A stretch of 64,000 nt of DNA from NCBI RefSeq assembly GCF_002934265.1, contig NZ_PTIX01000015.1:1-64000 (forward strand), in the 5' to 3' direction. This DNA is from Actinokineospora auranticolor. Its GTDB lineage: Bacteria; Actinomycetota; Actinomycetes; Mycobacteriales; Pseudonocardiaceae. This document shows positions 1-64,000 of this stretch, one piece after another. A model generated the notes under the pieces. It searched no databases and had not been told where the DNA came from. It saw only the letters and a list, made by a program, of their open reading frames with translations. Each line of letters begins with the position of its first letter. Position 1 is the stretch's first letter. Made by a program: the position numbers and the translations under genes.

Positions 1-67
1 GCACCGACGGCGCGCGGCAGGCGAGGGCGATCGCGTCCCGCACGGTGTCGTGATCGGTCCGCGGCAT
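1..67 (-). CDS. Acg-family nitroreductase, 5' end only
   Basis: The reverse strand opens with an ATG at base 67 behind a perfect AGGAGGA ribosome binding site (about 74-80). It reads 22 codons to the window edge and ends in RAPSV. The complete Acg-type nitroreductase at 9300 has the same motif (RAPSVHNSQPW) near its N-terminus, in the FMN-binding first helix. This is therefore the start of another Acg-like protein, a family prominent in the mycobacterial DosR regulon. It is divergent from the hsp20 gene and shares its 246-base promoter region. Only 22 residues are visible, so the family call rests on one motif plus context. Confidence 0.6.
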   Translation of the reverse strand, partial: MPRTDHDTVRDAIALACRAPSV

Positions 68-202
68 GACCGGTCCTCCTCTCCTCGGTGGTACGGCCCC
101 ACGGTGCCCACCCGCTCTCGCCCGGGGACAGAGACCAAAAGTCCCCGGTCTCCGGGACCGAAGCCCGTGACCGGCACCGCCGGGGTGGAACGCGGACGGC
201 AG

Positions 203-216
203 TGGACGAAGGTCCC
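203..216. promoter_or_regulatory. DosR-like box (TGGAC-GAAG-GTCCC)
   Basis: A 14-base near-palindrome matches the pattern GGGAC-N4-GTCCC at 13 of 14 positions. It sits 97 bases upstream of the hsp20 start and about 135 bases from the divergent nitroreductase start. A second possible half-structure, CCGGGGAC (122-129) facing GTCCCCGG (141-148), lies in the same intergenic region. The pattern is the core of the mycobacterial DosR/DevR site. That a DosR homologue binds here is inference, supported by similar boxes at 8701 and 17823. Confidence 0.5.
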
Positions 217-313
217 TGGCAGTCGGGGTCCCCGGTCCGCTTCGGGAGAGCGCCGGACCGGGGCAGTGTCGGCGGTGCCCGCACTCTGCGGGCACCGAAC
301 CGTAGGAGGCGAC

Positions 314-715
314 ATGACGGGCATCCTGCCCAGGACCACGTTGATCCCCGATGTGTTCCGGCTGTTCGAGGCGCTGCCGACCATCGACCGCCACATCGTC
401 CGCGTCGAGGACTACTTCGACGACGGCACCTACGTGGTGCGCGCGGAACTGCCGGGCCTGGACCCCGAGGAGGACATCGCGGTCACCGTCCAGGGCGACA
501 CGCTCACCATCACCGCGCAGCGGGTGGAGCGGCGGCGCGAGCACGGGCGCAGCGAGTTCCACTACGGCAGCTTCGCCCGCTCCGTGGCACTGCCCCGGGG
601 AGCCAGCGTCGACCGCGTGGAAGCCACCTACGACAAGGGCATCCTCACGCTCACCGTGCCGGTGAAAACCGAGGGGGAGGCCAAGCGGATCACCGTGAAC
701 CAGGTAGCCGAGTGA
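314..715 (+). CDS. Hsp20/alpha-crystallin small heat-shock protein
   Basis: The 133-residue product is a small heat-shock chaperone of the HspX/Acr type, an ATP-independent cytoplasmic holdase. The alpha-crystallin domain covers roughly residues 37-125, with the typical strands VVRAELPGLDPEED, TLTITAQR and the closing GILTLTVP. The C-terminal tail (KRITVNQVAE) has an I-x-V-like motif. The ATG at 314 follows TAGGAGGC and is the first start giving a normal Hsp20 length; the open frame extends further upstream but lacks family features. Its neighbours (universal stress protein, Acg nitroreductase) and the box at 203 suggest dormancy or hypoxia control. The family call is secure; the regulation is inferred. 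Confidence 0.95.
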   Translation: MTGILPRTTLIPDVFRLFEALPTIDRHIVRVEDYFDDGTYVVRAELPGLDPEEDIAVTVQGDTLTITAQRVERRREHGRSEFHYGSFARSVALPRGASVDRVEATYDKGILTLTVPVKTEGEAKRITVNQVAE

Positions 716-784
716 CCGCCGGTCCCCGCAGCGCGGGCCGGTCGGCGCCGCCACGGGGACCACTCGCACGAAGGAGGTAACACC

Positions 785-1219
785 ATGCGCACCGAGCACA
801 TCCTCGTCGGGTTCGACGGCTCGACGCCCGCGTCCACCGCCCTCCAGTGGGCGCTGTCCGAGGCCGAACGGCGCGGTGTCGCCGTCCGGGTGATCTGGGT
901 CTGGGGCGGCGGTCCGCCCTGGGACGAGCGCGTCCGGGTCGGTGCGGTGCTGTCGTCGGTGGTCGCGCGGCACCCGGACGTGTCGGTGCGCTACGACGAC
1001 CGCACCGGCGCCGCGGGCCCCGCGCTGGTCCGGGCTTCCGAGGAGGCCGACCTGCTCGTGGTCGGCAAGCACGGCACGGGCGCCATCGCGGCGCTGATGG
1101 GCTCCACGACCGCCTACTGCCTGCGCCACGCCCGCTGCCCGGTCGTCGTGGTGCCGGGCGTGGTCGCCGCGGTCGGCTCACCCGCGTCGACCGCGGGGGC
1201 ACCCCACCGGTCCACCTGA
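785..1219 (+). CDS. Universal stress protein (UspA family)
   Basis: This single-domain Usp protein has 144 residues. It starts with the classic first strand ILVGFDGS (residues 6-13) and carries an ATP-binding-type loop, LLVVGKHGTGAIAALMGST, around residues 91-109, close to G-2x-G-9x-G-(S/T). It ends with a PVVVVP strand. GAAGGAGG (770-777) is a strong ribosome binding site. It lies 69 bases after hsp20 on the same strand and is probably co-transcribed. Usp proteins of this type are nucleotide-binding stress proteins; the precise role cannot be read from sequence. The roughly 20-residue tail after the last strand is variable. Confidence 0.93.
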   Translation: MRTEHILVGFDGSTPASTALQWALSEAERRGVAVRVIWVWGGGPPWDERVRVGAVLSSVVARHPDVSVRYDDRTGAAGPALVRASEEADLLVVGKHGTGAIAALMGSTTAYCLRHARCPVVVVPGVVAAVGSPASTAGAPHRST

Positions 1220-1236
1220 GCGAGAGGGCCGCAACC

Positions 1237-1657
1237 GTGCTGCTGGACGCCGCGCCGCACGCGGTCACCGGGCACCGCGGCCTCGGTGGGGTCGAGGGCC
1301 TGCTGATCGGCTCGGTGTCCGACGCCGTCGCCGCGCACGCCCGCTGCCCCGTGGTCGTGGTACGCGGAACCGCCGGACCGATCGTGTTCGGTGTGGACGG
1401 TTCCCGTGCCGGGGGCGCCGCCATCGGGTTCGCCCTCGAACAGGCCGCGGGCCGCGGCGAGGAGCACGCGGAGGTGCCCGTCCGGCTGGTCGTACCGCGC
1501 GACCGCGCCGCGCGCGTTGACGGAGCTGAGCGGGGACGCCCAACTCCTCGTCGTCGGGGGCAGGGGGCGCGGGCTGCGCACCGGCCTGGGCATGGGCTCG
1601 ACCGCCCGTGCTCCGCCGCACCGCGGCGCGTGCCCGGTGGCGGTCGCGCACACCTGA
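1237..1657 (+). pseudogene. Tandem universal stress protein relic, truncated and frameshifted
   Basis: From a GTG at 1237, frame 1 encodes GHRGLGGVEGLLIGSVS followed by ARCPVVVV, the C-terminal half of a Usp domain. A linker and the opening strand of a second domain (PIVFGVDGS) follow. Near base 1500 the reading frame has to switch to frame 2 to recover the rest of domain two (LLVVGGRGRG, then CPVAVAHT), which stops at 1657. The first half of domain one is absent. This is a 5'-truncated, frameshifted two-domain Usp gene. In frame 1 the reading continues without a stop into the downstream dehydrogenase, which could mislead an automated annotation into calling a fusion. Confidence 0.75.
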
Positions 1658-1764
1658 CCGGGCCCGTCACCTCCGGCCCGGTCCGCCATTGTGGCCGCTT
1701 GGCCCTGCGGGACACGGTCCAAGATCCCTGGAGCCGGTCGGCGGCGGTGAGCAGGCTCGGCGGC

Positions 1765-2739
1765 GTGACTGATCGCAGAGCGGCGCGGGGACCGAGGATC
1801 GCGGTCGTCGGCGCCGGACAGGTGGGATCGACCCTCGCCTACGCCTGCCAGATCAGGGGCACCGCCAACACCGTGGCCCTGTTCGACACCGACGCGGCGA
1901 AGCTGCGGGCGCAGGTCCTCGACCTGCGCCACGGCGGCATGTTCGCCCCGACCGTCGAGGTCGTCGGCTCCGACGACGTCGGGATCTGCGCGGGCGCCGA
2001 CGTGGTGGTGATCACCGCGGGAGCCCGCCAGCGCGCGGGGGAGAGCCGGATGGCGTTGGCCGGGCGCAACGTGCGCCTCTGCCGCGCCCTGGTGCCCGAG
2101 CTGTGCGCGCTGGCCCCCGAGGCCGTGTTCCTCGTCGTGACGAACCCGGTGGACGTGGTGACCCAGGCCGTGCTGGAGGTCAGCGGGTTGCCCGCGCACC
2201 GGGTGCTGGGGTCGGGCACGGTGCTCGACTCCTCGCGCCTGCGCGCGCTGATCGCCGCGCGGGCCGGGGTCGGGGTGGCGGGGGTGTGCGCGTACATCGT
2301 CGGTGAGCACGGTGACACCGCGGTGCCGTTGTGGTCGCAGGCGTTCATCGGTTCGGTGCCGGTGCTCGACTGGGTCGTCGACGGGCGCCAGGTCTTCGAC
2401 GAGCCCGCGCGCCGGGAGATCGAGGACTCGGTGGTCGGCGCCGCGTACGAGGTGATCGCGGGCAAGGGGGCCACCAACTACGCCGTCGGCCTCGCCGTCA
2501 CCCACGTGCTGGAGGCCATCCTCGGCGACCAGCGGCTGATCCTGCCGGTCAGCGCCTACGTCGCCGACTTCCACGGGATCGGCGGGGTGTGCCTGTCGCT
2601 GCCCAGGATCGTCGACCGCTCGGGCGCGGGCGCGCTGGAGCCCACGGTCCCGGGCACCGCTGAACTGGCCGGGCTCCGGCGGTGCGCGCACGTGATCGCC
2701 AAGGCGTGCCGGGAGTCCGGTGTGGACGTGTGCGGGTGA
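1765..2739 (+). CDS. ldh: L-lactate dehydrogenase
   Basis: The 324-residue product belongs to the NAD-dependent LDH/MDH family and would interconvert pyruvate and lactate in the cytoplasm. The Rossmann motif GAGQVGSTLAYA is near residue 16. The substrate loop GARQRAGESR has Gln where malate dehydrogenases have Arg, which favours lactate dehydrogenase. TNPVDVVTQAV and the catalytic-His motif GEHGDT follow in order. The GTG at 1765 gives a normal family length; a second in-frame GTG at 1747 is possible, and neither has a strong ribosome binding site. A fermentative enzyme fits the hypoxia-like neighbourhood. A perfect inverted repeat overlaps the stop codon. Confidence 0.92.
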   Translation: MTDRRAARGPRIAVVGAGQVGSTLAYACQIRGTANTVALFDTDAAKLRAQVLDLRHGGMFAPTVEVVGSDDVGICAGADVVVITAGARQRAGESRMALAGRNVRLCRALVPELCALAPEAVFLVVTNPVDVVTQAVLEVSGLPAHRVLGSGTVLDSSRLRALIAARAGVGVAGVCAYIVGEHGDTAVPLWSQAFIGSVPVLDWVVDGRQVFDEPARREIEDSVVGAAYEVIAGKGATNYAVGLAVTHVLEAILGDQRLILPVSAYVADFHGIGGVCLSLPRIVDRSGAGALEPTVPGTAELAGLRRCAHVIAKACRESGVDVCG

Positions 2740-2765
2740 GCGCGTCGAGTGCCCGCGACGCGCTC
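2738..2765 (+). terminator. Hairpin at the end of ldh
   Basis: GAGCGCGTCG (2738-2747) and CGACGCGCTC (2756-2765) form a perfect 10-base-pair stem with an 8-base loop. It overlaps the ldh stop codon and lies in the convergent gap before the ATPase gene. No T-run follows, which is common for actinobacterial terminators. Confidence 0.6.
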
Positions 2766-2928
2766 ACCGTTCGGCGGGCGGCTCAGCGGGCCCGCCAGGT
2801 CCGGGCGTTCTGGCCGCGACCAGCACCGTCGGTTGCGCGTTGATCCGTCCGGCTCCCCGCTGTGGACGAGCTCTCGGCGACCCGATGTGGCGCTGGGGCA
2901 CGCGGAGCGCGACGCTCGACCGCCGGTA

Positions 2929-5454
2929 TCACCGATCCGTTCCACGACGCGGTTCGCGGGGTTCCGCCCGGCGGTCGCGCGGTCGGGTCCCACCGCGCCC
3001 GATTGTCTCCGGCGAACGGTTCTCGCGGCGCCGGAGCGCCCGCACCACCAGTCCGGGGACCGTGGCGGCGACCACGGTGGGCAGCAGGTCGCCCACCGGT
3101 ACCGCCGCGGTGCCCAGCGCGTCCCGCAGCGGGGGGAGCCACGCGCCCGCCAGTTGCAGTGCCACGGCCGCGATCACGGCGAGGTCGAGGAACCTCGGGC
3201 GGGCGCCAGGGCGCCGCAGCGCCGTCGCGACACCGAGTTGGGCGAGGCCCAGGCAGAGGAAGACCAGCGTCTGCCACTCCCGGCCGGTGTGCGCCGCCCA
3301 CACCCCGACGCCCAGGGTGACCGCGGCGATCAGCGCCCCCGTCCACGCTGTCCGCGCCCACAGACCGGCGCCCAGGATCGACTCCCCGGGTGGGCGCGGC
3401 CGGGCGCGCATGGCCCCCGCCGCGGCGGGTTCGGCACCGATCGCCACCCCGGGCAGTCCGTGGGTCAGCAGGTTGATCCACAGGATCTGCCCCGGTCGCA
3501 GTGGGACCGGTAGGCCCAGCAGCGGTCCGGTCAGCATCACCAGCACCTCGGCCACACCGCCGGAGACCGCGTAGCGCAGGAAGGTCCGGACGTTGGCGTG
3601 GATGCGCCTGCCCTCTTCCACCGCGGTGGCCACGGTGCCCAGGTTGTCGTCGGTCAGCACCAGGTCCGCGGCCTGCCGCGCCACCTCCGTGCCGCCGCCC
3701 ATGGCCACGCCGATGTCGGCCCGCCGCAGGGCGGGGGCGTCGTTGACGCCGTCACCGGTCATCGCGACCACGTGGCCCTCGTCCTGCCAGGCCCGCACGA
3801 TCGCCTGCTTCTGCTCGGGCCGGGTGCGCGCGTACACGCGCACCCGGCCCGGCGCTCCCGCGCCGCGGGCGGCGAGTTCCTCGCCGGTGCGCACCTCGCC
3901 GCCGTCACCGATGCCCACGCGGTCCGCGATCGAGGCCGCCGTGCGCGGGTGGTCCCCGGTGATCATGACGAGTTCGATGCCCGCCTCCTGGAACGCGGTC
4001 ACCACCTCGGCGCTGTCGGACCGCGGTGGGTCGGCGAGCGCCACCAAGCCGAGCAGCCGCACCGCCCGCTCACCCGCGGCGGCCCCGGGAGCGGCACCCG
4101 ATCCGCCGCCCGCGGCCACGGCGAGGACGCGGTACCCCCGGCGCGCCAGCCGTTCCGCCGCGTCCACGGCCTCGGTGCCCTCGGCGAGCAGGGTTTCGGG
4201 CGCGCCCTTGGACACCACCAGCCAGTGCTCGCCCGCCTGGTGCACGGTCGTCATCCGCCCGCGCTCGCTGTCGAACGGCAGTTCATCGATCCGGGGGTGG
4301 CGGTCGCGCAGCGCCGCGCAGTCCACGCCCGCGGCCGCGGCCATCGAGAGCAGCGCCACCTCCAGCGGGTCGCCCGCGATGGCCACCCGGTCGTCCCCGG
4401 GCGTGGCACGCGGGTCCGCGTCGTTGCACAGCACGACCGCGCGCAGCAGCGCCGCGGGCAGCTCGGCGCCCGGGTCGACCTCACCCCGTTCGGGTGTCCA
4501 CACCCGCTCGGCGACCATCCGGCCCTCGGTGATGGTGCCGGTCTTGTCCGTGGCCAGCACGGTGACCGAGCCCAGGGTCTCCACCGCGGGCAGGGACCGG
4601 ACCACGGCGCGCCGCTGCGCCATCCGGTGCGCCCCCAGCGCGAGCGCGAGGGTGACCACGGCGGGCAGCGACTCGGGCACCGCCGCCACGGCCAGGCTGA
4701 TCGCCGTGAGGGCCATCGCGCCCACCGGCTCGCCGCGCGCCAAGCCGATGGCGGCGACCACCACCGACAGCCCGACCGCGGCGAGGGCGAGCACGCGTCC
4801 CAGGTCGGCGAGCCTGCGCTGCAACGGCGTCGGGCGGGGCCGTTGCGCCCCCACCAAGGCGGCGATGCGGCCAAGACCGCTGTCGGGACCGGTCCGGTTC
4901 ACCACCGCGACGCCCCGGCCGTGGGTGACGACCGTGCCCGCCGCGACCTCACCGCCGACGGGCTTGTCCACCGGGACCGACTCACCGGTGACGGCCGCCT
5001 CGTCGACGCGCAGCGCGTGCGCCCGCACCAGCGCGGCGTCCGCCGCCACGACGTCACCGGCGGTCAGGACCACCACGTCGCCGGGGACGACCTCAGCGGA
5101 CGGCACCTCCCGCGCCGTCCCGTCGCGCACCACGGTCGCGGTCGGCGCGGACATCGAGCGCAACGCCGCCAACGCCCGTTCGGCCCGTGACTGCTGCGCC
5201 ACGCCGACAGCGGTGTTGAGCACCACCACCGCCCCGATGACGGCCACATCGGCGAAGTCCCCCAGGACCAGCGCCAACGCGGCGGCCACCAGCAGCAACA
5301 GCACCATGGGGTCGCGCAGCTGCGCCAGCACCCGCGCACCCCGGCCCGCCCGCTTCGGCTCGGCCATCAGGTTGTGGCCCACCCGGGCCCGCACCTCGGC
5401 GGCCTCGGCGTCGGTCAACCCGCGCGGCGAGTCGGTCACCGGTGTCTGCGCCAT
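2929..5454 (-). CDS. Cation-transporting P-type ATPase (P2, CtpF-like)
   Basis: The 841-residue P-type ATPase has all core motifs in order. These are the N-terminal cation ATPase segment, the actuator TGES within AAVTGESVPVDK, the phosphorylation site DKTGTITEG, the nucleotide-binding KGAPE, MITGDHPRTA, and the hinge GDGVNDAPALRRADIG. About ten hydrophobic spans fit a P2-type pump for calcium or a similar cation. The ATG at 5454 is preferred over upstream starts because homology begins there. The nearest familiar relative in a comparable setting is ctpF of the mycobacterial DosR regulon. It is divergent from the alcohol dehydrogenase at 5634. The transported ion is not determined by sequence. 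Confidence 0.93.
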   Translation of the reverse strand: MAQTPVTDSPRGLTDAEAAEVRARVGHNLMAEPKRAGRGARVLAQLRDPMVLLLLVAAALALVLGDFADVAVIGAVVVLNTAVGVAQQSRAERALAALRSMSAPTATVVRDGTAREVPSAEVVPGDVVVLTAGDVVAADAALVRAHALRVDEAAVTGESVPVDKPVGGEVAAGTVVTHGRGVAVVNRTGPDSGLGRIAALVGAQRPRPTPLQRRLADLGRVLALAAVGLSVVVAAIGLARGEPVGAMALTAISLAVAAVPESLPAVVTLALALGAHRMAQRRAVVRSLPAVETLGSVTVLATDKTGTITEGRMVAERVWTPERGEVDPGAELPAALLRAVVLCNDADPRATPGDDRVAIAGDPLEVALLSMAAAAGVDCAALRDRHPRIDELPFDSERGRMTTVHQAGEHWLVVSKGAPETLLAEGTEAVDAAERLARRGYRVLAVAAGGGSGAAPGAAAGERAVRLLGLVALADPPRSDSAEVVTAFQEAGIELVMITGDHPRTAASIADRVGIGDGGEVRTGEELAARGAGAPGRVRVYARTRPEQKQAIVRAWQDEGHVVAMTGDGVNDAPALRRADIGVAMGGGTEVARQAADLVLTDDNLGTVATAVEEGRRIHANVRTFLRYAVSGGVAEVLVMLTGPLLGLPVPLRPGQILWINLLTHGLPGVAIGAEPAAAGAMRARPRPPGESILGAGLWARTAWTGALIAAVTLGVGVWAAHTGREWQTLVFLCLGLAQLGVATALRRPGARPRFLDLAVIAAVALQLAGAWLPPLRDALGTAAVPVGDLLPTVVAATVPGLVVRALRRRENRSPETIGRGGTRPRDRRAEPREPRRGTDR

Positions 5455-5543
5455 GATCGCGGCGGCCCTTCCCCTCGGCGAACCCGTGCCGGGCACGGGA
5501 AGCGGTCGTCGTCCACGCTCGACCGCCCGCCCACCACCCAGCA

Positions 5544-5557
5544 GAGCCGAACGTCCC
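5544..5557. promoter_or_regulatory. Weak DosR-like box (GAGCC-GAAC-GTCCC)
   Basis: This 14-mer has a perfect right half-site and 3 of 5 left half-site matches to GGGAC-N4-GTCCC. It sits in the divergent region between the P-type ATPase and the alcohol dehydrogenase. Alone it would not be noticed; it is listed because better copies occur at 203, 8701 and 17823. Confidence 0.3.
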
Positions 5558-5633
5558 GGCAAGACACGAACATGGGCCGCGTCGGGGCCGGGCCCGGCGG
5601 GTGAGGCTGGTCGGGCGCGGAGAGGAGCCCGAT

Positions 5634-6641
5634 ATGGCCGAACACCTGGCCTGGCGCGTCCGCGCGCCGGGCGCGCCCACCGGTGAGCCGCTGGTCGCCG
5701 GGCGCGAACCCGTGCCCGAGCCCGGTCCGGGGGACGTGCTGCTGCGCGTGCTGGCCTGCGGCGTCTGCCGGACCGACCTGCACATCACCGAGGGGGACCT
5801 GCCGGTGCACCGGTCCGGCGTGGTCCCAGGGCACGAGGTCGTGGGACAGGTGGTCGCCACCGGCGCGGGCGTGTCCGGTGTGGCGGTGGGCGACCGGCTC
5901 GGCGTGGCGTGGCTGCGCGGGGTGTGCGGGCGGTGCCGCTACTGCCTGCGCGGCGCCGAGAACCTGTGTCCCGGTTCCGTCTACACCGGGTGGGACGCCG
6001 ACGGCGGCTACGCCGAGTACACCGTGGCGCCCGCTGCCTCCGCCCACCCGCTGCCCACCGGGTACACCGACGTCGAAGCCGCGCCGCTGCTGTGCGCGGG
6101 CATCATCGGCTACCGGGCGCTGCGGCGCAGCGCCCTGCCACCGGGCGGGCGGCTGGGCATCTACGGCTTCGGTGCCAGTGCCCACCTCACCGCCCAGTTG
6201 GCCGTCGCCGAGGGCGCGACCGTGCACGTGCTCACCCGGGATCCCCGCGCCCGCGAGTTGGCGCTGGAACTCGGCGCCGCGTCCGCGGGGGGCGCCGCCG
6301 AACACCCGCCCGAGCCGCTGGACTCCGCGATCCTGTTCGCGCCCGCGGGCGAGCTGGTGCCGGCCGCGTTGGCCGCGCTGGACCGCGGCGGGACGCTGGC
6401 GGTGGCGGGTATCCACCTCTCGGACATCCCGCCGCTGGACTACCGGCGGCACCTGTTCCAGGAGCGCCAACTGCGCAGCGTCACCGCCAACACCCGCGCC
6501 GACGCCAGGGACCTCCTCGCCCTCGCCGGAACGCACCCGCTTCGGGTGATCGCGTCGGCGTACCCGCTCGACGGTGCCGCCCGCGCACTGCGCGATCTCG
6601 CGGCCGACCGGGTGCGCGGCGCCGCCGTCCTGGTGCCGTAG
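5634..6641 (+). CDS. Zinc-dependent alcohol dehydrogenase
   Basis: The 335-residue medium-chain dehydrogenase carries the catalytic zinc ligands in CGVCRTDLH (about residue 43) and GHEVVG. The structural zinc site has four cysteines in [16 protein letters not shown] nucleotide-binding segment, [16 protein letters not shown], sits near residue 180. It resembles the AdhA/AdhP group that oxidises primary alcohols or reduces aldehydes with NAD(H). The ATG at 5634 follows AGAGGAG. It is divergent from the ATPase and convergent with the universal stress protein at 6696. Anaerobic alcohol or aldehyde metabolism would suit the stress island, but the substrate is unknown. Confidence 0.9.
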
Positions 6642-6695
6642 CGGCGGCTCGGCCACCCGCCGGGGAGTGGCGGGTGGCCGAGCCGCGCGTGGCGG

Positions 6696-7136
6696 TCACT
6701 CCGCGGGCACGATCACCACCGGGCAGCCGGCGTGCCGCAGGCAGTCCGCGGCGAACGCGCCGACTCCCGAGGTGATGTGCGCGGGGGAGTGGTGCGCCCC
6801 GATCACCACCAGGTCGGCGTCCCGGGCCGCTTCGGCCAGCGCCCGGCCGGTGCGGCCCTCGACGCGTTCGACCGACAGCGGGACCCGCGCGTGGTCACCG
6901 AGCAGTTCGGCGGGTTCGGGCAGGGGGCGTCGAGGCGGTTGGCCACCGTGGGGTTGCGGTGACATGGGCGCGGCGGGCACGAACGCGGTTTCCGGTGCCA
7001 CCACCTCGATCGCGGCCACCGCGGCGCCTTCTGCGTCGGCGTGGGCCAGTGCCCATCGCAGCGCCGCGGTGGCGTGGCCCGAGCCGTCGTAGCCGACCAC
7101 GAAACGCCGCCCGCCGCCGGACCTATTTCCGGACAT
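6696..7136 (-). CDS. Universal stress protein (UspA family)
   Basis: The 146-residue Usp-fold protein opens with RRFVVGYDGS and carries ALRWALAHADAEGAAVAAIE. It ends with ADLVVIGAHHSPAHITSGVG and CPVVIVPAE. The nucleotide-loop region is altered (HHSPAH instead of a glycine-rich loop), so ATP binding is doubtful. The ATG at 7136 has GAGGAGGA upstream and is preferred over the ATG at 7154. The gene overlaps the 3' end of the DUF4389 gene by 14 bases, indicating translational coupling. The central proline-rich insertion (about residues 60-80) is unusual for the family. Confidence 0.88.
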   Translation of the reverse strand: MSGNRSGGGRRFVVGYDGSGHATAALRWALAHADAEGAAVAAIEVVAPETAFVPAAPMSPQPHGGQPPRRPLPEPAELLGDHARVPLSVERVEGRTGRALAEAARDADLVVIGAHHSPAHITSGVGAFAADCLRHAGCPVVIVPAE

Positions 7137-8562
7137 GGTCTTCCTCCTCGTCATCGACCTGCGCTGTCCTGAGTGGATGGTTCGGGGTGGCTCGGCGCGC
7201 CGCGCCGACCACCAGGGCGACCCCGCCCGCGAGCAGAACGGCGCCCGCGGTGAACAACCCGGCGGCCAGCCAGGGCAGCGCGGGCGCGGTGGCTCCGATC
7301 GACACCCGCGCGTCGACCCCGGCCGAGGCGTCCGCGTTCATGAGCACGACCGTCCAGTCACCCTCGATCGGGGTCCAGTCCAGCCGCACCACCCCGCTGC
7401 CGGTCCCGGTGACCGTCCAGAACGACTGCGCGGCGGGCGGTGTCCGAGGCGCGTCACCGGTGATGTCGCGGGTGTTCACGCCGTTGTGCATCGGCATCGT
7501 GACCGATCCGAGCACGGTGCGGTCCACGCCCGTCAGGTACCCCCGCGCCCGCGCGGCCGGCGCCAGGCCGACGAACACGGGGCGTTCCCCGGCGTCGACC
7601 CGGATCGACACCTCGCCCACCGCGCGTGCCATCCACGGCCACCCGGTACCGCGCGCCAAGTCCACGTGCTCGACGACCACGGCGTAGCCGTTGCTGGTGG
7701 CTTCGCGGGTCGCGGTGTGCAGGTAGCCGTCCTGGTCACGGTAACCCCGGTCGGCCACGACCAGACCGATGCCCCCGGTCAGCAAACCCACCGCCGACAA
7801 CGCCACGACGACTCCCACGACCATGGCGACCACCCGGCCCGGAGTCCACCCGGGCCGCGGGGAGACGGCGGGCGCGACGTCCGCGTGCGGGGTTTCCGCT
7901 GGGGCACCGGTTTCGTCCGCGCCGAGGTCGAGCCGGAACGGCGGGTACCGGTCGGTCAGCAGCGCCGTGTAGGCGGCCACGCGCAGCACCCACCGGTCGA
8001 GCCCGACCACCAGGTCGTGCAGCGATGTCGGGTACTCGCCCCGAACCAGCAGAACCACGCCCGCGACCAGCGTCAGCACACCGACCAAGCCACCGGCGCC
8101 CCAGTGGAAGCCACCGGTGTCGGCGTTGCCCGCCAACCACAGGCCGCCGCCGGCGAGCAGGCCGACCACCAGGTAGTGCGGCACCGCCAGGATCCACTTG
8201 ACCAGCACGAGACCCCGCGAAAGCCGCTCCGGGTAGGCGATGTGCAGCCTGGCGGGGTAGTCGGGCACGTCGGCCAGGGTGAACGGCGGGTACCGGTCCG
8301 TGCCCAGGGCGGCGTATCCGTAGTAGTGCACCCGCCAACTCCAACGCAATACCCCGGTGGTGTAGTCGAACAGCGGTCGCGGGTAGCGGCCGGTGACCAG
8401 GATCGCGAAGAACGCGACGACAACGACCAGGACGAATCCCAACCACAGCGCGGCAAGCACCAGCAAGTGCGGCAGCAGCAGCAACCACTTGACCAACCAC
8501 AACCACCGCGAAGGCGAGTCGAGCGTCCCGGTCACCCTGACCGGCTCCGGTTGTCGCGCCAT
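7123..8562 (-). CDS. DUF4389 multi-pass membrane protein
   Basis: The 479-residue membrane protein has two DUF4389-like modules, each with paired hydrophobic helices followed by a soluble segment. Repeated signatures are WLVKWLLLLPHLLVL then VTGRYPRPLFDYTTGVLRW, and LVLVKWILAVPHYLVVGLL then LLVRGEYPTSLHDLVVGLDRW. A further hydrophobic segment (about residue 235) and a large extracellular-type domain follow, then a final helix near the C-terminus. The ATG at 8562 follows GGAGGAG. It is upstream of, and overlaps, the universal stress protein gene. The function of DUF4389 proteins is unknown. It is divergent from the nitroreductase pair across the box at 8701. Confidence 0.85.
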   Translation of the reverse strand: MARQPEPVRVTGTLDSPSRWLWLVKWLLLLPHLLVLAALWLGFVLVVVVAFFAILVTGRYPRPLFDYTTGVLRWSWRVHYYGYAALGTDRYPPFTLADVPDYPARLHIAYPERLSRGLVLVKWILAVPHYLVVGLLAGGGLWLAGNADTGGFHWGAGGLVGVLTLVAGVVLLVRGEYPTSLHDLVVGLDRWVLRVAAYTALLTDRYPPFRLDLGADETGAPAETPHADVAPAVSPRPGWTPGRVVAMVVGVVVALSAVGLLTGGIGLVVADRGYRDQDGYLHTATREATSNGYAVVVEHVDLARGTGWPWMARAVGEVSIRVDAGERPVFVGLAPAARARGYLTGVDRTVLGSVTMPMHNGVNTRDITGDAPRTPPAAQSFWTVTGTGSGVVRLDWTPIEGDWTVVLMNADASAGVDARVSIGATAPALPWLAAGLFTAGAVLLAGGVALVVGAARRATPNHPLRTAQVDDEEEDHVRK

Positions 8563-8700
8563 CACTCCTCCGTTCCCCCGCTCTCGGTGTCGGTTCCAGC
8601 CTCACCCACCCGACGACCGGCCGGACACCGACGGAAGTCCCGGTCGCGCCGTGCCGCATCGCCCTGCTCGGCGGGAACGATCGAGGAGTTCGCCTGGTGC

Positions 8701-8714
8701 GGGACCAACGTCCC
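8701..8714. promoter_or_regulatory. DosR-like box, perfect half-sites
   Basis: GGGACCAACGTCCC has perfect GGGAC and GTCCC half-sites with a 4-base spacer. It lies 76 bases upstream of the truncated nitroreductase start (8791) and about 140 bases from the divergent DUF4389 start. It is the best copy of the motif in the window and matches the core of the mycobacterial DosR site. Confidence 0.65.
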
Positions 8715-8790
8715 GGTCGCCGGGGTCCGCCGTCCGTGCCCGCGTGCCCGCCGACCGGGCAGCCTGGTGGACGACACGGAAGGAGCCGAG

Positions 8791-9303
8791 ATGCCCGCCG
8801 AGGACACCACAGCGACATCCTCCGGCGCGGCGGTGCGCGCCGCCGCGGGTGAAGGTGCCCGACTGCGCCTGCCGGAGCGCCCCGCGGACCTGGGCGCGGT
8901 GGCCGAGCTCATCCGCCGCGTCGACCACGTGCTGGGTCGTGACCCGGCACACGTGGCCGAGGTCCGCGCCTGGACGGCGGGATCCGGTGACGGCGACGGC
9001 GCACCCGCCTTCGCGGTGGGCAGGCCGCCATCGCCTGCCACCCTGGTCGTGTTGCGGGACTTCGACTCCCCGGTGTCGCCGCTGCCTGTCGAGCCGCTAC
9101 CGATGCCCGCCGTGCCGACCACCCCCGGCGACCGCGATGGCGACCAGGTCGCCGCGGGTCGGGCGTTGCCGCGGGTGCTGCTCACAGCTTGCGCCGAGGA
9201 GTTGGCCTTTTCCCTTTTGTCCCAACTGATCGAGGCGCCCGCAACCCGCCGCGCGCTGAACGAGGTCGCGACCGGGGTGGCCGGCGAGGAGGGGCGAGCA
9301 TGA
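8791..9303 (+). CDS. Truncated Acg-family nitroreductase (C-terminal part)
   Basis: The product has 170 residues. The C-terminal part, GRALPRVLLTACAEELAFSL followed by LSQLIEAPATRRAL, matches the closing half of Acg-type nitroreductases. The N-terminal FMN-binding motif RAPSVHNSQPW present in the next gene is missing, and the protein is half the usual length of about 330. The ATG at 8791 has AAGGAG upstream, and the stop overlaps the next start by 4 bases, so it is translated as the first gene of a coupled pair. It may be a relic kept for coupling, or a partner subunit for the complete protein. Enzymatic activity alone is unlikely. Confidence 0.65.
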   Translation: MPAEDTTATSSGAAVRAAAGEGARLRLPERPADLGAVAELIRRVDHVLGRDPAHVAEVRAWTAGSGDGDGAPAFAVGRPPSPATLVVLRDFDSPVSPLPVEPLPMPAVPTTPGDRDGDQVAAGRALPRVLLTACAEELAFSLLSQLIEAPATRRALNEVATGVAGEEGRA

Positions 9304-10289
9304 TCGCGGAGTGGGATCGAGGCGAGGTGGCCGTGCTCACGGCGGCGTTCTCCCGCGCGCCGTCGGTGCACAACAGCCAACCCTGGCTGTTGGAGCTGGA
9401 CGGCCGCGCGGCGCGTGTGCTGGAGCGGGTGGACATCGCGCTGCCCCGGCACGACCGGCTCGGCCGCGACCGGCTGATCTCCTGCGGCGCCGCCGTCACC
9501 ACCGTGCGCGTCGCGGTGCGCCAGCTCGGCTGGGCCGCTCCCTGGCGCCAGTTCCCGGACCCGACCCGGCCCGAGGTCGTGGCCCGGATCGACGCGGGTG
9601 GGCGCCGGGAGCCCACCGAGACCGACTTGGCCGTCTACCGCGCCATCCCGAACCGGCACAGCCACCGCGGGGCGTTCACACCCGACCCGGTCGACGCCGC
9701 CCTGTTGTGCGCGCTGCGCGACCAGGCGCTCGAGGACACCCCGCGGGCCGCGGCCGTGCGCATCCTGCACGCCCCCGGCGATACCGGCGACCTGGCGCGG
9801 GTCCTCGCGCGCAGCGCGCTGGTATTCCGCCACGACCACGCGTACCAGCGCGAACTCGCCGCGTGGCGCGGCGGCGCGGACGACGGGCTGCCCAGCGCGG
9901 GTGGCACCCCCACACTGCCCTGGACCGGTCTCGTCGACGAGCACACCGCGGTCCCCGACGACGACGTGCTGGCCGCCCGCCTGGCGCGGGAGAGCTACCT
10001 CCTGATCACCACCACCGGCGACGGCCGCAGCGACCACCTCGCCGCCGGGATGGTCACCCAACAGCTGTGGCTCGGGGCCGTCGCCGCCGGACTGGCCGGC
10101 TCGGTTCTCACCCAGCCACTGCACGTCCCCGAGGCGCGGAAGTCCCTGATCCGGCGACTGGACCTGTCCGGCTACCCCCAACTCCTGCTGAGGGTCGGGC
10201 ACCCCGCCGAGGTGCCCGCGCCCAGCAGGCGCCGATCCACCGACGACCTGATCCGCGTCACGTCCGAAGAGTCCGGGAGGCCCGGGTGA
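9300..10289 (+). CDS. Acg-family nitroreductase, complete
   Basis: The 329-residue product has the Acg signature RAPSVHNSQPWLLEL near residue 20. The centre (RAIPNRHSHRGAF) and the C-terminal segments (SYLLITTTGDGRSDHLAAG, TQQLWLGAVAAGLAGS) match FMN-containing nitroreductases. The mycobacterial homologue Acg is a DosR-controlled protein with an unusual closed flavin site. The start codon overlaps the previous stop (ATGA at 9300), giving translational coupling. Transcription probably starts at the promoter carrying the box at 8701. The physiological substrate is unknown. Confidence 0.88.
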   Translation: MIAEWDRGEVAVLTAAFSRAPSVHNSQPWLLELDGRAARVLERVDIALPRHDRLGRDRLISCGAAVTTVRVAVRQLGWAAPWRQFPDPTRPEVVARIDAGGRREPTETDLAVYRAIPNRHSHRGAFTPDPVDAALLCALRDQALEDTPRAAAVRILHAPGDTGDLARVLARSALVFRHDHAYQRELAAWRGGADDGLPSAGGTPTLPWTGLVDEHTAVPDDDVLAARLARESYLLITTTGDGRSDHLAAGMVTQQLWLGAVAAGLAGSVLTQPLHVPEARKSLIRRLDLSGYPQLLLRVGHPAEVPAPSRRRSTDDLIRVTSEESGRPG

Positions 10290-10508
10290 CCACTTCACAC
10301 GGGCAGGTCGGAGTCGACGGCTCCGACACGCCCCTCACCGCCAGGTGAACCGCGGACGGAACCACGGCGATGGACCAGCCCACCGAACTCTCGGTCCGGA
10401 ACCCGTTGCCGTCGAGCGGAGCCAGTTCTTCCACTGAGGACATACGGGGCGTACCGGCCATTGTCCGCCCCTCCAGCTCGGATCAGAACCGTGGTCGCGC
10501 CGCGTCGT

Positions 10509-11888
10509 TCACGGGAGTCGGGCGGTCCAGACGAACACCCTGGTCCCGTCGACTCCCCGCGTCTGGCGCACGGAGCGGGAGCCGTCGGAAAGATCCCGCA
10601 GGACGGCCACCAGACGTGATCTGGCGACCGTGGGCGCACCGTCGTCCTGAACCGCCACCGCGAACGTGTCACCGTCGAAGTCGACGCACAGTTCGACGAG
10701 TCGGGCGTGCGCCACGGTCGTCAGCGCGTCGCGTGCGACCGCGATGATGTCGTCGGCGAGACCGGGCGGGCACATCCGGGTGATGTTGTCGGCCAGGGCC
10801 ACCCGCACCGGTGTGTCGATCACCAGCTCCGCCGCGTCGGCGGTCGCGAGCAGGCGCAGGGAGAGGGGAACGGGGTGTCGGCGGCGGGGGAACTCGGCGG
10901 CGAAGAAGTCGCGGACGCGGGAGGCGGTGGCCGTGAGCGAGTCGATGTGCTCGGTGAGGCGTTCGCGGTGCGCGGGCGGCGTACCGGTGCCGATGAGGTT
11001 CCGCAGTCCCAACCCCACCGCGAACAGGTCGCCGACCACCGCGTCGGTCAACGCGGCCACCGCCGTGTCGACTTCGTCGCGGTGCTCGGACTGGTCGTGC
11101 GCCGCGCTGGACCACGCGAACTCGATCGCTCCCGCGACCTGCCCGGCGAACGCCCCGAGGTGGCGCAGGTCGACGGGTGTGAACGGTGGTCCACCCGGGG
11201 TCCGGCCGACGGCGAGGGCGCCGGTCACCCGGTCTCCCCACCTGAGCGGCACCATGGCGACCGGACCGATCGCGCGGGCCTCCGGGTACGCCTCGGCCAG
11301 CAACGCCTTCCCCGCGCGGACCACGCGCGCCGCCAGGCTGTGCACGGGGTGCGGGGAGGTGCCCGCGGTGAGGTCGGCGGCGAGCGACCCGGTCACCGCG
11401 CGCACCCGCAACACCCCCGAGTCGGAAAGCAGCGTGAGGGTGCCGAAATCGGCCTCGGCGGCCTCGGCGGCGCGGTCGGTGAGCTGGTCGAGCGGGCGCT
11501 GGCCACCGCCGTAGAACAGTTGGACGCTCGCGCAGGCCGACGCCGCCGCCCAGCGCTCCCGCAACGCGGACTCGCGGATGTGCCGCGCGCTGTCGCGGAC
11601 CATCGCCACCGTCAGCGCGAGTGCTTCCGCCAGGGTGTCCTCGGTCGTGGCGGGCACGCCGGAGGGGGCGGCGGGCAGGCACCGCGTCGCGCGTGCGCCC
11701 GCCTCCAGGACGGCGCGGACCAGCGCCGCGGTCTCGATCACCCCGTCGGCGCCGGGAGTCGACCGCGGGTCTCCCGTCGCGCAGACCGACACCAGCGCGC
11801 TCGCACTGCTGTGGGTGATCCTGGCGAGCAAGGCCTCCCAGCGGGCGGAGCCGTGGTCGGACACCTGCTCCCGAGACGCGTTCGACAT
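10509..11888 (-). CDS. GAF-containing DosS/DevS-like pseudo-histidine kinase
   Basis: The product has 459 residues. After an N-terminal helical region, a GAF domain spans roughly residues 150-270. A segment aligned with the DosS dimerisation helix follows, where DLFAVGLGLR corresponds to the DosS stretch RLFAVGLALQ. The position of the phosphorylated His in the D-L-H-D motif reads ALTD. The N-box reads ARDALTTVAHARLV without the Mg-binding Asn, and the G1 box is DDGAP rather than DNGRG. The protein should therefore neither autophosphorylate nor bind ATP normally. It may sense a ligand or compete with a true sensor kinase. The ATG at 11888 follows GGGGA. Confidence 0.75.
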   Translation of the reverse strand: MSNASREQVSDHGSARWEALLARITHSSASALVSVCATGDPRSTPGADGVIETAALVRAVLEAGARATRCLPAAPSGVPATTEDTLAEALALTVAMVRDSARHIRESALRERWAAASACASVQLFYGGGQRPLDQLTDRAAEAAEADFGTLTLLSDSGVLRVRAVTGSLAADLTAGTSPHPVHSLAARVVRAGKALLAEAYPEARAIGPVAMVPLRWGDRVTGALAVGRTPGGPPFTPVDLRHLGAFAGQVAGAIEFAWSSAAHDQSEHRDEVDTAVAALTDAVVGDLFAVGLGLRNLIGTGTPPAHRERLTEHIDSLTATASRVRDFFAAEFPRRRHPVPLSLRLLATADAAELVIDTPVRVALADNITRMCPPGLADDIIAVARDALTTVAHARLVELCVDFDGDTFAVAVQDDGAPTVARSRLVAVLRDLSDGSRSVRQTRGVDGTRVFVWTARLP

Positions 11889-12227
11889 GACGATTCCCCA
11901 TCGCTCACGTGTCACGTGTCGGCGGGGTCACGGCCAACGATGTCAGCTTGTGTGGACCGGGTCGCTTCGTTCCACGACTCGACCATAATCGGATCACCGG
12001 CCGGGGGAACCGCCGAGCGGGTGGGTCCGTGAGCCGCGACGCGGCGGCGGTCGAGTCGCGGCGGGAGTTCGCGATGAACCCCATCACACGCGGGAGTGAA
12101 CGGGCACCGAGCGGCCAGGACCGTTTCACCGGACGTGCGCCGCGTCGGGTACGTTGCCCGCCTGACCCTGTGCGGGCTCTGCGCAACCGTCGTGCCCCCG
12201 CGGACTTCGTTCAGGAGTGGGCAGGAG
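11889..12227. other. Divergent promoter region without a gene
   Basis: These 339 bases separate the pseudo-kinase from the GAF-ANTAR gene. Open frames here are arginine-rich shadows. No good GGGAC/GTCCC palindrome is present; GTGGACCGGGTC near 11951 has a spacer that is too short. Confidence 0.5.
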
Positions 12228-12971
12228 GTGTCGCGCGCGTGGTCCACTGGTGCGCTCGTCGTGGCTGAGGCCGGTGATGACGAGGCCGACCGGGTTCGTC
12301 ACCGCGTGGTGGGGGACCTGCGCGGCGGCGGCAGCGAACTCGACGCGCTCGCGAAGGTGTGCGATGCCTGCGTCGAGTTGCTGCCGGTCGACGGCGCGTC
12401 GGTCTCGGTCATGACCGGCGACCTCGGGCGCGAATGCCTGTACGCGACCGATCGGGTCGCCGCCCGCATCGAGGCGGTGCAGTTCAGCCTGGGTGAGGGG
12501 CCGTGCTTTCAAGCGTTCGACACCAAGCGGCCCGCGCTCGCCCCGAACCTGCGCGACGTGGCCTGGCCGGTGTTCGCCGCGGAGATCGGGGCGGAGCCGG
12601 TCGGGGCCCTGTTCGGGTTCCCGCTGGTCGCCGGGGCGATCAGCATCGGCGCGCTCGACCTGTACCGGCGGACTCCGGGCTGGCTGTCGGCCGCGCAGCT
12701 GCGGGTCGCCCTGCGCCTGGTCGACGTCGCGACGCTGGTGTTGCTGGGGCTCGGGCTCGACCGAGCGGCCGGGGCGTGGACGGACCTGCCGTTGCGCCGC
12801 GCCCAGGTGCACCAAGCGGTCGGAATGCTCATCGCGGAGTTCGGCGTGTCGCCGGAGCACGCGTTGGCCCGCCTGCGCGGACACGCGTTCACCACCGGAC
12901 GCCTCGTGGACGAGGTCGCCGACGACCTCGTGTCCCGCAGGCTTCACCCCGCGGACGTCGGGGGAGCGTGA
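12228..12971 (+). CDS. GAF-ANTAR regulatory protein
   Basis: The 247-residue product has a GAF sensor domain (about residues 35-175; VKFSLGEG-like segment VQFSLGEGPC, then PVGALFGFPL). A C-terminal ANTAR RNA-binding domain follows (HQAVGMLIAEFGVSPEHAL, then ADDLVSRRLHP). ANTAR proteins usually act as antiterminators that bind paired RNA hairpins. The GTG at 12228 is chosen for its spacing from AGGAG; a GTG at 12261 is an alternative. It lies 64 bases upstream of a second protein of the same architecture. The signal and RNA targets are unknown. Confidence 0.85.
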   Translation: MSRAWSTGALVVAEAGDDEADRVRHRVVGDLRGGGSELDALAKVCDACVELLPVDGASVSVMTGDLGRECLYATDRVAARIEAVQFSLGEGPCFQAFDTKRPALAPNLRDVAWPVFAAEIGAEPVGALFGFPLVAGAISIGALDLYRRTPGWLSAAQLRVALRLVDVATLVLLGLGLDRAAGAWTDLPLRRAQVHQAVGMLIAEFGVSPEHALARLRGHAFTTGRLVDEVADDLVSRRLHPADVGGA

Positions 12972-13035
12972 TCCACCTGTGGCCGCCCGGCACGTTCTAC
13001 GCTGTTCGGGCGAAGTAGGAAAGGAGGTTCCCGTT

Positions 13036-13800
13036 GTGGAGACGCCGGGATCGGCGCGGGAGGCGCTGCTGCTGGGCGCGTTCGTGCGGATGGCCGACAC
13101 GCTGGTCGACGACTACGACGTCGTCGAGATGCTGCACGAACTCGTGGGATACTGCGTCAGCCTGCTCGACTCGGCCGCGGCCGGGCTCGTGCTGTCCGAC
13201 CAGCGCGGCGGTCTGCAGGTGCTCGCGTCGTCGACCGACGAGACCCGGCTGTTGGAGCTGTTCCAGGTCCAGATCCGCGAGGGTCCCTGCCTGGACTGCA
13301 TCGGGGCGGGCGAACCGGTCCGCGTTCCCGACCTGGCCGCCGAGCGCGCCCGCTGGCCGAGGTTCGTCCCCCAGGCGGTCTCCCGTGGCTTCGCCGCGGT
13401 GCACGCCATCCCGATGCGCCTGCGCCAGAACACCATCGGCGCCCTCAACCTCTTCGACCACGGCGTGGGTGCGATGGCCGAGCAGGACCTGCTGGTCGCT
13501 CGGGCTTTGGCCGACATCGCCACCATCGGAATCCTGCACGAACGCGCGATCCGCCGCGGTGAAGTGCTCACCGAGCAGTTGCAGACCGCGCTGAACAACC
13601 GGATCACGATCGAGCAGGCCAAGGGCGTGCTGGCGCACGCGGGCAGGCTCGACATGCACCAAGCGTTCCAGGCGCTGCGGGCCTACGGGCGCAGCCGCAA
13701 CGCCCTGGTCTCCGAAGTCGCTCACCAGGTCGTCACCGGGGTCATCACCCCGGCGGCCGTCCTGACCCTGAGCGCGCCGCCCGGGCGGGGTTCGACGTGA
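13036..13800 (+). CDS. GAF-ANTAR regulatory protein
   Basis: The 254-residue product has an N-terminal GAF domain (about residues 20-165, with the typical EGPCLDCIGAGEPV and IPMRLRQNTIGALNLF). A complete ANTAR domain lies at the C-terminus (NNRITIEQAKGVLAHAGRLD, then EVAHQVVTG). The GTG at 13036 has AAGGAGGT with ideal spacing, so the much longer upstream open frame is not used. It follows the first GAF-ANTAR gene with little identity between the two GAF domains, so they may read different signals. The role as an RNA-binding antiterminator is known for the family and inferred here. Confidence 0.92.
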   Translation: METPGSAREALLLGAFVRMADTLVDDYDVVEMLHELVGYCVSLLDSAAAGLVLSDQRGGLQVLASSTDETRLLELFQVQIREGPCLDCIGAGEPVRVPDLAAERARWPRFVPQAVSRGFAAVHAIPMRLRQNTIGALNLFDHGVGAMAEQDLLVARALADIATIGILHERAIRRGEVLTEQLQTALNNRITIEQAKGVLAHAGRLDMHQAFQALRAYGRSRNALVSEVAHQVVTGVITPAAVLTLSAPPGRGST

Positions 13801-14249
13801 CGACCTCGTTCCGACGCGGCTCCTCCCCGGTGGGGGCTGAACCACCCCGCGGGCCCGGCCTCGCCCATCGGGTTGGCGGGATCCCGGGAACCGGGCGAGG
13901 AACGGCAGCGCGGCGACCACGACCGCGGGAGGTTCCAGCCACCACCTCACGTCGGTGTGCGGTCGTCGGTGATACCGCCCGCGAGGAGGTAGGCCGCCGC
14001 CCGGGTCGCTGCTGAGCCGACCGCTTCGCCGCCGCCACCGCTCCTCCCGGGGCGCGCACCGAGCCCGGTACCCGCCCTCGTTCGAGGTGCGGTGATCGGG
14101 GCAGTGCCGAAGGTCACCGCCGGTCGAGGTCCCGCGACCACTGCCCGACACCCGCGCGAGTGGCGACGATCGAGAGGTGGGAGCAGCGCGTCCGCCCCGG
14201 GCGCGCCACTGGCGGAGGACGGGTTGGTCCGTCCGGTGTGGAGGATGCG
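13801..14249. other. Intergenic region with a possible terminator
   Basis: No gene is visible in these 449 bases. CCTCGCCC (13859-13866) and GGGCGAGG (13893-13900) can pair in a long-looped hairpin about 60 bases after the GAF-ANTAR stop and may end that transcript. Open frames on both strands have the composition of out-of-frame GC-rich DNA. Confidence 0.4.
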
Positions 14250-14843
14250 ATGCGGGTTCGGGACTTGATGAGCAGGCCGGTCTTCAGCGCCCGACCGGGG
14301 AGCACGGTGCGCGAGGTGGTCACGGTGATCACCGAGCACGGCTACGCGAGCCTGCCGGTCGTGGACGACCTGGGTCGCGTGGTCGGTGTGGTGGGCGAGC
14401 CCGAGTTGCTCCGCCACGTGGGCGACCGGCAGGTCTCTCCCGACGCGCCGGTGTCGTCGGTGATGGTTCGCCCGGTCGAGGTCGCGCACCCGGCCGACGA
14501 CGTGTCGACGGTCGCGGAGACGATGCTGCGGACCGGGCTGCGGTGCCTGCCGGTTGTGGAAGAGGGTTTGCTCGTCGGTGTGGTCGCCCGCCGGGACCTG
14601 TTGCGCTCCATGGTCCGCGATGACGACGTCATCGCCGCCAAGGTGCGCGCCCTGCTCGACGACTACGCGGGCAGCAGGCGCCACTGGCGGGTCGAGGCCG
14701 ACGACGGGCGGCTCGTCGTGACCGGCGAGTTCGCCGACGAGGCCGAGCGCGGCCTGGTCGTCGCCCTGTGCCGCACCGTCCCGGGCGTTCGCGAGGTCCG
14801 GTTGTCGGCGCTCGCCCCCACTTCGTCCGGCTGGGACGACTGA
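14250..14843 (+). CDS. CBS-pair and BON domain protein
   Basis: The 197-residue product has two CBS motifs. The first begins VRDLMSRPVFSARPGSTVRE and includes YASLPVVDDLGRVVGVV; the second begins SVMVRPVEVAHPADDV and includes LRCLPVVEEGLLVGVVAR. A C-terminal BON domain follows (about residues 130-190, ending TVPGVREVRLSAL). CBS pairs usually bind adenosyl ligands, and BON domains often associate with lipids or other proteins. A CBS protein (Hrp1) is one of the strongest DosR-regulon products in mycobacteria. The ATG at 14250 follows GTGGAGGA and starts exactly at the CBS domain. A related gene follows at 15069. Confidence 0.9.
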   Translation: MRVRDLMSRPVFSARPGSTVREVVTVITEHGYASLPVVDDLGRVVGVVGEPELLRHVGDRQVSPDAPVSSVMVRPVEVAHPADDVSTVAETMLRTGLRCLPVVEEGLLVGVVARRDLLRSMVRDDDVIAAKVRALLDDYAGSRRHWRVEADDGRLVVTGEFADEAERGLVVALCRTVPGVREVRLSALAPTSSGWDD

Positions 14844-15068
14844 GGTCCGCGGCACGGGGCCCGGCGTTGGACATCGCCGTTCCCCGGTGGTGGGCGGACA
14901 GGGGAATCCGGCCCCGGAACGGCGAGCGTCCGCCACTGGATGGGCGTACCTCTCGTCACTGGTCGCCCGGGGGTGTCCGCGGTCAGTGTCGGTGGAGACG
15001 AACCGCGCCCGCCCGGACGGGGCGGGCGCGGGCTGGATCGCGCGGGCCGAGACCGATCAGGAGGCGTC

Positions 15069-15641
15069 ATGCTGGCGAGCGAGATCATGGACGCGGGAGC
15101 GGTGGCCGTGCGGCCGGACACGCCGCTGCGCGCGGTGCGGGAGGTGTTGCGCGCGGCGCGTGACGGCGCGGTCGCGGTCGTGGCGGACGACCGCGTGGTC
15201 GGGATGGTGTCCTCGGGCGACCTGCTGCGCGAGCAGGTCCGGTCGATCCCGCGGGCCGCCACCGCCGCGGACGTGATGGACCCCGTGCGGCCCATCACGT
15301 CGACCGCCCACTGCGGGGACGTCGCCAGGCTCCTGCTGGGCACGGGCCACCAGGCGCTGCCCGTGGTGGACGGGGACGGCGGCCTCGCCGGGGTGATCGG
15401 CCTGAGCGACCTGCTCGACGCCCTGGAAACCCGGGATGACGTGCTGGCCGTGCGGGTGTGCAAACTCGTCGCGGACAACGTCCAGCCGTGCGCGCTCGAC
15501 TGCGCCGTCACCGATGGCAACGCGGTGGTGACCGGCGAGTTCCGCAGCGGCCGCGAGGAGCGCGTGGTCCGAGCCCTGGCGTCTTCGGTACCCGGGGTGC
15601 GGACGGCGCGCACACGACCGGCGCCTGGACCCCGTGACTGA
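15069..15641 (+). CDS. CBS-pair and BON domain protein
   Basis: The 190-residue paralogue of the preceding protein has the same order: CBS1 (SEIMDAGAVAVRPDTPLRAV), CBS2 (DVMDPVRPITSTAHCGDVAR) and a BON-like tail (VTGEFRSGREERVV). The ATG at 15069 has AGGAGG (15059-15064) upstream. The 225-base gap after the first copy suggests an independent promoter or a long leader. Cysteines in CBS2 and the tail (HCGDVA, QPCALDCAVT) are absent from the first copy. The ligand is unknown. Confidence 0.88.
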   Translation: MLASEIMDAGAVAVRPDTPLRAVREVLRAARDGAVAVVADDRVVGMVSSGDLLREQVRSIPRAATAADVMDPVRPITSTAHCGDVARLLLGTGHQALPVVDGDGGLAGVIGLSDLLDALETRDDVLAVRVCKLVADNVQPCALDCAVTDGNAVVTGEFRSGREERVVRALASSVPGVRTARTRPAPGPRD

Positions 15642-16068
15642 TCGCGCGACGCGGGGTTCACCCGCGGCAGCGCGACAAGGCGGCGTGGATACCGCGATGT
15701 CGTCACGGCACATCGCCACGCCTCCCCGATGACCGCGCCGCGCCGGTCGACCCGCTTGGCGGTGGTCTCCTTGCCCTCGAACACCCCTGGCCCCCGAGAC
15801 ACGTCACAACCCGGCTTCTCGCGGAAGAGCACCTCGGCGGACTTGCTCGTTCAGTCCACAGAGGAGTGCGGCAGACACGGGCCGCTCCGATCCGGGCCGG
15901 AGTCCAGGACCGTGTACCCGGGTCCAGTCGACCGACGCGCGGATCGGGACCTACGCCGCGATCGCCGGGACGATCGGTTCGGCAACCCCGGGAAGTCGTC
16001 CTCTGCCGTGGCCCCTTCGTCTCCGCTGTACTCGCTGGGAGGAGCACACGACGAACGGGAGCGCGAAA
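15642..16068. other. Intergenic region without a recognised gene
   Basis: I see no gene with family features in these 427 bases. A reverse frame near 15720-15832 reads LFREKPGCDVSRGPGVF, which has ordinary composition but matches nothing I recognise. It could be a relic. Confidence 0.35.
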
Positions 16069-16695
16069 ATGCCTCGGTCGACCATCGGTCCTGTCCCGCG
16101 ACCGGAGCGGACCCGCGGGTTCCTGCGCCTGCTGAGGTGGTCGGTGCGTTCCTCCGCCCGCGGCGCCGACCACGTCGAGGCGGTTGTCGTCGTGCTCTGC
16201 GCACTGGGCGCACTCGTGGCCGTGCCGGTCGCGGCGGCGGTCGGCACCGAGGTGTACGTCGGCACTTCGGCGGCGGCGCGTCGGGAGCAGGCCACGCGGA
16301 TCCCCGCCGAGGCGACCGTGCTGGTGGCCACACCCGCGGGTCTCTCCGGCAGCGGCGGCGCCGCCCTGCCGCACAGCTTCCAGGCGCCTGTGGAGTGGTT
16401 CGCGGGCGGGGAGCGGCACACCGGGATGGCGTCCGTGCCGGAAGGTACCCGGGTGGGCGAGCACCAGACGGTCTGGCTCGACGTGGTGACCGGCGAGCCG
16501 GTTTCCCAGCCCACCCGCGCCACCGACGCGGTGACCAGCGCCATCACCGTCGCCGTTTTGGTCCTGATGTTCGCACTGGTCGGCTTGGTGGTGCTCTGCG
16601 CGACCGCGCACTCGGCACTCGACCGGCTCCGGTTGCGCGGCTGGGCGGAGGAATGGGCCCGTGTCGGCCCCCGCTGGAGCCACCACACGCCCTGA
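16069..16695 (+). CDS. Rv1733c-like two-helix membrane protein
   Basis: The 208-residue protein has two transmembrane segments, about residues 38-60 (VEAVVVVLCALGALVAVPVA) and 158-180 (AITVAVLVLMFALVGLVVLC). They flank an extracytoplasmic segment of about 95 residues with WFAGGERHTG and WLDVVTGEPV. This layout and the C-terminal ARVGPRW tail are those of the Rv1733c family, a DosR-regulon membrane protein of unknown function. The ATG at 16069 follows GGGAG. The assignment rests on topology, short motifs and context. Confidence 0.75.
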   Translation: MPRSTIGPVPRPERTRGFLRLLRWSVRSSARGADHVEAVVVVLCALGALVAVPVAAAVGTEVYVGTSAAARREQATRIPAEATVLVATPAGLSGSGGAALPHSFQAPVEWFAGGERHTGMASVPEGTRVGEHQTVWLDVVTGEPVSQPTRATDAVTSAITVAVLVLMFALVGLVVLCATAHSALDRLRLRGWAEEWARVGPRWSHHTP

Positions 16696-16998
16696 GACCT
16701 GTGCTCGCACGTAGAAGGCAGACTGCCGAGTAGGGCCCTACGCGGCGACCGGCGGCCTGGACACCGCTTTCCGGCACCGATTTGCCAGGCATCGGGTGCC
16801 CACGGACGGCGTGACCCGCGACGAGTCGGCGAACCCGCCGCGGTTCGCGGACGCGACCGACTACCCTTGCCCGTCATCCGACCGACCACGCGCGGCCAGG
16901 TCGCCCACCGTCGGCACCACCGGCTGTTGGCGGCTTACCGCAACCGATCGGCGGGCGCGGCAGCTCGTGGTCGGCCCGCCGACGGCGCCGGGGGACGC
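16696..16998. other. Convergent intergenic region
   Basis: There is no gene in these 303 bases between two converging genes. GTAGGGCCCTAC (16731-16742) is a perfect 12-base palindrome 35 bases after the stop. With no loop it is a poor terminator and could be a protein-binding site. Confidence 0.4.
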
Positions 16999-17658
16999 TC
17001 AGCCGGGTTCGTTGCCCACACGGATCCCGCCGAACACGGCGGTAGCGCGCACGACCAGCACAGGTGCCTCCGGCGGGAGCTGTTCCCCCGCGGTCTTGTC
17101 CTCGCACCCGCCCATGACCGGCATGCCGGTGATGCGCACCCGCCACCCGCGTGGCACGAGGACGTCGACGCCACCGAAAAGCGCGAGCGCGTCCACTGTG
17201 GCCTCCCGCTCGACGTGCGCCTCGCGCAGGTCGAGGGTGGCGCCGCCGAAGATCGCGGAGACGTCGGCGTGCGTGAGGTGCGCGGAGCGGTCGACGGTCC
17301 TGGTGCCGCCGAACACCGCCACCGGCGCGGTGAACTCGCTGTGGTCGACGACGCGGTGCCTGCGCAGTCCGATCAGGACGGCCGCGCCCATGACGACGAA
17401 GACGGTCGGCCAGAACACGCCGCTCTCGCGCCACCCCAGTTGGTTCGCCAGCAGAACGCAACCGAAAGCCGCTACGACAACCGGGCCCGCTGACACCCGC
17501 CGCTGCACGAGCATGACCGTGACCCCGAGCCCGATGACCGCGACCGGCCACCAGTGGTCGAGGACGTTTCCCGCGTCGAACAGGTCGAACGCGTCGGCCA
17601 GGCCGAGCACCCCGAGGATGAGCAGGACCAGGCCGATCCACAGCCGAACCGGTTTCAT
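16999..17658 (-). CDS. LiaF/DUF5668-like membrane protein
   Basis: The 219-residue protein begins with short hydrophobic hairpins (RLWIGLVLLILGVLGLADAF, WWPVAVIGLGVTVMLV, then two more). A C-terminal beta-repeat domain resembles cell-wall-active antibiotic response proteins (VAVFGGTRT, SAIFGGATLDLREA, LALFGGVDVLVPRGWRV, TAVFGGIRV). The repeated F-G-G motif is characteristic. LiaF-like proteins report on membrane stress and restrain sensor kinases in Firmicutes; the actinobacterial role is unclear. The ATG at 17658 has AGGAGGTCGTC upstream. It is divergent from the decayed beta-CASP gene across two DosR-like boxes. Confidence 0.82.
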   Translation of the reverse strand: MKPVRLWIGLVLLILGVLGLADAFDLFDAGNVLDHWWPVAVIGLGVTVMLVQRRVSAGPVVVAAFGCVLLANQLGWRESGVFWPTVFVVMGAAVLIGLRRHRVVDHSEFTAPVAVFGGTRTVDRSAHLTHADVSAIFGGATLDLREAHVEREATVDALALFGGVDVLVPRGWRVRITGMPVMGGCEDKTAGEQLPPEAPVLVVRATAVFGGIRVGNEPG

Positions 17659-17765
17659 GACGACCTCCTCGTGTCGATCGCGACGCCCCGCACACGCGGG
17701 GCCAGGCACGTCGACGCTAGGGCGGACCCGCGACGACCGACGCGCTCGGAGGTCCCCTGATCGCC

Positions 17766-17836
17766 GGGACCTTCGCACCCGACGACGTCACCCGGCGAGA
17801 CCGGACCATCCGCGCGGCGGACAGGACCTTCGTCCC
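17766..17836. promoter_or_regulatory. Two DosR-like boxes
   Basis: AGGACCTTCGTCCC at 17823-17836 matches GGGAC-N4-GTCCC at 13 of 14 positions. GGGACCTTCGCACC at 17766-17779 keeps a perfect left half and 3 of 5 right-half positions. Both share the GGACCTTCG core and lie 57 bases apart in the divergent region between the LiaF-like gene and the relic at 17900. Confidence 0.5.
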
Positions 17837-17899
17837 TGCGCGGTCGCGGTCGCCGCCGCGATTCTGGGAAGCGGTCGACGACACCGGGAGGAGCCACCC

Positions 17900-18344
17900 G
17901 TGACCGCGACGTCAAGCAGGCGGACACCGCCCACCGCGAACACCGGCACTCGGCAGTCGCCCGCCATCGACTTCCTCGGTCATCAGCGGCTCGCCGACAG
18001 CGCCCACCTGATGACCGAACCACCACCCCCTGCTGGAACCCTCTCGGCCGCGACCACCGATCGAGTCGACCTCCGGCGGGTCGCCGCCACGACGACACCG
18101 GCCTCGGGGGGACCAGCTCACCGAGGTCGTGCGTGGGACTGTCGACCGCGGCGGCGGCGTGCTGATCCCCGCCTTCGCCGTCGACCGCACGGAGACGGTC
18201 CTGCTCACCCCGGCGCGCCTCGCGCGATCCGCGTCCTTGGCGGCGCGCCTGGGGACCGGGTACGGGTGGACCGCGGTGGTGCTCCTTGAGGGCGAACGCG
18301 TGCTGGTCCGGCCGTTCGCGCCACCGTCCACCCAATCCACCTGA
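17900..18344 (+). pseudogene. Beta-CASP metallo-beta-lactamase RNase relic
   Basis: A GTG at 17900 behind GAGGAG opens a frame with DFLGHQRLADSAHLMTE, which resembles the D-S-A/G-H-L segment of beta-CASP metallo-hydrolases. After a frame change the other frame (from about 18108) gives GDQLTEVVRGTVDRGGG followed by VLIPAFAVDRTETVL. This is the unmistakable RGG-x-VLIPAFAVxRT motif of the same family, in the right order. The catalytic N-terminus (HxHxDH) and the C-terminus are missing. The remaining tail to the stop at 18344 is not recognised. This is a frameshifted, internally deleted remnant. Confidence 0.7.
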
Positions 18345-18374
18345 CTACCGGCCACCCGGCAGAGGAGCCACGCC

Positions 18375-19277
18375 ATGGCGAACGCAATCACGAGTGACGC
18401 CATCACCGCATCCGGGCTGCGCAAGGCGTTCGGCCGCACGCGCGCCCTCGACGACTTGGCTCTGACGGTGCGCGCGGGGGAAGTGCATGGGCTGCTCGGT
18501 CCCAACGGAGCGGGCAAGACCACCCTGCTGCGGGTGCTGCTCGGGCTTGTCCGGGCGGATTCCGGGGTGGCGCGCGTCCTCGCCGCCGACCCGTGGCGCG
18601 AAGCCGCGGAGCTGCACCGGAGGGTGGCCTACGTGCCGGGGGAGGTGACGTTGTGGCCGACGTTGACCGGCGGCGAGGTGATCGGCCTGTTGGGGGAGTT
18701 GCGCGGTGGCGCACGTCGCGCGCGGGTGGCCGAGTTGGTGGAGCGCTTCGAATTGGACCCCACCAAGCGGTGCCGCACCTACTCGTCGGGCAACCGCCGC
18801 AAGGTCGCGCTGGTCGCCGCGCTGGCCTCCGACGCCGAACTGCTGGTGCTGGACGAGCCCACCGCCGGGCTGGACCCGCTGATGCAGGCGGTGTTCGAGG
18901 AGTGCGTCGCGCGGGCACGGGAGGATGGGCGCACGGTCTTGCTGGCCAGCCACATCCTCGCCGAGGTGGAGAAGGTGTGCGATCGCGTCAGCATCGTGCG
19001 CGCGGGCCGGGTCGTGGACAGCGGCACGCTGAGCGACCTGCGCCACCTCACCCGGACCACGGTGCGCGCCCGGCTGACGGGCCCGCCCAACGGCTTGGCG
19101 GCGCTTCCCGGCGTGCACGACTGGACCGCTGACGGCGACCAAGTCCGGTTCCGGGTGGATGGGAACCGGTTGTCACAGGTGCTGCACGTGCTCACCGAGC
19201 GTGAGGTGCGTGACCTGGTCTGCCAGCCGCCCACCCTCGAGGAGCTGTTCCTCGGCCACTACGGGAGCCGGTCATGA
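18375..19277 (+). CDS. ABC transporter ATP-binding protein
   Basis: The 300-residue ATPase has Walker [10 protein letters not shown] (about residue 43), a signature region [16 protein letters not shown], Walker [13 protein letters not shown] and the H-loop ASHILAEVE. Its C-terminal extension is typical of drug or lipid exporters of the DrrA/CcmA type. The signature has SSGNRRK in place of the usual SGGQ. The ATG at 18375 follows AGAGGAG. The stop region overlaps the start of the permease gene by 4 bases, so the two form one export unit. Confidence 0.93.
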
Positions 19278-20857
19278 CCGTCCCCGAGGGAACCTGGGTG
19301 TTGGCGCGACTGGCGCTGCGCCGGGACCGGGTGTTGTTGCCCGCGTGGATGGCCGCGCTCGCCCTGGTCGCGATCACCTCCGCCGCCGCGACGAAGGGCC
19401 TGTACCCGACGGCGGACTCCGTGCGGCAGGCGGCCGGTGCCCTCAACGACACCCCCGCCATGGTCGCGGTCTACGGCCACATCGCGGACGTGTCCTCCCT
19501 CGGGGCCCTGGCGATGCTCAAGCCCCTGACCACGGGCGCGGTGCTGGTCGCGGTGCTCGCGGCAATGCTCGTGGTGCGGCACACGCGGGCGGAAGAGGAG
19601 GCGGGCAGGCTCGAACTGGTGCGCGCCGGGCTGGTCGACCGCTTCGCGCCGATGACCGCGGCCTTGGTCGTCGTCATCGGCGCGAACGCGGTAATGGCGG
19701 TGGTGACCGCGCTGGGGCTCAGCGCGACCGGTCTGCCGGTGGCGGGCTCGTGCACGCTGGCGGCGGCGTGGCTCTTCGTGGCCGCGGTGTTCGCGGGCGT
19801 GGGCGCGTTGGCCGCTCAGGTGGTCACCGGGGCGCGGGCGGCGAACGGCCTCGCGGTGTCCGCGCTCGGCGCGGCCTTCGCGGTACGCGCGATCGGCGAC
19901 ACGACCGCGCCGTGGCTGTCGTGGCTGTCGCCGCTGGGGTGGGCGCAGCGGACGCGCCCCTTCGCCGGGGACCACTGGTGGGTCGCCTGCGTCGGTCTGG
20001 TCGTCGCGGGCGCGCTGATGGCCGCCGCCTACGGGGTGCTGGCCCGTCGCGACCTCGGTGCCGGTGTGCTGCCCGAGCGCGTCGGACCCGCGACCGCCGG
20101 GCGCGGGCTGCGATCCGCGCTCGGCCTCGCGTGGCGGCTCCAGCGGGGATCGCTGCTGGCCTGGTCCGCGGGTTTCGCCGCCTACGGGCTGCTGGTCGGT
20201 GGCGTGGCGGACCAGGTCGGTGGACTGCTCGACAGCGACCAGGCACGTGAGCTGTTCACCCGTCTCGGTGGGCAGTCCGGGATGACCGACGCCGTGCTGG
20301 CCGCCATGGTGGGCTTGCTCGGCGTGGTGGCCTCGGCCTACGGCGTGCAGGCCGCGCTGCGACCCGCCGTGGAGGAAGACGCGGGTCGCGCGGCCCTGCT
20401 GCTGTCCACCCCGCTGGGGCGACCGCGCTGGGTGGCGGGCCACCTGCTGATCGCGGGCACGGGCGTGGTCGTCGTCCTCGCCGCGGCGGGCGTGGCAGCC
20501 GGTGCCGTACACGGGGCGCGCACGGGCGACGCGGGGCAGATCGGACGGGTGCTGACCGCGGCGCTGGCGCAGGCACCGGCGGGCTGGCTGTTGACGGGCT
20601 TGGTCCTGGCCGTGTTCGGCGTGGCACCCCGCTTCGCGAAGGCGACCTGGGCGGCGTTGGCCGTGTTCCTGCTGCTGGGGGAGTTGGGCCCGGCACTGGG
20701 ACTCGCCGACTGGCTGATCGGCCTCTCCCCGTACGCGCACTTGCCCCACCTGCCCGGCGGCGCGTTCGCCCCGTTGCCGGTCGCCTCGCTGGTCGCCGCA
20801 TCGGCGGTGCTGGTGGCAGGCGGTCTGACAGCGTTCCGCCACCGCGACGTCGGTTGA
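19274..20857 (+). CDS. ABC exporter permease, two fused halves
   Basis: The 527-residue membrane protein has about 12 hydrophobic segments in two repeats. Each half contains an RxEEexGRLELVR-like element: [20 protein letters not shown] near residue 105, and [20 protein letters not shown] near 365. This matches large ABC-2-type permeases that partner a single ATPase for drug or polyketide export. It starts inside the end of the ATPase gene (ATGA). The substrate cannot be read from the sequence. Confidence 0.9.
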
Positions 20858-20893
20858 GCCCCGACAGGTGGATTCACAGCGAAGGAGACAACG

Positions 20894-21175
20894 ATGCGGC
20901 GCAAGTGGACAGACCTGACCCGTTGTCAGCGCAGAGGAGTCATCGCGGCGGCGGTCCTCCAGATCGGCCTCGCCGCGTGGGCGTGGACCGACCTGGCCCA
21001 CCGTCGCGCCGAGCAGGTCAACGGCCCGAAACCGCTCTGGGCGGCGGCGATCGCGATCAACTTCGTCGGCCCGATCACCTACTGGCGGTGGGGCAGGCAC
21101 CACCCCGGCAGGGGGTGCGCCCCGTGCTCGGGGCGCGGCGGTCGGCCTGGTCCGCATCCGCATGGCGGCCAGTGA
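20894..21175 (+). CDS. Small two-helix membrane protein (PLDc_N-like)
   Basis: The 93-residue product has hydrophobic helices at about residues 15-33 (VIAAAVLQIGLAAWAWTDL) and 48-66 (LWAAAIAINFVGPITYWRWG), with RRAEQVNGPKPLW between them. This is the pattern of phospholipase-D-nuclease N-terminal-like small membrane proteins, whose function is poorly known. AAGGAGACAACG precedes the ATG. The Gly/His/Pro-rich tail after residue 68 is longer than usual and may come from an altered 3' end. It lies 36 bases after the exporter. Confidence 0.75.
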   Translation: MRRKWTDLTRCQRRGVIAAAVLQIGLAAWAWTDLAHRRAEQVNGPKPLWAAAIAINFVGPITYWRWGRHHPGRGCAPCSGRGGRPGPHPHGGQ

Positions 21176-21923
21176 CAGAGCGCTACCCCGCGCACACCGA
21201 AGTCCGCGCCATACCGGCCGCACGGTGGCGATCCGAGATTCACCGCCGACCTGGCGCCCGATCGCGTCCCCACCGAGGGGCGACAGAACGTCCACTTCGC
21301 GGCGATAACCCTGCCCGCGGAATTGAGGATTCGCCCCCGGGTCGGCGGCGAACTCGAGCCCCGCTACGAGACTCGGGGACGACTCGGTTCCCATGTCTGC
21401 CGGAGTTCGATGGCCATTCACCGGAACCGAAGCCGCGATTCGGGCCGTGCTCGCGGTCCAGCTCAAGACCCACGTTGCTGAGAAGGGCGCTCAGCGCGGT
21501 GTTCGCCGGGGTGAAACCGGCGCTGACGTCTGGGCACTCCCGCTCGTGTCACCTCTCGTGCTGCCGCGGCGACAGCGGTCCGCGCTGGAACACCGATGCC
21601 CCAGTCGTAGCAGGGTATTCACCCGCCCACGGGTTGGCGGCAGCAGGGCGGTGACCGACCGCGGGTTCAGGACCTCGGATCTGGTCATCATCGCCGTCAG
21701 GGCGTGGGGTCGACCTCGGGCAGGCGGGTGAACTCGATCGTCATCGGGCCGTGGTCCCGGCATCAGCGGTGATCGGTCCACTGTGTCCGATTGGCCGCGG
21801 AAATTCCCTGACGGGCCAGTGCGCGCGGGTGCCTGGCGTCGGGTGGGAGCTTGGCAGGGAGAGTCAAGAAACCGGCTCCGCGGCGGCCTACCGTGCTTCG
21901 CACCCGGGCAGAGGGGGAGGATG
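21176..21923. other. 748-base region without a convincing gene
   Basis: No frame on either strand shows a recognisable domain. A reverse-strand start near 21743 encodes MTIEFTRLPEVDP and then stops, which may be the 5' stub of a lost gene. The region is slightly less GC-rich than its neighbours, and it separates the dormancy-like island from the transporter cluster, so it may be a junction. Confidence 0.4.
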
Positions 21924-22724
21924 ATGCTGGAAAACGCGCACACGTTGGAAGTGGTGCGGCGCAGGGGATACGCGTCCCGCTGGGTGGTCGGCGCGGTGTT
22001 GGTCGCGGTGGTCGGGTGGTTGGCCTACACGGTGGTCACGAGCCCGAACCTGGACTGGGTGGTGATCGGTCAGTACTTCCTGTCGACACCCGTCATGGAG
22101 GGTGTCGGCACCACCCTGGTGCTGACCTTCGCCACCCTCGGCATCGGGCTGGTGCTCGGTGCCCTGCTGGCCATGATGCGCCAGTCGCACAACCCCGTCG
22201 CCATCGCGGCGGCCTCCGGGTACATCTGGTTCTTCCGGGGTGTGCCGCTGGTCGTGCAGATCGTGTTCTGGTTCAACCTGTCGCTGCTGTTCCCCACCCT
22301 CGGCTTCGCCCAGACCAACGCGGTGATCACCCCGTTCCTGGCCGCCATGCTGGGGCTGGGCCTGCACGAGGCGGCCTACCTCGCGGAGATCATCCGGGGC
22401 GGGTTCCTCGCGGTGCCCGGTGGTCAGGTCGACGCCGCGCTGACCATCGGCATGACCCGCGCGCAGGCGACCCGGGCCATCGTGCTGCCGCAGTCCGTCC
22501 GGGTCATCCTGCCCGCGCTGGGCAACCAGTTCATCCTGATCCTGAAGGGCACCTCGCTGGTGTCGGTCATCGGCGGTGGCGACCTGATGACCCGGGCGCA
22601 GCAGATCTACGGGCAGAACTACCAGGTCATCGCGCTGCTGCTGGTGGCGACGGGGTGGTACCTCATCCTGGTCACCCTCGCCGGGCTCGGGCAGCGCTTC
22701 CTCGAGCGATGGGCGGCGGCGTGA
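21924..22724 (+). CDS. Polar amino-acid ABC transporter permease
   Basis: The 266-residue inner-membrane permease belongs to the HisM/GlnP family. Hydrophobic spans include [20 protein letters not shown] and [20 protein letters not shown]. The EAA-type loop facing the ATPase reads [20 protein letters not shown] (about residue 170). AGGGGGAGG precedes two adjacent ATGs (21921, 21924); spacing favours the second. The stop overlaps the ATPase start (TGATG). With the ATPase and binding protein it would import an amino acid or related small polar solute. Only one permease gene is present, so it probably forms a homodimer. Confidence 0.92.
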
Positions 22725-23509
22725 TGACGGCGGAAGGCGGCCTGCGGCTGCGCGGCCTGCGCAAGTCCTTCGGCGCGATGGCGGTGCTGCGCGGCGTCGA
22801 CCTGGACGTGGCGCCGGGCGAGGTCGTGTGCGTCATCGGCCCGTCCGGCAGCGGCAAGAGCACCCTGCTGCGCTGCGTCAACCACCTCGAACCGCTCGAC
22901 GCCGGGTTCGTGCAGGTCGACGGCCTGCTCGTGGGCTACGAGCCGCGCGACGGGCGGCTGCACGAGAGCAGCGAGCGCGACACCGCCCGGGCCCGGCTGC
23001 GGATGGGCATGGTGTTCCAGCAGTTCAACCTGTTCAGCCACCTGAGCGCGCTGCGCAACATCACCCTCGGCCCGGTCAAGGTGCTCGGCCGCGACCCCGC
23101 CGAGGTCGAGGCGGAGGCCCGCGAGCTGCTGGCCAGGGTCGGCCTCGCCGGGCACGCCGACAAGCTGCCCGGCCAGCTCTCCGGCGGCCAGCAGCAGCGG
23201 GTGGCCATCGCCCGCGCGCTCGCCATGCGGCCCTCGGTGCTGCTCTTCGACGAGCCCACCAGCGCGCTCGACCCCGAGCTGGTCGGGGAGGTGCTCGCGG
23301 TCATGCGGGACCTCGCCGACCAGGGCATGACCATGGTCGTGGTCACCCACGAGATCGGCTTCGCCGCCGACGTGGCCGACACCGTGGTCTTCATGGACGA
23401 GGGCGTCATCGTCGAGTCCGGCCCCGCCGACCGCGTGCTGCGCCACCCCGACTCCGCCCGGACCGCGGCCTTCCTCGCGCACGTCCGCCGCCACCCCGAA
23501 GCCGACTGA
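22724..23509 (+). CDS. Polar amino-acid ABC transporter ATPase
   Basis: The 261-residue ATPase belongs to the GlnQ/HisP class. It has Walker [12 protein letters not shown] (about residue 38), Q-loop MVFQQFNLF, signature [15 protein letters not shown], Walker [13 protein letters not shown] and H-loop [10 protein letters not shown]. The ATG at 22724 shares a base with the permease stop. A GTG at 22721 is also in frame. All catalytic motifs are intact. Confidence 0.95.
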
Positions 23510-23541
23510 TCCCCGCCGATCCCCCTCGAAGGAGCCCGACC

Positions 23542-24438
23542 ATGCCCAGACGCCTGGCCGTCACGGCGCTCGCCGCCATCCTGGTCACCGCGGGGTGCGG
23601 TGACCCCGGTGCCCAGCAGCAGCCGACCGCCCCCGCCGCGACCGCCCAGCCCGCCAAGGACCAGGCGCTGCACGACCTGCTGCCGCAGCGGATCAAGGAC
23701 GCGGGGGTACTCAACGTCGGCACCACCCTGCCGAACCTGCCCTACCTGCTCACCGACGCGGACAACACCATCACCGGCGGTATCACCCCCGAGGTCGGCA
23801 AGGCCGTCGCGGCCAAGCTCGGCGTCGGCTACAAGATCGAGAACATCGCCTGGGAGGCGCTGCTGCCCGGGGTCGCGGCGGGCCGCTTCGACATGGCCGA
23901 CGACGGCCTGTCCGACACCGAGGAGCGGCAGCGGGTCGGGGTGTTCGTCGACTACATGCAGTCGGCCAGCGTGCTGGTGACCGCGAAGGCCAACGAGGGC
24001 AAGTTCAAGTCGATCGATGACGCGTGCGGTAAGCGGATCGCCACCATCCGTGGCACCACCGACGTCAAGCACGCCGAGGAGATCTCGCAGGACTGCGTCA
24101 AGAAGGGCAAGGCCGCCGCGGAGGCCCGCCAGTACCCGACCGCCCAGGACGCCGACCTCGCGCTGCGCTCCGGCCAGGCCGACTTCCAGGTCGCGGTGAC
24201 CGAGCAGGCCAAGTACGCGATCGAGAAGCAGAACGCGCCGATCGCGATCGTGTCGGAGAACTTCGGGCTCAGCTACGTGGGCATGTACCTGCGCAAGGAC
24301 GACACCCAGTTGGCCGACGCGCTGCTCGCGGCGTTGAAGGCGCTCAAGGCAGATGGCACGCTGGACACCATCATCGGCCACTATGGACTCAAGGCGCTGC
24401 CCGAACCGGGGATCAACCTGGCCACCAAGGGCAGCTAG
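23542..24438 (+). CDS. Amino-acid ABC transporter substrate-binding lipoprotein
   Basis: The 298-residue product starts with a lipoprotein signal (AVTALAAILVTAGCGD, with the lipidated Cys at about residue 19). The mature part is a family-3 solute-binding protein, with VLNVGTTLPNLPYLL and ITPEVGKAVAAKLGVGYKIE in lobe one and DACGKRIATIRGTTDVKHAE at the hinge. The segment AGRFDMADDGLSDTEERQ is typical of amino-acid binders. AAGGAG precedes the ATG by a suitable distance. It lies 32 bases after the ATPase gene and completes the importer. Confidence 0.94.
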   Translation: MPRRLAVTALAAILVTAGCGDPGAQQQPTAPAATAQPAKDQALHDLLPQRIKDAGVLNVGTTLPNLPYLLTDADNTITGGITPEVGKAVAAKLGVGYKIENIAWEALLPGVAAGRFDMADDGLSDTEERQRVGVFVDYMQSASVLVTAKANEGKFKSIDDACGKRIATIRGTTDVKHAEEISQDCVKKGKAAAEARQYPTAQDADLALRSGQADFQVAVTEQAKYAIEKQNAPIAIVSENFGLSYVGMYLRKDDTQLADALLAALKALKADGTLDTIIGHYGLKALPEPGINLATKGS

Positions 24439-24452
24439 GCGAAGGGGGCGGC

Positions 24453-25322
24453 ATGGTCCGCGCGACACCGCCGCTGCCGCTGCACGAGATCGAGGTCCCG
24501 GTGCCGAACGGCCTGTCGCCGTTCGCCATCGGGACCTTCGACGAGATCGGGTCCTTCACCAGGGCCCGGTTCCCGCACCGGCACGACTTCTACGAGATCC
24601 TGTTCCTCACCGGCGGCGGGGGAGTGCACGTCGTCGACTTCGAGCCGTACGAGATCGAGCCGAACTCGGTGTACGTGCTCGCGCCCGGCCAGGTGCACTT
24701 CTGGAAGGATTCCGAACTGATCACCGGTCGGGTTCTGGTGTTCGCCGAGGAGTTCCTGCTCGTGCACCCCGGCGGGCTGCTCCCGGCGCCGGGCGGCAGC
24801 CCGCTGCTGCGGCTCGACGACGCGCAAGCCGCGCAGGTCGAGGAGGTGCTCGACGACATCGACCGGGAGTACCGGTCCCGTGACCCCGGGTACGCCACGA
24901 TGTTGCAGGCGCACCTGCACATCCTGCTGGTGCGCATCCAACGGCTGCGGCAGGCGCACCCGCGGGTGCCCGCTTCGTCGTCGATCGTGTGGCGGTTCAC
25001 CCGGCTGGTCACCAAGCACGTGCTCGCCGAGCGCTCGGTGACCGCGTACGCCGAGCGGGTCGGGGTGACCGCGGGCCACCTCACCGACCTCGTGCGCGCC
25101 GCCCTGGGCACGACCCCGGGCGCGGTGATCCGCGCGGCGCTGGCGCTGGAGGCCAAGCGGCTGCTGGCGCAGACCGAGCTGAGCGTCGCGCAGATCGCGC
25201 ACGCCCTCGGCTTCGAGGACCCGTCCTACTTCGGCCGGTTCTTCAAGCGGGAGGCGGGCGCGAGCCCGGGTGACTTTCGGCGGGACATCCGCGAAAAGTA
25301 CCAGTTGGCCCACGACCTCTGA
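24453..25322 (+). CDS. AraC-family regulator with cupin sensor
   Basis: The 289-residue regulator has an N-terminal cupin-type sensing domain (FPHRHDFYEILFLTGGGG, then VYVLAPGQVHFW). The C-terminal AraC double helix-turn-helix is at about residues 190-285 (AYAERVGVTAGHLTDLVRAA, then SVAQIAHALGFEDPSYFGRF). It starts 14 bases after the binding-protein stop, so it is probably the last gene of the transporter operon. It would control that operon in response to the imported solute or a derivative. The ligand is unknown. Confidence 0.92.
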   Translation: MVRATPPLPLHEIEVPVPNGLSPFAIGTFDEIGSFTRARFPHRHDFYEILFLTGGGGVHVVDFEPYEIEPNSVYVLAPGQVHFWKDSELITGRVLVFAEEFLLVHPGGLLPAPGGSPLLRLDDAQAAQVEEVLDDIDREYRSRDPGYATMLQAHLHILLVRIQRLRQAHPRVPASSSIVWRFTRLVTKHVLAERSVTAYAERVGVTAGHLTDLVRAALGTTPGAVIRAALALEAKRLLAQTELSVAQIAHALGFEDPSYFGRFFKREAGASPGDFRRDIREKYQLAHDL

Positions 25323-25386
25323 CTGTCCGCGCGGGGTCCGCGCTCGTAGCTTCGAAACAGGCCACATCGAAGCGAAAGGCGTTGAC

Positions 25387-25824
25387 ATGGCAGGGAAGTA
25401 CGAGAAGTACATCGTTCGCAACATGGTCCGCGAGGAGCTGCCCAACGAGGGCGTGCTGGCCTACGGCGAGGTCGAGGGCGGTACCAGCGGCGCGCACGCG
25501 CTGATCAGCGGCTGGCAGGTGCCGGGCTGCCAGGTGCACATCGCCTACAGCTGGATCTACCAGGTGCCGACGCCGAACCCGTACGTGCTCGAGCACACGC
25601 ACGAGTACGACGAGGTCCTGCTGTGGATGGGCTCGAACCCCGACGACATCAACGACCTCGGCGCGGTCGCGGAGCTGACCATCGAGGGCGAGGTCTACGA
25701 GATCTCCACCAGCGCGTCGGTCTACATCCCGGCGGGTGTGCGGCACTGCCCGCTCGGCTACAAGAGCGTGGACCGGCCGTTCCAGTTCATCGCGCTGTCG
25801 CTGCACCCCGAATACAAGTCGTGA
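25387..25824 (+). CDS. Cupin-domain protein
   Basis: The 145-residue single cupin has candidate metal ligands in HTHEYDEVLLWMG (about residue 62) and a second-motif histidine in YIPAGVRHCPLGY (about residue 118). Relatives with the D-E-V-L-x-x-x-G-x-x-P-D-D-I-N-D-L-G pattern occur beside catabolic regulators, but no reaction is established. The ATG at 25387 follows GAAAGG. The stop overlaps the start of the small AraC gene (GTGA), so the pair is coupled. It may be a sensor half or an enzyme acting on the solute imported by the upstream transporter. Confidence 0.85.
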   Translation: MAGKYEKYIVRNMVREELPNEGVLAYGEVEGGTSGAHALISGWQVPGCQVHIAYSWIYQVPTPNPYVLEHTHEYDEVLLWMGSNPDDINDLGAVAELTIEGEVYEISTSASVYIPAGVRHCPLGYKSVDRPFQFIALSLHPEYKS

Positions 25825-26165
25825 CCGGCCGCGGCCCGGATCCCCTGCTGCACCGCATCCACGCCTTCATCGACGCCCGGCTCTCCGACCCGGAGCTGAG
25901 CCCGACCGGGGTCGCGGCGGCCAACCACGTCTCGACCCGGCAGCTGTACCGGCTGTTCGAGACCGAGGGAACCACGGTGGCGCGGTGGATCCGGGACCGG
26001 CGGCTGGAGCGGTGCCGGGTCGACCTGCTGGCCGCGCGCGGGACCGGGGTGTCCGAAGTGGGCGCTCGGTGGGGCATCCCGGATTCCTCGTACTTCAGCC
26101 GGGTGTTCCGCCAGACCTACGGCTGCGCGCCGCGCGACTATCGGCGCACCCGTCATATGGTCTAG
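25821..26165 (+). CDS. AraC-type DNA-binding protein, HTH only
   Basis: The 114-residue product consists almost entirely of the AraC DNA-binding domain. Helix-turn-helix one is GVAAANHVSTRQLYRLFETE and helix-turn-helix two is GVSEVGARWGIPDSSYFSRV, ending in GCAPRDYRR. It lacks a sensor domain, like SoxS or MarA. The GTG at 25821 overlaps the cupin stop. The tight coupling suggests that the cupin and this protein together do the work of one normal AraC regulator, split into two chains. Confidence 0.88.
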   Translation: MTGRGPDPLLHRIHAFIDARLSDPELSPTGVAAANHVSTRQLYRLFETEGTTVARWIRDRRLERCRVDLLAARGTGVSEVGARWGIPDSSYFSRVFRQTYGCAPRDYRRTRHMV

Positions 26166-26246
26166 ACCTTGTGGCCGGGCGCGCGTGGGGAAGGCGAACC
26201 GCTCTCGCAACACGCCTCACACGCGCCCGGCACTAGCCTCGTGGCC

Positions 26247-27122
26247 ATGAACAACGACGTCACCGTGAACGTCATCGTGTTCCAACTGCGGGAAGGCGAA
26301 CCGGCACTGGCCAACGTCCCCACCCAGGCCGACGACGCCGTCCGCCTGGCCTGGGCGCACGTCTCGACCGAGCGCGGCATCACCCCGGCGGACGTCACCG
26401 CCGTCTACAGCGAGTGGCAGCCCTCGGACGAGGACAACGCGTTCGTCGCCGCGACCTTCCCGGGTGTCCAGCAGACCTACAGCTTCGCCCGCCCCGCCCC
26501 CGACGGCTGGGAGGCGGCCTTCACCGAGGCGCGCCGGGTGATGGTCGAAGCGGCGCGGCAGCAGGCGCAGGAGACCGGCGAGGAGCTGCTGCCCCTGGTC
26601 TGGAGCACCGCCGCCACCGGCTCGTCCCTCCTCGAATCCCTCCCGCACCTCCAATTGGTCCCCGGCCAGCTCGCCGTGACCCTCGGCCGGGTCGGCATGA
26701 CCGAGCGCGGCACGGTCGGCGTGCACTACCTGACCGCCAAGGAACACGAGGACATGGGCGCCCCACCGCTGGCCGACCTGCTGGCCCAGGCGGGCGACAA
26801 CCTCAAGCGCGGCCTGCGCATGGAGGTACACGAGTCCGACCGCGGCGACCTGCTCTCGATGACCCGGGCCACCTGGCTGGCCTCCTCCGCCATCGCCCTC
26901 GACGACTTCCACGCCCGGCTGTCCCGGCAACTCGGCACGGACCGCATCGTCGTCGGCATGCCGAACCCGGACCAGCTGCTCATCGCGGCCGCCGAATCCG
27001 GGTGGCTGGACGCCATCCGGGAGGAGGTCATGAAGTCCGAGCACGCCAACGGCCAGTTCCTGCCCGCGGTGCTGCTGGTCGACTCCCAGGGCATGCAGGT
27101 GCTGATCGAGCAGACCGCGTAG
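26247..27122 (+). CDS. DUF1444-like protein of unknown function
   Basis: The 291-residue soluble protein has no signal peptide or membrane segment. The C-terminal half resembles DUF1444/YtpQ proteins: PPLADLLAQAGDNLKRGLRM, then ASSAIALDDFHARLSRQLG and RIVVGMPNPDQLLIAAA. The N-terminal half (VIVFQLREGEPALANVPTQA onward) is not recognised. The ATG at 26247 is preferred; a GTG at 26241 is possible. It stands alone between the AraC gene and the propeller gene. No reaction can be proposed. Confidence 0.7.
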   Translation: MNNDVTVNVIVFQLREGEPALANVPTQADDAVRLAWAHVSTERGITPADVTAVYSEWQPSDEDNAFVAATFPGVQQTYSFARPAPDGWEAAFTEARRVMVEAARQQAQETGEELLPLVWSTAATGSSLLESLPHLQLVPGQLAVTLGRVGMTERGTVGVHYLTAKEHEDMGAPPLADLLAQAGDNLKRGLRMEVHESDRGDLLSMTRATWLASSAIALDDFHARLSRQLGTDRIVVGMPNPDQLLIAAAESGWLDAIREEVMKSEHANGQFLPAVLLVDSQGMQVLIEQTA

Positions 27123-27188
27123 CGGCCCGAGCACCCAGGGCCACCGGTCCACGCCGCGCTAACCCGTCCGCGCCGCCCCCGTAGCCCG

Positions 27189-28382
27189 ATGGGGGCGGCT
27201 ACCCAACAGGTGCGCCGGGCTGACCGATCGGGCTATGTCCAGGCGCTCGCCGTCAACCCCGACGGCACCGACCGCGCGCGGCTGACCACCCACCCCGAGT
27301 ACGACTCGTCGCCGGTGGTGTCGGCGGACGGGCGGAAAGTGGCGTTCATCAGCAGCCGGACCGGTGTCAACCAGATCTGGGTGATGAACGCCGACGGCAG
27401 CGGGCAGACCCAGGTCGGCGCCGACGGCGTGGTGGAGCGGGGATTCGTCGTGTGGACGCTGTCCTGGGCGCCGAACGGCCGGATCTTCTACTCGAACCGC
27501 GACGGCGTCATCGTGTCGGTGAACGCCGACGGCACCGGTGGCGCGTCCACCGGCATCACCGGGGCGGAACCCGCGGTGTCGCCCAACGGCACCCGCATCG
27601 CCTACGTGCCACCGCCCACCGGGATCGCCAACGGCAACCTGTGGGTCGCGGACCTCAACGGCGCCAACGCGATCCGCCTGACCGACAACCCCGACTACAC
27701 CAGCGCCTGGCACCCGGACTGGTCGCCCGACGGCACCCGCGTCGCGTTCACCCTCTTCAGCCGCGTCACCGCGGGCGTCGGCGTGGTCGGTGCCGACGGC
27801 AGTGGACTGTCCACTGTGCCCAGTGCGTCCACCGAGTACGGGCCCCAGTGGTCCCCGGACGGCGCCCGGATCCTGATCACCGGCGGCTACGGCCGCGTCT
27901 TCGACACCGTCAAGCCCGACGGCACCGGCCGCTCCCGCACCGCGGCCTCCCCGGGCGGTGCCACGGCCGCGCTCATGGCGGGCGACTGGGCCGTCGTCGT
28001 CCCCGCCGACGCCGCCGTGACCCTCACCGCCGCCGCGCCCATCACCGGCAGCCGCGTCGACTACACGATCGGCGTCGCCAACTCCGGCCCAGCGACCCTC
28101 GGCTCGGCGACCGTCGTCCTGACCCTGCCCGCGGGCATCACGCCCACCCTGGTCCCCGCAGGCTGCACCGCGTCCGGCAACCAGGTGTCCTGTGTGGTCG
28201 GCCCGCTGGAGCCGGGCAAGTCCACCCAGCGCGTGGTCCGCACCGTCGCGGACCTGCTCACCCTTGGTCAACGCACCGCCCGGGTCGTCAAGGTCGCCGG
28301 GACGCCGGTGGACCCCAACCCGGCCAACGACTCCGCGACCGCGACCTGCGACACGGTCCTGGGACTGCTCATCACCTGCTGA
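27189..28382 (+). CDS. TolB-like beta-propeller with DUF11 domain, no signal peptide
   Basis: The 397-residue product begins directly with propeller repeats. Blades carry the motif VNPDGTDRARLT, MNADGSGQTQ or WSPDGTRVAF and similar (residues 18-270). A C-terminal DUF11-like immunoglobulin domain follows (VDYTIGVANSGPATLGSATV, then DPNPANDSA). Such proteins are normally secreted, but no signal peptide is present here. The sequence upstream of 27189 is only 66 bases long and does not supply one in frame. The gene is probably 5'-truncated. Its end overlaps the converging acetyltransferase relic by 11 bases. Confidence 0.7.
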   Translation: MGAATQQVRRADRSGYVQALAVNPDGTDRARLTTHPEYDSSPVVSADGRKVAFISSRTGVNQIWVMNADGSGQTQVGADGVVERGFVVWTLSWAPNGRIFYSNRDGVIVSVNADGTGGASTGITGAEPAVSPNGTRIAYVPPPTGIANGNLWVADLNGANAIRLTDNPDYTSAWHPDWSPDGTRVAFTLFSRVTAGVGVVGADGSGLSTVPSASTEYGPQWSPDGARILITGGYGRVFDTVKPDGTGRSRTAASPGGATAALMAGDWAVVVPADAAVTLTAAAPITGSRVDYTIGVANSGPATLGSATVVLTLPAGITPTLVPAGCTASGNQVSCVVGPLEPGKSTQRVVRTVADLLTLGQRTARVVKVAGTPVDPNPANDSATATCDTVLGLLITC

Positions 28383-28913
28383 CGCCGCGTTCGCGGGACA
28401 TCAGCGCGGCGGTCTTGTCGGGCAGGTCCACGGTGCCGAGGAAGGTGTAACCGGACCGTTCGAACGTCTTGATCGAGGATGCGTTGCGCGAGTCGGGTTC
28501 GGCGACGACGCGGCGGCCTCGGGGTGGGCGGCGAGGACGGCGTCGGTCACGGCGGTCAGGAGGTGGTGGCCGAGACCGCGGCCCCGGTGGTGGGCCGGAC
28601 CGATGAGCAGGTGCACGCCGAGGTCGTCGGGATGCGCGGGGTAGCACCGGGCGAGCGGGTCCGCGGCTACCCGGTAGACCTCCCAGTAGCTCATCGCCTC
28701 GGTGCCGAGGTGCCCGATCCAGGCGTCGCGTTCGGCGGCGGTGGCGCGGAGGTAGTCGACGATCCTCCGCTGTGACCAGGCCATGTTCCAGTAGCGGGCC
28801 ACCTCGGGGTCGTTCATCCAAGCGCGCACCAGTTCCGCGTCCGCCACCGGATCGACCGGCCGCAGGTGGAAGTCACCCGCGGGTACCGGCACCGGGTCGT
28901 CGGCGGTGATCAC
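28372..28913 (-). pseudogene. GNAT acetyltransferase (siderophore type), frameshifted
   Basis: From a GTG at 28913 the frame reads a GNAT domain of the IucB/MbtK-like type: FHLRPVDPVADAELVRAWMN, then VARYWNMAW, then LGVHLLIGPAHHRGRGLGHH. Near 28505 the frame must shift to recover the end (VVAEPDSRNASSIKTFERSG, then TFLGTVDLPDKTAALMSRE), which stops at 28372. The start overlaps the stop of the synthetase relic (GTGA), so they were one operon. These enzymes acylate a hydroxylamine or amine during siderophore assembly. One frameshift separates this from an intact gene. Confidence 0.75.
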
Positions 28914-30489
28914 GCGAGCGGGTTGGCGATGTCGACGTAGACCGACTGCCCGTCGACCGGGCCGATCATCGGCCAGCCGTTGAGCGCCGAGCGCGCCGAC
29001 GAGGCCGAGGAGGTTGTTGACGCCGACGTAGTAGCCGAGGCGTTCGTCGATCACCGCGTCGGGGCACCAGGTGCCGAGGTCCCGCCCCACGCCCGGTTGC
29101 CACCGCGAGAGCGCGTCGGCGCGCTCGGCGGAGAAGTAGTACCCCTGGTTGTCCCGGTAGCGCCCACCTGAGGGCAGGCCGGACTCGTCCAGCACAACGA
29201 GCGTGTTCTGCTGGTGCGCCTCCAAACCGAGGCCGTGCGCACCGTACAAACACAGCACCGGGGCGATGACGGCGTCGAGGTAGCGCGCCAACCACTCCTC
29301 TGCGACCTCCTGGGTCTCCCTGCCGTCCCGTCGAGCGAGGTCGTGGAAGAGGGCGCCCAGGGTGGACCGGCCACCGGGTCGGTCCGGGCGTGACGCGGTC
29401 AGCCCGGCCAGGCACGAGACGCGCTCCCCGTGCCGGAAGGGGTTGTCGCGCAGTACCACCTCCAACCCGCGCGCGCCGCGGACCGCGAGCCACGCCGGAT
29501 CGCGGACGACGTCGAAGTCCGGGTACGCGGCCCGCAGGTCCGCGCCCAGCCCCGCCGCCAGCAGCCGGTGCACGGCGATCCCCCGCGCCAGCTCGACCGG
29601 CAGGTGCTCCCGGCGGGAGTTCGTGATCCGCAACCCCAGGGACAGCTTCAGCATCACCGGCGCGTCCGGCCGGTAGACCGTGCGCAACGACGAGGTCGGG
29701 GACCACTGTGGTCCCGCCGACCCCAACGGCACCAACGCGCCCCGGTCCAGCAACTCCCCGACCCCGGGCCGGGTCACCAGGTCACCCGCCTGCCACGGGT
29801 GCGCGGGTACGGCGGTGAACCCCTCCGGCACGACCAACTCCGGTGCCTGCTCCGCCACCACCCGGTCGGCGGGCGTGGCCAAGGCCGAGTCCTGGTCCAC
29901 CAACTCCGCTGCCACGGCGAACCAGCTCAGCGCGAACTCCCCGCGCAGCTCGGGGGAACACGTCCGCGCCGATTCCCCGGTCAGACCCTCCCGGCTCGCT
30001 GGTGACGGGTGCAGCGGGTGCCCCAGCACGAGTGACTGCTCACCGGCGAGGAAATCGAGCGCCCCCGAAGGGTGTTCCGCGCGCCGGGCCTCGACCTGTC
30101 GCGCCACCCGCCTGCGGGAATCCAGCACGCGGCCCACCATGTCGGCGACCGCGTCGGACGGTGCCCGCGACGCCTCGGACGCCGCCTCCGTGGCCAGCAG
30201 CGCGGCGACCGCAGTGGAGTCCAACCGGACCCCGCGCTCGGTGTTTCACCGGCCCGAACCGGTGGTGGCCCGTTCGCGACCAGTAGTGCACCCGGACCCG
30301 CAACCGCGCCCCGGAAGCGGGCAGCGACAACGCCAGGACGTCGCCATCGGGCTCCGCGACGCGGGTTTCCCGCACCCAGCACCGCACCAGGTTCTCCGCG
30401 GCGGCGAGGTCGGCGACCTCGTCCGGGTCCGCGACGGACAGCAGCGGTTCGTGGGCCGCGGTCACGGCCGCACTGTCCGTTCCGGACAC
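28910..30489 (-). pseudogene. IucA/IucC-family NIS siderophore synthetase, disrupted
   Basis: Three reading frames are needed. From about 30489 to 30245 an N-terminal segment reads LAAAENLVRCWVRETRV and HYWSRTGHHRFGPV. From about 30244 to 28985 the core reads GHPLHPSPASREGL, then VPAHPWQ, SSLRTVYRP, LKLSLGLRITNSRREH, GLGLEAHQQNTLVVLDESG and RDNQGYYFS, all IucA/IucC motifs. A third frame ends in GQSVYVDIANPLA. Between the core and that end about 60 residues of the usual C-terminal domain are missing. This was an NTP-dependent synthetase joining citrate or similar acids to amines; it is now non-functional unless these are sequence errors. Confidence 0.8.
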
Positions 30490-30739
30490 CGGATCCGTGA
30501 CGTTCGGTCCTCCCACGGCGGTCGGCTGGTCCCGCCCACGCTCTCCGCCGCCACCACCGCGTGAGAATCCCCGTAACGCCATTGCCGGTGAAATGAACCC
30601 GACGTCGCACGGGCGCGGACCCTGCGTGGTCCCGCGCTGCTCCAAACCGGTGTCGACCGGTTCCCACCCTGATGGACGAGTTTCGCGGTTCGCCCCACGC
30701 GGTTAAGTGACCCTTGATCAACCCCGAGCAGGAGGCCGG

Positions 30740-31492
30740 ATGACCACGGACGCGTTCACGGTGTTCCCATCCATCCACGTCGCCCGCGGGCGGGTGGTGC
30801 ACCTCGTGGGCGACGGCCACGTACCCGAACCCGTCCGGGTCGACCCGGTCCGCACCGCGCTGGAGTTCCAGCGGCAGGGCGCGACCTGGCTGCACCTGGT
30901 CGCCGTCGACGACGACATCGACACCGTCCGCCGGGTCATCGGCGCGGTGGACATCGACGTGCAGCTGATGTGCCGCGACACCCTGACCGACGACGCCTCC
31001 CTCGACCGCGCGCTCGCCACCGGGTGCGCCCGGCTCAACCTCGGCCGGTCCGCCCTCACCGACCTCGACTGGTGCGCCCGCGCCGTCTCCCGGCACAGCG
31101 ACCGCCTGGGGGTGAGCCTCCCGGTGCGCACCGTCGACGACGCCCGCCACGTCGCGGGACCCGGTCACGGGACGACCGTCGCCACCCTCACCGACGTCAT
31201 CACCACCCTCGACCAAGCGGGCTGCACCCGGTACGTGGTCACCGACGTGACCCGCGAAGGCACCTTGTCCGGCCCGAACTTCCCCCTGTTCGAGGACGTC
31301 TGCGCCGCGACCCCGACCCCGGTCCTGGCGGCGGGCGGCATCAGCTCCCTCGGCGAGCTCCGCTCCGTCGCGACGCTCGCGCCCCGCGGTGTGGCGGGCG
31401 CCATCATCGGCCGTGCCCTCTACGCCAACGCGTTCACCTTCTCCCAGGCCCTGAGCGCCACGACGGGGAGCGGTCAGTCGAGGTCGGTGTAG
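30740..31492 (+). CDS. HisA/PriA-like TIM-barrel protein lacking catalytic Asp
   Basis: The 250-residue barrel aligns end to end with phosphoribosyl isomerase A: ALATGCARLNLGRSALTDLD, then YVVTDVTREGTLSGPNFPLF, then VLAAGGISSLGELRS and GVAGAIIGRALYA. The N-terminal catalytic Asp of L-P-A-V-D-V is His13 in FPSIHVARG. The following substrate Arg is His21, and the S-G-G-I-R phosphate loop reads QLMCRDTLTDD. The second catalytic Asp (Asp169) is kept. It is unlikely to isomerise ProFAR. The ATG at 30740 follows GGAGG. It stands beside, and divergent from, the siderophore relic, with no histidine genes nearby. Confidence 0.8.
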   Translation: MTTDAFTVFPSIHVARGRVVHLVGDGHVPEPVRVDPVRTALEFQRQGATWLHLVAVDDDIDTVRRVIGAVDIDVQLMCRDTLTDDASLDRALATGCARLNLGRSALTDLDWCARAVSRHSDRLGVSLPVRTVDDARHVAGPGHGTTVATLTDVITTLDQAGCTRYVVTDVTREGTLSGPNFPLFEDVCAATPTPVLAAGGISSLGELRSVATLAPRGVAGAIIGRALYANAFTFSQALSATTGSGQSRSV

Positions 31493-32823
31493 TCGGCGAG
31501 TTCCGGCGGGATCCCGCGTTCGAAGGTCGTGCTGTGGAAGTCGACCTGGGGGTCGGTGGGTGAATCGGTGCGCGGCGCCGGGATCGGGCAGAACTCGGCG
31601 CCGTGGAAGTCCGCGTTGGCGGTGAAGGTGGCGGCGCCGAAGTTGGTGGTGCCGCCGAAGACCGTGGTGCGGAAGTCGGCGTAGCCGGTGAAGCCCGCCG
31701 CGCCGAAGTTGGCGCCGTCGTGGAAGTGGGTGCGCTCGAAGTCGGCGCCGTCGGTGAAGGTCGTGGAACCGAAGTTCGCGCTGTGGGTGAACTGCGCGGA
31801 CTCGAAGTCGGCGCCGTCGCCGAAGGTGCTCCACTCGAAGTCCGCGGTGGCGAAGGTCGCCGCCTCGAAGTTGGCGTACTCGGTGAAGGTGGTCCACTCG
31901 AAGTCCGCGTCGGCCGCGAAGCGCGTGGCGCCGAAGTTGGCGCCGCCGGTGAAGGTGGTCGCGCCGAAGTCGGCGTCGCCGGAGAAGGCGGCCGAGGCGA
32001 AGTCGGCGTAGCCGACGAAGGTGGCGGAGCGGAAGACCGCCGTGCGCACCGCGCACCGCCGCAGGCTGAAGCCGACCAGCGTCGCCGCGGTGAGGTCGAG
32101 GTCGATGTCGCGCCAGAACGTCGACAGCGGGCCGTCGGTGTGCTCGCCCGGGCAGAGGTGCGCGGTGATCAGGCGCTGCGCGGTGAGGCGGACCTCGCGC
32201 TCCTGGAGGCGCTCGCGGTAGGTCGCCCGGTAGGTGTCCTCGATCTGCTCGACGGGCAGGTCGTCGCTGGTGTCGTCGGGCAGTTCGCACGGCATCCGCA
32301 GGCACGCGCACAGCACGTTCACGATGGTCTGCCGCTGGCCCGGGTTGTCCTGGGCCAGCCGTTCGAGGGCGTAGAGGCCACCGAGCCGGACCGGGGCGTG
32401 CGGCGAGCCGAGCAGCTCCACGGCCTTGGTGTAGAGGTCGGTGATCCGCCGGGCGGCGGCGTCGTCGCGGGTGTCGGCGGCGACCCGCTCCCGCAGCGCG
32501 AACGCGAGCGCGGTGTCGGCCTGGTCGCGGTCCTTCTGCCGCAGGGCGATCTCGGTGCTGCGCTGCCTGCGCGCGGCGAGCAGCAGCGCCGCCGCGCCCC
32601 CGGTGCCGACCACGATCGACCCCGCCGTCCGGATCGCGTCGAGCTTGAGCCGGTCGGCCTCGGTGTCGCGGTCGGTGTGCCCCATCAGCAGCCACGCCGT
32701 CACCGCACCCCCCACCGCCACGATCAGCACCGCCCACGCGATGATCACCTTCACGGAGAGCACGGTGTAGCGCACCGGCGCGTCGTGCTCGACGGGTCCG
32801 CGTCGTGCCGAGTCGGTTGTCAC
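31474..32823 (-). CDS. Membrane-anchored pentapeptide-repeat protein
   Basis: The 449-residue product has two N-terminal transmembrane segments (about residues 24-47, VKVIIAWAVLIVAVGGAVTA, and 63-85, IRTAGSIVVGTGGAAALLLA). A helical region with R-L-G-G-L-Y-A-L-E-R-L-A follows, then about 30 pentapeptide repeats of the A-D/N-F-x-x type (FADFASAAF-like, residues 275-430) forming a right-handed beta-helix. The same membrane-plus-repeat layout is common in actinobacteria; its function is unknown. The GTG at 32823 is the likely start. Its 3' end overlaps that of the HisA-like gene by 19 bases. The repeats create a long artificial frame on the opposite strand. Confidence 0.88.
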   Translation of the reverse strand: MTTDSARRGPVEHDAPVRYTVLSVKVIIAWAVLIVAVGGAVTAWLLMGHTDRDTEADRLKLDAIRTAGSIVVGTGGAAALLLAARRQRSTEIALRQKDRDQADTALAFALRERVAADTRDDAAARRITDLYTKAVELLGSPHAPVRLGGLYALERLAQDNPGQRQTIVNVLCACLRMPCELPDDTSDDLPVEQIEDTYRATYRERLQEREVRLTAQRLITAHLCPGEHTDGPLSTFWRDIDLDLTAATLVGFSLRRCAVRTAVFRSATFVGYADFASAAFSGDADFGATTFTGGANFGATRFAADADFEWTTFTEYANFEAATFATADFEWSTFGDGADFESAQFTHSANFGSTTFTDGADFERTHFHDGANFGAAGFTGYADFRTTVFGGTTNFGAATFTANADFHGAEFCPIPAPRTDSPTDPQVDFHSTTFERGIPPELADYTDLD

Positions 32824-32891
32824 CCCACCAGCGTCGCGCCGGCACGGCGGCCGGACCGCCAACCGTCAACCGATCGGGTGGCGCGCCCGGG

Positions 32892-33074
32892 CTACCCGGT
32901 GGTACCCGGCGCCAGGTCCCAGGTCTGGCCGGGCACGCCCGCGACCGTGACACCCACCGTGCCGCCGCCGGGGTCGGCGGTGAGCAACCGCTGGGCAGCC
33001 GGGTCCGCCGACGCGGGCGAGACGATGAACATGCTGGTCGCGGCCATGGCGGCGGCCACCGCTGTGGTCCTCAT
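32892..33074 (-). CDS. Small secreted protein, 60 residues
   Basis: The ATG at 33074 encodes a clear Sec signal peptide (RTTAVAAAMAATSMFIVSPA, then SADPA) and a mature part of about 36 residues containing GVTVAGVPGQTWDLAPG. No strong ribosome binding site is visible. The length and signal resemble small secreted actinobacterial proteins, but no family is recognised. It lies 40 bases downstream of the alpha/beta hydrolase on the same strand. Confidence 0.5.
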   Translation of the reverse strand: MRTTAVAAAMAATSMFIVSPASADPAAQRLLTADPGGGTVGVTVAGVPGQTWDLAPGTTG

Positions 33075-33114
33075 GGGCGAGGCGTAGCCGCCCCGCGCCG
33101 GACCGGACGCGGCG

Positions 33115-33921
33115 TCACACCATCCGCTGGGACTTGGCGGGCAGCTCCCCGGCGAGGAACGCGGAGATGATCGCGGCCGTGGCGGCCGGGTGGGTCAGCG
33201 CGGGGGAGTGGCCCGCGCCGTCGACGGTCTGGATGTCGGTCGACCCCGGCAGGTGGTCGCGCAGGAGCGCCATGCGCTCGACCGGGATCGAGACGTCCTC
33301 TGAGCCGCGCAGGAGCAGGGCCGGGCAGGTGATCTCAGCGAGCCGGTCGACGATGTCGTCCCGGGTGATCAGGCAGTCCACCGGGGCGCCGAGCGGAACC
33401 CCGCGCTCGCGCCAGCGCGCCGCCCACACCGCCGCCAGGCGCTCGTCGCCGACGATCTGGCGGGACAGGGGGACGATCAGGTCGTCGATCGGTCCCGAAG
33501 CGGTGAGAGCCGCGAACAGCTGGGTGTACTGCGCGCGGTCGTCCGCGGCGAGGGCGGACGCCTCCGTGTCCATCAGCACCAGCGACGTCACCCGCTCCGG
33601 TGCGAGCAGAGCGGTGCGCAGGGCGATGAAACCGCCTTGGCTGACCCCGCCGACGACGGCGCGCTCGACGCCGAGCGCGTCCATCAGCTGGAGCTGTCCC
33701 CGTGCCAGGTCCCAGTACGTGTACGGCGAGCCGTCGGAGGTGGTGTCGCCGTGTCCGGCGCTGTCCCACGTGATGACGCGGTAGCGCGGGGCCAGCGCGG
33801 TGGCCAGGTCCGCGAACATCGTCTTGTCCAGGCCGAAGCCGTGGGCGAGCAGGACCACCGCACCATCACCGCCGGGGTCGAGCACGGCCAACTCCAGCCC
33901 GTCCACGGTCACCTTCGGCAT
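33115..33921 (-). CDS. Alpha/beta-fold hydrolase
   Basis: The 268-residue cytoplasmic hydrolase has an oxyanion-hole motif LLAHGFGLDKTMFADL near residue 25. The nucleophile elbow GGVSQGGF places the catalytic Ser around residue 95. An acidic residue sits in LLLRGSEDVSIP, and the His is in VDGAGHSPALTHP. The pattern fits esterases or 3-oxoadipate enol-lactonase-like hydrolases. The substrate is not defined, and the neighbours give no pathway clue. Confidence 0.9.
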   Translation of the reverse strand: MPKVTVDGLELAVLDPGGDGAVVLLAHGFGLDKTMFADLATALAPRYRVITWDSAGHGDTTSDGSPYTYWDLARGQLQLMDALGVERAVVGGVSQGGFIALRTALLAPERVTSLVLMDTEASALAADDRAQYTQLFAALTASGPIDDLIVPLSRQIVGDERLAAVWAARWRERGVPLGAPVDCLITRDDIVDRLAEITCPALLLRGSEDVSIPVERMALLRDHLPGSTDIQTVDGAGHSPALTHPAATAAIISAFLAGELPAKSQRMV

Positions 33922-34072
33922 CCCCGTCCTCCTCCGCGTCGCGACATCCCAGGGATATCACGCGCGGGACCTGGCGGTGGCGTTCCGCCGCGGCTGTGAT
34001 CACCGCGGCGGAACGCCACGTCCACCTCGACGCGCCGCCCCAGCGGCCGGGGTGGTGTCCCCCCTGCGTGGG

Positions 34073-34537
34073 TCAGGCGCCGCGGTTGCCGCAGCGCGCG
34101 GGGGCGGGTGGCAGGACGACGGTGCCGTCGATGACCTCACCGGTGTCGTGGCGGACGGCGTGGGCCCTCATGTGCTCCACCGTGTTGCGCGCGGCGGGCG
34201 TCATGTGGACCTCGCGGAGCCCGGTGGGCGTCGAGACGTCGTCGGGGTTGGTGAAGAACACGACGTCGTTGTCGGTGAAGGTGACCGTCCAGTGCTGACC
34301 TGCGCCCCGGGTGGCGATCTCGAACTCTTCCCCGACGACCAGCGCCCCCGGTACCGGCCCGTCGTCGTCGTACATCGACTTGAGCGTCCACGGCGTGCCG
34401 TTGCCGCCCACACCCTGTGCCCGCGCCGCCTGCCCGCAGGGCCGATCCTTGGCCTCGGCGGCGGTGGCGGTGGCCGTGACACCCACGAGGGCGAGCACGC
34501 CCACGGTGACCACGGCGGTGGGAACGCGCATGCGCAT
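34073..34537 (-). CDS. Secreted protein of unknown function
   Basis: The 154-residue product has a signal peptide (VPTAVVTVGVLALVGVTATA ending TAAEA). The mature domain contains two Cys (DRPCGQ near residue 34 and ARCGNRGA at the end) that could form a disulfide, and VGEEFEIATRGAGQHWTVTF. AAGGAGGTT precedes the two neighbouring ATGs. No family is recognised. It is divergent from the sigma factor gene across about 140 bases, so an ECF-controlled promoter is possible. Confidence 0.75.
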   Translation of the reverse strand: MRMRVPTAVVTVGVLALVGVTATATAAEAKDRPCGQAARAQGVGGNGTPWTLKSMYDDDGPVPGALVVGEEFEIATRGAGQHWTVTFTDNDVVFFTNPDDVSTPTGLREVHMTPAARNTVEHMRAHAVRHDTGEVIDGTVVLPPAPARCGNRGA

Positions 34538-34679
34538 CGCGGAACCTCCTTGCGTTTCGCGGAAAATCCCTACGGTGACCAGTACGCGCCGCTGTTACAC
34601 CGGCGGCCCGTGAACCCGGATCGGGGGTTGTGCGGATAACAGGTGACCGAACCGCGCAGTGCCCGCCCGAGAGGACGAG

Positions 34680-35267
34680 ATGACAGCAACCGACGCGGAG
34701 ATCATCGAACGATCACGGCGGGAGCCCGAGTCGTTCGCCGAGATCTTCGACCGGCACGCCCCGCACATCCACCGGTACCTGGCCCGGCGCCTGGGGCGGG
34801 AGGCGGCCGACGACGCGGTGGCCGAGACGTTCCTCGCCGCCTTCGACAAGCGGGAGCGCTACGACCGGGGCAGACCGGACGCCCGGCCGTGGCTCTACGG
34901 CATCGCGACCAACGTCGCGGGCGGCCACCGCCGCGCCGAGGCGCGCCGGTTCGGCGCCCGGCCGCACCCGGTCGACGCGCACGACCACGCCGACCGGGTG
35001 GCCGCCGACGTCACCGCCCGGTCGTTGCGCGCCCAGCTCACCGCGGCGCTGGGCGCCCTGTCACCGGGGGACCGGGACGTGCTGCTGCTGATCGCGTGGG
35101 AGCAGCTGGCCTACGAGGAAGTCGCCTCGGCACTGGACATCCCGGTCGGCACCGTCCGCTCCCGGCTCAACCGCGCCCGCCGCCTCGTGCGGGAGGCGCT
35201 CGGCGCCACCTCCACCACCGACACCATCGAGGAGCTGCTCAACAATGGACAACACCAGGCTCGATGA
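34680..35267 (+). CDS. ECF RNA polymerase sigma factor
   Basis: The 195-residue sigma factor has region 2 (FAEIFDRHAPHIHRYLARRL, then DDAVAETFLAAFDKRERYD and PWLYGIATNVAGGHRR) and region 4 (LGALSPGDRDVLLLIAWEQL, then YEEVASALDIPVGTVRSRLN). The ATG at 34680 after GAGAGGA is preferred over an upstream start at 34659. It overlaps the next gene by 23 bases. That gene encodes a single-pass protein, so the pair resembles a sigma/regulator module. Confidence 0.93.
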   Translation: MTATDAEIIERSRREPESFAEIFDRHAPHIHRYLARRLGREAADDAVAETFLAAFDKRERYDRGRPDARPWLYGIATNVAGGHRRAEARRFGARPHPVDAHDHADRVAADVTARSLRAQLTAALGALSPGDRDVLLLIAWEQLAYEEVASALDIPVGTVRSRLNRARRLVREALGATSTTDTIEELLNNGQHQAR

Positions 35268-36153
35268 CCTGACCCTCGTCCACGACCTCGGCGCGGACAC
35301 CCCGCTGCCCACGGCCGCGGACCTCGACCCGGTCCGGCAGCGGCTGGTCGCGGGCATCACCCGGCAGCGCACCTCCCGCCGCCGCTCCCGGATCGCGCTG
35401 GGGGGCACGACGATCGGCGTCGCCGCGGCGGCCGCCGCCGTGGTCGCCTTCTCCTTCGTCGGCGGCGACCCGCCCGCGCCGTCCACCGCCACCGGACAGG
35501 CCACCGCCCCGCCCGTCACGGACCCGGTGCGGCTGCTGGCCGCGGCCGCGAAGACCGCTCGCGCCCAGACCGGCCAGACCCCGCGGCCCGACCAGTTCGT
35601 CTACACCCGCACCGGCGACCGCGAGACCTGGTTCTCCGTGGACGGCAAGCACGACAGCCTCATGCGCAGGGCGGGCAGGGACACCCCCGTGCCCGGCTGT
35701 CGAGGCGGGGTGGAGGCCGTGGTGAAGGGGGACGACGTCGTCCCGGGGCAGTTCCAGCCCTGTGAGGTGCGTCCGGCGTACCGCTCGGACCTGCCCACGA
35801 CCACCGAGGCGATGATCACCTACCTGGCGGACAACGCCAGCGGCGAGCCGGGCGACATCAACGCCCGGGGCAAGGACATCCTGGGCCTGGCGACCGAGTC
35901 CATGCTCCCGCCCGCCACCCGTGCCGCGCTCTACGAGGCCGCCGCCCAGATCCCTGGTCTCACCGTCATCCCCAGCACCCAGGACGGCGCGGGCAGGCCC
36001 GGCGTCGGCATCACCTGGACCCAGCCGGAGGGGGATCCGGGGTCCGTCGGCGTGGTGATGGTCTTCGACCCCACCACCCACCAGTTCCTCGGCACCAACT
36101 TCGACTCGATGCGGGAACCGGTGATCGTGGACCAGCCGGGACAGCGTCCCTGA
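35245..36153 (+). CDS. CU044_5270-type membrane protein, putative sigma partner
   Basis: The 302-residue product has a short cytoplasmic N-terminus with LDPVRQRLVAGITRQRTSRR. One transmembrane helix follows (about residues 52-72, IALGGTTIGVAAAAAAVVAF), then an extracytoplasmic domain of about 230 residues. This layout is found repeatedly behind ECF sigma genes in actinomycetes (CU044_5270 family), where an anti-sigma role is suspected but not proven. It starts within the sigma gene, so translation is coupled. No anti-sigma zinc motif (HxxxCxxC) is present. Confidence 0.82.
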   Translation: MDNTRLDDLTLVHDLGADTPLPTAADLDPVRQRLVAGITRQRTSRRRSRIALGGTTIGVAAAAAAVVAFSFVGGDPPAPSTATGQATAPPVTDPVRLLAAAAKTARAQTGQTPRPDQFVYTRTGDRETWFSVDGKHDSLMRRAGRDTPVPGCRGGVEAVVKGDDVVPGQFQPCEVRPAYRSDLPTTTEAMITYLADNASGEPGDINARGKDILGLATESMLPPATRAALYEAAAQIPGLTVIPSTQDGAGRPGVGITWTQPEGDPGSVGVVMVFDPTTHQFLGTNFDSMREPVIVDQPGQRP

Positions 36154-36289
36154 AGCTCCAACCCCTGATCCGATCCGCCGCCCGGGGCAGGCCGCGATTT
36201 GATCTCGCCTGCCCTGTCCATCCACAGGATTTCGCGGCCGCTTCCACCTCACCCCAGCGCCGGTAGACTGGAGCAGGGCTGTCCCCGTT

Positions 36290-36500
36290 ACCTTCTTCGT
36301 AGCTCCTGATCAAGGAGTGCTGGTCGCCAGGCCCGGCATGACTTGCTTCCCCAGTCGAACGCATGATCCGGGGGACCGGGTTTGGTGCGTGGGTGGACCG
36401 CTGATAGGGACACGGCCGCCCTCTGGGCAGGTCTCGTCGTAACGTGGTTGCGGCCGTCGGTGCGTGACTGGCGACCAGGACACGACGAGACGTGAGGACC
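36290..36500 (+). ncRNA. Candidate IS110 bridge (seek) RNA
   Basis: IS110-family elements encode a structured guide RNA in the noncoding end next to the transposase. Here the 5' noncoding part holds ACGGCCGC (36412-36419) pairing perfectly with GCGGCCGT (36450-36457) around a 30-base loop. A CTCCT/AGGAG hairpin lies near 36303-36317, and a small CACG/CGTG hairpin at 36481-36494. ATAGGGACAC just before the main stem is identical to the right end of the element, as expected for a donor-guide segment. The exact RNA ends are not determined. Confidence 0.4.
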
Positions 36501-36504
36501 GTTG

Positions 36505-37473
36505 ATGGACGACGGCTACGCGGTGTTCCCCGGCCTGGACGTCGGCAAGGGCGAGCACCACGCGGTCGGCCTGGACCCGGCAGGGAGGCGGTTGCACGGC
36601 GGGCCGCTGCCCAACAGTGAGCCCAAGCTGCGGGAGGTCTTCGACAAGCTCGCGAAGCTCGGGCGGGTCTTGGTGGTGGTCGACCAGCACAACACGATCG
36701 GCGCGCTGCCGGTCACCGTGGCCCGCGCCTGCGGCCTGGACGTCGCCTACCTGCCCGGCCTGGCCACGCGCGGGATCGCCGACCTCTACCCCGGCAACGC
36801 CAAGACCGACGCCCGCGACGCCTTCGTCATCGCCGACGCCGCCCGCACCCTGCCCCACGCCCTGCGCCGGATCGACGTCGGCGATGACACCCTCGCCGAA
36901 CTGGACGTGCTCATCGGCTTCGACGACGATCTGGCCGCCGAGGCCACCCGGATCAGCAACCGCATCCGCGGCCTGCTCACCGGCCTGCACCCCGCGCTGG
37001 AACGCGTGCTCGGCCCGAGAGCCGCCCACCCCGCGACGCTGGAGATCCTGTCCCGCCCGGCGGCCCGATCGGCTGCCCGGGTCCTGACCTCCATGCCCGG
37101 CATCGGGGTCAGGACCGCCGCCCGCATCCTGCTCGAAGTCGGCGACGCCTCCGCGTTCAAGTCCTCCGCGCACCTGGCCGCCTACGCGGGCATCGCTCCC
37201 GTCACCCGCACCTCCGGCACCAGCATCAAGGGCGAACACCCCGCGAGATCCGGCAACCGCAAACTCAAACGCGCGTTCTTCCTCTCCGCTTTCGCCGCCC
37301 TGCACGACCCCGCCGGCCGCACCTACTACGACCGGCAACGAGCCGAGGGCAAGAAGCACAACGCCGCCCTCATCCGCCTCGCCCGACGCCGCCGCGACGT
37401 CCTGTTCGCCATGCTCCGCAACAGCGCCCACTACCGCCACACCGAACCCGCCCACACCGCCATCGCGGCTTGA
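36505..37473 (+). CDS. IS110-family transposase with internal deletion
   Basis: The 322-residue product has the N-terminal RuvC-like DEDD domain (FPGLDVGKGEHHA, VLVVVDQ, YPGNAKTDARDAFVIADAAR) and the C-terminal Tnp-20 domain (LTSMPGIGVRTAARILLEVG, then SGNRKLKRAFFLSAFAAL). Related actinobacterial transposases are about 400 residues. The segment between LEILSR and VLTSMPG, normally about 80 residues with a coiled coil, is reduced to a few residues (PAARSAAR) without loss of frame. The ATG at 36505 follows GAGGA. The catalytic residues of both halves seem present, but a normal assembly is unlikely. Confidence 0.88.
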   Translation: MDDGYAVFPGLDVGKGEHHAVGLDPAGRRLHGGPLPNSEPKLREVFDKLAKLGRVLVVVDQHNTIGALPVTVARACGLDVAYLPGLATRGIADLYPGNAKTDARDAFVIADAARTLPHALRRIDVGDDTLAELDVLIGFDDDLAAEATRISNRIRGLLTGLHPALERVLGPRAAHPATLEILSRPAARSAARVLTSMPGIGVRTAARILLEVGDASAFKSSAHLAAYAGIAPVTRTSGTSIKGEHPARSGNRKLKRAFFLSAFAALHDPAGRTYYDRQRAEGKKHNAALIRLARRRRDVLFAMLRNSAHYRHTEPAHTAIAA

Positions 37474-37621
37474 CAACCCCATAGGGACACCCCGGAGGAG
37501 GGCGGGGGCTGCGCTCGATTCGGGCGGTGGGGTTCAAAAGGTCGTTGACCGGGTCCGTCGAGGGTGGGGGGCGCTCAGGCGGCGGCGTCCGGGCCGGGGA
37601 ATCCCCGGCCCGGACCGCGGG

Positions 37622-37846
37622 TCACTTGGCCGACTGCTCGAGGTGCAGCAGGGCGGCGGCGAGGGTGAAGTACTTGCTGCTCGCCAGGTCGCGGACGGTC
37701 TTGATGCCGAAGGCCGCGGCCAGCTTCTCCGCGTCGCCCTCGCTGACGCCCGCGAGCGCGGCCACGGGCGCGTCGAGCACCTCGGTCAGGCTCAGTTCCT
37801 CGTAGGCCTTGTCGAGCTGCTTGGCCAAGTCCACCGAGATCGCCAC
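37622..37846 (-). CDS. Small helix-hairpin-helix-like protein
   Basis: The 74-residue product is predicted to be all helical. LTEVLDAPVAALAGVSEGDA, then EKLAAAFGIKTVRDLASSKY resembles a helix-hairpin-helix or SAM-like pattern, as in short DNA- or protein-binding modules. GGAAAGGAACACC lies upstream of the ATG. It is a standalone gene between the insertion sequence and an unknown gene. The ALAGVSEGDAEKLA element is the HhH-like part. The function is unknown. Confidence 0.75.
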   Translation of the reverse strand: MAISVDLAKQLDKAYEELSLTEVLDAPVAALAGVSEGDAEKLAAAFGIKTVRDLASSKYFTLAAALLHLEQSAK

Positions 37847-38018
37847 AGCGGTGTTCCTTTCCTGGGGTGGGGAGTCGAAGTTGACCGCGCCACCCTATCG
37901 AGGGGCCTCGACCGCGTGACGGCGGTCGGGGTCGTCACCGATTGTCTACCGTCGACGGGTAACGCCCGGTGCCGTGCGCCGATGCAGTGGTCGGATTCCA
38001 GCGAGCGGAGACCCGACG

Positions 38019-38819
38019 ATGAGCGCGCCCCAGGCCCGACCCCAGGTGGGCAACTACTTCCGGTTCCTGCTGCCCGACGGGTGGACGGTGCAGGAGAACG
38101 CGAACATGCTGTGCCTGAACTCCCCGGACCAGCAGGCGGCGATCATGACCGTCGGTCTGGTGGGGATGTTCCAACCGTTCACCCCGGACCAGTTCGCCGA
38201 CTACGCCCTGCGGCTGCAGGGCATGCCGGTCACCGCGTGGCACTCGGGTCGCCCGGTCCCGCCACCGCCCGGCGCGACCGCGGCGGGTCTGTTCGAGTTG
38301 ACCTACGCGATCGGCCCGATCGCCTGCCACGCCGTCGTTGTCTCCCAGGTGACCCACGGCTACGGGCAGTGCGACGCGTCGATCACCATGGCCGCCGCCC
38401 AGGTCCCGTCCTGGCCCGCCTACCGCGAGTGGCTGCCGGACGTCGCGGCGCACGTCGCCCCGGCCGGTTCGCAGACCTACGGCGCGGGCGCGCTGGCCCG
38501 GCAGAACCTGGACAACTCCATCGCGTTGGGACAGCGGTTCCACGAGGTCGACGACCACGGTCAGCAGCGCTGGCAGGAGGTCGTCGACCAGCGCTGGCGG
38601 TCCGACGAGCGGCGCGGTTTCGAGTTCCGCGAGGCACTGGGGAACGTCGACACCCGGGTCGACCCGTACGACAACAACCGGCCGGTCGAGCTGAGCACCC
38701 GGTACCGCTTCTACTGGGTCAACCGCCAGGGCGACATCCGCGGCAGCGACGACCCCAACTACGACCCCCGCGTCGGTTCCACCGACGAGTGGACGGTCAT
38801 GCCCCGCTACCGCCCCTGA
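38019..38819 (+). CDS. Conserved-looking protein of unknown function
   Basis: The 266-residue soluble protein has no signal peptide. Its N-terminal half (NYFRFLLPDGWTVQENANML) looks like a lipoprotein- or PsbP-like beta domain. The C-terminal part (STRYRFYWVNRQGDIRGSDD, then WTVMPRYRP) is a W-x-N-x-x-G-x-I type module seen at the end of bacterial proteins with the same kind of N-terminus. GGAG precedes the ATG. The next gene on the strand, 98 bases downstream, encodes a papain-like protein, and the two may act together. No function is known to me. Confidence 0.7.
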   Translation: MSAPQARPQVGNYFRFLLPDGWTVQENANMLCLNSPDQQAAIMTVGLVGMFQPFTPDQFADYALRLQGMPVTAWHSGRPVPPPPGATAAGLFELTYAIGPIACHAVVVSQVTHGYGQCDASITMAAAQVPSWPAYREWLPDVAAHVAPAGSQTYGAGALARQNLDNSIALGQRFHEVDDHGQQRWQEVVDQRWRSDERRGFEFREALGNVDTRVDPYDNNRPVELSTRYRFYWVNRQGDIRGSDDPNYDPRVGSTDEWTVMPRYRP

Positions 38820-38917
38820 CCCGGGGGGCGTTCGGACGATCTTGTGACCACCCCGTCACGGCCGAAGTGGATCAAGCGATGTGCTGGCTGTCCGGCCGAC
38901 GACGCGGAGGTCCACCC

Positions 38918-39556
38918 ATGCGCTTCTCCAACAGCAACAGCTTCTACGGCGACCCGGTGGCCGATGTGGAACCGTACCGCGACCTGGTGCTGGCCAACGT
39001 CACCGACCTGGGCCAGTTCGCGGGCGGTCAGCCCGTCGTGTTCACCTGGGACAACCCGACCAAGCACCAGATCGAGTACGTGGAGGTCACCCGCGCCGAC
39101 TACGAGGCGCTGACCGCCGAGATGGAGGTCGAGCCCCCGGCCCCCGCGACGAACACCTACGGCCTCGACGACAACTGCTACTACGTCACCGCCGCCGCCC
39201 TCCTCGACACGACCGTCGGCGCCCTCATCACCACCACCGAAACCATGCAGATCCGGGGCGGTGCCTCGGAAGGGGAGATCACCTCGCTGTTCCGCGCCGC
39301 GGGCCTGCGGGCCACCCCCACCACCCTCACCACCTACACCGCGCTGGTCGCGGAGATGCGCCGGGTGGCGGCGGGCAGCCACCGGCGCTTCGCCGTCGCG
39401 TTCGGCCGCGCGGACGGCAGCGGGCACGCCGTGGTCGGCGAGGTCATGGGCGCGGACACGGGCGAGGTCCGCTTCCGCGACCACCAGGTCACCGAGGGCG
39501 CGGACGCCACGACCGACGTGTCGGCGGGCGTGCTCTTCGTGCTGTACCCGCAGTAG
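38918..39556 (+). CDS. Papain-like cysteine-peptidase-fold protein (possible toxin or effector)
   Basis: The 212-residue product has a candidate catalytic triad: Cys87 in YGLDDNCYYVTAAALL, His170 in GSGHAVVGEV and Asp188 in EVRFRDHQ. The order and spacing are those of papain-like toxin domains and bacterial C39-type folds. No signal peptide is seen. The ATG at 38918 has GGAGG upstream; an in-frame ATG at 38879 has none. It follows the unknown protein at 38019. The fold is inferred from three short motifs. The product could be a protease, transglutaminase or deamidase. Confidence 0.6.
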   Translation: MRFSNSNSFYGDPVADVEPYRDLVLANVTDLGQFAGGQPVVFTWDNPTKHQIEYVEVTRADYEALTAEMEVEPPAPATNTYGLDDNCYYVTAAALLDTTVGALITTTETMQIRGGASEGEITSLFRAAGLRATPTTLTTYTALVAEMRRVAAGSHRRFAVAFGRADGSGHAVVGEVMGADTGEVRFRDHQVTEGADATTDVSAGVLFVLYPQ

Positions 39557-39612
39557 CCGCCGCGCCACCGGTTCCGGCCCGGGGGAGCCGGAACCGAGCG
39601 TCCTCTGTGGAG

Positions 39613-42048
39613 TTACCGGCACTGGGTCGCGTCGGCGTTCACGATGAGCACGCACTCCGGCGGGCGGGCGAAGTCCCGCACGTCCGGGAGCCGCAACAGC
39701 GCGAGTGGCCGGCCGCCGGTCAGGTCGCGCAGGCCCGCGCACAGCGGTGTCGCCCGGGTGGTGCCGTCCGACAGGCAATCCCGGTTGCGCAGGACCGTCA
39801 GCGGACCCAGCGACACGTACGTGATGGACTTGCCGCTGTACTTCGGGTTGGCGCGCTTCGCCTGCTGGGCCACGAAACGGGCCACCGTGTCGTCGCCGAT
39901 CACCGTGGGCAGGTCCTTGCCGCACACGTCGAGCACCTGGTCGAGGAACCTGTCGAAGTCGGGTTGCCTGCCCGCGAAGAAGGCGATCCGGTCGGCCCCG
40001 CACACCGGGTCGACCAGGGCGACGTCGCGCCACAGGCGGAGGTCCTCCGCGCGCACGAGTTGCGCCAGCTCGTCGTGCAACGACGCCAGGTACCCGTCGC
40101 CGTCGACGGATTCGGGCTGGTAGACCGTGAGCGCCTTGCCCGCTTCGGCCGCGTAGCGCTGGACGAGCGCCGCTTCCTGGTGGTTGTCGGGGATGACCTG
40201 GAAGTAGAGGGGTGAGCGGTTGGTCAACCCGGTGCCCGTGAGCGTCGTGCCGACGACGGGCACCCCGAGGTCGCCGAGCCTGGTGATGGCCTGTTCCACG
40301 GAGTCGACCGTCCGGCTCATACCGACCACGCCCAGGACGGACCGGTCCTGCTCCAGCAGCGGCGTGATCAGGTCGACCGCCGTACCGGCCTGGCTCATCA
40401 GGAAACCCGCGTTCGCGATGACCACCCGCAGCACCGGGGTGGGGTGGTCGCTCGGCTGGTTGGCCCACGCCTGGAGCAGGAGCAGTCCGGTCAGCTGCTC
40501 GACCGTGGAGTCGTCCGCGCCAACCTGGCCCTCCGGTTTGGTCAGTTCCGAGAGGTAGATGACGCTGACCAGCGGCCGGGCGGGCGACTCGGCGTGCAGG
40601 CGCGCGGCCGTCTCGTTCATCTCGAACACCGCGCGTTGCGCGGTCCGCATCCAGTCGCTGTCGCCGAAGGTCTGGCCCGACCGGTCGCTGTAGCCGACGC
40701 ACTCCACGCCGATGGGGGTGTCGACCAACCGCACGCTCACCCCGATCCCCAGCTCGGGGAGGCCTGTGCCCAGCCAGCGCGGCACATACCAGAGGCCGGC
40801 GGCGGTGAGCAGGCCGCCCACCACCACGGTGGTGACCACCCGGGTCGTCGCCTTGCGGACGAGCGGCGAGACCGGCCGGGGCCGCGGGTACCCGATGTCC
40901 GACCACGCGGTCTCGTCGTGGTCCTCGACCGGCCCGGTCGGCGTCGTCCGGCATCCCGACGACCACGAACCGGGCGTCGTCGTGCAGGAACTGCCGCCGC
41001 TCGGGCAACCGCCGCGCCCACGCGGCGAGCGCGCCGGGCAGCCGGTGCACCGGCTCCACCTCGGTGGGCAGCCAGTCGGGCGGCTTGTCGGCGGTGGCGA
41101 CGAACAGCACCGGATCCGGCTCGGTCGACCGGTCGCGCACGTCGTTGACCAGCTTCAGCAACTCCCACCCGCCGTTGTCCTCGGTCAGGCCGGTGAGCAG
41201 GACGAGCACGTGCGCGGTGCGCCGCCCCCGCCGCAGGCGCCAGGTCCCGGTGCCGAACTCGCGGCGCAGGTCCTCGAGGAAGGCGTGCACCAGCAGCAGC
41301 TTCAGCTCGTAGCGGGCGTCGTCGCGGCCGCTCGCCTCGGTGAGCCACTCGGCGAACCCGACGAAGGACTCGGAGTGGCCGGGGGAGAGGACCGGTTGGC
41401 GCCGCAGCCACGACCGCTCCCGTCCCACGCGGACCCACCACTGGAACCGCAGCGCGCGGGTGGCCGCGCGCGGTGTGAACGCCACACCGGGCGCGGACAC
41501 CCGCGTCGGCTCGCCCGGTTCGAGCGCGTTGCCGGGGCGGGCCCGGTGCCACCACCGCAGGAAGGTCGTGATCGCGGCGCGCTCGTCGACACCGTGATTC
41601 GACGGCGTGGTCCGGCGGAAAGCCACTCGACGAATCCGAACATGCGGAACCGTCGAATTCGCTGGTTGCCGAACCGGTCCGCGGCGAGGCTCCGGCGCAG
41701 CGCGGTCAGCAGCGGGAGCAGCCTTTCTTCCGGCACCGTCCCGCTTTCCGGCGCGGTCCTGGCACCGGCGGCGCGGATGTCCGCGCTCGCCTTGTCGACC
41801 TCGAGCGTGGCGTGCAGCACTTTGGGTGGTGCCGCCCGGCTCAGGAGGTTTTCCAGGAACCGCGCCCATTGGCAGGCGTCGTCGCCGATCAGGCACACCA
41901 GCGGGAGAGCGCGCTCCCGGCTGCGGTTCCAGCTGGTGCGCTCGCTGGGGTACGGCTTCTCGTCCACCCGGAACGGCCGTGGCCGGTTCACGAGCGTTTG
42001 CACGGTGTTGAGCAAAGTGCTGAGTCCACGGAAGACAGCCCCTCCCAC
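39613..42048 (-). pseudogene. Large protein with periplasmic-binding-like domain, two frameshifts
   Basis: A GTG at 42048 opens a frame with LPLVCLIGDDACQWARFLEN. At about 41600 the continuation (DERAAITTFLRWWHRARPGN, then AHVLVLLTGLTEDNGGWELL) is in the next frame. At about 40930 a second shift leads to a transmembrane helix (TTVVVGGLLTAAGLWYVP). A type-1 periplasmic-binding-like domain follows, with VSVIYLSELTKPEG, LGVVGMSRTVDSVEQAI and VPVVGTTLTGTG, ending at 39613. Joined, the parts give about 810 residues. The N-terminal part resembles an NTPase-type module, but no P-loop is seen. The gene is probably inactive. Confidence 0.7.
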
Positions 42049-42329
42049 CGTACCGCCTTTCTCCAGCGCGCCCGGCCTGGGCCGTGTCTTCCGGTGGCGT
42101 GCGGAAGCGACGGCGGTGGGCCAGATGGGTTCTACCCCCGAGACTGCCACCACCGCGGACGTCGCCGCAATGGACCCGACGCACCGTCCGAAATTGCCGA
42201 CCGTCCATTTGGGGGGGCGCATCGCCGTGTGGACGAATTCGGATCCGATTTCCGATATGCGAAATGCCGGGCCTGGTGGTAAATGAACCTTGCAAATCTC
42301 TCGGTACGCTCGCGGATTCGAGAAATCGG

Positions 42330-43211
42330 TCAAATAGTGGACAGGCGCGCCACGAGAGCGGTGAGGGCCTGGCCCAGGGGCAGGTCCACGCGGACTGCGG
42401 CGTGGGTGTCGCCGCGGGTCGGGCCGCGGGTGATGATCAGGACCGGGATGCCGTTCGACGCCGCCCGGCGGACGAAGCGGAGGCCGGACATGACGGTCAG
42501 GGACGAGCCCAGCACCAGGAGGGCGGCCGCGTCGTCGACGAGGGAGTTGCAGCGCTCCACGCGGCGTTTCGGGACGTTTTCGCCGAAGAAGACCACGTCC
42601 GGTTTGAGCGCGTCGCTGCCGCAGGCGGGGCAGTCGACCAGGTGGAAGGCGCGCACGGCGGAGTCGGGCAGGTCCACGTCGCCGTCGGGGTTGATGCTCG
42701 TGGCCGTCGAGCTGAACGCGGGGTTCGCGGCGCGGAGGCGCTCGTCGTGGGCCGCGCGGGGCGTGACCGCGCCGCACCCCAGGCAGGTGACGCGATCGAG
42801 GCCGCCGTGCAGCTCGATCACCCCGGGCGTGCCCGCCGCCTGGTGCAGGCCGTCGACGTTCTGGGTGATGACGCCGGTGACCAGGCCCGCCCGGTGCAGG
42901 TCCGTGACGGCGCGGTGGCCGTCGTTGGGCTCGGCGTTCGCCATCACGCGGTACCCGATGTGGCTGCGGGCCCAGTAGCGCCTGCGCGCGTCCGAACCCG
43001 CGACGAACTCGTCGTAGGTCATCGGCGTGTACTTGCGCAGGCTGCCCTCGGCGCCCCGGTAGTCGGGGATGCCGGACTCGGTCGACAGCCCGGCCCCGCT
43101 GAGCACCACCACCCGTCCCCGGCCGACGACGTCGACCACCTCGTCCAGGCTGGTCGTCCTGGGCAGGGGCGCCCCCACGGCGGTCCAGCTCAGCGTGGGG
43201 CGTGTGCGCAT
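42330..43211 (-). CDS. Sir2-family NAD-dependent protein deacylase
   Basis: The 293-residue sirtuin has the NAD-binding GAGLSTESGIPDYRG (about residue 38), QNVDGLH, and the catalytic-His segment IELHGGLDRVTCLGCG. Its zinc-binding Cys pairs are in CLGCG and CPACG, and the later NAD motif LVLGSSLTVMSG is present. It would remove acyl groups from lysines of cytoplasmic proteins and release O-acyl-ADP-ribose. It stands alone between the frameshifted gene and the decarboxylase. The target proteins are unknown. Confidence 0.95.
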   Translation of the reverse strand: MRTRPTLSWTAVGAPLPRTTSLDEVVDVVGRGRVVVLSGAGLSTESGIPDYRGAEGSLRKYTPMTYDEFVAGSDARRRYWARSHIGYRVMANAEPNDGHRAVTDLHRAGLVTGVITQNVDGLHQAAGTPGVIELHGGLDRVTCLGCGAVTPRAAHDERLRAANPAFSSTATSINPDGDVDLPDSAVRAFHLVDCPACGSDALKPDVVFFGENVPKRRVERCNSLVDDAAALLVLGSSLTVMSGLRFVRRAASNGIPVLIITRGPTRGDTHAAVRVDLPLGQALTALVARLSTI

Positions 43212-43284
43212 GGACCCACCTTACGTGGGCCCGCGTCGCGGGGAGGGTTCCCCGGGTCCCGCGCGGTGCGGGACCCGGGGGCCG

Positions 43285-44928
43285 TCAGGCGTGCGAGGGG
43301 TGACCGGTGATGGGGATGTCGACCAGCAGCGGCCCGGCGGACTGGGTGGACTTGGCGACGATCTCCGTCAGGTGCGCCAGGTCCGTCGGCCGCACCGAGG
43401 GCACGCCGAAGAACTCGGCGGCCTTGGTGAAGTCCAACCTGGACGGTGTGAGGTCGAGGCCGGGGTAGTTCCCGGTGACGGTCGCCCGGCTGTGCCAGCT
43501 GTCCAAAGTGTCCTTGAGCGTGCGGTACTCGCCGTTGTTCATCACCAGGAACGTCACCGGCGCCTGCTCCCGCGCCGCGCTCCACAGCCCCTGGAGGCCG
43601 AACATCGTGCACCCGTCGCCGAGCAGGGCGACGACCGGGCGGTCGGTGCCCATCGCGGTGCCGATGGCGGCGCCGACGCCCCAGCCGAGGCCGCCGCCGA
43701 CGGTGTGCACCAGGCCGCCGGGGCGGTCGAAGCTCATGACCTTGCGGAACAGCACACCGCTGGTGATGGCCTCGTCGATGACCACCACGTCCTCCGGCAG
43801 CCCCGCCACGATGGCGTGCACGGCGGCGAACGGGTCGAACGGCGCCGGGCCGTAGACCGCGCGGGCCGCCGCGTCGTGCTCCGCCACGCGGGTCCGGTGG
43901 CGCGCCGCCGAGGCCTCGACCCGCTCGGCCGCCCGCGGCGCCGGGCCGCCGATGGCGTCGGCGAGCAGGCCGAGGGTCGCCTTGATGCCGCCGACGAGCC
44001 CGAGCGCGACCCCGAAGTTGCGGCCCGGCTCGGCGTGGTCGGAGTCCAGCTGGATGACCGCCGTGGACTCCGGGATGGGCGAGACCGGCGTGTAGTGGTG
44101 CGGGTTGAACGCGTGCGCGCCCGCGATGAACACGACGTCGTGGCCGGTCAGCGCCTTGTTGACGGCGGCGTTGACCGGCGGCAGCGGCCCGGCGTGCAGG
44201 GGGTGCGCGTACGGGAAGTCCACCGCGTCGTGCATCGGCTGGTGGAAGACGGTGGCGCCGAGCGCCTCGGCCACCGCGATCAGCTCGGCCGTCGCGCCCT
44301 CGCGGCCGACGCCGTCCCCGGCCACGATCGCCGGGTTCGCCGCGTCGAGCAGCATCCGGGCCGCCTCGGCCACGCCGCCCGCCGCGCCGAGCGGGGCGAA
44401 GGTGGTGCGGGTGGGCAGGTCGACGTCGACGTCCTCGGCGAGCAGGTCCATCGGGATCGACAGCAGCACCGGACCCGCGGGCGGCGCGACCGCGGCGGCG
44501 AACGCGCGGCGCAGCAGCAGCGGCAGGTCGTGGGCGTGCTGGACGTCGAAGGTCTGCTTCACCGCGGCCCGCGCCAGCCCGATGAGGTCACCGGAGAGCA
44601 TCGGGTCCTGGATCAGGTGGCGGCGGTCCTGCTGACCGGCGGTCACCACCAGCGGGGTGCGCGACCGGCCCGCGTTGAGCAGCCCGATCAGCCCGTTCGC
44701 CAGGCCCGCGGCGATGTGCAGGCTGATGAACGCGGGCCTGCCGGTGGCCCGGGCGTAGCCGTCGGCCATCGCGACGACGGCGCACTCGTGCACGCCCATG
44801 ACGTACTCGATGTCGGGGGTGTCGACCAGGGCGTCCAGGAAGGGCAGCTCCGAGGTGCCCGGGTTGCCGAAAACCTTGGTGACGCGTTCCTCGCGCAGGA
44901 CCGCGAGCAGCGCTTCGATGGGCTTCAT
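43285..44928 (-). CDS. mdlC: Thiamine-diphosphate enzyme, benzoylformate decarboxylase-like
   Basis: The 547-residue ThDP enzyme starts with VFGNPGTSELPFLDAL. Counting from the chosen ATG (44928), Ser26, Glu48 and His71 (SLHIAAG) match the Ser26/Glu47/His70 active-site set of benzoylformate decarboxylase. A later His pair in GAHAFNPHHYTP corresponds to His281. The ThDP-binding GDGCTMFGLQGLWSA with MNNGEY is intact. It would decarboxylate an aromatic 2-oxoacid to an aldehyde. An ATG at 44949 is an alternative start. No mandelate-pathway neighbours are visible, so the natural substrate remains open. Confidence 0.8.
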   Translation of the reverse strand: MKPIEALLAVLREERVTKVFGNPGTSELPFLDALVDTPDIEYVMGVHECAVVAMADGYARATGRPAFISLHIAAGLANGLIGLLNAGRSRTPLVVTAGQQDRRHLIQDPMLSGDLIGLARAAVKQTFDVQHAHDLPLLLRRAFAAAVAPPAGPVLLSIPMDLLAEDVDVDLPTRTTFAPLGAAGGVAEAARMLLDAANPAIVAGDGVGREGATAELIAVAEALGATVFHQPMHDAVDFPYAHPLHAGPLPPVNAAVNKALTGHDVVFIAGAHAFNPHHYTPVSPIPESTAVIQLDSDHAEPGRNFGVALGLVGGIKATLGLLADAIGGPAPRAAERVEASAARHRTRVAEHDAAARAVYGPAPFDPFAAVHAIVAGLPEDVVVIDEAITSGVLFRKVMSFDRPGGLVHTVGGGLGWGVGAAIGTAMGTDRPVVALLGDGCTMFGLQGLWSAAREQAPVTFLVMNNGEYRTLKDTLDSWHSRATVTGNYPGLDLTPSRLDFTKAAEFFGVPSVRPTDLAHLTEIVAKSTQSAGPLLVDIPITGHPSHA

Positions 44929-45086
44929 CGGCCCACCGTAACTCTCCATCACCCGTTTGTGGGATAGCTTGTTCGCCCTTTGGGACGAACGTCAACCTCG
45001 AGTTCCCCTCCGCGTGATCAGCGGGATCGGCGGGTCCGACCTAACCTGAAAGACGCGTTCCGTGTCGGTCGAGGTCGGGAGAAGCC

Positions 45087-45242
45087 ATGGAATGGGTCCG
45101 CCGCCACCGCCGTCGAGTGCCGGGCAGCTGGTTCCGCACCACCACCGTCCGCAGCCACCACCGCAGCCGGTCGCGCCTGCTGCCGCTCGCCGGGATCGTC
45201 ATCGCCGTGCTGGTCATCCTCCTGCTCGTCGTGCTGTTCTAG
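45087..45242 (+). CDS. Small single-helix membrane protein, 51 residues
   Basis: The ATG at 45087 after GGGAGA encodes a basic N-terminus (MEWVRRHRRRVPGSWFRTTT). It ends in one strongly hydrophobic helix at the C-terminus (LPLAGIVIAVLVILLLVVLF). The basic, then hydrophobic, composition differs from random GC-rich frames. It would sit in the membrane with a cytoplasmic basic tail. Its stop overlaps the end of the converging regulator gene by 4 bases. The function is unknown. Confidence 0.65.
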   Translation: MEWVRRHRRRVPGSWFRTTTVRSHHRSRSRLLPLAGIVIAVLVILLLVVLF

Positions 45243-47431
45243 TCGACCGCCGCCCGGGCCTCCGGTTCCAGCGCGAGCCGTGCGCCGCCCTCGCCCGCGA
45301 CCACCGGGTTGACGCCGATGTCGAGCGCGTCGGCGGTGGCCCACAGCTCCAGCGCCAGCCGCGGCTCGCCCCGCTCGGCGGCCACGTTGGCCAGCCCGGT
45401 CAGGGCGCGGGCCAGCTCGTACCGGCTCCCGGCGCGCTCGGCCAGGTCGGCGGCCTCGGTGTAGGCGCGGGCGGCGTCCTCCGGCAGCCCCGCGCGGAAG
45501 TGCACCCAGGCCAGGCAGTTGAGCCCCATCGCGGTGTCGACGGGGATCTGCGCGGCGTCCTTCGCCGCGCGGGCCAGCTCCATGGCCTCGTCGAATCGCC
45601 CCATCGCGGTCAGCGCCAGGGCGAGCCCGCGCTGGGCGATGACGACGTTGCGGGTGCGCCCGGTTCGCCGGTACGCGTCCAACGCGACCCGCAGACCGTC
45701 CGCCGTCTCGTCGGGCACGCCCTGGTAGAGCCGCACCCAGGCCAGGCTCGACAGCGCGTCGGTCTCCCCGTGGTCATCGCCCGCCTGGGCGAACCGCACG
45801 GCGGCGCGGCTGTGGCAGTCGGCCGCCTCGTCGAGCCTGCCGGACTCGATGTGCGCCATGCCGAGGCTGTTGAGGATCCGCCCGGCGGCGGCCTGGTCCT
45901 TGGCCGCCTCGACGGTGCGCAGCGCGGCCCGGTGCGTGGCGACCCACGGCTCGAAGAGCTTGTCGTGGAAGAAGAACGGCCGCAGCGCCATCGCCAGCTC
46001 CCAGCAGCGGTCGGTGCCCGCGGTCAGCTCGGTCAGCCGCGCCAGCGTGTACGTGTGCGCGCGCAACCAGAGCAGCGCGCCCGCGGCGTCGGCGAACGGC
46101 AGCGCCCGGGGGCGGTGGACCTCGACCGCGGGCCGGGTCCGGTGCGGTTCGAGTAGCTCGTCGGCGGCCAGGACGGTGCCCAGGACGTGGTCGACGAGCC
46201 GAAACCAGGCGGCCTCCCGGGTCTCGTCGCCGATCTCGGGCAGCACGTACCGCTCGGCGAACGCGCGGACCAGGTCGTGCACCTCGATGTCGCCGCCCTC
46301 GGCGCGGGTGACCAGGTGGGCGTCGTGCAGCTTGTCCACCAGCCGCTCGACCTCGGGCACGGTCAGGTCCGCCAGGGCGGCCGCCGCGCCGGGGGTGAGC
46401 GCGGCGGGCGGGTGCAGCGCGGTGAGGCCCAGCAGGAACTGGGCCCGCACGGGCAGCGCGCGGTAGGAGAGCAGGAACGCGGCGGCGACGCTGCGCTCGC
46501 CGTCGTCGAGCGCGTCGAGCGGGGTGGGCTCCCGCGCCATCCGGTCGAGGAACCGGGCGGCCGTCCACCCGCCCGCCGACACCTGGGCGGCCGCGATCCG
46601 GATGGCCAGCGGCAACCCGCCGCACCGGCGCACGATCTCACCCACCGCCGGGTCCCCGCGCTCGGCCGACGCGCGGGCGACGGCGTGGAACAGGCTCTCC
46701 CCGTCGGGCTGGCTGAGCATCCCCAACGGCACCCGCCAGGCCTCGTCGAGGGCGGCGAGCCTGCGCCTGCTGGTGACCAGGACGCGGCACCCGGGGGAGT
46801 CCGGGATGAGCGGCGCGACCTGCGCGGCGCTGCGGGCGTTGTCGAGGACGACCAGCACCCGCCGTCCGTGCAGGACGGACCGCAGCAGGGCGACCCGGGC
46901 GTCCGGGTCGGCGGGCACGCGCTCGACGTCGAGCATCACCAGCAACCGCTGCGCGGACTCGGCGGCCTGCGCCTCGGCCGCGCCGGGGGTGTCGCCCCGG
47001 AGGTCGAGGTAGAGGGACCCGTCGGGGAACCCGGTGCGCGCCCTGGCCACCGCGGCGAGCGCCAACGCGGTCTTGCCGACCCCGGCGAGTCCCGTCAGCA
47101 GGCAGACGGCCCCGCCCGACCGCCGGTCCAGGAACTCCGCCACCCGCGCCAATTCCCTTTCCCGCCCGAGGAAGAACCGCGTGGACCCCGACACCCCGGG
47201 CAGCCGGGGCGCGCGGGAGGCGATCAACTCGCTTTCCGCCAACCCCAGCAACGCCCCCTCGGCCCCCAACGCCTGGTCCACGGCGACCGCGAACGCCACC
47301 GTCGGCCGCGTTTGCCCGGTCTCGACCTTGCTTATGTGCCCCTTGGTGAACCCCACCCCCTCGCCGAGGGCGGCCGCGGTCATACCCGCGACCATCCGCC
47401 GCCGCCGCAACTCCGGTCCGAACGCAGTCAT
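45239..47431 (-). CDS. XRE-HTH, NB-ARC ATPase and TPR regulator
   Basis: The 730-residue regulator has an N-terminal XRE helix-turn-helix (about residues 4-58, ELRRRRMVAGMTAAALGEGV). An NB-ARC/STAND ATPase follows with Walker A LTGLAGVGKTAL, Walker B RVLVVLDNARS, sensor RVLVTSRRRLAAL and GLPLAI. C-terminal TPR repeats (about residues 480-720, LAWVRLYQGVPDETADGLRV and similar) complete it. This is the AfsR-like architecture without the SARP domain. The ATG at 47431 is chosen because the HTH begins there. Such proteins regulate secondary metabolism or differentiation. A possible 15-residue peptide lies just upstream. Confidence 0.93.
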   Translation of the reverse strand: MTAFGPELRRRRMVAGMTAAALGEGVGFTKGHISKVETGQTRPTVAFAVAVDQALGAEGALLGLAESELIASRAPRLPGVSGSTRFFLGRERELARVAEFLDRRSGGAVCLLTGLAGVGKTALALAAVARARTGFPDGSLYLDLRGDTPGAAEAQAAESAQRLLVMLDVERVPADPDARVALLRSVLHGRRVLVVLDNARSAAQVAPLIPDSPGCRVLVTSRRRLAALDEAWRVPLGMLSQPDGESLFHAVARASAERGDPAVGEIVRRCGGLPLAIRIAAAQVSAGGWTAARFLDRMAREPTPLDALDDGERSVAAAFLLSYRALPVRAQFLLGLTALHPPAALTPGAAAALADLTVPEVERLVDKLHDAHLVTRAEGGDIEVHDLVRAFAERYVLPEIGDETREAAWFRLVDHVLGTVLAADELLEPHRTRPAVEVHRPRALPFADAAGALLWLRAHTYTLARLTELTAGTDRCWELAMALRPFFFHDKLFEPWVATHRAALRTVEAAKDQAAAGRILNSLGMAHIESGRLDEAADCHSRAAVRFAQAGDDHGETDALSSLAWVRLYQGVPDETADGLRVALDAYRRTGRTRNVVIAQRGLALALTAMGRFDEAMELARAAKDAAQIPVDTAMGLNCLAWVHFRAGLPEDAARAYTEAADLAERAGSRYELARALTGLANVAAERGEPRLALELWATADALDIGVNPVVAGEGGARLALEPEARAAVD

Positions 47432-47878
47432 GTTCGCCCCATCCGTGTGCCGGGAGGCCCGGTCCGACCCCCATGCCGGACCGGGCACCACCCGATTTCA
47501 GCCGAAGAGCGTGCTCAACCACAGGATCATAGCGTGCGTGTGCATTTCCCTATTCCCTTCCACGAGGACCGACTAACCAACTCGACCTACCGTGGATCCC
47601 CGGTGAGGCCGCCAGTCGACTGGTTGAGACAATGGTGAACCCGCGTCGAGATAAGTGGAAGGAGTTTCTTGTCGGGAAAGTGTTTCGTTCGAGGAAACGC
47701 CCGCGACCTGCGGTTTTGTCAAGACCCGGTAAACGAGTGGAAACGATCGCCCGTCGCCCCGCGGCTCATCGTCGCTTCGGACTGAACGTCGCGGAGTCGC
47801 AGGTTGGAGAATCGCGGGGTGCGCGCGCCGGGTTTCCGGTATCTGACAATGGGCGTGACGGATTGTCGAACAGCGTTG
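47432..47878. other. Intergenic region, lower GC, possible short peptide
   Basis: These 447 bases separate the NB-ARC regulator from the amidohydrolase, which lies upstream on the same strand. The GC content is visibly lower (runs such as AGTGGAAGGAGTTTCTTG). A forward frame from 47632 begins MVNPRRDKWKEFLVGK but runs into shadow-type sequence. The only candidate gene is the peptide at 47498-47545. Confidence 0.4.
47498..47545 (-). CDS. Possible 15-residue hydrophobic peptide
   Basis: A reverse ATG at 47545 preceded by GGAAGGGAATAGGGAA encodes MHTHAMILWLSTLFG and stops 66 bases before the start of the XRE-NB-ARC-TPR regulator. The peptide is short and hydrophobic, as are signalling peptides read by TPR-containing regulators in other bacteria. 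Such short frames also arise by chance, so this is only a candidate. Confidence 0.25.
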   Translation of the reverse strand: MHTHAMILWLSTLFG

Positions 47879-49108
47879 TCATGCCGTCGGGAAGATGCGG
47901 CGGAGCAGGTCGTCCGCTGCGGTGCGGAAGTGGTGGAGGTCGTGGGCGAGCTTGCCGTCGCGTTTCCGGAAGTGGCCGTCCACCAAGACGTTGGCGACGT
48001 CCGCGGCGGTCGCGGTGGCGACGACGGCGGACGGGACCACGTCGGGGGCGACATTGATCAGGCCCGCGTAGCCGGTGACGGTGATGAGGTCCGCGCGCTT
48101 GCCCGGCGTGATGGAGCCGGTCCGGTTCGCCAGGCCGATGGTGGCGGCGCTGTCCAGGGTGGCGGAGCGCAGGAGGTCGGCGGCGGGTGGGTGGGTTTCG
48201 GTGGCGGACGGGGTGGTCAGGCGGCGTTGGGCCAGAGCCGAGCGGAGTTGGTCGAACATGCCCGCCGGGGACGTGGTGACGACGTCCACGCCTAGGCCCG
48301 CACGGGCGCCGTGGGCCTGGGCGCGGTCGAGGATCGGGCGGCCGTGCCCCATCGTCGACTCGACGCAGGGGGTGACGCTGATGGGGCAGCCCCGGGCGGC
48401 CAGGCGGGCGAGCAGGGCGTCCGGTAGGGCGTTGGCGTGCACGAGTTGGGTGTCGGGGCCGAGGGCGTCGAGGACGGGCTCGAGGCCGCGGCCGTCGTGC
48501 AGGTGCATCGTGGTGGGGACGCCCAGGTCGCGGGCCAGGGCGAGGTGCCGCGCGGTGTCCTCGACCGGGCCGAAGTCCGGCCCCAGGGTGGCGATCGCGA
48601 GGCTGGTGGTCGACGCGGGCAGGTCGCGGTGGAGGGCGCGGATGGTCGCTTCGTCGTCGGCGTCGCCGTAGGCGTAGACCGCGCGGATCCCGGTGGTGCG
48701 CAAGGCGTCCACGGCGGCCGCCGCGTGGTCCGCCGTGGTGGCGGGGTTGCTCCAGTCGACGACGGTGGTGATGCCCGCGTCGAGGGCCTCGGCGGCGCCG
48801 AGGAGGGTGGCGGTGCGCAGGTCGTCGGGGGAGTGGCGGCCCGCGAGCGTGCCCAGGACCAGCGGTAGGTAGCCCGCCAGGGTGAGGTCGGCGGTGAGGC
48901 CGCGCAGGGGTGCCTGCCACACGTGCCGGTGGCTGTCGACGAACCCCGGTAACACCACCTGACCCGACACGTCGACGACCTCGCCGTCACCGCCGTCCGG
49001 GCCGACGTAGGTGATCAGCCCGTGCTCGACCACCACGTCCGCCCCGGGCAGCACCCCGATGTCGGGGTCGACCGCCACCACGAACCCGCCGCGCAGCACC
49101 AGGCGCAT
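47879..49108 (-). CDS. Amidohydrolase (TRZ/ATZ type)
   Basis: The 409-residue metal-dependent hydrolase has a VVLPGFVDSHRHVWQAPLRG metal motif. The variant is HxH, with the first His in SHRH. It also has MHLHDG, VHANAL, a GLGVDVVTTS metal/Asp region and the closing ANRTGSITPGKRADLITV typical of the superfamily. It would hydrolyse a C-N bond in a ring or amide such as an aminated heterocycle. GGGAGGTCTC precedes the ATG at 49108. It is divergent from a MarR regulator across a palindrome that probably controls both. The substrate is unknown. Confidence 0.9.
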   Translation of the reverse strand: MRLVLRGGFVVAVDPDIGVLPGADVVVEHGLITYVGPDGGDGEVVDVSGQVVLPGFVDSHRHVWQAPLRGLTADLTLAGYLPLVLGTLAGRHSPDDLRTATLLGAAEALDAGITTVVDWSNPATTADHAAAAVDALRTTGIRAVYAYGDADDEATIRALHRDLPASTTSLAIATLGPDFGPVEDTARHLALARDLGVPTTMHLHDGRGLEPVLDALGPDTQLVHANALPDALLARLAARGCPISVTPCVESTMGHGRPILDRAQAHGARAGLGVDVVTTSPAGMFDQLRSALAQRRLTTPSATETHPPAADLLRSATLDSAATIGLANRTGSITPGKRADLITVTGYAGLINVAPDVVPSAVVATATAADVANVLVDGHFRKRDGKLAHDLHHFRTAADDLLRRIFPTA

Positions 49109-49128
49109 GAGACCTCCCAAGAAGCTTT

Positions 49129-49156
49129 GTCGATAACTTTTTAAAAAGGTAACGAC
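49129..49156. promoter_or_regulatory. 28-base imperfect palindrome, probable MarR operator
   Basis: The 28 bases 49129-49156 read nearly the same on both strands. The outer arms are GTCG and CGAC, and the core CTTTTTAAAAAG is perfectly symmetric; only two position pairs are mismatched. It is AT-rich in an otherwise GC-rich window and lies 20 bases from the amidohydrolase start and 38 bases from the MarR start. A MarR dimer binding here would control both genes. Confidence 0.75.
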
Positions 49157-49194
49157 GTGGGGCGCGGTGCGTCAAGAGCCCTACACTGCGGCCC

Positions 49195-49695
49195 ATGGGT
49201 AGCGGTGGCGACGTGACGGACGGGATCGTGGCCGCCTGGGCGCGCGAGCTGCCCGACATCGACGGCCCCGCCCTCGCCCTGGCCAAGCGCGTCGCGCGGT
49301 TGGCCGCCGTGCTCGACGCCGCCACCGTCGCCCAGCTCACCGCCCTGGGGCTGACCAAGGCCGAGTACGAGATCCTGGTGACCCTGCGCGCCGCGGGCGA
49401 CCCGTTCACGCTGCGCCCGTCGGAGCTCTCCGCCCGCCTCCGGCTGACCTCCGGCGGCACCAGCAACGTCCTGCGCAGGCTCACCGACACCGGCATGGTC
49501 GTGCGCGACGCCGACGAGACCGACGCCCGCGGCCTCTGGGTGCGCCTGACCCCCGCGGGCGCCGGTCGCGCCGAGGCCGCCGCCCGCGCGGTCAACCGCG
49601 CCACCGTCAAGCTCCTGCGCGACGTCCCGCCCGCCACGGCCGAGTCGGCCTCCGGCCACCTGCGCGACGTCCTCATCGCCCTCGACGACATCTGA
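49195..49695 (+). CDS. MarR-family transcriptional regulator
   Basis: The 166-residue product has the winged helix of MarR proteins: GLTKAEYEILVTLRAAGD, then LRPSELSARLRLTSGGTSNV as the recognition helix region, and the wing DADETDARGLWVRLTPAG. It is divergent from the amidohydrolase, with a strong palindrome between the genes. It probably represses that gene and itself in the absence of the amidohydrolase substrate. An in-frame GTG at 49213 is an alternative start. Confidence 0.93.
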   Translation: MGSGGDVTDGIVAAWARELPDIDGPALALAKRVARLAAVLDAATVAQLTALGLTKAEYEILVTLRAAGDPFTLRPSELSARLRLTSGGTSNVLRRLTDTGMVVRDADETDARGLWVRLTPAGAGRAEAAARAVNRATVKLLRDVPPATAESASGHLRDVLIALDDI

Positions 49696-49957
49696 ATCGA
49701 CCGCTGAACCGATATCGGCAGGCCGCCCACTCGAAATTGCGGCTGAAATTGCCACCACCTGTCCTAAAAATGTCCAATCCCAGGTCGGGCGGCTGTCTCC
49801 CTTTGTCGGCGGGCGCGCCTGTTCCGGGATTCGGGTGAGCCTTGCATTCCGGCCGGGACTGTGGTGATTATCGACCTGTGAAAGAACATGGGCGGAAGGC
49901 GAACCCGTTACGGAACACCGTCGTCCACCGGCGAGCACCGGCGCCGGTGACCGGCGG

Positions 49958-52900
49958 ATGGTGAGCGAGATACGCCTGTCCACCCGGCTGACCATCGCGG
50001 CGTGGCGGCGCCACCTGGGGTCGGGGGGCGGGCCGCTGACCGAGAGCGGGGCGTGGCGGCCGGGGGTCCTCAAGGGCGGGCTGTGGTTGGACCTCACCGC
50101 CGTGGAGTTCGCGCACCTCGGTGCCCTGGCACGGATCCTGCTGCTGCTCGACGCGGCGGTGCGCGACGGGGTCGGCGCCACGGTCGTGCTGCCGACGGGT
50201 GTGTTCGGCGCGCGCGACCGGTGGTTGGCGGACACCGGCGCGGCACCGGTGCCCGACCAGTTCCTGCGCCGCGCGGCTCGCCAGGCCCGCTCCCGCGCCG
50301 AAGCGCGCGGATTCCTGCGCCATTCCGGTTTCGACGACGCACTACGCGCGCCGCACTGGCCCCCGGGCGCCGTGACGGTGCTCGACGCGGAAGGCGCCAC
50401 CGCGGAAACCCCGCCCACCCCCGCCACCGTGCCGGTCGACGGCGGTATCCGGTTCCCCGGCGCGCCGCAGGAACGCAGGGTGCTGCCGTTCCAGTGGCTG
50501 CACCACGACGCGGGCACGGGCCTCGGCCTGCCGGAGGCCCTGGCGGGGATCACCCGGCGGCTGTCGGACATGGGCCTGCCCGCGGCGGACGCGTGGGCGA
50601 TCACCCACGCGCTGGTCGTGGAACTGGTGGACAACATCGGCAAGCACGCCAGGGTCGGCCCGTCCGACCCGCCGTACGCGCTGGTGGCCGCGATCCTGGT
50701 CAACGAGGGCCTGTACGCGACCCGGCGCACCGACCTGCCCCGGTCGGGCGCGGCGCTGGCCGACGTGCTGCGCGAGGGCGGCGACCGCCGGGTGCTGGAC
50801 CTGCTGGTGGGCGACTCCGGCACCGGGCTGGTCGCGCGCAGCGCCTCGGCACCGGCGGACGAGGCGGGCGACGCGATCCTGGCCGCCTTCGACCGCAAGC
50901 ACGCCGCGGGCGTGCCGGTGCGCCGCGAGGGCAACGGCCTGTGGCGGGTGGGCAGGCTGGCCAGCGGCTACCGCGGCCTGGTGCAGGTGACCACGGCGGG
51001 CACCACCGCGGGCAAGTCCTACCTCGACCCCGACACCGAGGAGCACGTGTTCGAGGGCGACCAACTCGTCGCCCCGGGCACCCTGGTCGAGGCGTCGCTG
51101 CTGATCGCGGGCACCCCCGAGCCGGTCCGGGGCAAGCCGTGGCGCGGGCGCCCGGCGTCCACAGTGGACGACGACGGTCCGATGGCGGTGGTGCCGTGCG
51201 ACCTCGACGGCGCCGACGGCATCGGCGACGCGGACCGGACCTGCCTGCGCAAGGCGGTGCGGGCCAACAACCGCGCGGGCGTGGTGGTCGTCGTCCCGGT
51301 GACCCCGCCGCGGCTGTCCGACAGCGCCCTCAAGACCGCCCTGGCCCGCGTGCTGGACACGGTGAGCGCGATCCCCGACCAGGTGCCGCTGGCCGTGGTG
51401 CTGCCCGACGCGGGCGTGCGCATCCTCGACCTGTGCGTGGCGGGCATCAACTCCCACGAGGACGCCCAGTCGTGGTGGCCCGCGCCGCGCAGCGCGGTCC
51501 TGGTCATGGGCGCCACCGGCACGCCGCGGTGGTGCGGCGGACCCGCGCGGCTGCGCGCGGTGCTCGACGCGCTCACCGAACTCGGCGGCGCGCTGACCCA
51601 CCAGGTGCTCCGGTCCCGCACCGGCGCGTCCGAGGTGGCGCACCAGGAGCTGTGCGCCTGGCTCGGCCGCTACCCGCACCTGCTGTCGGTGACCGACACC
51701 GGGATCGCCCTGCGGGTGTCCCCCGGCGACGCGGCGCACGCCATGCGGCACTGGGCGCGGGGCCGGTTGGCCGAGACCATCCGCGACGCCGGACCCGGTG
51801 TCACGGCGGGCCACTTCCGCACCCCCACCCTGCGCCACACCAACCGCTGGATCCGGGTCCGCACCCTGCTCGACGAGGTGGTCGGCACCGCGACCGCGGG
51901 CTGGGTGCTGGCCCGCATGGTCGAGGAACGCGCGGACCTGCACGGACCGGAGAACCGGGCGGTGGCCCGCGTGGTCAACACCGCCACCGAGCCGCTGGCG
52001 GGCCAGCTCAGCGAGTGCCTGTGGATCGGCGGCCGGTTCTACGCCATGCCCGGTGAGCTCGACCTCGACGGCGTCGCGGTCAGCGAGCAGGTCCCGCAGC
52101 ACGCGGAAGTCGTGCTGTGCGCGGACATCCTGTCCACGGAGAACACCGTGCGCCGGGCCGCCGCGGCCATCGCCGCCCGGCAGGCGGTCGTGGTCGCGGT
52201 GGCCTGCGTCGTCGACAGCCGCGACCACGACCGGCAGATCCGCATCTTCAACCGCGACGTGCCGGTGGTGTCGCTGGTGTCGGTCGACATCAGCGCCGGT
52301 CCCACCCCCGAGAGCCCGAAACCGGTCGACGTCGACCCGCTGCTGCTGGAGCCGGTGCGCCCGCGCGCGGCCCGCCGCGCCTACCTCGACGAGGAGACCC
52401 TGCTCGGCTGGCTGGCCCGCGACCCGGACTGGCTGCGCCTCGGGCACTTCGACCGCGCGCCGCGCAACCGGCACTTCAGCGCCTACCTGCGGTTCGACCG
52501 GCTGCTGCGCACCCCGGCGGTGGCCACCCGGATGCGCGACGCGGTGCGCGGCGCGCTCGACGACACCGCCGGGCTCTGGCGCGCGGGCCTGTCCGCCGAC
52601 CCGTTCGCCACCTGCGAGATCTGGTACCCCGAGGCCCCCGACGACTTCTCCGCCCTGCTGGACCTGGTCGGCGACGCCCTGGCCGCCGACGGCCGCCGGG
52701 TCACCCACCGGCGGCTGGTGCCGCGCGCCGTGGCGGGCACCCGGTGGAGCTACCCGACCGCGCTGGACGTCGACGCCCCGCCGGGCGCGGTCGTCGCCGT
52801 CGACGCCGGGTCGCTGACCGGCAACTCCATCGTCCAGCTCATCCGCCTGGCCGTCTCGGCGGGGGCCACCGCGGTGGTGGTGATCGTGGCGCTCAACCAG

Positions 52901-54679
52901 CTCGACGACCGCGACGCCGACGCGATGCTCGCCCTCAGCTCCATGCGCCCCGACGACGGCGGCACGCCGGTGCCGGTGCAGGTCCGGTTCCTGGCCAACA
53001 GCAGCCTCACCGGCCTCAGCGTGCGCAACTGCGCGTTGTGCGAGACCCGCGACCGCGCCGACGAGCACCTCCGGACCGCCCCGGCGGTGCTGCGCTCGCA
53101 CGTGCGCGTGCTGCGCGAGCGGACCCGGCTGCGGCCACTGCGCGAGGGGTTCGGCACCCCGCCGACCGACCTGTTCGACGTGCCAGTCAACGGCACCGAC
53201 CTCGCCGACTACCTGCGCTGGCGCACGCTGCTCGACCGCGCGCTGCGGGTCACCGAAGCGCGCCAGACGGTGGTGGACAAACTCTCCGGCCTCACCCGCG
53301 TCACGCACGTCGGCCCGGGCGGCACGTGGTCGCGGGCCAACCTGGTGCGGCTCATCGCCGCAGAGCAGCAGTGGCTGAAGCTGCCCCCGCTGCGCCACGC
53401 CGCCCCCCGCGCCCTGCTCGGCGAGGTGTGCGCGACGATCCTCGACGAGCCGCCCACCGCGCTGGCCTGGCTGCGCGCCCAGGCCGTCATGGTGATCGCC
53501 GCCGCCGACCCCGCCAACCTGGTGGGGCGGCTGCCCCGGCTGCTCGCGCTCACCGTGGACGAACCGGTGATGATCAACCAGCTGCTGCTGGAGTGCTACC
53601 GGCTGACGCTGCGCCCCGCCGTGGACTCGCCGGTGGACCACGACGCGCTGCGGCTGTGCCTGGACCGCTGCCGCGACCGGCTCGACGAGCTGATGGTCGA
53701 CGACCGCGACCCCGCGTCGATCGCGGGCCACCGGGCGCTGGTCGACCAGATGCGCTCGATCCTCGACGACCGGGACCGCCCGGCGCCCACCGACCCGCAG
53801 GAGGCGTGGCACCGGCTGCGGCGGGACTACAAGCCCTACGTCGAGGCGCACAACATGGAGTCGATCCTGCTGCGCGTGCGCGACCACGTCGAGGACCTGC
53901 CCGGCGCGCGCCCCACCCCCGAGCGCACCAAGGAGGCGCTGGCGGACTGGGACCGGTGCGCGCGCCACCTCGGCGAGAAGGCGATGCCGAACCTGCCCGC
54001 GCTGGTCGGGATCCTGCAGGGCGAGTACGTCGCCGACCGGATCGGCACCCAGGAGCAGCGGGCGCTGGTCGCGGTGGCCGACGGGGCGGGCGTCGCGGCG
54101 CTGCACCAGGTGCAGAACCTGCTGCACGAGGTCACCGGGCAGTGGCTGCCGACCAACCCGGGCTGGTGCGCCACGCGCGAGGAGCTGCTGCGCAGGCTGC
54201 GCTGGTGGCACCGGGTCTTCATGGACCCGCACGCCGACGGCGAGGCCCCCGCGCTGCTGGTCGGCCTGGTGGGCTCGGTGCCGACCTGCCCCGCCGACCA
54301 CGTCGAGCGGCTGCTGGCGACCCGCGCGCCCGGGCCCACCGCGCACCGGGGTGAGCCCATCGGCCGCACCGCGCGGGTGTTCTGCCCGGGACCGCTGCTC
54401 GAGGCCGTGGTCGCCCACGCGCTGGACAACATCACCCACCACGCGGCCCCCGGCGGTCAGCGGCCCCGCGTCGAGGTCGACTACCGGCTCGGCGAGCACT
54501 TCCTGGAGCTGCTGGTGCGCAACACCGGCACCCGGCCGCGGTGGCCCGCGGGCCGCGGGCTGCGCGCGTTGAACGAGCGGCTGCGCCCGTTCGGCGGCTC
54601 CCTGGTCGGCAATGCCGAGGACGACGAGGACTGGACTTTTACCGCGAACGTGACACTTCCGCTGTGGCGAGGAGCGTGA
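49958..54679 (+). CDS. 1573-residue protein with two GHKL ATPase and two PRTase-like motifs
   Basis: From the N-terminus there is a STAS-like segment (residues 43-80, LWLDLTAVEFAHLGALARIL). A GHKL ATPase domain follows (N-box ELVDNIGKHA at 222-231, G1 GDSGTG at 285-290, G2-like GNGLWRVGRLASGY near 325). A phosphoribosyltransferase-like loop (VVLCADILSTENT, about 718-730) and a second (VVAVDAGSLTGNSIV, about 945-960) come next, then a long helical region. A second GHKL domain closes the protein (HALDNITHHA about 1487-1496, then GRGLRALNERLRPFGGSL). No phospho-acceptor His box is visible. It lies 6 bases upstream of a receiver-kinase gene. The PRTase assignments are tentative. Confidence 0.8.
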   Translation: MVSEIRLSTRLTIAAWRRHLGSGGGPLTESGAWRPGVLKGGLWLDLTAVEFAHLGALARILLLLDAAVRDGVGATVVLPTGVFGARDRWLADTGAAPVPDQFLRRAARQARSRAEARGFLRHSGFDDALRAPHWPPGAVTVLDAEGATAETPPTPATVPVDGGIRFPGAPQERRVLPFQWLHHDAGTGLGLPEALAGITRRLSDMGLPAADAWAITHALVVELVDNIGKHARVGPSDPPYALVAAILVNEGLYATRRTDLPRSGAALADVLREGGDRRVLDLLVGDSGTGLVARSASAPADEAGDAILAAFDRKHAAGVPVRREGNGLWRVGRLASGYRGLVQVTTAGTTAGKSYLDPDTEEHVFEGDQLVAPGTLVEASLLIAGTPEPVRGKPWRGRPASTVDDDGPMAVVPCDLDGADGIGDADRTCLRKAVRANNRAGVVVVVPVTPPRLSDSALKTALARVLDTVSAIPDQVPLAVVLPDAGVRILDLCVAGINSHEDAQSWWPAPRSAVLVMGATGTPRWCGGPARLRAVLDALTELGGALTHQVLRSRTGASEVAHQELCAWLGRYPHLLSVTDTGIALRVSPGDAAHAMRHWARGRLAETIRDAGPGVTAGHFRTPTLRHTNRWIRVRTLLDEVVGTATAGWVLARMVEERADLHGPENRAVARVVNTATEPLAGQLSECLWIGGRFYAMPGELDLDGVAVSEQVPQHAEVVLCADILSTENTVRRAAAAIAARQAVVVAVACVVDSRDHDRQIRIFNRDVPVVSLVSVDISAGPTPESPKPVDVDPLLLEPVRPRAARRAYLDEETLLGWLARDPDWLRLGHFDRAPRNRHFSAYLRFDRLLRTPAVATRMRDAVRGALDDTAGLWRAGLSADPFATCEIWYPEAPDDFSALLDLVGDALAADGRRVTHRRLVPRAVAGTRWSYPTALDVDAPPGAVVAVDAGSLTGNSIVQLIRLAVSAGATAVVVIVALNQLDDRDADAMLALSSMRPDDGGTPVPVQVRFLANSSLTGLSVRNCALCETRDRADEHLRTAPAVLRSHVRVLRERTRLRPLREGFGTPPTDLFDVPVNGTDLADYLRWRTLLDRALRVTEARQTVVDKLSGLTRVTHVGPGGTWSRANLVRLIAAEQQWLKLPPLRHAAPRALLGEVCATILDEPPTALAWLRAQAVMVIAAADPANLVGRLPRLLALTVDEPVMINQLLLECYRLTLRPAVDSPVDHDALRLCLDRCRDRLDELMVDDRDPASIAGHRALVDQMRSILDDRDRPAPTDPQEAWHRLRRDYKPYVEAHNMESILLRVRDHVEDLPGARPTPERTKEALADWDRCARHLGEKAMPNLPALVGILQGEYVADRIGTQEQRALVAVADGAGVAALHQVQNLLHEVTGQWLPTNPGWCATREELLRRLRWWHRVFMDPHADGEAPALLVGLVGSVPTCPADHVERLLATRAPGPTAHRGEPIGRTARVFCPGPLLEAVVAHALDNITHHAAPGGQRPRVEVDYRLGEHFLELLVRNTGTRPRWPAGRGLRALNERLRPFGGSLVGNAEDDEDWTFTANVTLPLWRGA

Positions 54680-54685
54680 CACCAG

Positions 54686-56356
54686 ATGGTCCACCGCATC
54701 CGGGGTTTGATCGTCGACGACGTGCCCGAGAACCTGAAGAGCGTCAGCACGCGGCTCAACCAGTACCTGCGGGAGCAGGGCTGGGCGGTCGACTGGACGA
54801 TGCTCGACGACCCCGACGCCGCGCACGCCGCCATCTCCGGGGCGACCGCGGGCGGCGGCTTCCACCTGCTGGTCATCGACCTGCTGTTCGAGCGCACGAC
54901 CGGGGGCGACGAGGCCCGCGGCCTGGAGTTGGTGGCGCTGGCCCGGGCCGCGCTGCCGCACTCGTACGTCTTCGTCATCAGCGAGGGCGACCGGCACCGG
55001 CACAGCCTCTTCGCGCGTGCCATGGAACTCGGCGCGAACACCGCGGTGCGGCGGTGGGAGTTCAGCGTCGAGTCGCCGTTGACGAGCCCGGCGGCCATCG
55101 CCACGGACATCCGCACGTACCTGCTCTACAACGGGACCGTCGAGGAGATCGGGGTGGTGGTCGACGAGAGCGACCCGGCCGTGGTGACGCTGCTGCACGA
55201 GGTCGGCAACCCGACCATCGCCCAACTGCACCGCCAGGTCCTGGAAGCCGACAACGAGACCGCCGACGTGGTGCGGGTGCGCCACCTCGCGCCCGGCGTC
55301 TCCGGGGCGCGGATCTGCGCCACCGAGGCCCCGCTGCGGCACGGGACGACCGCCCACCACGTCCTCAAGCTCAGTCGCGACCTCGACGGCCTGCGCGAGG
55401 AGACCGCCCGCGCGGCGCGCGCGCCGAAGGTGATGTCGTCCAGGTTCGTCGTCCAGCCGCACCGGGCGGTCGGGCCGGTCAACGGTTGGTGGGCCACGGG
55501 GTCCGTGTGCGAGCGGGGAGTGACCACCGCCCGCCAGTGGCTGGGCACCGGACCCGCGCCGGAACGGGCGGAGGACGCCTTCGCCACCCTGTTCACCGAG
55601 GCGCTGTCGCCGATGTACTGGGCGACCGCCCGCGACGAGTCCGGCGACCCGATGGACGCGTTGCGCCTTCCGTTGCGGCGCAGGCAACTCGTCCTGCGGG
55701 CCGTCGACGAGCTCTGCCCCGTCCTCACCCGACCGGACGGCGGCGGCCTCGGCGACACCACCCGGCTGCGGGCCGATCTCACCGCGTACGCCGTGGAAGG
55801 CCGACTCGCCGGCGTCTACGTGCCGCGGTGGCCCGACAAGCGCTGGAGCACCCACGCGCACGGCGATCTGCACTGCGGCAACATCCTCCTGCTGCCCGGC
55901 AGGCACCCCGCCCCGATGCTGATCGACTTCAGCGACTTCGGCCCGGCGCACTGGGCCACCGACGCGGCCCGACTGGTCGCCGACCTCGTGGTCCGGGTGG
56001 TCGACGAGGGCCCGGAGTCCTTGTTCTTCACCGGGTTCGCCACCTGGCGCGCGCTCGCCGCCGCCGTCGGGGACCTGTCGACCGACCTCGTGGCGGTCAC
56101 CGACAGCCCGGCCACCAACGCCACGCTGGCCGCCCTGCGGTGGATCACCGGGCACCTGCGCGAGATCTGCCCGCCGCTGACCAGCGAGGTGGACTTCGCC
56201 GCGCACCGCTGGCAGTGGCACATCGCCTTCTGCCTGTACCTGCTGCGGTCGACCTACCACTACGAGGTGCCCGGCCCCAAGCGCGCCTTGGCCCTGGTCG
56301 CCGCGCACGACCAGCTCCGCGCGGGCGCCGAAGCGCTCACCGGCCATGGTCGGTGA
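54686..56356 (+). CDS. Receiver domain fused to an APH-type kinase domain
   Basis: The 556-residue product starts with a response-regulator receiver domain (LIVDDVPENLKS; phospho-acceptor Asp65 in LLVIDLLFE; FVISEG; the usual Lys replaced in AVRRW). The C-terminal half is an aminoglycoside-phosphotransferase-like kinase: loop LAPGVSGARI, Lys228 in HVLKLSRD, Glu in LREETARA, catalytic HGDLHCGN (392-399) and metal-binding DFSDFG (Asp414). All kinase residues are kept. The genes on both sides are linked by a 6-base gap and an 11-base overlap. The upstream GHKL protein could drive phosphorylation of Asp65, and the kinase may act on the STAND partner; both are inferred. Confidence 0.85.
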   Translation: MVHRIRGLIVDDVPENLKSVSTRLNQYLREQGWAVDWTMLDDPDAAHAAISGATAGGGFHLLVIDLLFERTTGGDEARGLELVALARAALPHSYVFVISEGDRHRHSLFARAMELGANTAVRRWEFSVESPLTSPAAIATDIRTYLLYNGTVEEIGVVVDESDPAVVTLLHEVGNPTIAQLHRQVLEADNETADVVRVRHLAPGVSGARICATEAPLRHGTTAHHVLKLSRDLDGLREETARAARAPKVMSSRFVVQPHRAVGPVNGWWATGSVCERGVTTARQWLGTGPAPERAEDAFATLFTEALSPMYWATARDESGDPMDALRLPLRRRQLVLRAVDELCPVLTRPDGGGLGDTTRLRADLTAYAVEGRLAGVYVPRWPDKRWSTHAHGDLHCGNILLLPGRHPAPMLIDFSDFGPAHWATDAARLVADLVVRVVDEGPESLFFTGFATWRALAAAVGDLSTDLVAVTDSPATNATLAALRWITGHLREICPPLTSEVDFAAHRWQWHIAFCLYLLRSTYHYEVPGPKRALALVAAHDQLRAGAEALTGHGR

Positions 56357-58415
56357 GGTCAGCAATGTGGTCACGGGGCACGCGGGCGCGGTCCTGCAGG
56401 TGGGATCCGTGGTGCGGGCGCGGGAGGTGAACGTGTGGTCGGGGGCGCGGATCCCGGTGCCCCGGCAGCTGCCACCGGACACCCCGGCCTTCACCGGCCG
56501 CGACTGGGAGTTGCGCACACTGGACTCCGCCTTGGCCGACGGGACCAGGCTGTGCGTGGTGACCGGTCCGCCCGGGGTGGGCAAGACGGCGTTGGCGGTG
56601 CGGTGGGCGCACCGGGTCGAGCACCGCTACCCCGACGGGCAGCTCGTGGTGAACCTGCGCGGCTTCGACCGCGACGGCAGGCCGTTGCCGCCCGCGTCCG
56701 CGTTGGACGACTTCCTCCTCGCCCTCGACGTCCCACCCGGACGGATCCCGGTGGACCTCGACGCCAAGGCCGGGCTGTTCCGGTCGCTGGTGGCCGAGCG
56801 GCGCGTGCTGGTGCTGCTGGACAACGCCCGGGACTCGGCCCAGGTGCGGCCGTTGCTGCCCGGCGCGCCGGGGTGCGCGGTGGTCGTGACCGGTCGCAAC
56901 GTGCTGTCCGGACTGCTCACCGAGGACGGTGCCGCGTTGGTCCGGGTGCGACCCCTCACCCGCGCGGGCGGCGCGCGCATGCTGGCCGCCGCCGTGCCCG
57001 GCGCGGACTCCGACACGGCGCTGTCCCGCCTGGTGGACCTGTGCGCCGGGCTTCCGTTGGCGTTGCGCATTGTCTCCCAGCGCTTAGTCTCCGACCCGCA
57101 CACGGCGCTCGCCGATCTCGCCGACGAGCTCGGGAACTCCCGCACGCGCCTGGCCGGGTTCGAGGTCGACGAGGAGTCCGTGGCGATCCGCGCGGTGTTC
57201 TCCTGGTCCTACGACATCCTCCCGCCGGACGCCGCCCGGCTCTTCCGCGCCGCGGGCCGCCACCCGGGTCCGCACTTCAGCCTGGACACCGCCGCCGCGT
57301 ACGCCGACCTGCCTCTCCCGCGCGCCCGCCGGGCCATGGCCACCCTCACCGCCGCGCACCTGGTCGAGACCACCGGGCGGGACCGGCACCAGTTCCACGA
57401 CCTGCTCCGCTGCTACGCCGAGGACCGCGCCGCCACCGAGGCACCGGCGCGCCGCCGGGCCTCCGTCCGCAGGGCGGTCACCGGGTACCTGGCCGCCGCG
57501 GAGGCGGCGTCCCGGTTCGTGCGGCCGGTGCGGCCCCCGCTGAGCACCGAGCCGGGGCGGGAGTTCTCCGACTACGACGACGCGGTGGCCTGGTTGGACG
57601 GTGAGCGCCCGAACTTCCTGCCGGTGGTGCGGATGGCCGCGCGGGAGGGGCTGCCGGAGCTGGGTTGGCGGCTGGCGGGCGCGCTGTGGCCGTACTTCGA
57701 CCTGCGCAAGCCGTGGGAGGAGTGGACCGCGCTGCTGCGGGTGGGCCTGGCGTGCGCGCTGACCGCCGGGGACCGGTTCGGTGAGGGCCTGATGCGCCAC
57801 GACCTCGCCTTCGGGTTCCGCCACCGCGGCGAACCGGCCGAGGCGGTGGTGGAACTGGAGCACGCGCTGGCGGCGTTCCGCGCGGTGGACGGGACCTGGG
57901 GCATCGGGTCCTGCCTGAACTGGCTGGGCGACCTGCGGCGGGCGCTGCGCCAGTTCGAGCCCGCGCTGGAGTCGTGCGAGCGCGCGCTGGGGGAGTGGCG
58001 GCTGGCGGGGGACCTGGTGGGGGAGACGTGGGCGCTGCGGAACCTGGGACTGATCTACCGGGACCTGGGTGACGACGAACGGGCGCTGGCCGCGTTCGCC
58101 CGCGCCCGCGAGTTGTTCGAGCAGCGGTCCGACTCCCGGGGGCTGGCGTCGGTGCTGCGCAACGAGGGGATCATCCTGCGCCGGACGGGGGAGTTGGCGC
58201 GATCCCGGGAGACCCTGGAACGCGCGCTGGCGATCCACCGGGCGCGCAACGACGAGTGGAACGAGGCGTGCTCGCTGGAGCGGCTGGGGGAGACCAGGTA
58301 CGCGACGGGGGACACGGACGCGGCGGTGGCGGCGTGGCGGCGGGCACTGGAGATCTTCGAGAAGTTCCACGACCACCGCGCCACCCGGGTACGACTGCTC
58401 CTAAGTGGACAGTAG
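56346..58415 (+). CDS. NLR-like STAND ATPase (NB-ARC-TPR) with amyloid-like N-terminal motif
   Basis: The 689-residue product begins with VSNVVTGHAGAVLQVGSVV (residues 5-23), a glycine/valine repeat with Q-V-G. It resembles RHIM-like bacterial amyloid signalling motifs. No DNA-binding domain is present. NB-ARC follows: Walker A GPPGVGKT (74-81), Walker B RVLVLLDNARD, then GLPLALRI. C-terminal TPR repeats occupy about residues 440-680 (EAVVELEHALAAFRAVDGTW and similar). It overlaps the kinase gene by 11 bases and ends the operon. The architecture is that of an immune-type signal-transducing ATPase in which the N-terminus would seed a downstream partner. Confidence 0.88.
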   Translation: MVGEVSNVVTGHAGAVLQVGSVVRAREVNVWSGARIPVPRQLPPDTPAFTGRDWELRTLDSALADGTRLCVVTGPPGVGKTALAVRWAHRVEHRYPDGQLVVNLRGFDRDGRPLPPASALDDFLLALDVPPGRIPVDLDAKAGLFRSLVAERRVLVLLDNARDSAQVRPLLPGAPGCAVVVTGRNVLSGLLTEDGAALVRVRPLTRAGGARMLAAAVPGADSDTALSRLVDLCAGLPLALRIVSQRLVSDPHTALADLADELGNSRTRLAGFEVDEESVAIRAVFSWSYDILPPDAARLFRAAGRHPGPHFSLDTAAAYADLPLPRARRAMATLTAAHLVETTGRDRHQFHDLLRCYAEDRAATEAPARRRASVRRAVTGYLAAAEAASRFVRPVRPPLSTEPGREFSDYDDAVAWLDGERPNFLPVVRMAAREGLPELGWRLAGALWPYFDLRKPWEEWTALLRVGLACALTAGDRFGEGLMRHDLAFGFRHRGEPAEAVVELEHALAAFRAVDGTWGIGSCLNWLGDLRRALRQFEPALESCERALGEWRLAGDLVGETWALRNLGLIYRDLGDDERALAAFARARELFEQRSDSRGLASVLRNEGIILRRTGELARSRETLERALAIHRARNDEWNEACSLERLGETRYATGDTDAAVAAWRRALEIFEKFHDHRATRVRLLLSGQ

Positions 58416-58421
58416 CGCGGT

Positions 58422-58531
58422 CGGTGCGCGCCGCCGAGGTTGAGCGTCACCACGCCCGCCACGATCAGCGCCACCCCGACGACCTCGAACGCGATGGCCA
58501 AGGCCAGGTAGACGAACGCGGCCAGGGCCGC
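58422..58531 (-). pseudogene. SMR multidrug transporter relic with internal deletion
   Basis: The reverse strand reads AAFVYLALAIAFEVVG, which matches the first helix of small multidrug resistance proteins including the essential Glu. It is followed immediately by VALIVAGVVTLNLGGAH, which matches their last helix. About 70 residues between are missing, so the join preserves frame but not function. No start or stop in the proper place is visible; the frame runs on into the antisense of the upstream NLR gene. Confidence 0.65.
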
Positions 58532-58576
58532 ACCTCCAACACTCGGGACGGATGGGACGGCGCCGACCGGCTCGGG

Positions 58577-59146
58577 CTACCTGGGGCGGGCGCGCACGTG
58601 GGCGCGCTCGCCCTGCGGTCCGAAGAGCACCAGCGTCTCCACGGCGCGGCCGTCGGCCGAACCGAGCCAGTGCGGCAGGGCGGTGTCGAACTCGGCGGCC
58701 TCGCCGGTCGCCAGCACCAGGTCGCGGTCGCCGATGACCAGGCGCAGTCGGCCGGTGAGGACGTAGACCCACTCGTAGCCGCCGTGGGTCTGCGGGGTCG
58801 GCTCGGCGGGCTCCGCGCGCTCGGGGATGACCACCTTGAACGCCTGGAGGCCCCCGGCGCGGCGGGTGAGCGGGATGAACGTCATCCCGTGCCGGTAGAT
58901 CGGTCGCAGGTGGATCCGCGGATCCCCGACCCGCGGCGCGCCGACCAGGTCGTCGAGCGGCACGCCGTAGGTGCGGGCCAGTGGCAGCAGCAGCTCCAGC
59001 GTCGGCTTGCGGCCACCGCTCTCCAGGCGCGACAGGGTGCTCTCCGAGATCGCCGTCGCGGCGGACAGGTCGGCGAGGGTGAGGCCGCGTTGCCCGCGCA
59101 GCGCCCTCAGCCGGGGGCCGACCGCGGCCAGTACGTCGTCGTCCAT
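58577..59146 (-). CDS. XRE-cupin transcriptional regulator
   Basis: The 189-residue product has an N-terminal XRE helix-turn-helix (LRALRGQRGLTLADLSAATA, then SESTLSRLESGGRKPTLEL) and a C-terminal cupin sensor (GGYEWVYVLTGRLRLVIGDR, then EAAEFDTALPHWLGS). This fused arrangement is common for regulators of amino-acid, polyamine or aldehyde metabolism. The ATG at 59146 or that at 59155 may be used. It is divergent from a DinB-like gene with only 66 bases between them, so a shared promoter is likely. The ligand is unknown. Confidence 0.92.
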   Translation of the reverse strand: MDDDVLAAVGPRLRALRGQRGLTLADLSAATAISESTLSRLESGGRKPTLELLLPLARTYGVPLDDLVGAPRVGDPRIHLRPIYRHGMTFIPLTRRAGGLQAFKVVIPERAEPAEPTPQTHGGYEWVYVLTGRLRLVIGDRDLVLATGEAAEFDTALPHWLGSADGRAVETLVLFGPQGERAHVRARPR

Positions 59147-59212
59147 GCCGCCCATCTTGCCGGGGTGGCAAGTTTTCGTGCTCTTCCGGCCAGGTGGGGC
59201 GAGAGTGGGGCG

Positions 59213-59695
59213 ATGACCACACGAGACATGGGCCCGCCCGGCACCGGTACCCGGGAGAAGGACGTGCTGACCGCCTTCCTCGACTACCTCCGCGCCGCCG
59301 TGGCCGCGAAGGCCGAAGGCGTCCCCGAACCGCACGTCCGCGCGCCCGGCGTCCCCTCCGGCACCAGCCTGCTCGGCCTGGTCAAACACCTCACCCAGGT
59401 AGAGGCCCACTGGCTGCTGAGCGAACCCGTCCGGGACTGGCAGGCGGGCCACCACCCCGGTCCGGACGAGACCGCGGCGTCCGTGCTCGCCGCCTACCGC
59501 GCGACGATCGAGCGGGCCAACGCCGAGATCGCCCGCTGGTCCACCCTCGACGACCCGAGCCCGCCGCGCCGGGGCAGGCGGGGCGTCTCGCCCTCCCGCC
59601 GCTGGACGCTGGTCCACCTCATCGAGGAGACCGCCCGGCACGCGGGCCACGCCGACATCCTCCGCGAGCTGCACGACGGCGCGACCGGCCGCTGA
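59213..59695 (+). CDS. DinB/DUF664-family protein
   Basis: The 160-residue product is a four-helix protein of the DinB type. SGTSLLGLVKHLTQVEAHWL places the first metal-ligand His at the usual position. The last helix, HLIEETARHAGHADILRELH, carries the H-x-x-x-H ligand pattern. DinB-like proteins bind a divalent metal, and some act as thiol-dependent S-transferases. GAGAGTGGGG precedes the ATG at 59213; the long frame upstream is antisense to other genes. It is divergent from the XRE-cupin regulator, which probably controls it. Confidence 0.9.
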   Translation: MTTRDMGPPGTGTREKDVLTAFLDYLRAAVAAKAEGVPEPHVRAPGVPSGTSLLGLVKHLTQVEAHWLLSEPVRDWQAGHHPGPDETAASVLAAYRATIERANAEIARWSTLDDPSPPRRGRRGVSPSRRWTLVHLIEETARHAGHADILRELHDGATGR

Positions 59696-59711
59696 CCCCG
59701 CGTGCTACTGT

Positions 59712-59752
59712 TTGGGCAATCGCCCAAGGCGAGTGACCTGGGCGATCGACCA
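59712..59752. promoter_or_regulatory. Tandem TetR operator sites
   Basis: TTGGGCAATCGCCCAA at 59712-59727 is a palindrome with perfect 6-base arms. A second copy, TGGGCGATCGACCA at 59739-59752, differs at two positions from the inner 14 bases of the first. The centres are 26 bases apart. The downstream copy abuts the TetR ribosome binding site, so binding would block its own synthesis and that of the coupled monooxygenase. Confidence 0.75.
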
Positions 59753-59761
59753 GGAGTGGTG

Positions 59762-60352
59762 ATGGCGGGTGTGACCGCGGCGGACCGCGGGCGTGAGGTG
59801 CGGCAGCGGCTGGTGGCGGCGGCGACCGAGTTGATCGTCGAACGGGGGTGGAGCGCGGTCAGCACCCGGGTGCTGGCGGAGCGGGCCGCGGTCGCCCCGG
59901 GGCTGGTGCACTACCACTTCTCGTCCCTGCGGTCGTTGCTGACCGAGGCGGCCGTGGCGGCGATGCGCGAGGCCGCTCAGGTCGTGGACCCACTGTTGGC
60001 GCGGGCGGGCACGCCCGAGGACGCGGTCGACCTGCTCGTGGGCGCCTTCGCGGAGTACACCGGGGACGAACCGGTCTCGCTGCTGTTCACCGAGACCTAC
60101 CTGGCCGCCACCCGCGACGAGGAGTTGCGGCGCGCGGTCGCGGGCGTGGCGGCCGAGGTCGGCGACCGGCTCGCGGTGTGGCTGGGGGAACGCGGCGTCG
60201 CCGATCCGGGGCCCACGGCGGCGGTGTTGATCGCCGCGATCGACGGACTCCTGTTGCACCGCGCGCTGAACCCGTCGTTGACCGCCGACGCCGTGGCGCC
60301 CGTGCTGCGCAGGTTGTGCGCCGGCCCGGAGCCGAGGAGGAGTGGGCCGTGA
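59762..60352 (+). CDS. TetR-family transcriptional regulator
   Basis: The 196-residue product has a TetR helix-turn-helix at the N-terminus (QRLVAAATELIVERGWSAVS, then LAERAAVAPGLVHYHFSSLR) and an all-helical ligand domain. AGGAG precedes the ATG at 59762. Two palindromes lie immediately upstream. The gene is coupled to the FAD monooxygenase through a TGATG overlap. This is the normal arrangement for a repressor that is released by the substrate of its neighbouring enzyme. Confidence 0.94.
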   Translation: MAGVTAADRGREVRQRLVAAATELIVERGWSAVSTRVLAERAAVAPGLVHYHFSSLRSLLTEAAVAAMREAAQVVDPLLARAGTPEDAVDLLVGAFAEYTGDEPVSLLFTETYLAATRDEELRRAVAGVAAEVGDRLAVWLGERGVADPGPTAAVLIAAIDGLLLHRALNPSLTADAVAPVLRRLCAGPEPRRSGP

Positions 60353-61548
60353 TGAGGGTTGTGATCTGCGGGGCCGGGATCGCCGGTCTGACGTTGGCCG
60401 AGCGGTTGGCCACGCGTGGCTGGGACGTCCTGGTGGTGGAGAAGGCGCCGCGGCCCCGCGAGCAGGGGTACATGATCGACTTCTTCGGGGTGGGCTACGA
60501 CGCCGCCGAGGCGATGGGACTGCTGCCGAGGTTGGCGGAACTGGGATACCGCGTGCGCGAGGCGGCCTACCTGGACGAGTCCGGGCGGCGGCGGACGGGG
60601 ATCAGCTTCGCGCGGTTCGCCTCGGCGCTCGACCAGCGGTTGCTCAGCATCATGCGGCCGGACCTGGAACGCGCTCTGCGCGAACACCTCCCGGAGCGGG
60701 TGGAAACGCGCTACGCCACCACAGTTGCGCGCGTGACCGACGAGCGCAGTGCCGTGCGGGTGGGGTTGAGCGACGGCACCGAGGTCGAGGCGCACCTGCT
60801 CGTCGGCGCCGACGGCATCCACTCCGCGGTGCGCCGACTCGTGTTCGGGCCGGAAAACCCCTTGCGGTACTTGGGTTTTCACACCGCCGCGTTCACCTTC
60901 GACGCCCCGGACATCCGCGACCGGGTCGCGGACCGGTTCTGCCTGACCGACACCAGCGACCGCCAGATGGGCTTCTACGGCCTGCGTGACGGCCGCGTCG
61001 CCGCCTTCGCCGTGCACCGCGCCGCCGAACCGGGCTCGCCCGCCGACCCGCGAGCCGAGTTGCTCCGCGAATACCGCGATCTGGGCTGGGTCGTGCCCCG
61101 CGCGCTGGCGGCCTGCCCGCCCAACGACCAGATCTACTACGACCAGGTCGCCCAGGTGGACCTGCCCGCCTGGCACCGGGGCCGGGTCGTGCTCGTCGGT
61201 GACGCCTGCGCCGCGGTGTCCCTGCTGGCGGGTCAAGGCGCTTCGCTGGGCATGGGCGGGGCGTACGTCCTGGCCGGGGAGCTGGCGGCGCTGGACTCGC
61301 TGGACTCGCTCGACTCAGTGGGCTCGCCGGACTCGATCGGCGCGGCGCTGGCGGGTTACGAACGCCGCTGGCGTCCCGTGATCACCGAGAAGCAACGGGT
61401 CGCCCGCGCCACCGCCCGCTGGTTCCTGCCCCGCTCCCGGACCGAGTTGTGGGTCCGCCGCGCCGCGCTGGGCCTGGCCCGGCTCCCGGTCGCCGACCGG
61501 CTCCTGGCGACCGGCCTGGCGGGCAAACCCGCGCGCCTCAACGCCTGA
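60352..61548 (+). CDS. FAD-dependent monooxygenase
   Basis: The 398-residue product is a group A flavin monooxygenase. It has dinucleotide motif VVICGAGIAGLTLAERLATR (residues 3-22), the R-x-D-L motif in MRPDLERAL, the NAD(P)H/FAD motif LLVGADGIHSAVR and the second FAD motif GRVVLVGDACAAVSLLAGQG. An unusual LDSLDSLDSVGSPDS repeat lies near residue 305 and suggests slippage in the DNA. It would hydroxylate a small aromatic or a drug. It is coupled to the TetR gene. A substrate such as a tetracycline-like compound is possible but not shown. Confidence 0.9.
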   Translation: MRVVICGAGIAGLTLAERLATRGWDVLVVEKAPRPREQGYMIDFFGVGYDAAEAMGLLPRLAELGYRVREAAYLDESGRRRTGISFARFASALDQRLLSIMRPDLERALREHLPERVETRYATTVARVTDERSAVRVGLSDGTEVEAHLLVGADGIHSAVRRLVFGPENPLRYLGFHTAAFTFDAPDIRDRVADRFCLTDTSDRQMGFYGLRDGRVAAFAVHRAAEPGSPADPRAELLREYRDLGWVVPRALAACPPNDQIYYDQVAQVDLPAWHRGRVVLVGDACAAVSLLAGQGASLGMGGAYVLAGELAALDSLDSLDSVGSPDSIGAALAGYERRWRPVITEKQRVARATARWFLPRSRTELWVRRAALGLARLPVADRLLATGLAGKPARLNA

Positions 61549-61556
61549 CGCGGCGC

Positions 61557-61979
61557 CTAGCGCCTGGGCCGGTTCGGCCAGGTGCCCTGACCGTGCACGG
61601 ACAGCCAGCGCTGCCACTCGTAGCCCTTGAGCGCCGCGCTCGGCAGCCCGCGGACGCGCTTGACCTCGATGGCGGCGTCGAGCACGGCCAGGGCATCGGG
61701 GGTGTCCACCCGCTGGCCGAACAGCTCGACGACCAGGCACCCGGCGCCGTAGGTCGCGAACTCGCTGCCGTCCTCGGTGACCAGGGCGCGCAGGTCGGCG
61801 ATGAACGCGTCGCGGTCGTGCGCCTCGCCGTCGTGGAACGGTGCGACGCAACGGGTCTGGACGTCGACCGCGTCCAGACCGGAGCCCGGGGAGTCGAACT
61901 CGTACCGCCCCAGGTACTCCAGCCGCCGGACCATGTCCGGCGGGAACCGCGGTTTGTGCTTGCGCCCTAACCACCCCAT
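61557..61979 (-). CDS. Protein of unknown function
   Basis: The 140-residue soluble product starts MGWLGRKHKPRFPPDMVRRL behind GAGGAG. It contains CLVVELFGQRVDTPDALAVL and ends GYEWQRWLSVHGQGTWPNRP. No family is recognised. The basic N-terminus and the mixed alpha/beta composition suggest a normal cytoplasmic protein. It converges on the monooxygenase gene with an 8-base gap. Confidence 0.7.
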   Translation of the reverse strand: MGWLGRKHKPRFPPDMVRRLEYLGRYEFDSPGSGLDAVDVQTRCVAPFHDGEAHDRDAFIADLRALVTEDGSEFATYGAGCLVVELFGQRVDTPDALAVLDAAIEVKRVRGLPSAALKGYEWQRWLSVHGQGTWPNRPRR

Positions 61980-62175
61980 GCCGGGGAACTCCTCTCGTCG
62001 GGCGATTGTCCCGGGGGTGGGATCGCCCTGGGTGAGATGAGCATTACCGGAGGTCGTTAATCCGCCGGCTCGGTCCACCTCGGATCGGCCGGATGGCCGA
62101 ACGGGACAGCGAGACCATGACTGTCCATTGTGTACTCAAAACGGCGGAGGTGAACCGGGTTCGCCTCCGTGGCGG

Positions 62176-62853
62176 TCAACGCGGTTCCGCCTCGCTTTCG
62201 GACCACCACGCCGCCCAGCGGGTGTCGAGCGCGTCGAACGCGGCACCGTCGAGGTCGTACGTGCTCAGCACGGCGGTCGGATCGGCTCCGATGCCCTCGA
62301 CGACGAGCAGCCCCTCACCCCAGGAGTCGACGGTGAGACCGAGTTGGCGTTCGGTGCGGAACCACACCTCGCCCTCGACCCGTTCGCCCGCCAGGGTCGC
62401 GCGGTAGCGGCTGCCGGGCGGGCCGGTGAGCGAGTCCAAGCCGAGTCGTTCGACGGCGGAGGCGTTGTCGTTGCGGAACACGGTTCGGCGCCGGGCGGTG
62501 GGACGGCGTTCGAGGGTGAAGCGCAGTTGGTGCAGGAAGGTCGTCCAGCCCTCGGTGATCTGGTCGTAGTAGGCGTCCCAGTTCGGGTCGCCGCTCAGCG
62601 GGGCGCGGGTGAGGGTGACGCGCGCCCCGCCTTCCGTCTCGTGCACCTGGAAGCGGTCGCCGCCGTGGGCGACGAGGGTGCGGGTCTCGGCGTCCTCGGT
62701 GACGCCGGTGAAGTAGATCGCGTCGATCTCGGCGTCGAGGTCGGCGGTGTCCCAGCCGTGCCACTGGCCGATGACGTCCTTGTCCCGCAGTGCCCGCCAG
62801 GTGGCGTCGGCGGTGGCGGCCACCGTGACCACGATCCGGGGCGTCTCGCTCAT
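62176..62853 (-). CDS. SRPBCC/AHSA1-family protein
   Basis: The 225-residue product begins with an SRPBCC fold (RIVVTVAATADATWRALRDK, then WHGWDTADLDAEIDAIYFTG) and has GARVTLTRAPLSGDPNWDAY in the middle. The C-terminal third is a second, less typical helix-grip half. The start overlaps the stop of the ArsR gene by 4 bases (ATGA), so the genes are coupled. AHSA1-like proteins bind hydrophobic ligands. Pairing with ArsR-type regulators is frequent, but the reason is unclear. Confidence 0.88.
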   Translation of the reverse strand: MSETPRIVVTVAATADATWRALRDKDVIGQWHGWDTADLDAEIDAIYFTGVTEDAETRTLVAHGGDRFQVHETEGGARVTLTRAPLSGDPNWDAYYDQITEGWTTFLHQLRFTLERRPTARRRTVFRNDNASAVERLGLDSLTGPPGSRYRATLAGERVEGEVWFRTERQLGLTVDSWGEGLLVVEGIGADPTAVLSTYDLDGAAFDALDTRWAAWWSESEAEPR

Positions 62854-63461
62854 CGGTCGTCCTCTTGTCGTCGGGGTGTGGTCGCGGGGTGGCCGCCCAC
62901 GATGACGCGGTACTCCCGGCCGTCGCGGCCCTCGTAGCGGGACGCGATCTCGCGCAGCGCGGCGGTGAGTTCGTCGGTGAAGCCGTGCACGTCGGCCGGG
63001 GCGGCGAAGCGGACCTCGGCCTCGATGGTGAAGGTCAGCAGGTGCTTGCCCCGCTCGTCGGCGCGAACCCGCAGGCCCGCCACCTCCCGCACGGTCGCGG
63101 CGGCCACCTCGACCAGGTGCTCGGCGGCGTACTGGTCCTGGACCAGGCAGGCGGGCGGGTCGTCGTCGCGCAGCACCGTCGGGTCGACCACCAGCGCGCC
63201 GGGCCGGGCGCGCAGGATCCGCTCCACGCACCCCCGCCGCTTGCGCTCCTCGACCAGTTCGACCAGCCCGGCGGACTCCAGGGCCCGCAGGTGGTAGTTC
63301 ACCCGCTGCCTCGGCAAGCCGAGCGCGGCGGCCAACTGGCTGGCCGAGGCCGGTTCGCGCAGCTTGACCAGCAGTTGCCTGCGCAACGGGGGCAGCGCGA
63401 CGGCCACCCGGTCGACCTCGTCGAGGTAGTTGATCCCGCCCGTCACGCGCCCATGTTCCAT
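62850..63461 (-). CDS. ArsR-family transcriptional regulator
   Basis: The 203-residue product has an ArsR-type winged helix (ASASQLAAALGLPRQRVNYH, then LRALESAGLVELVEERKRRG). A C-terminal domain with FTIEAEVRFAAPADVHGFTD is probably SRPBCC-like or dimerising. No metal-binding cysteine pair of the classic ArsR type is seen. Relatives often start at the GTG here numbered 63446 (VTGGINYLDEVDRV). The ATG at 63461 overlaps the operator and lacks a ribosome binding site. The gene controls itself and the coupled SRPBCC gene through that palindrome. Confidence 0.9.
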   Translation of the reverse strand: MEHGRVTGGINYLDEVDRVAVALPPLRRQLLVKLREPASASQLAAALGLPRQRVNYHLRALESAGLVELVEERKRRGCVERILRARPGALVVDPTVLRDDDPPACLVQDQYAAEHLVEVAAATVREVAGLRVRADERGKHLLTFTIEAEVRFAAPADVHGFTDELTAALREIASRYEGRDGREYRVIVGGHPATTPRRQEDDR

Positions 63462-63484
63462 TTGACAGTTCGATTTGTCAAATG
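63459..63484. promoter_or_regulatory. ArsR operator with perfect 9-base arms, overlapping the start codon
   Basis: CATTTGACA (63459-63467) and TGTCAAATG (63476-63484) are exact inverted repeats with an 8-base spacer. The first three bases are the reverse-strand ATG of the ArsR gene. Such an operator would block transcription initiation at the start codon itself, consistent with either a leaderless message or a downstream GTG start. Confidence 0.75.
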
Positions 63485-63763
63485 ACGTCGTCGAGTACCC
63501 GGTTCGCGTGAAGGGGACCCGTGTGGGGGATATGCACTGGCGGACTAGGACCGGTCTGACCCGCCCGTGGGGGACCGCTGAAAGGGTGGCAAGCGGCGCT
63601 GCGGCGACGGAGTGTAGAGCGGATGGGGTGTCCTTGTCCCGCGTGGACGGTTGCGGGTGGGGAGTGCCTTGGCAGCTGTGTCGGTGCCGAGCCCGCCCGG
63701 TGGCCCGCGGCGGGGTCAGGATGAGTCATCGCCACCAACCGCACCGACCTGAAGGAGTCCGCG

Positions 63764-64000
63764 ATGACCGAGAACGAGATGATCGCCCTGCAGGACGTGG
63801 CCGACGGCGCGGTGCTGTTCCACAACGGTCTGTGGGGCGGCCCGATGGGCTTCCGCTGGGCCGACTACAGCGGTGCCGCCGCGGGCGAGCTGGCGGGCTG
63901 GGAGGCCGACGCCGTGCTGTCGCTGGTGCGCCGCGGCCTGGTCGTCATCGAGTCGCTCTCGGTCGCCGGGCGCGACGCCCGCGTCGTGGTGACCGCCGCG
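63764..64000 (+). CDS. Gene of unknown function, 3' end beyond the window
   Basis: The ATG at 63764 after AAGGAG opens a frame that stays open for 79 codons to the window edge. It reads MTENEMIALQDVADGAVLFH, then WADYSGAAAGELAGWEADAV and LSLVRRGLVVIESLSVAGRD. The sequence has normal protein composition but no family that I recognise. The segment SGAAAGELAGWEADAVLSLVRRGLV-like looks like a winged-helix fragment. Confidence 0.6.
   Translation, partial: MTENEMIALQDVADGAVLFHNGLWGGPMGFRWADYSGAAAGELAGWEADAVLSLVRRGLVVIESLSVAGRDARVVVTAA

Follow-up and report, generated by a model that had tools for sequence, protein, structure and literature searches.

The window, a 64,000-nt stretch of Actinokineospora auranticolor contig NZ_PTIX01000015.1, contains three consecutive genes on the + strand (the strand of all features given below): P1 (49958..54679), encoding a multidomain giant of 1573 aa; P2 (54686..56356; 556 aa), encoding a receiver joined to an APH/TCAD9-type kinase; and P3 (56346..58415; 689 aa), encoding an NB-ARC/TPR STAND ATPase of an AfsR/HaaT-like paralogue family. 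A first-pass annotation made from the letters of this DNA had described an operon-like layout, and its coordinates and strands held when checked: 6 nt separate the P1 stop from the P2 ATG, and the P3 ATG sits 11 nt within P2. No sigma-70-like promoter or terminator was seen in the two flanks, a result that is uninformative at the GC content of the window. We infer that the genes are co-transcribed.

The conserved unit consists of two genes, P1 and P2, and not of three. P1 lies immediately upstream of P2 in all ten other loci found, which belong to five actinobacterial families, and the two proteins share matching histories: their distance matrices correlate with r = 0.986 (0/10,000 permutations), while the position of one locus, L070, differs between the P1 and P2 trees without full support. 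Because 24-50% identity is kept across families, P1 and P2 are not chance ORFs. Only two of the ten loci had a match to a P3-like gene close to the pair. Hence, of the linkage expected for a three-gene system, the P1-P2 part was borne out and the P3 part was not; P3 is an addition in the A. auranticolor strain, outside the conserved unit. A genome-contig scan using P1 alone returned no relative, while a three-row alignment led to nine loci, reached via two short patterns that will miss distant relatives. Apart from itself, P1 matched nothing in 100 relatives and 296 class genomes beyond stretches of roughly 70 to 93 residues at its C-terminal GHKL domain; the first-look scoring was shallow here (2 to 5 candidates per genome), and its misses carry little weight. 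P2 gave, besides itself, only kinase-motif or short matches in the same genomes and, as an alignment, in 326 phylum genomes. No description of the P1-P2 pair was found in the literature searched, subscription papers being mostly beyond its reach.

P1 domains were assigned from profiles and AlphaFold models. Run alone against Pfam, P1 of the window gave only sub-threshold matches (HATPase_c_2, E 0.026; PRTase, E 0.05), and its match to TIGR01367 pyrE_Therm (E 1.9e-6) is also under the cut-off for that family. The GHKL folds and PRTase-like character anticipated earlier were nevertheless upheld once homologues and models were included. Both GHKL folds of P1 are firm because of the models. The protein begins with a STAS-like domain (residues 1-125; 49958..50332) followed by GHKL domain 1, of the SpoIIAB/UsfX anti-sigma-kinase type (residues 170-390; 50465..51127); as modeled, GHKL domain 1 is firm and the STAS domain weaker. 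The best structural matches of residues 1-390 are SpoIIAB/RsbW-type anti-sigma kinases and stressosome STAS proteins. By hhalign, GHKL domain 1 showed weak similarity to histidine kinases. Unlike SpoIIAB/RsbW systems, the P1 operon has no sigma factor or separate antagonist, and the P1 STAS domain lacks a conserved phospho-serine. Residues E222 and N226 are retained in seven of the eight aligned rows with a GHKL 1 region. GHKL domain 1 is absent from one of nine informative rows (L069) and degenerate in two others (L070 and L059), so its catalysis is not essential everywhere.

The order of STAS and then GHKL with an E...N box, on an anti-sigma-kinase fold, is also that of CapK/CapS and VapKSC, whose STAS-GHKL kinases are tied to DNA damage. 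The likeness is limited to domain order and fold, and the invariant W180 of P1 (8/8 rows) cannot be equated with W68, the ssDNA-binding aromatic residue of CapK. P1 is far longer than these kinases, carries additional PRTase and second GHKL domains, and is paired with a receiver-kinase, with no STAS-domain partner among the matches listed for the operon.

A Rossmann-like and then winged-helix-like segment (residues 405-590; 51170..51727), weakly assigned from model secondary structure, follows. Its model has Csa3 as Foldseek rank 1 (E 4.3e-3) with poor superposition, and its profile gave nothing convincing and no sequence match in the PDB and Pfam; the Csa3/CARF resemblance was consequently dropped. 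Next come PRTase-like domain 1, with an xD...TEN loop (residues 595-800; 51740..52357), and domain 2, of the orotate-PRTase type with an invariant CxxC (residues 820-1045; 52415..53092), the latter assigned from hhalign, homologues and weak profile matches. The PRTase-like character suggested for P1 in the first-pass annotation thus corresponds to two domains, and these calls are firm because of the P1 homologues: with E up to 1 allowed, Pribosyltran matches seven of ten rows, 4.3e-9 being the lowest value, and it exceeds the cut-off in two stretches each of three Streptomyces homologues and in none of the Planosporangium protein (L068). PRTase 1 is weakly similar to PRTase 2 (hhalign E 0.011) and to a PyrE-like protein. 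The layout invites comparison with orotate phosphoribosyltransferases (pyrE_Therm) and PurR-like PRTase-fold regulators. In PurR, a winged helix stands ahead of the PRTase domain, and P1 similarly has its winged-helix-like segment just before PRTase 1; the P1 domains differ in being tandem, having degenerate PRPP loops and being embedded in a GHKL protein.

If the PRTases were enzymes, P1 would make an unusual nucleotide that the P2 APH kinase would then convert by phosphorylation into a second messenger or a toxic nucleotide, as proposed for Ter-type systems; PMC7824862 describes nucleotide-making PRTases there. In keeping with this, PRTase domain 2 has a T/S-G-x-T/S loop in six of ten rows and aligns domain-wide with the PyrE-like protein (hhalign E 1.4e-4 over 158 columns), which has the same CxxC; the catalytic Asp of the P2 kinase is retained in nine of ten rows (L070 lacks it); and in Planosporangium the pair lies among apparent pyrimidine-biosynthesis genes, named from translations. 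The PRPP-binding acid pair, however, is intact in only one row for domain 1 (L065) and in none of the ten for domain 2, and no HAD or other Ter component was found among the matches listed for the proteins scanned. Judged by a PRPP loop combining the acid pair with TGxT, these domains do not qualify as active type I PRTases, and we regard the enzymatic explanation as unlikely.

Downstream of PRTase 2 the model shows an all-helical region (residues 1046-1355; 53093..54022), a helical hairpin that is loosely DHp-like and whose helices lack a conserved His (residues 1356-1425; 54023..54232; model and alignment), and GHKL domain 2, of the histidine-kinase CA type (residues 1440-1573; 54275..54676). 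The VIA rows mostly span residues 174-389 of the N-terminal model of P1 and, in the C-terminal model, residues 5-187 and 848-981; they barely cover PRTase 2, the helices and residues 1-170. Matches of the C-terminal part of P1 to PDB profiles are all weak (E 0.13 or more). P2 opens with a receiver domain (residues 1-130; 54686..55075) that has D11, D12 and D65 and in which the receiver Lys is replaced by R123; it was recognized from a match to NtrC1 (E 3.2e-4) and from Response_reg, which matches five of ten P2 rows when E up to 1 is allowed (7.8e-4 for the strongest, under the cut-off). Similarity to one response regulator was weak (hhalign E 0.01).

Together, these parts recall a classical two-component phosphorelay in which P1 would autophosphorylate on His and pass the phosphate to P2 D65. 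GHKL domain 2 is of the CA type used by two-component kinases and stands after a helical hairpin into which some histidine-kinase structures extend loosely from about residue 1356 (4biy and 8a7f; 189 to 191 aligned residues, rmsd 8 to 11), and the P2 receiver keeps its phospho-acceptor-type Asp and acidic pair in 10/10 rows and S/T in 9/10. Against this, no column of P1 1356-1422 has His in at least five of ten rows, and where the window has H1383, other rows have R, S, T, N, P or D. Right after the hairpin comes H1425 (His in 6/10 rows); H1298 (9/10 rows) is 193 residues upstream of the N-box Asn. Moreover, RNTGT or a variant stands in GHKL domain 2 where a D-x-G-x-G box is usual, and the receiver Lys is Arg in all ten rows. 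Because the hairpin lacks a conserved His and the receiver Lys is Arg, a textbook form of the phosphorelay first suggested is unsupported, and we consider this mechanism improbable. P1-P2 shares a CA-type GHKL domain and a receiver with atypical and hybrid two-component proteins, but differs from them in these two features and in having an APH kinase as output.

The rest of P2 is a complete APH-fold kinase (residues about 200-545; 55283..56320) with K228, E239, HGDLH, N399 and D414, assigned from Pfam and the alignment; the receiver-kinase fusion read from the sequence is supported. In the window, APH (E 1.2e-6) exceeds its cut-off and so does TCAD9 (E 8.5e-13; 48.7 bits against 40), in agreement with the earlier suggestion of a kinase of the ternary-complex-associated group. 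Scored singly, two P2 homologues fall below the TCAD9 cut-off (L065, 32.0 bits; L063, 37.9 bits), and a TCAD9 family search gave weak matches in 93 of 148 genomes, with scores above the cut-off in the A. auranticolor genome only. PMC10910872 mentions TCAD9 together with vWA-MoxR conflict systems. P2 differs from vWA-MoxR ternary systems in that its kinase is fused to a receiver and no vWA or MoxR gene was found in the operon: neither occurs among the families listed for P1-P3 (best 25 of 29 for P3) or among the best 25 at most for each of eight neighbor proteins of homologous loci.

P3 is a STAND ATPase, as first proposed, with NB-ARC and TPR both above cut-off. It shares domain order and a putative N-terminal BASS3-like motif with AfsR/HaaT-type proteins, but has no called SARP DNA-binding domain and scores under the NCBIfam cut-offs for both HaaT and AfsR (287.7 bits against 1430 for the latter). 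The suspected amyloid-like N terminus corresponds to a regular-expression match to a putative RHIM/BASS3-like motif (GHAGAVLQVGSV; 56367..56435), and a [VL]-Q-x-G-like motif is N-terminal in 6 of 16 P3 paralogue stretches listed, judged by eye.

Such a protein could make the locus a three-gene immune system in which infection would be detected by P1-P2, with P3 carrying out or relaying cell death. Consistent with this, P3 overlaps P2, and the closest large gene beside the pair encodes a STAND NTPase in three loci: the window, L059 (where TIR domains are present) and L062 (where it is nSTAND1-WD40); a STAND-like gene lies near the pair in L066, judged by eye. By a rough post hoc estimate, the probability of a STAND neighbor in three of nine loci by chance lies between 0.0006 and 0.03, according to the background that is assumed. 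The TCAD9 association with conflict systems points the same way. On the other hand, no STAND neighbor was seen in six of the ten other loci (judged from translations, with part of the genes scanned and two of the six loci truncated by contig ends). P3 has 26 further matched places in the A. auranticolor genome (E 1.3e-34 or better), so P3 may be a chance neighbor of P1-P2. A six-frame regular-expression scan of the window revealed P3's own amyloid motif and no second copy or adjacent effector with a matching motif. P1 and P2 had no match in PADLOC or plasmids, nor did their alignments in viral contigs or a P2 homologue in phages. We consider a three-gene immune system doubtful; an immune role is possible and weakly supported.

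P1-P2 is probably an undescribed two-gene stress-signaling unit of scattered soil actinobacteria. The reading we favor, while holding it at slightly under even odds, is that of one signaling unit in which P1 acts as a nucleotide- or DNA-damage-sensing scaffold that gates the P2 kinase. The STAS-GHKL head, given its resemblance to CapK/VapK and anti-sigma kinases, would belong to this sensor, and the two degenerate orotate-PRTase-like domains are most likely not enzymes but sensors, whose ligand would be a nucleotide, PRPP or a pyrimidine. Binding of ligand and ATP may change the shape of P1, which would then act on the P2 receiver by contact, or by GHKL-domain phosphorylation without a histidine intermediate. 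The receiver would switch the APH-fold kinase on or off, and the kinase might phosphorylate a small molecule or protein to trigger the output. In the A. auranticolor strain, P3 with its putative amyloid-type N terminus was likely recruited as output; in other strains the output would lie outside the operon. Ligand, direction of the signal and output are all predicted here.

A more specific proposal, speculative and with little likelihood in our estimate, is a stress or immune module of a new class, in which tandem orotate-PRTase-like nucleotide-pool sensors and a CapK-like ssDNA/damage sensor would feed a receiver-gated APH kinase with no phospho-histidine, pluggable into different STAND ATPases. 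If true, nucleotide-salvage enzymes would have been turned into sensors that steer a kinase via a receiver, outside classical two-component signaling. Concrete homologues in streptomycetes and Amycolatopsis make both the input (nucleotides, ssDNA) and the output (the kinase substrate) testable.

P1, a 1573-aa protein with STAS-like, GHKL and tandem PRTase-like domains, and P2, a 556-aa fusion of a receiver to an APH/TCAD9-type kinase, occur as a pair in other genomes. Of 390 genomes in a family-wide search, six matched P2, A. auranticolor itself counted; in this genome and four others the match ran the full length of P2 (or lay in two frames), and in the sixth it covered the kinase motif only. 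When P1, as a three-row alignment, was scanned against 84,980 species genomes, nine loci were found, three of them apparently in genomes already matched by P2. Addition of locus L059 gives ten loci besides the window, from Amycolatopsis (3), Streptomyces (3), Actinomadura, Planosporangium, Actinocrinis and one further genus of the window's family. P2 directly follows P1 in all ten, and the gene ends lie -8 to +6 nt apart in the window and in the nine loci with assigned starts. P1 of L065 lacks a start (contig end), and the pair on the complete chromosome of Amycolatopsis sp. 2-2 (L066, 9980-16429), frameshifted in both genes, was excluded from alignments. The distribution is patchy: across 15 same-genus genomes besides the source genome, shallow scoring gave nothing for P2 and, for P1, nothing of full length. 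In Planosporangium mesophilum (L068, 4420-22030), the pair is flanked by apparent pyrimidine-biosynthesis genes named from translations, dihydroorotase- and PyrE-like on one side and carbamoyl-phosphate synthase-like on the other. The L062 pair is followed downstream (17107-19107) by a GT20 protein that resembles trehalose-phosphate synthase and is extended at its N terminus.

Distances of P1 and P2 over ten aligned rows, window included, correlated at r 0.986, a value reached in 0 of 10,000 permutations. The P2 tree recovers the three clades that have support in the P1 tree; the position of Actinocrinis (L070) differs, without full support. In both trees Amycolatopsis kentuckyensis groups with Planosporangium, a member of another family, which would fit joint transfer or old paralogy. 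Because of this tight pairing, P2 is likely the partner of P1.

In a profile search the P2 receiver matched NtrC1 (E 3.2e-4), and five of the ten rows gave a Response_reg hit at an E value of 1 or lower; the receiver pocket is kept except for a Lys to Arg change in all ten. At the same cut-off the kinase matched TCAD9 in nine rows and APH in seven. Its lysine, glutamate, Asn and Asp are kept throughout (10/10), and the HGDLH motif is altered in two rows, L070 having Q for D and L059 having F for H. Across 148 genomes, the sole TCAD9 place over the cut-off besides P2 was L019, on another contig of the same genome (C19, 3059-4237), where a 1396-aa ORF combines a canonical TCAD9 kinase and an NTPase-like segment.

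The three-gene layout proposed in the first-pass annotation was borne out: P1 (49958-54679), P2 (54686-56356) and P3, a 689-aa NB-ARC/TPR STAND ATPase (56346-58415), all lie on the plus strand, with a 6-nt gap and then an 11-nt overlap. Since a MarR-like ORF (49195-49695) flanks the trio on the left and a minus-strand XRE-cupin-like gene on the right, both assigned by eye, the trio is probably a single transcription unit. Neither a promoter nor a terminator consensus turned up in the flanks, which says little at such GC content. The P3 paralogue family has a second member in the window, an XRE/NB-ARC/TPR gene on the minus strand (45239-47491) some 2.5 kb to the left of the operon.

As a conserved set, the trio held for P1-P2 adjacency but not for P3, a P3-like gene being matched near the pair in 2 of ten other loci. 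In L059 it lies 7 nt past P2 on the opposite strand, convergent with the pair, as a TIR-like/HATPase_c_4/NB-ARC fusion (10891-14292) adjoining a stand-alone TIR gene; in L069 it is some 3 kb upstream, separated from the pair by two ORFs. L062 carries a divergent XRE-nSTAND1-WD40 gene upstream of the pair, and L066 a similar one, judged by eye. A post hoc estimate with assumed backgrounds puts the rough chance of STAND neighbours in 3 of 9 loci at 0.0006 to 0.03. The source genome holds 26 further P3-matched places (E 1.3e-34 or better), and each of the four genomes counted has 38 to 86 NB-ARC matches.

A possible amyloid N terminus had also been suggested for P3. The idea is reasonable because 6 of the 16 paralogue stretches printed show an N-terminal [VL]-Q-x-G motif like that of P3, but no second copy was found in the window. 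The motif is similar to the RHIM-like BASS3 motif (PMC8086366). The six, all in this genome and judged by eye to carry a similar VVQAG-type motif, are L074, L077, L080, L081, L084 and L098; they hint that several proteins of one cell may share an amyloid-signalling network.

We favour a reading in which P1 would act as a scaffold that senses nucleotides or damage and gates the APH kinase of P2 via the P2 receiver. We do so because PurR is a precedent for degenerate PRTase domains serving as ligand sensors, the STAS-GHKL head of P1 shares the layout of CapK and VapK, and receivers are reported without histidine kinases in vWA systems. According to PMC13373217, which rests on report or inference for each kinase, CapK and VapK phosphorylate STAS partners upon DNA damage; ssDNA activates CapK, and the vapKSC operon was protective against one phage. 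Kaur et al. (PMC7159879) mention that vWA-system effectors include APH kinases in a few cases and, sporadically, receiver domains, without histidine kinases; related work (PMC8195603) predicts receivers to be nucleotide-responsive switches without histidine kinases. The P1-to-P2 signalling step, like a substrate for the kinase, is inferred.

No family naming the pair was found in Pfam, NCBIfam or PADLOC, and no description of it in a literature search. Each domain is known; as far as these searches reach, the P1-P2 combination is new, and we place it among signalling and conflict-type kinase modules.
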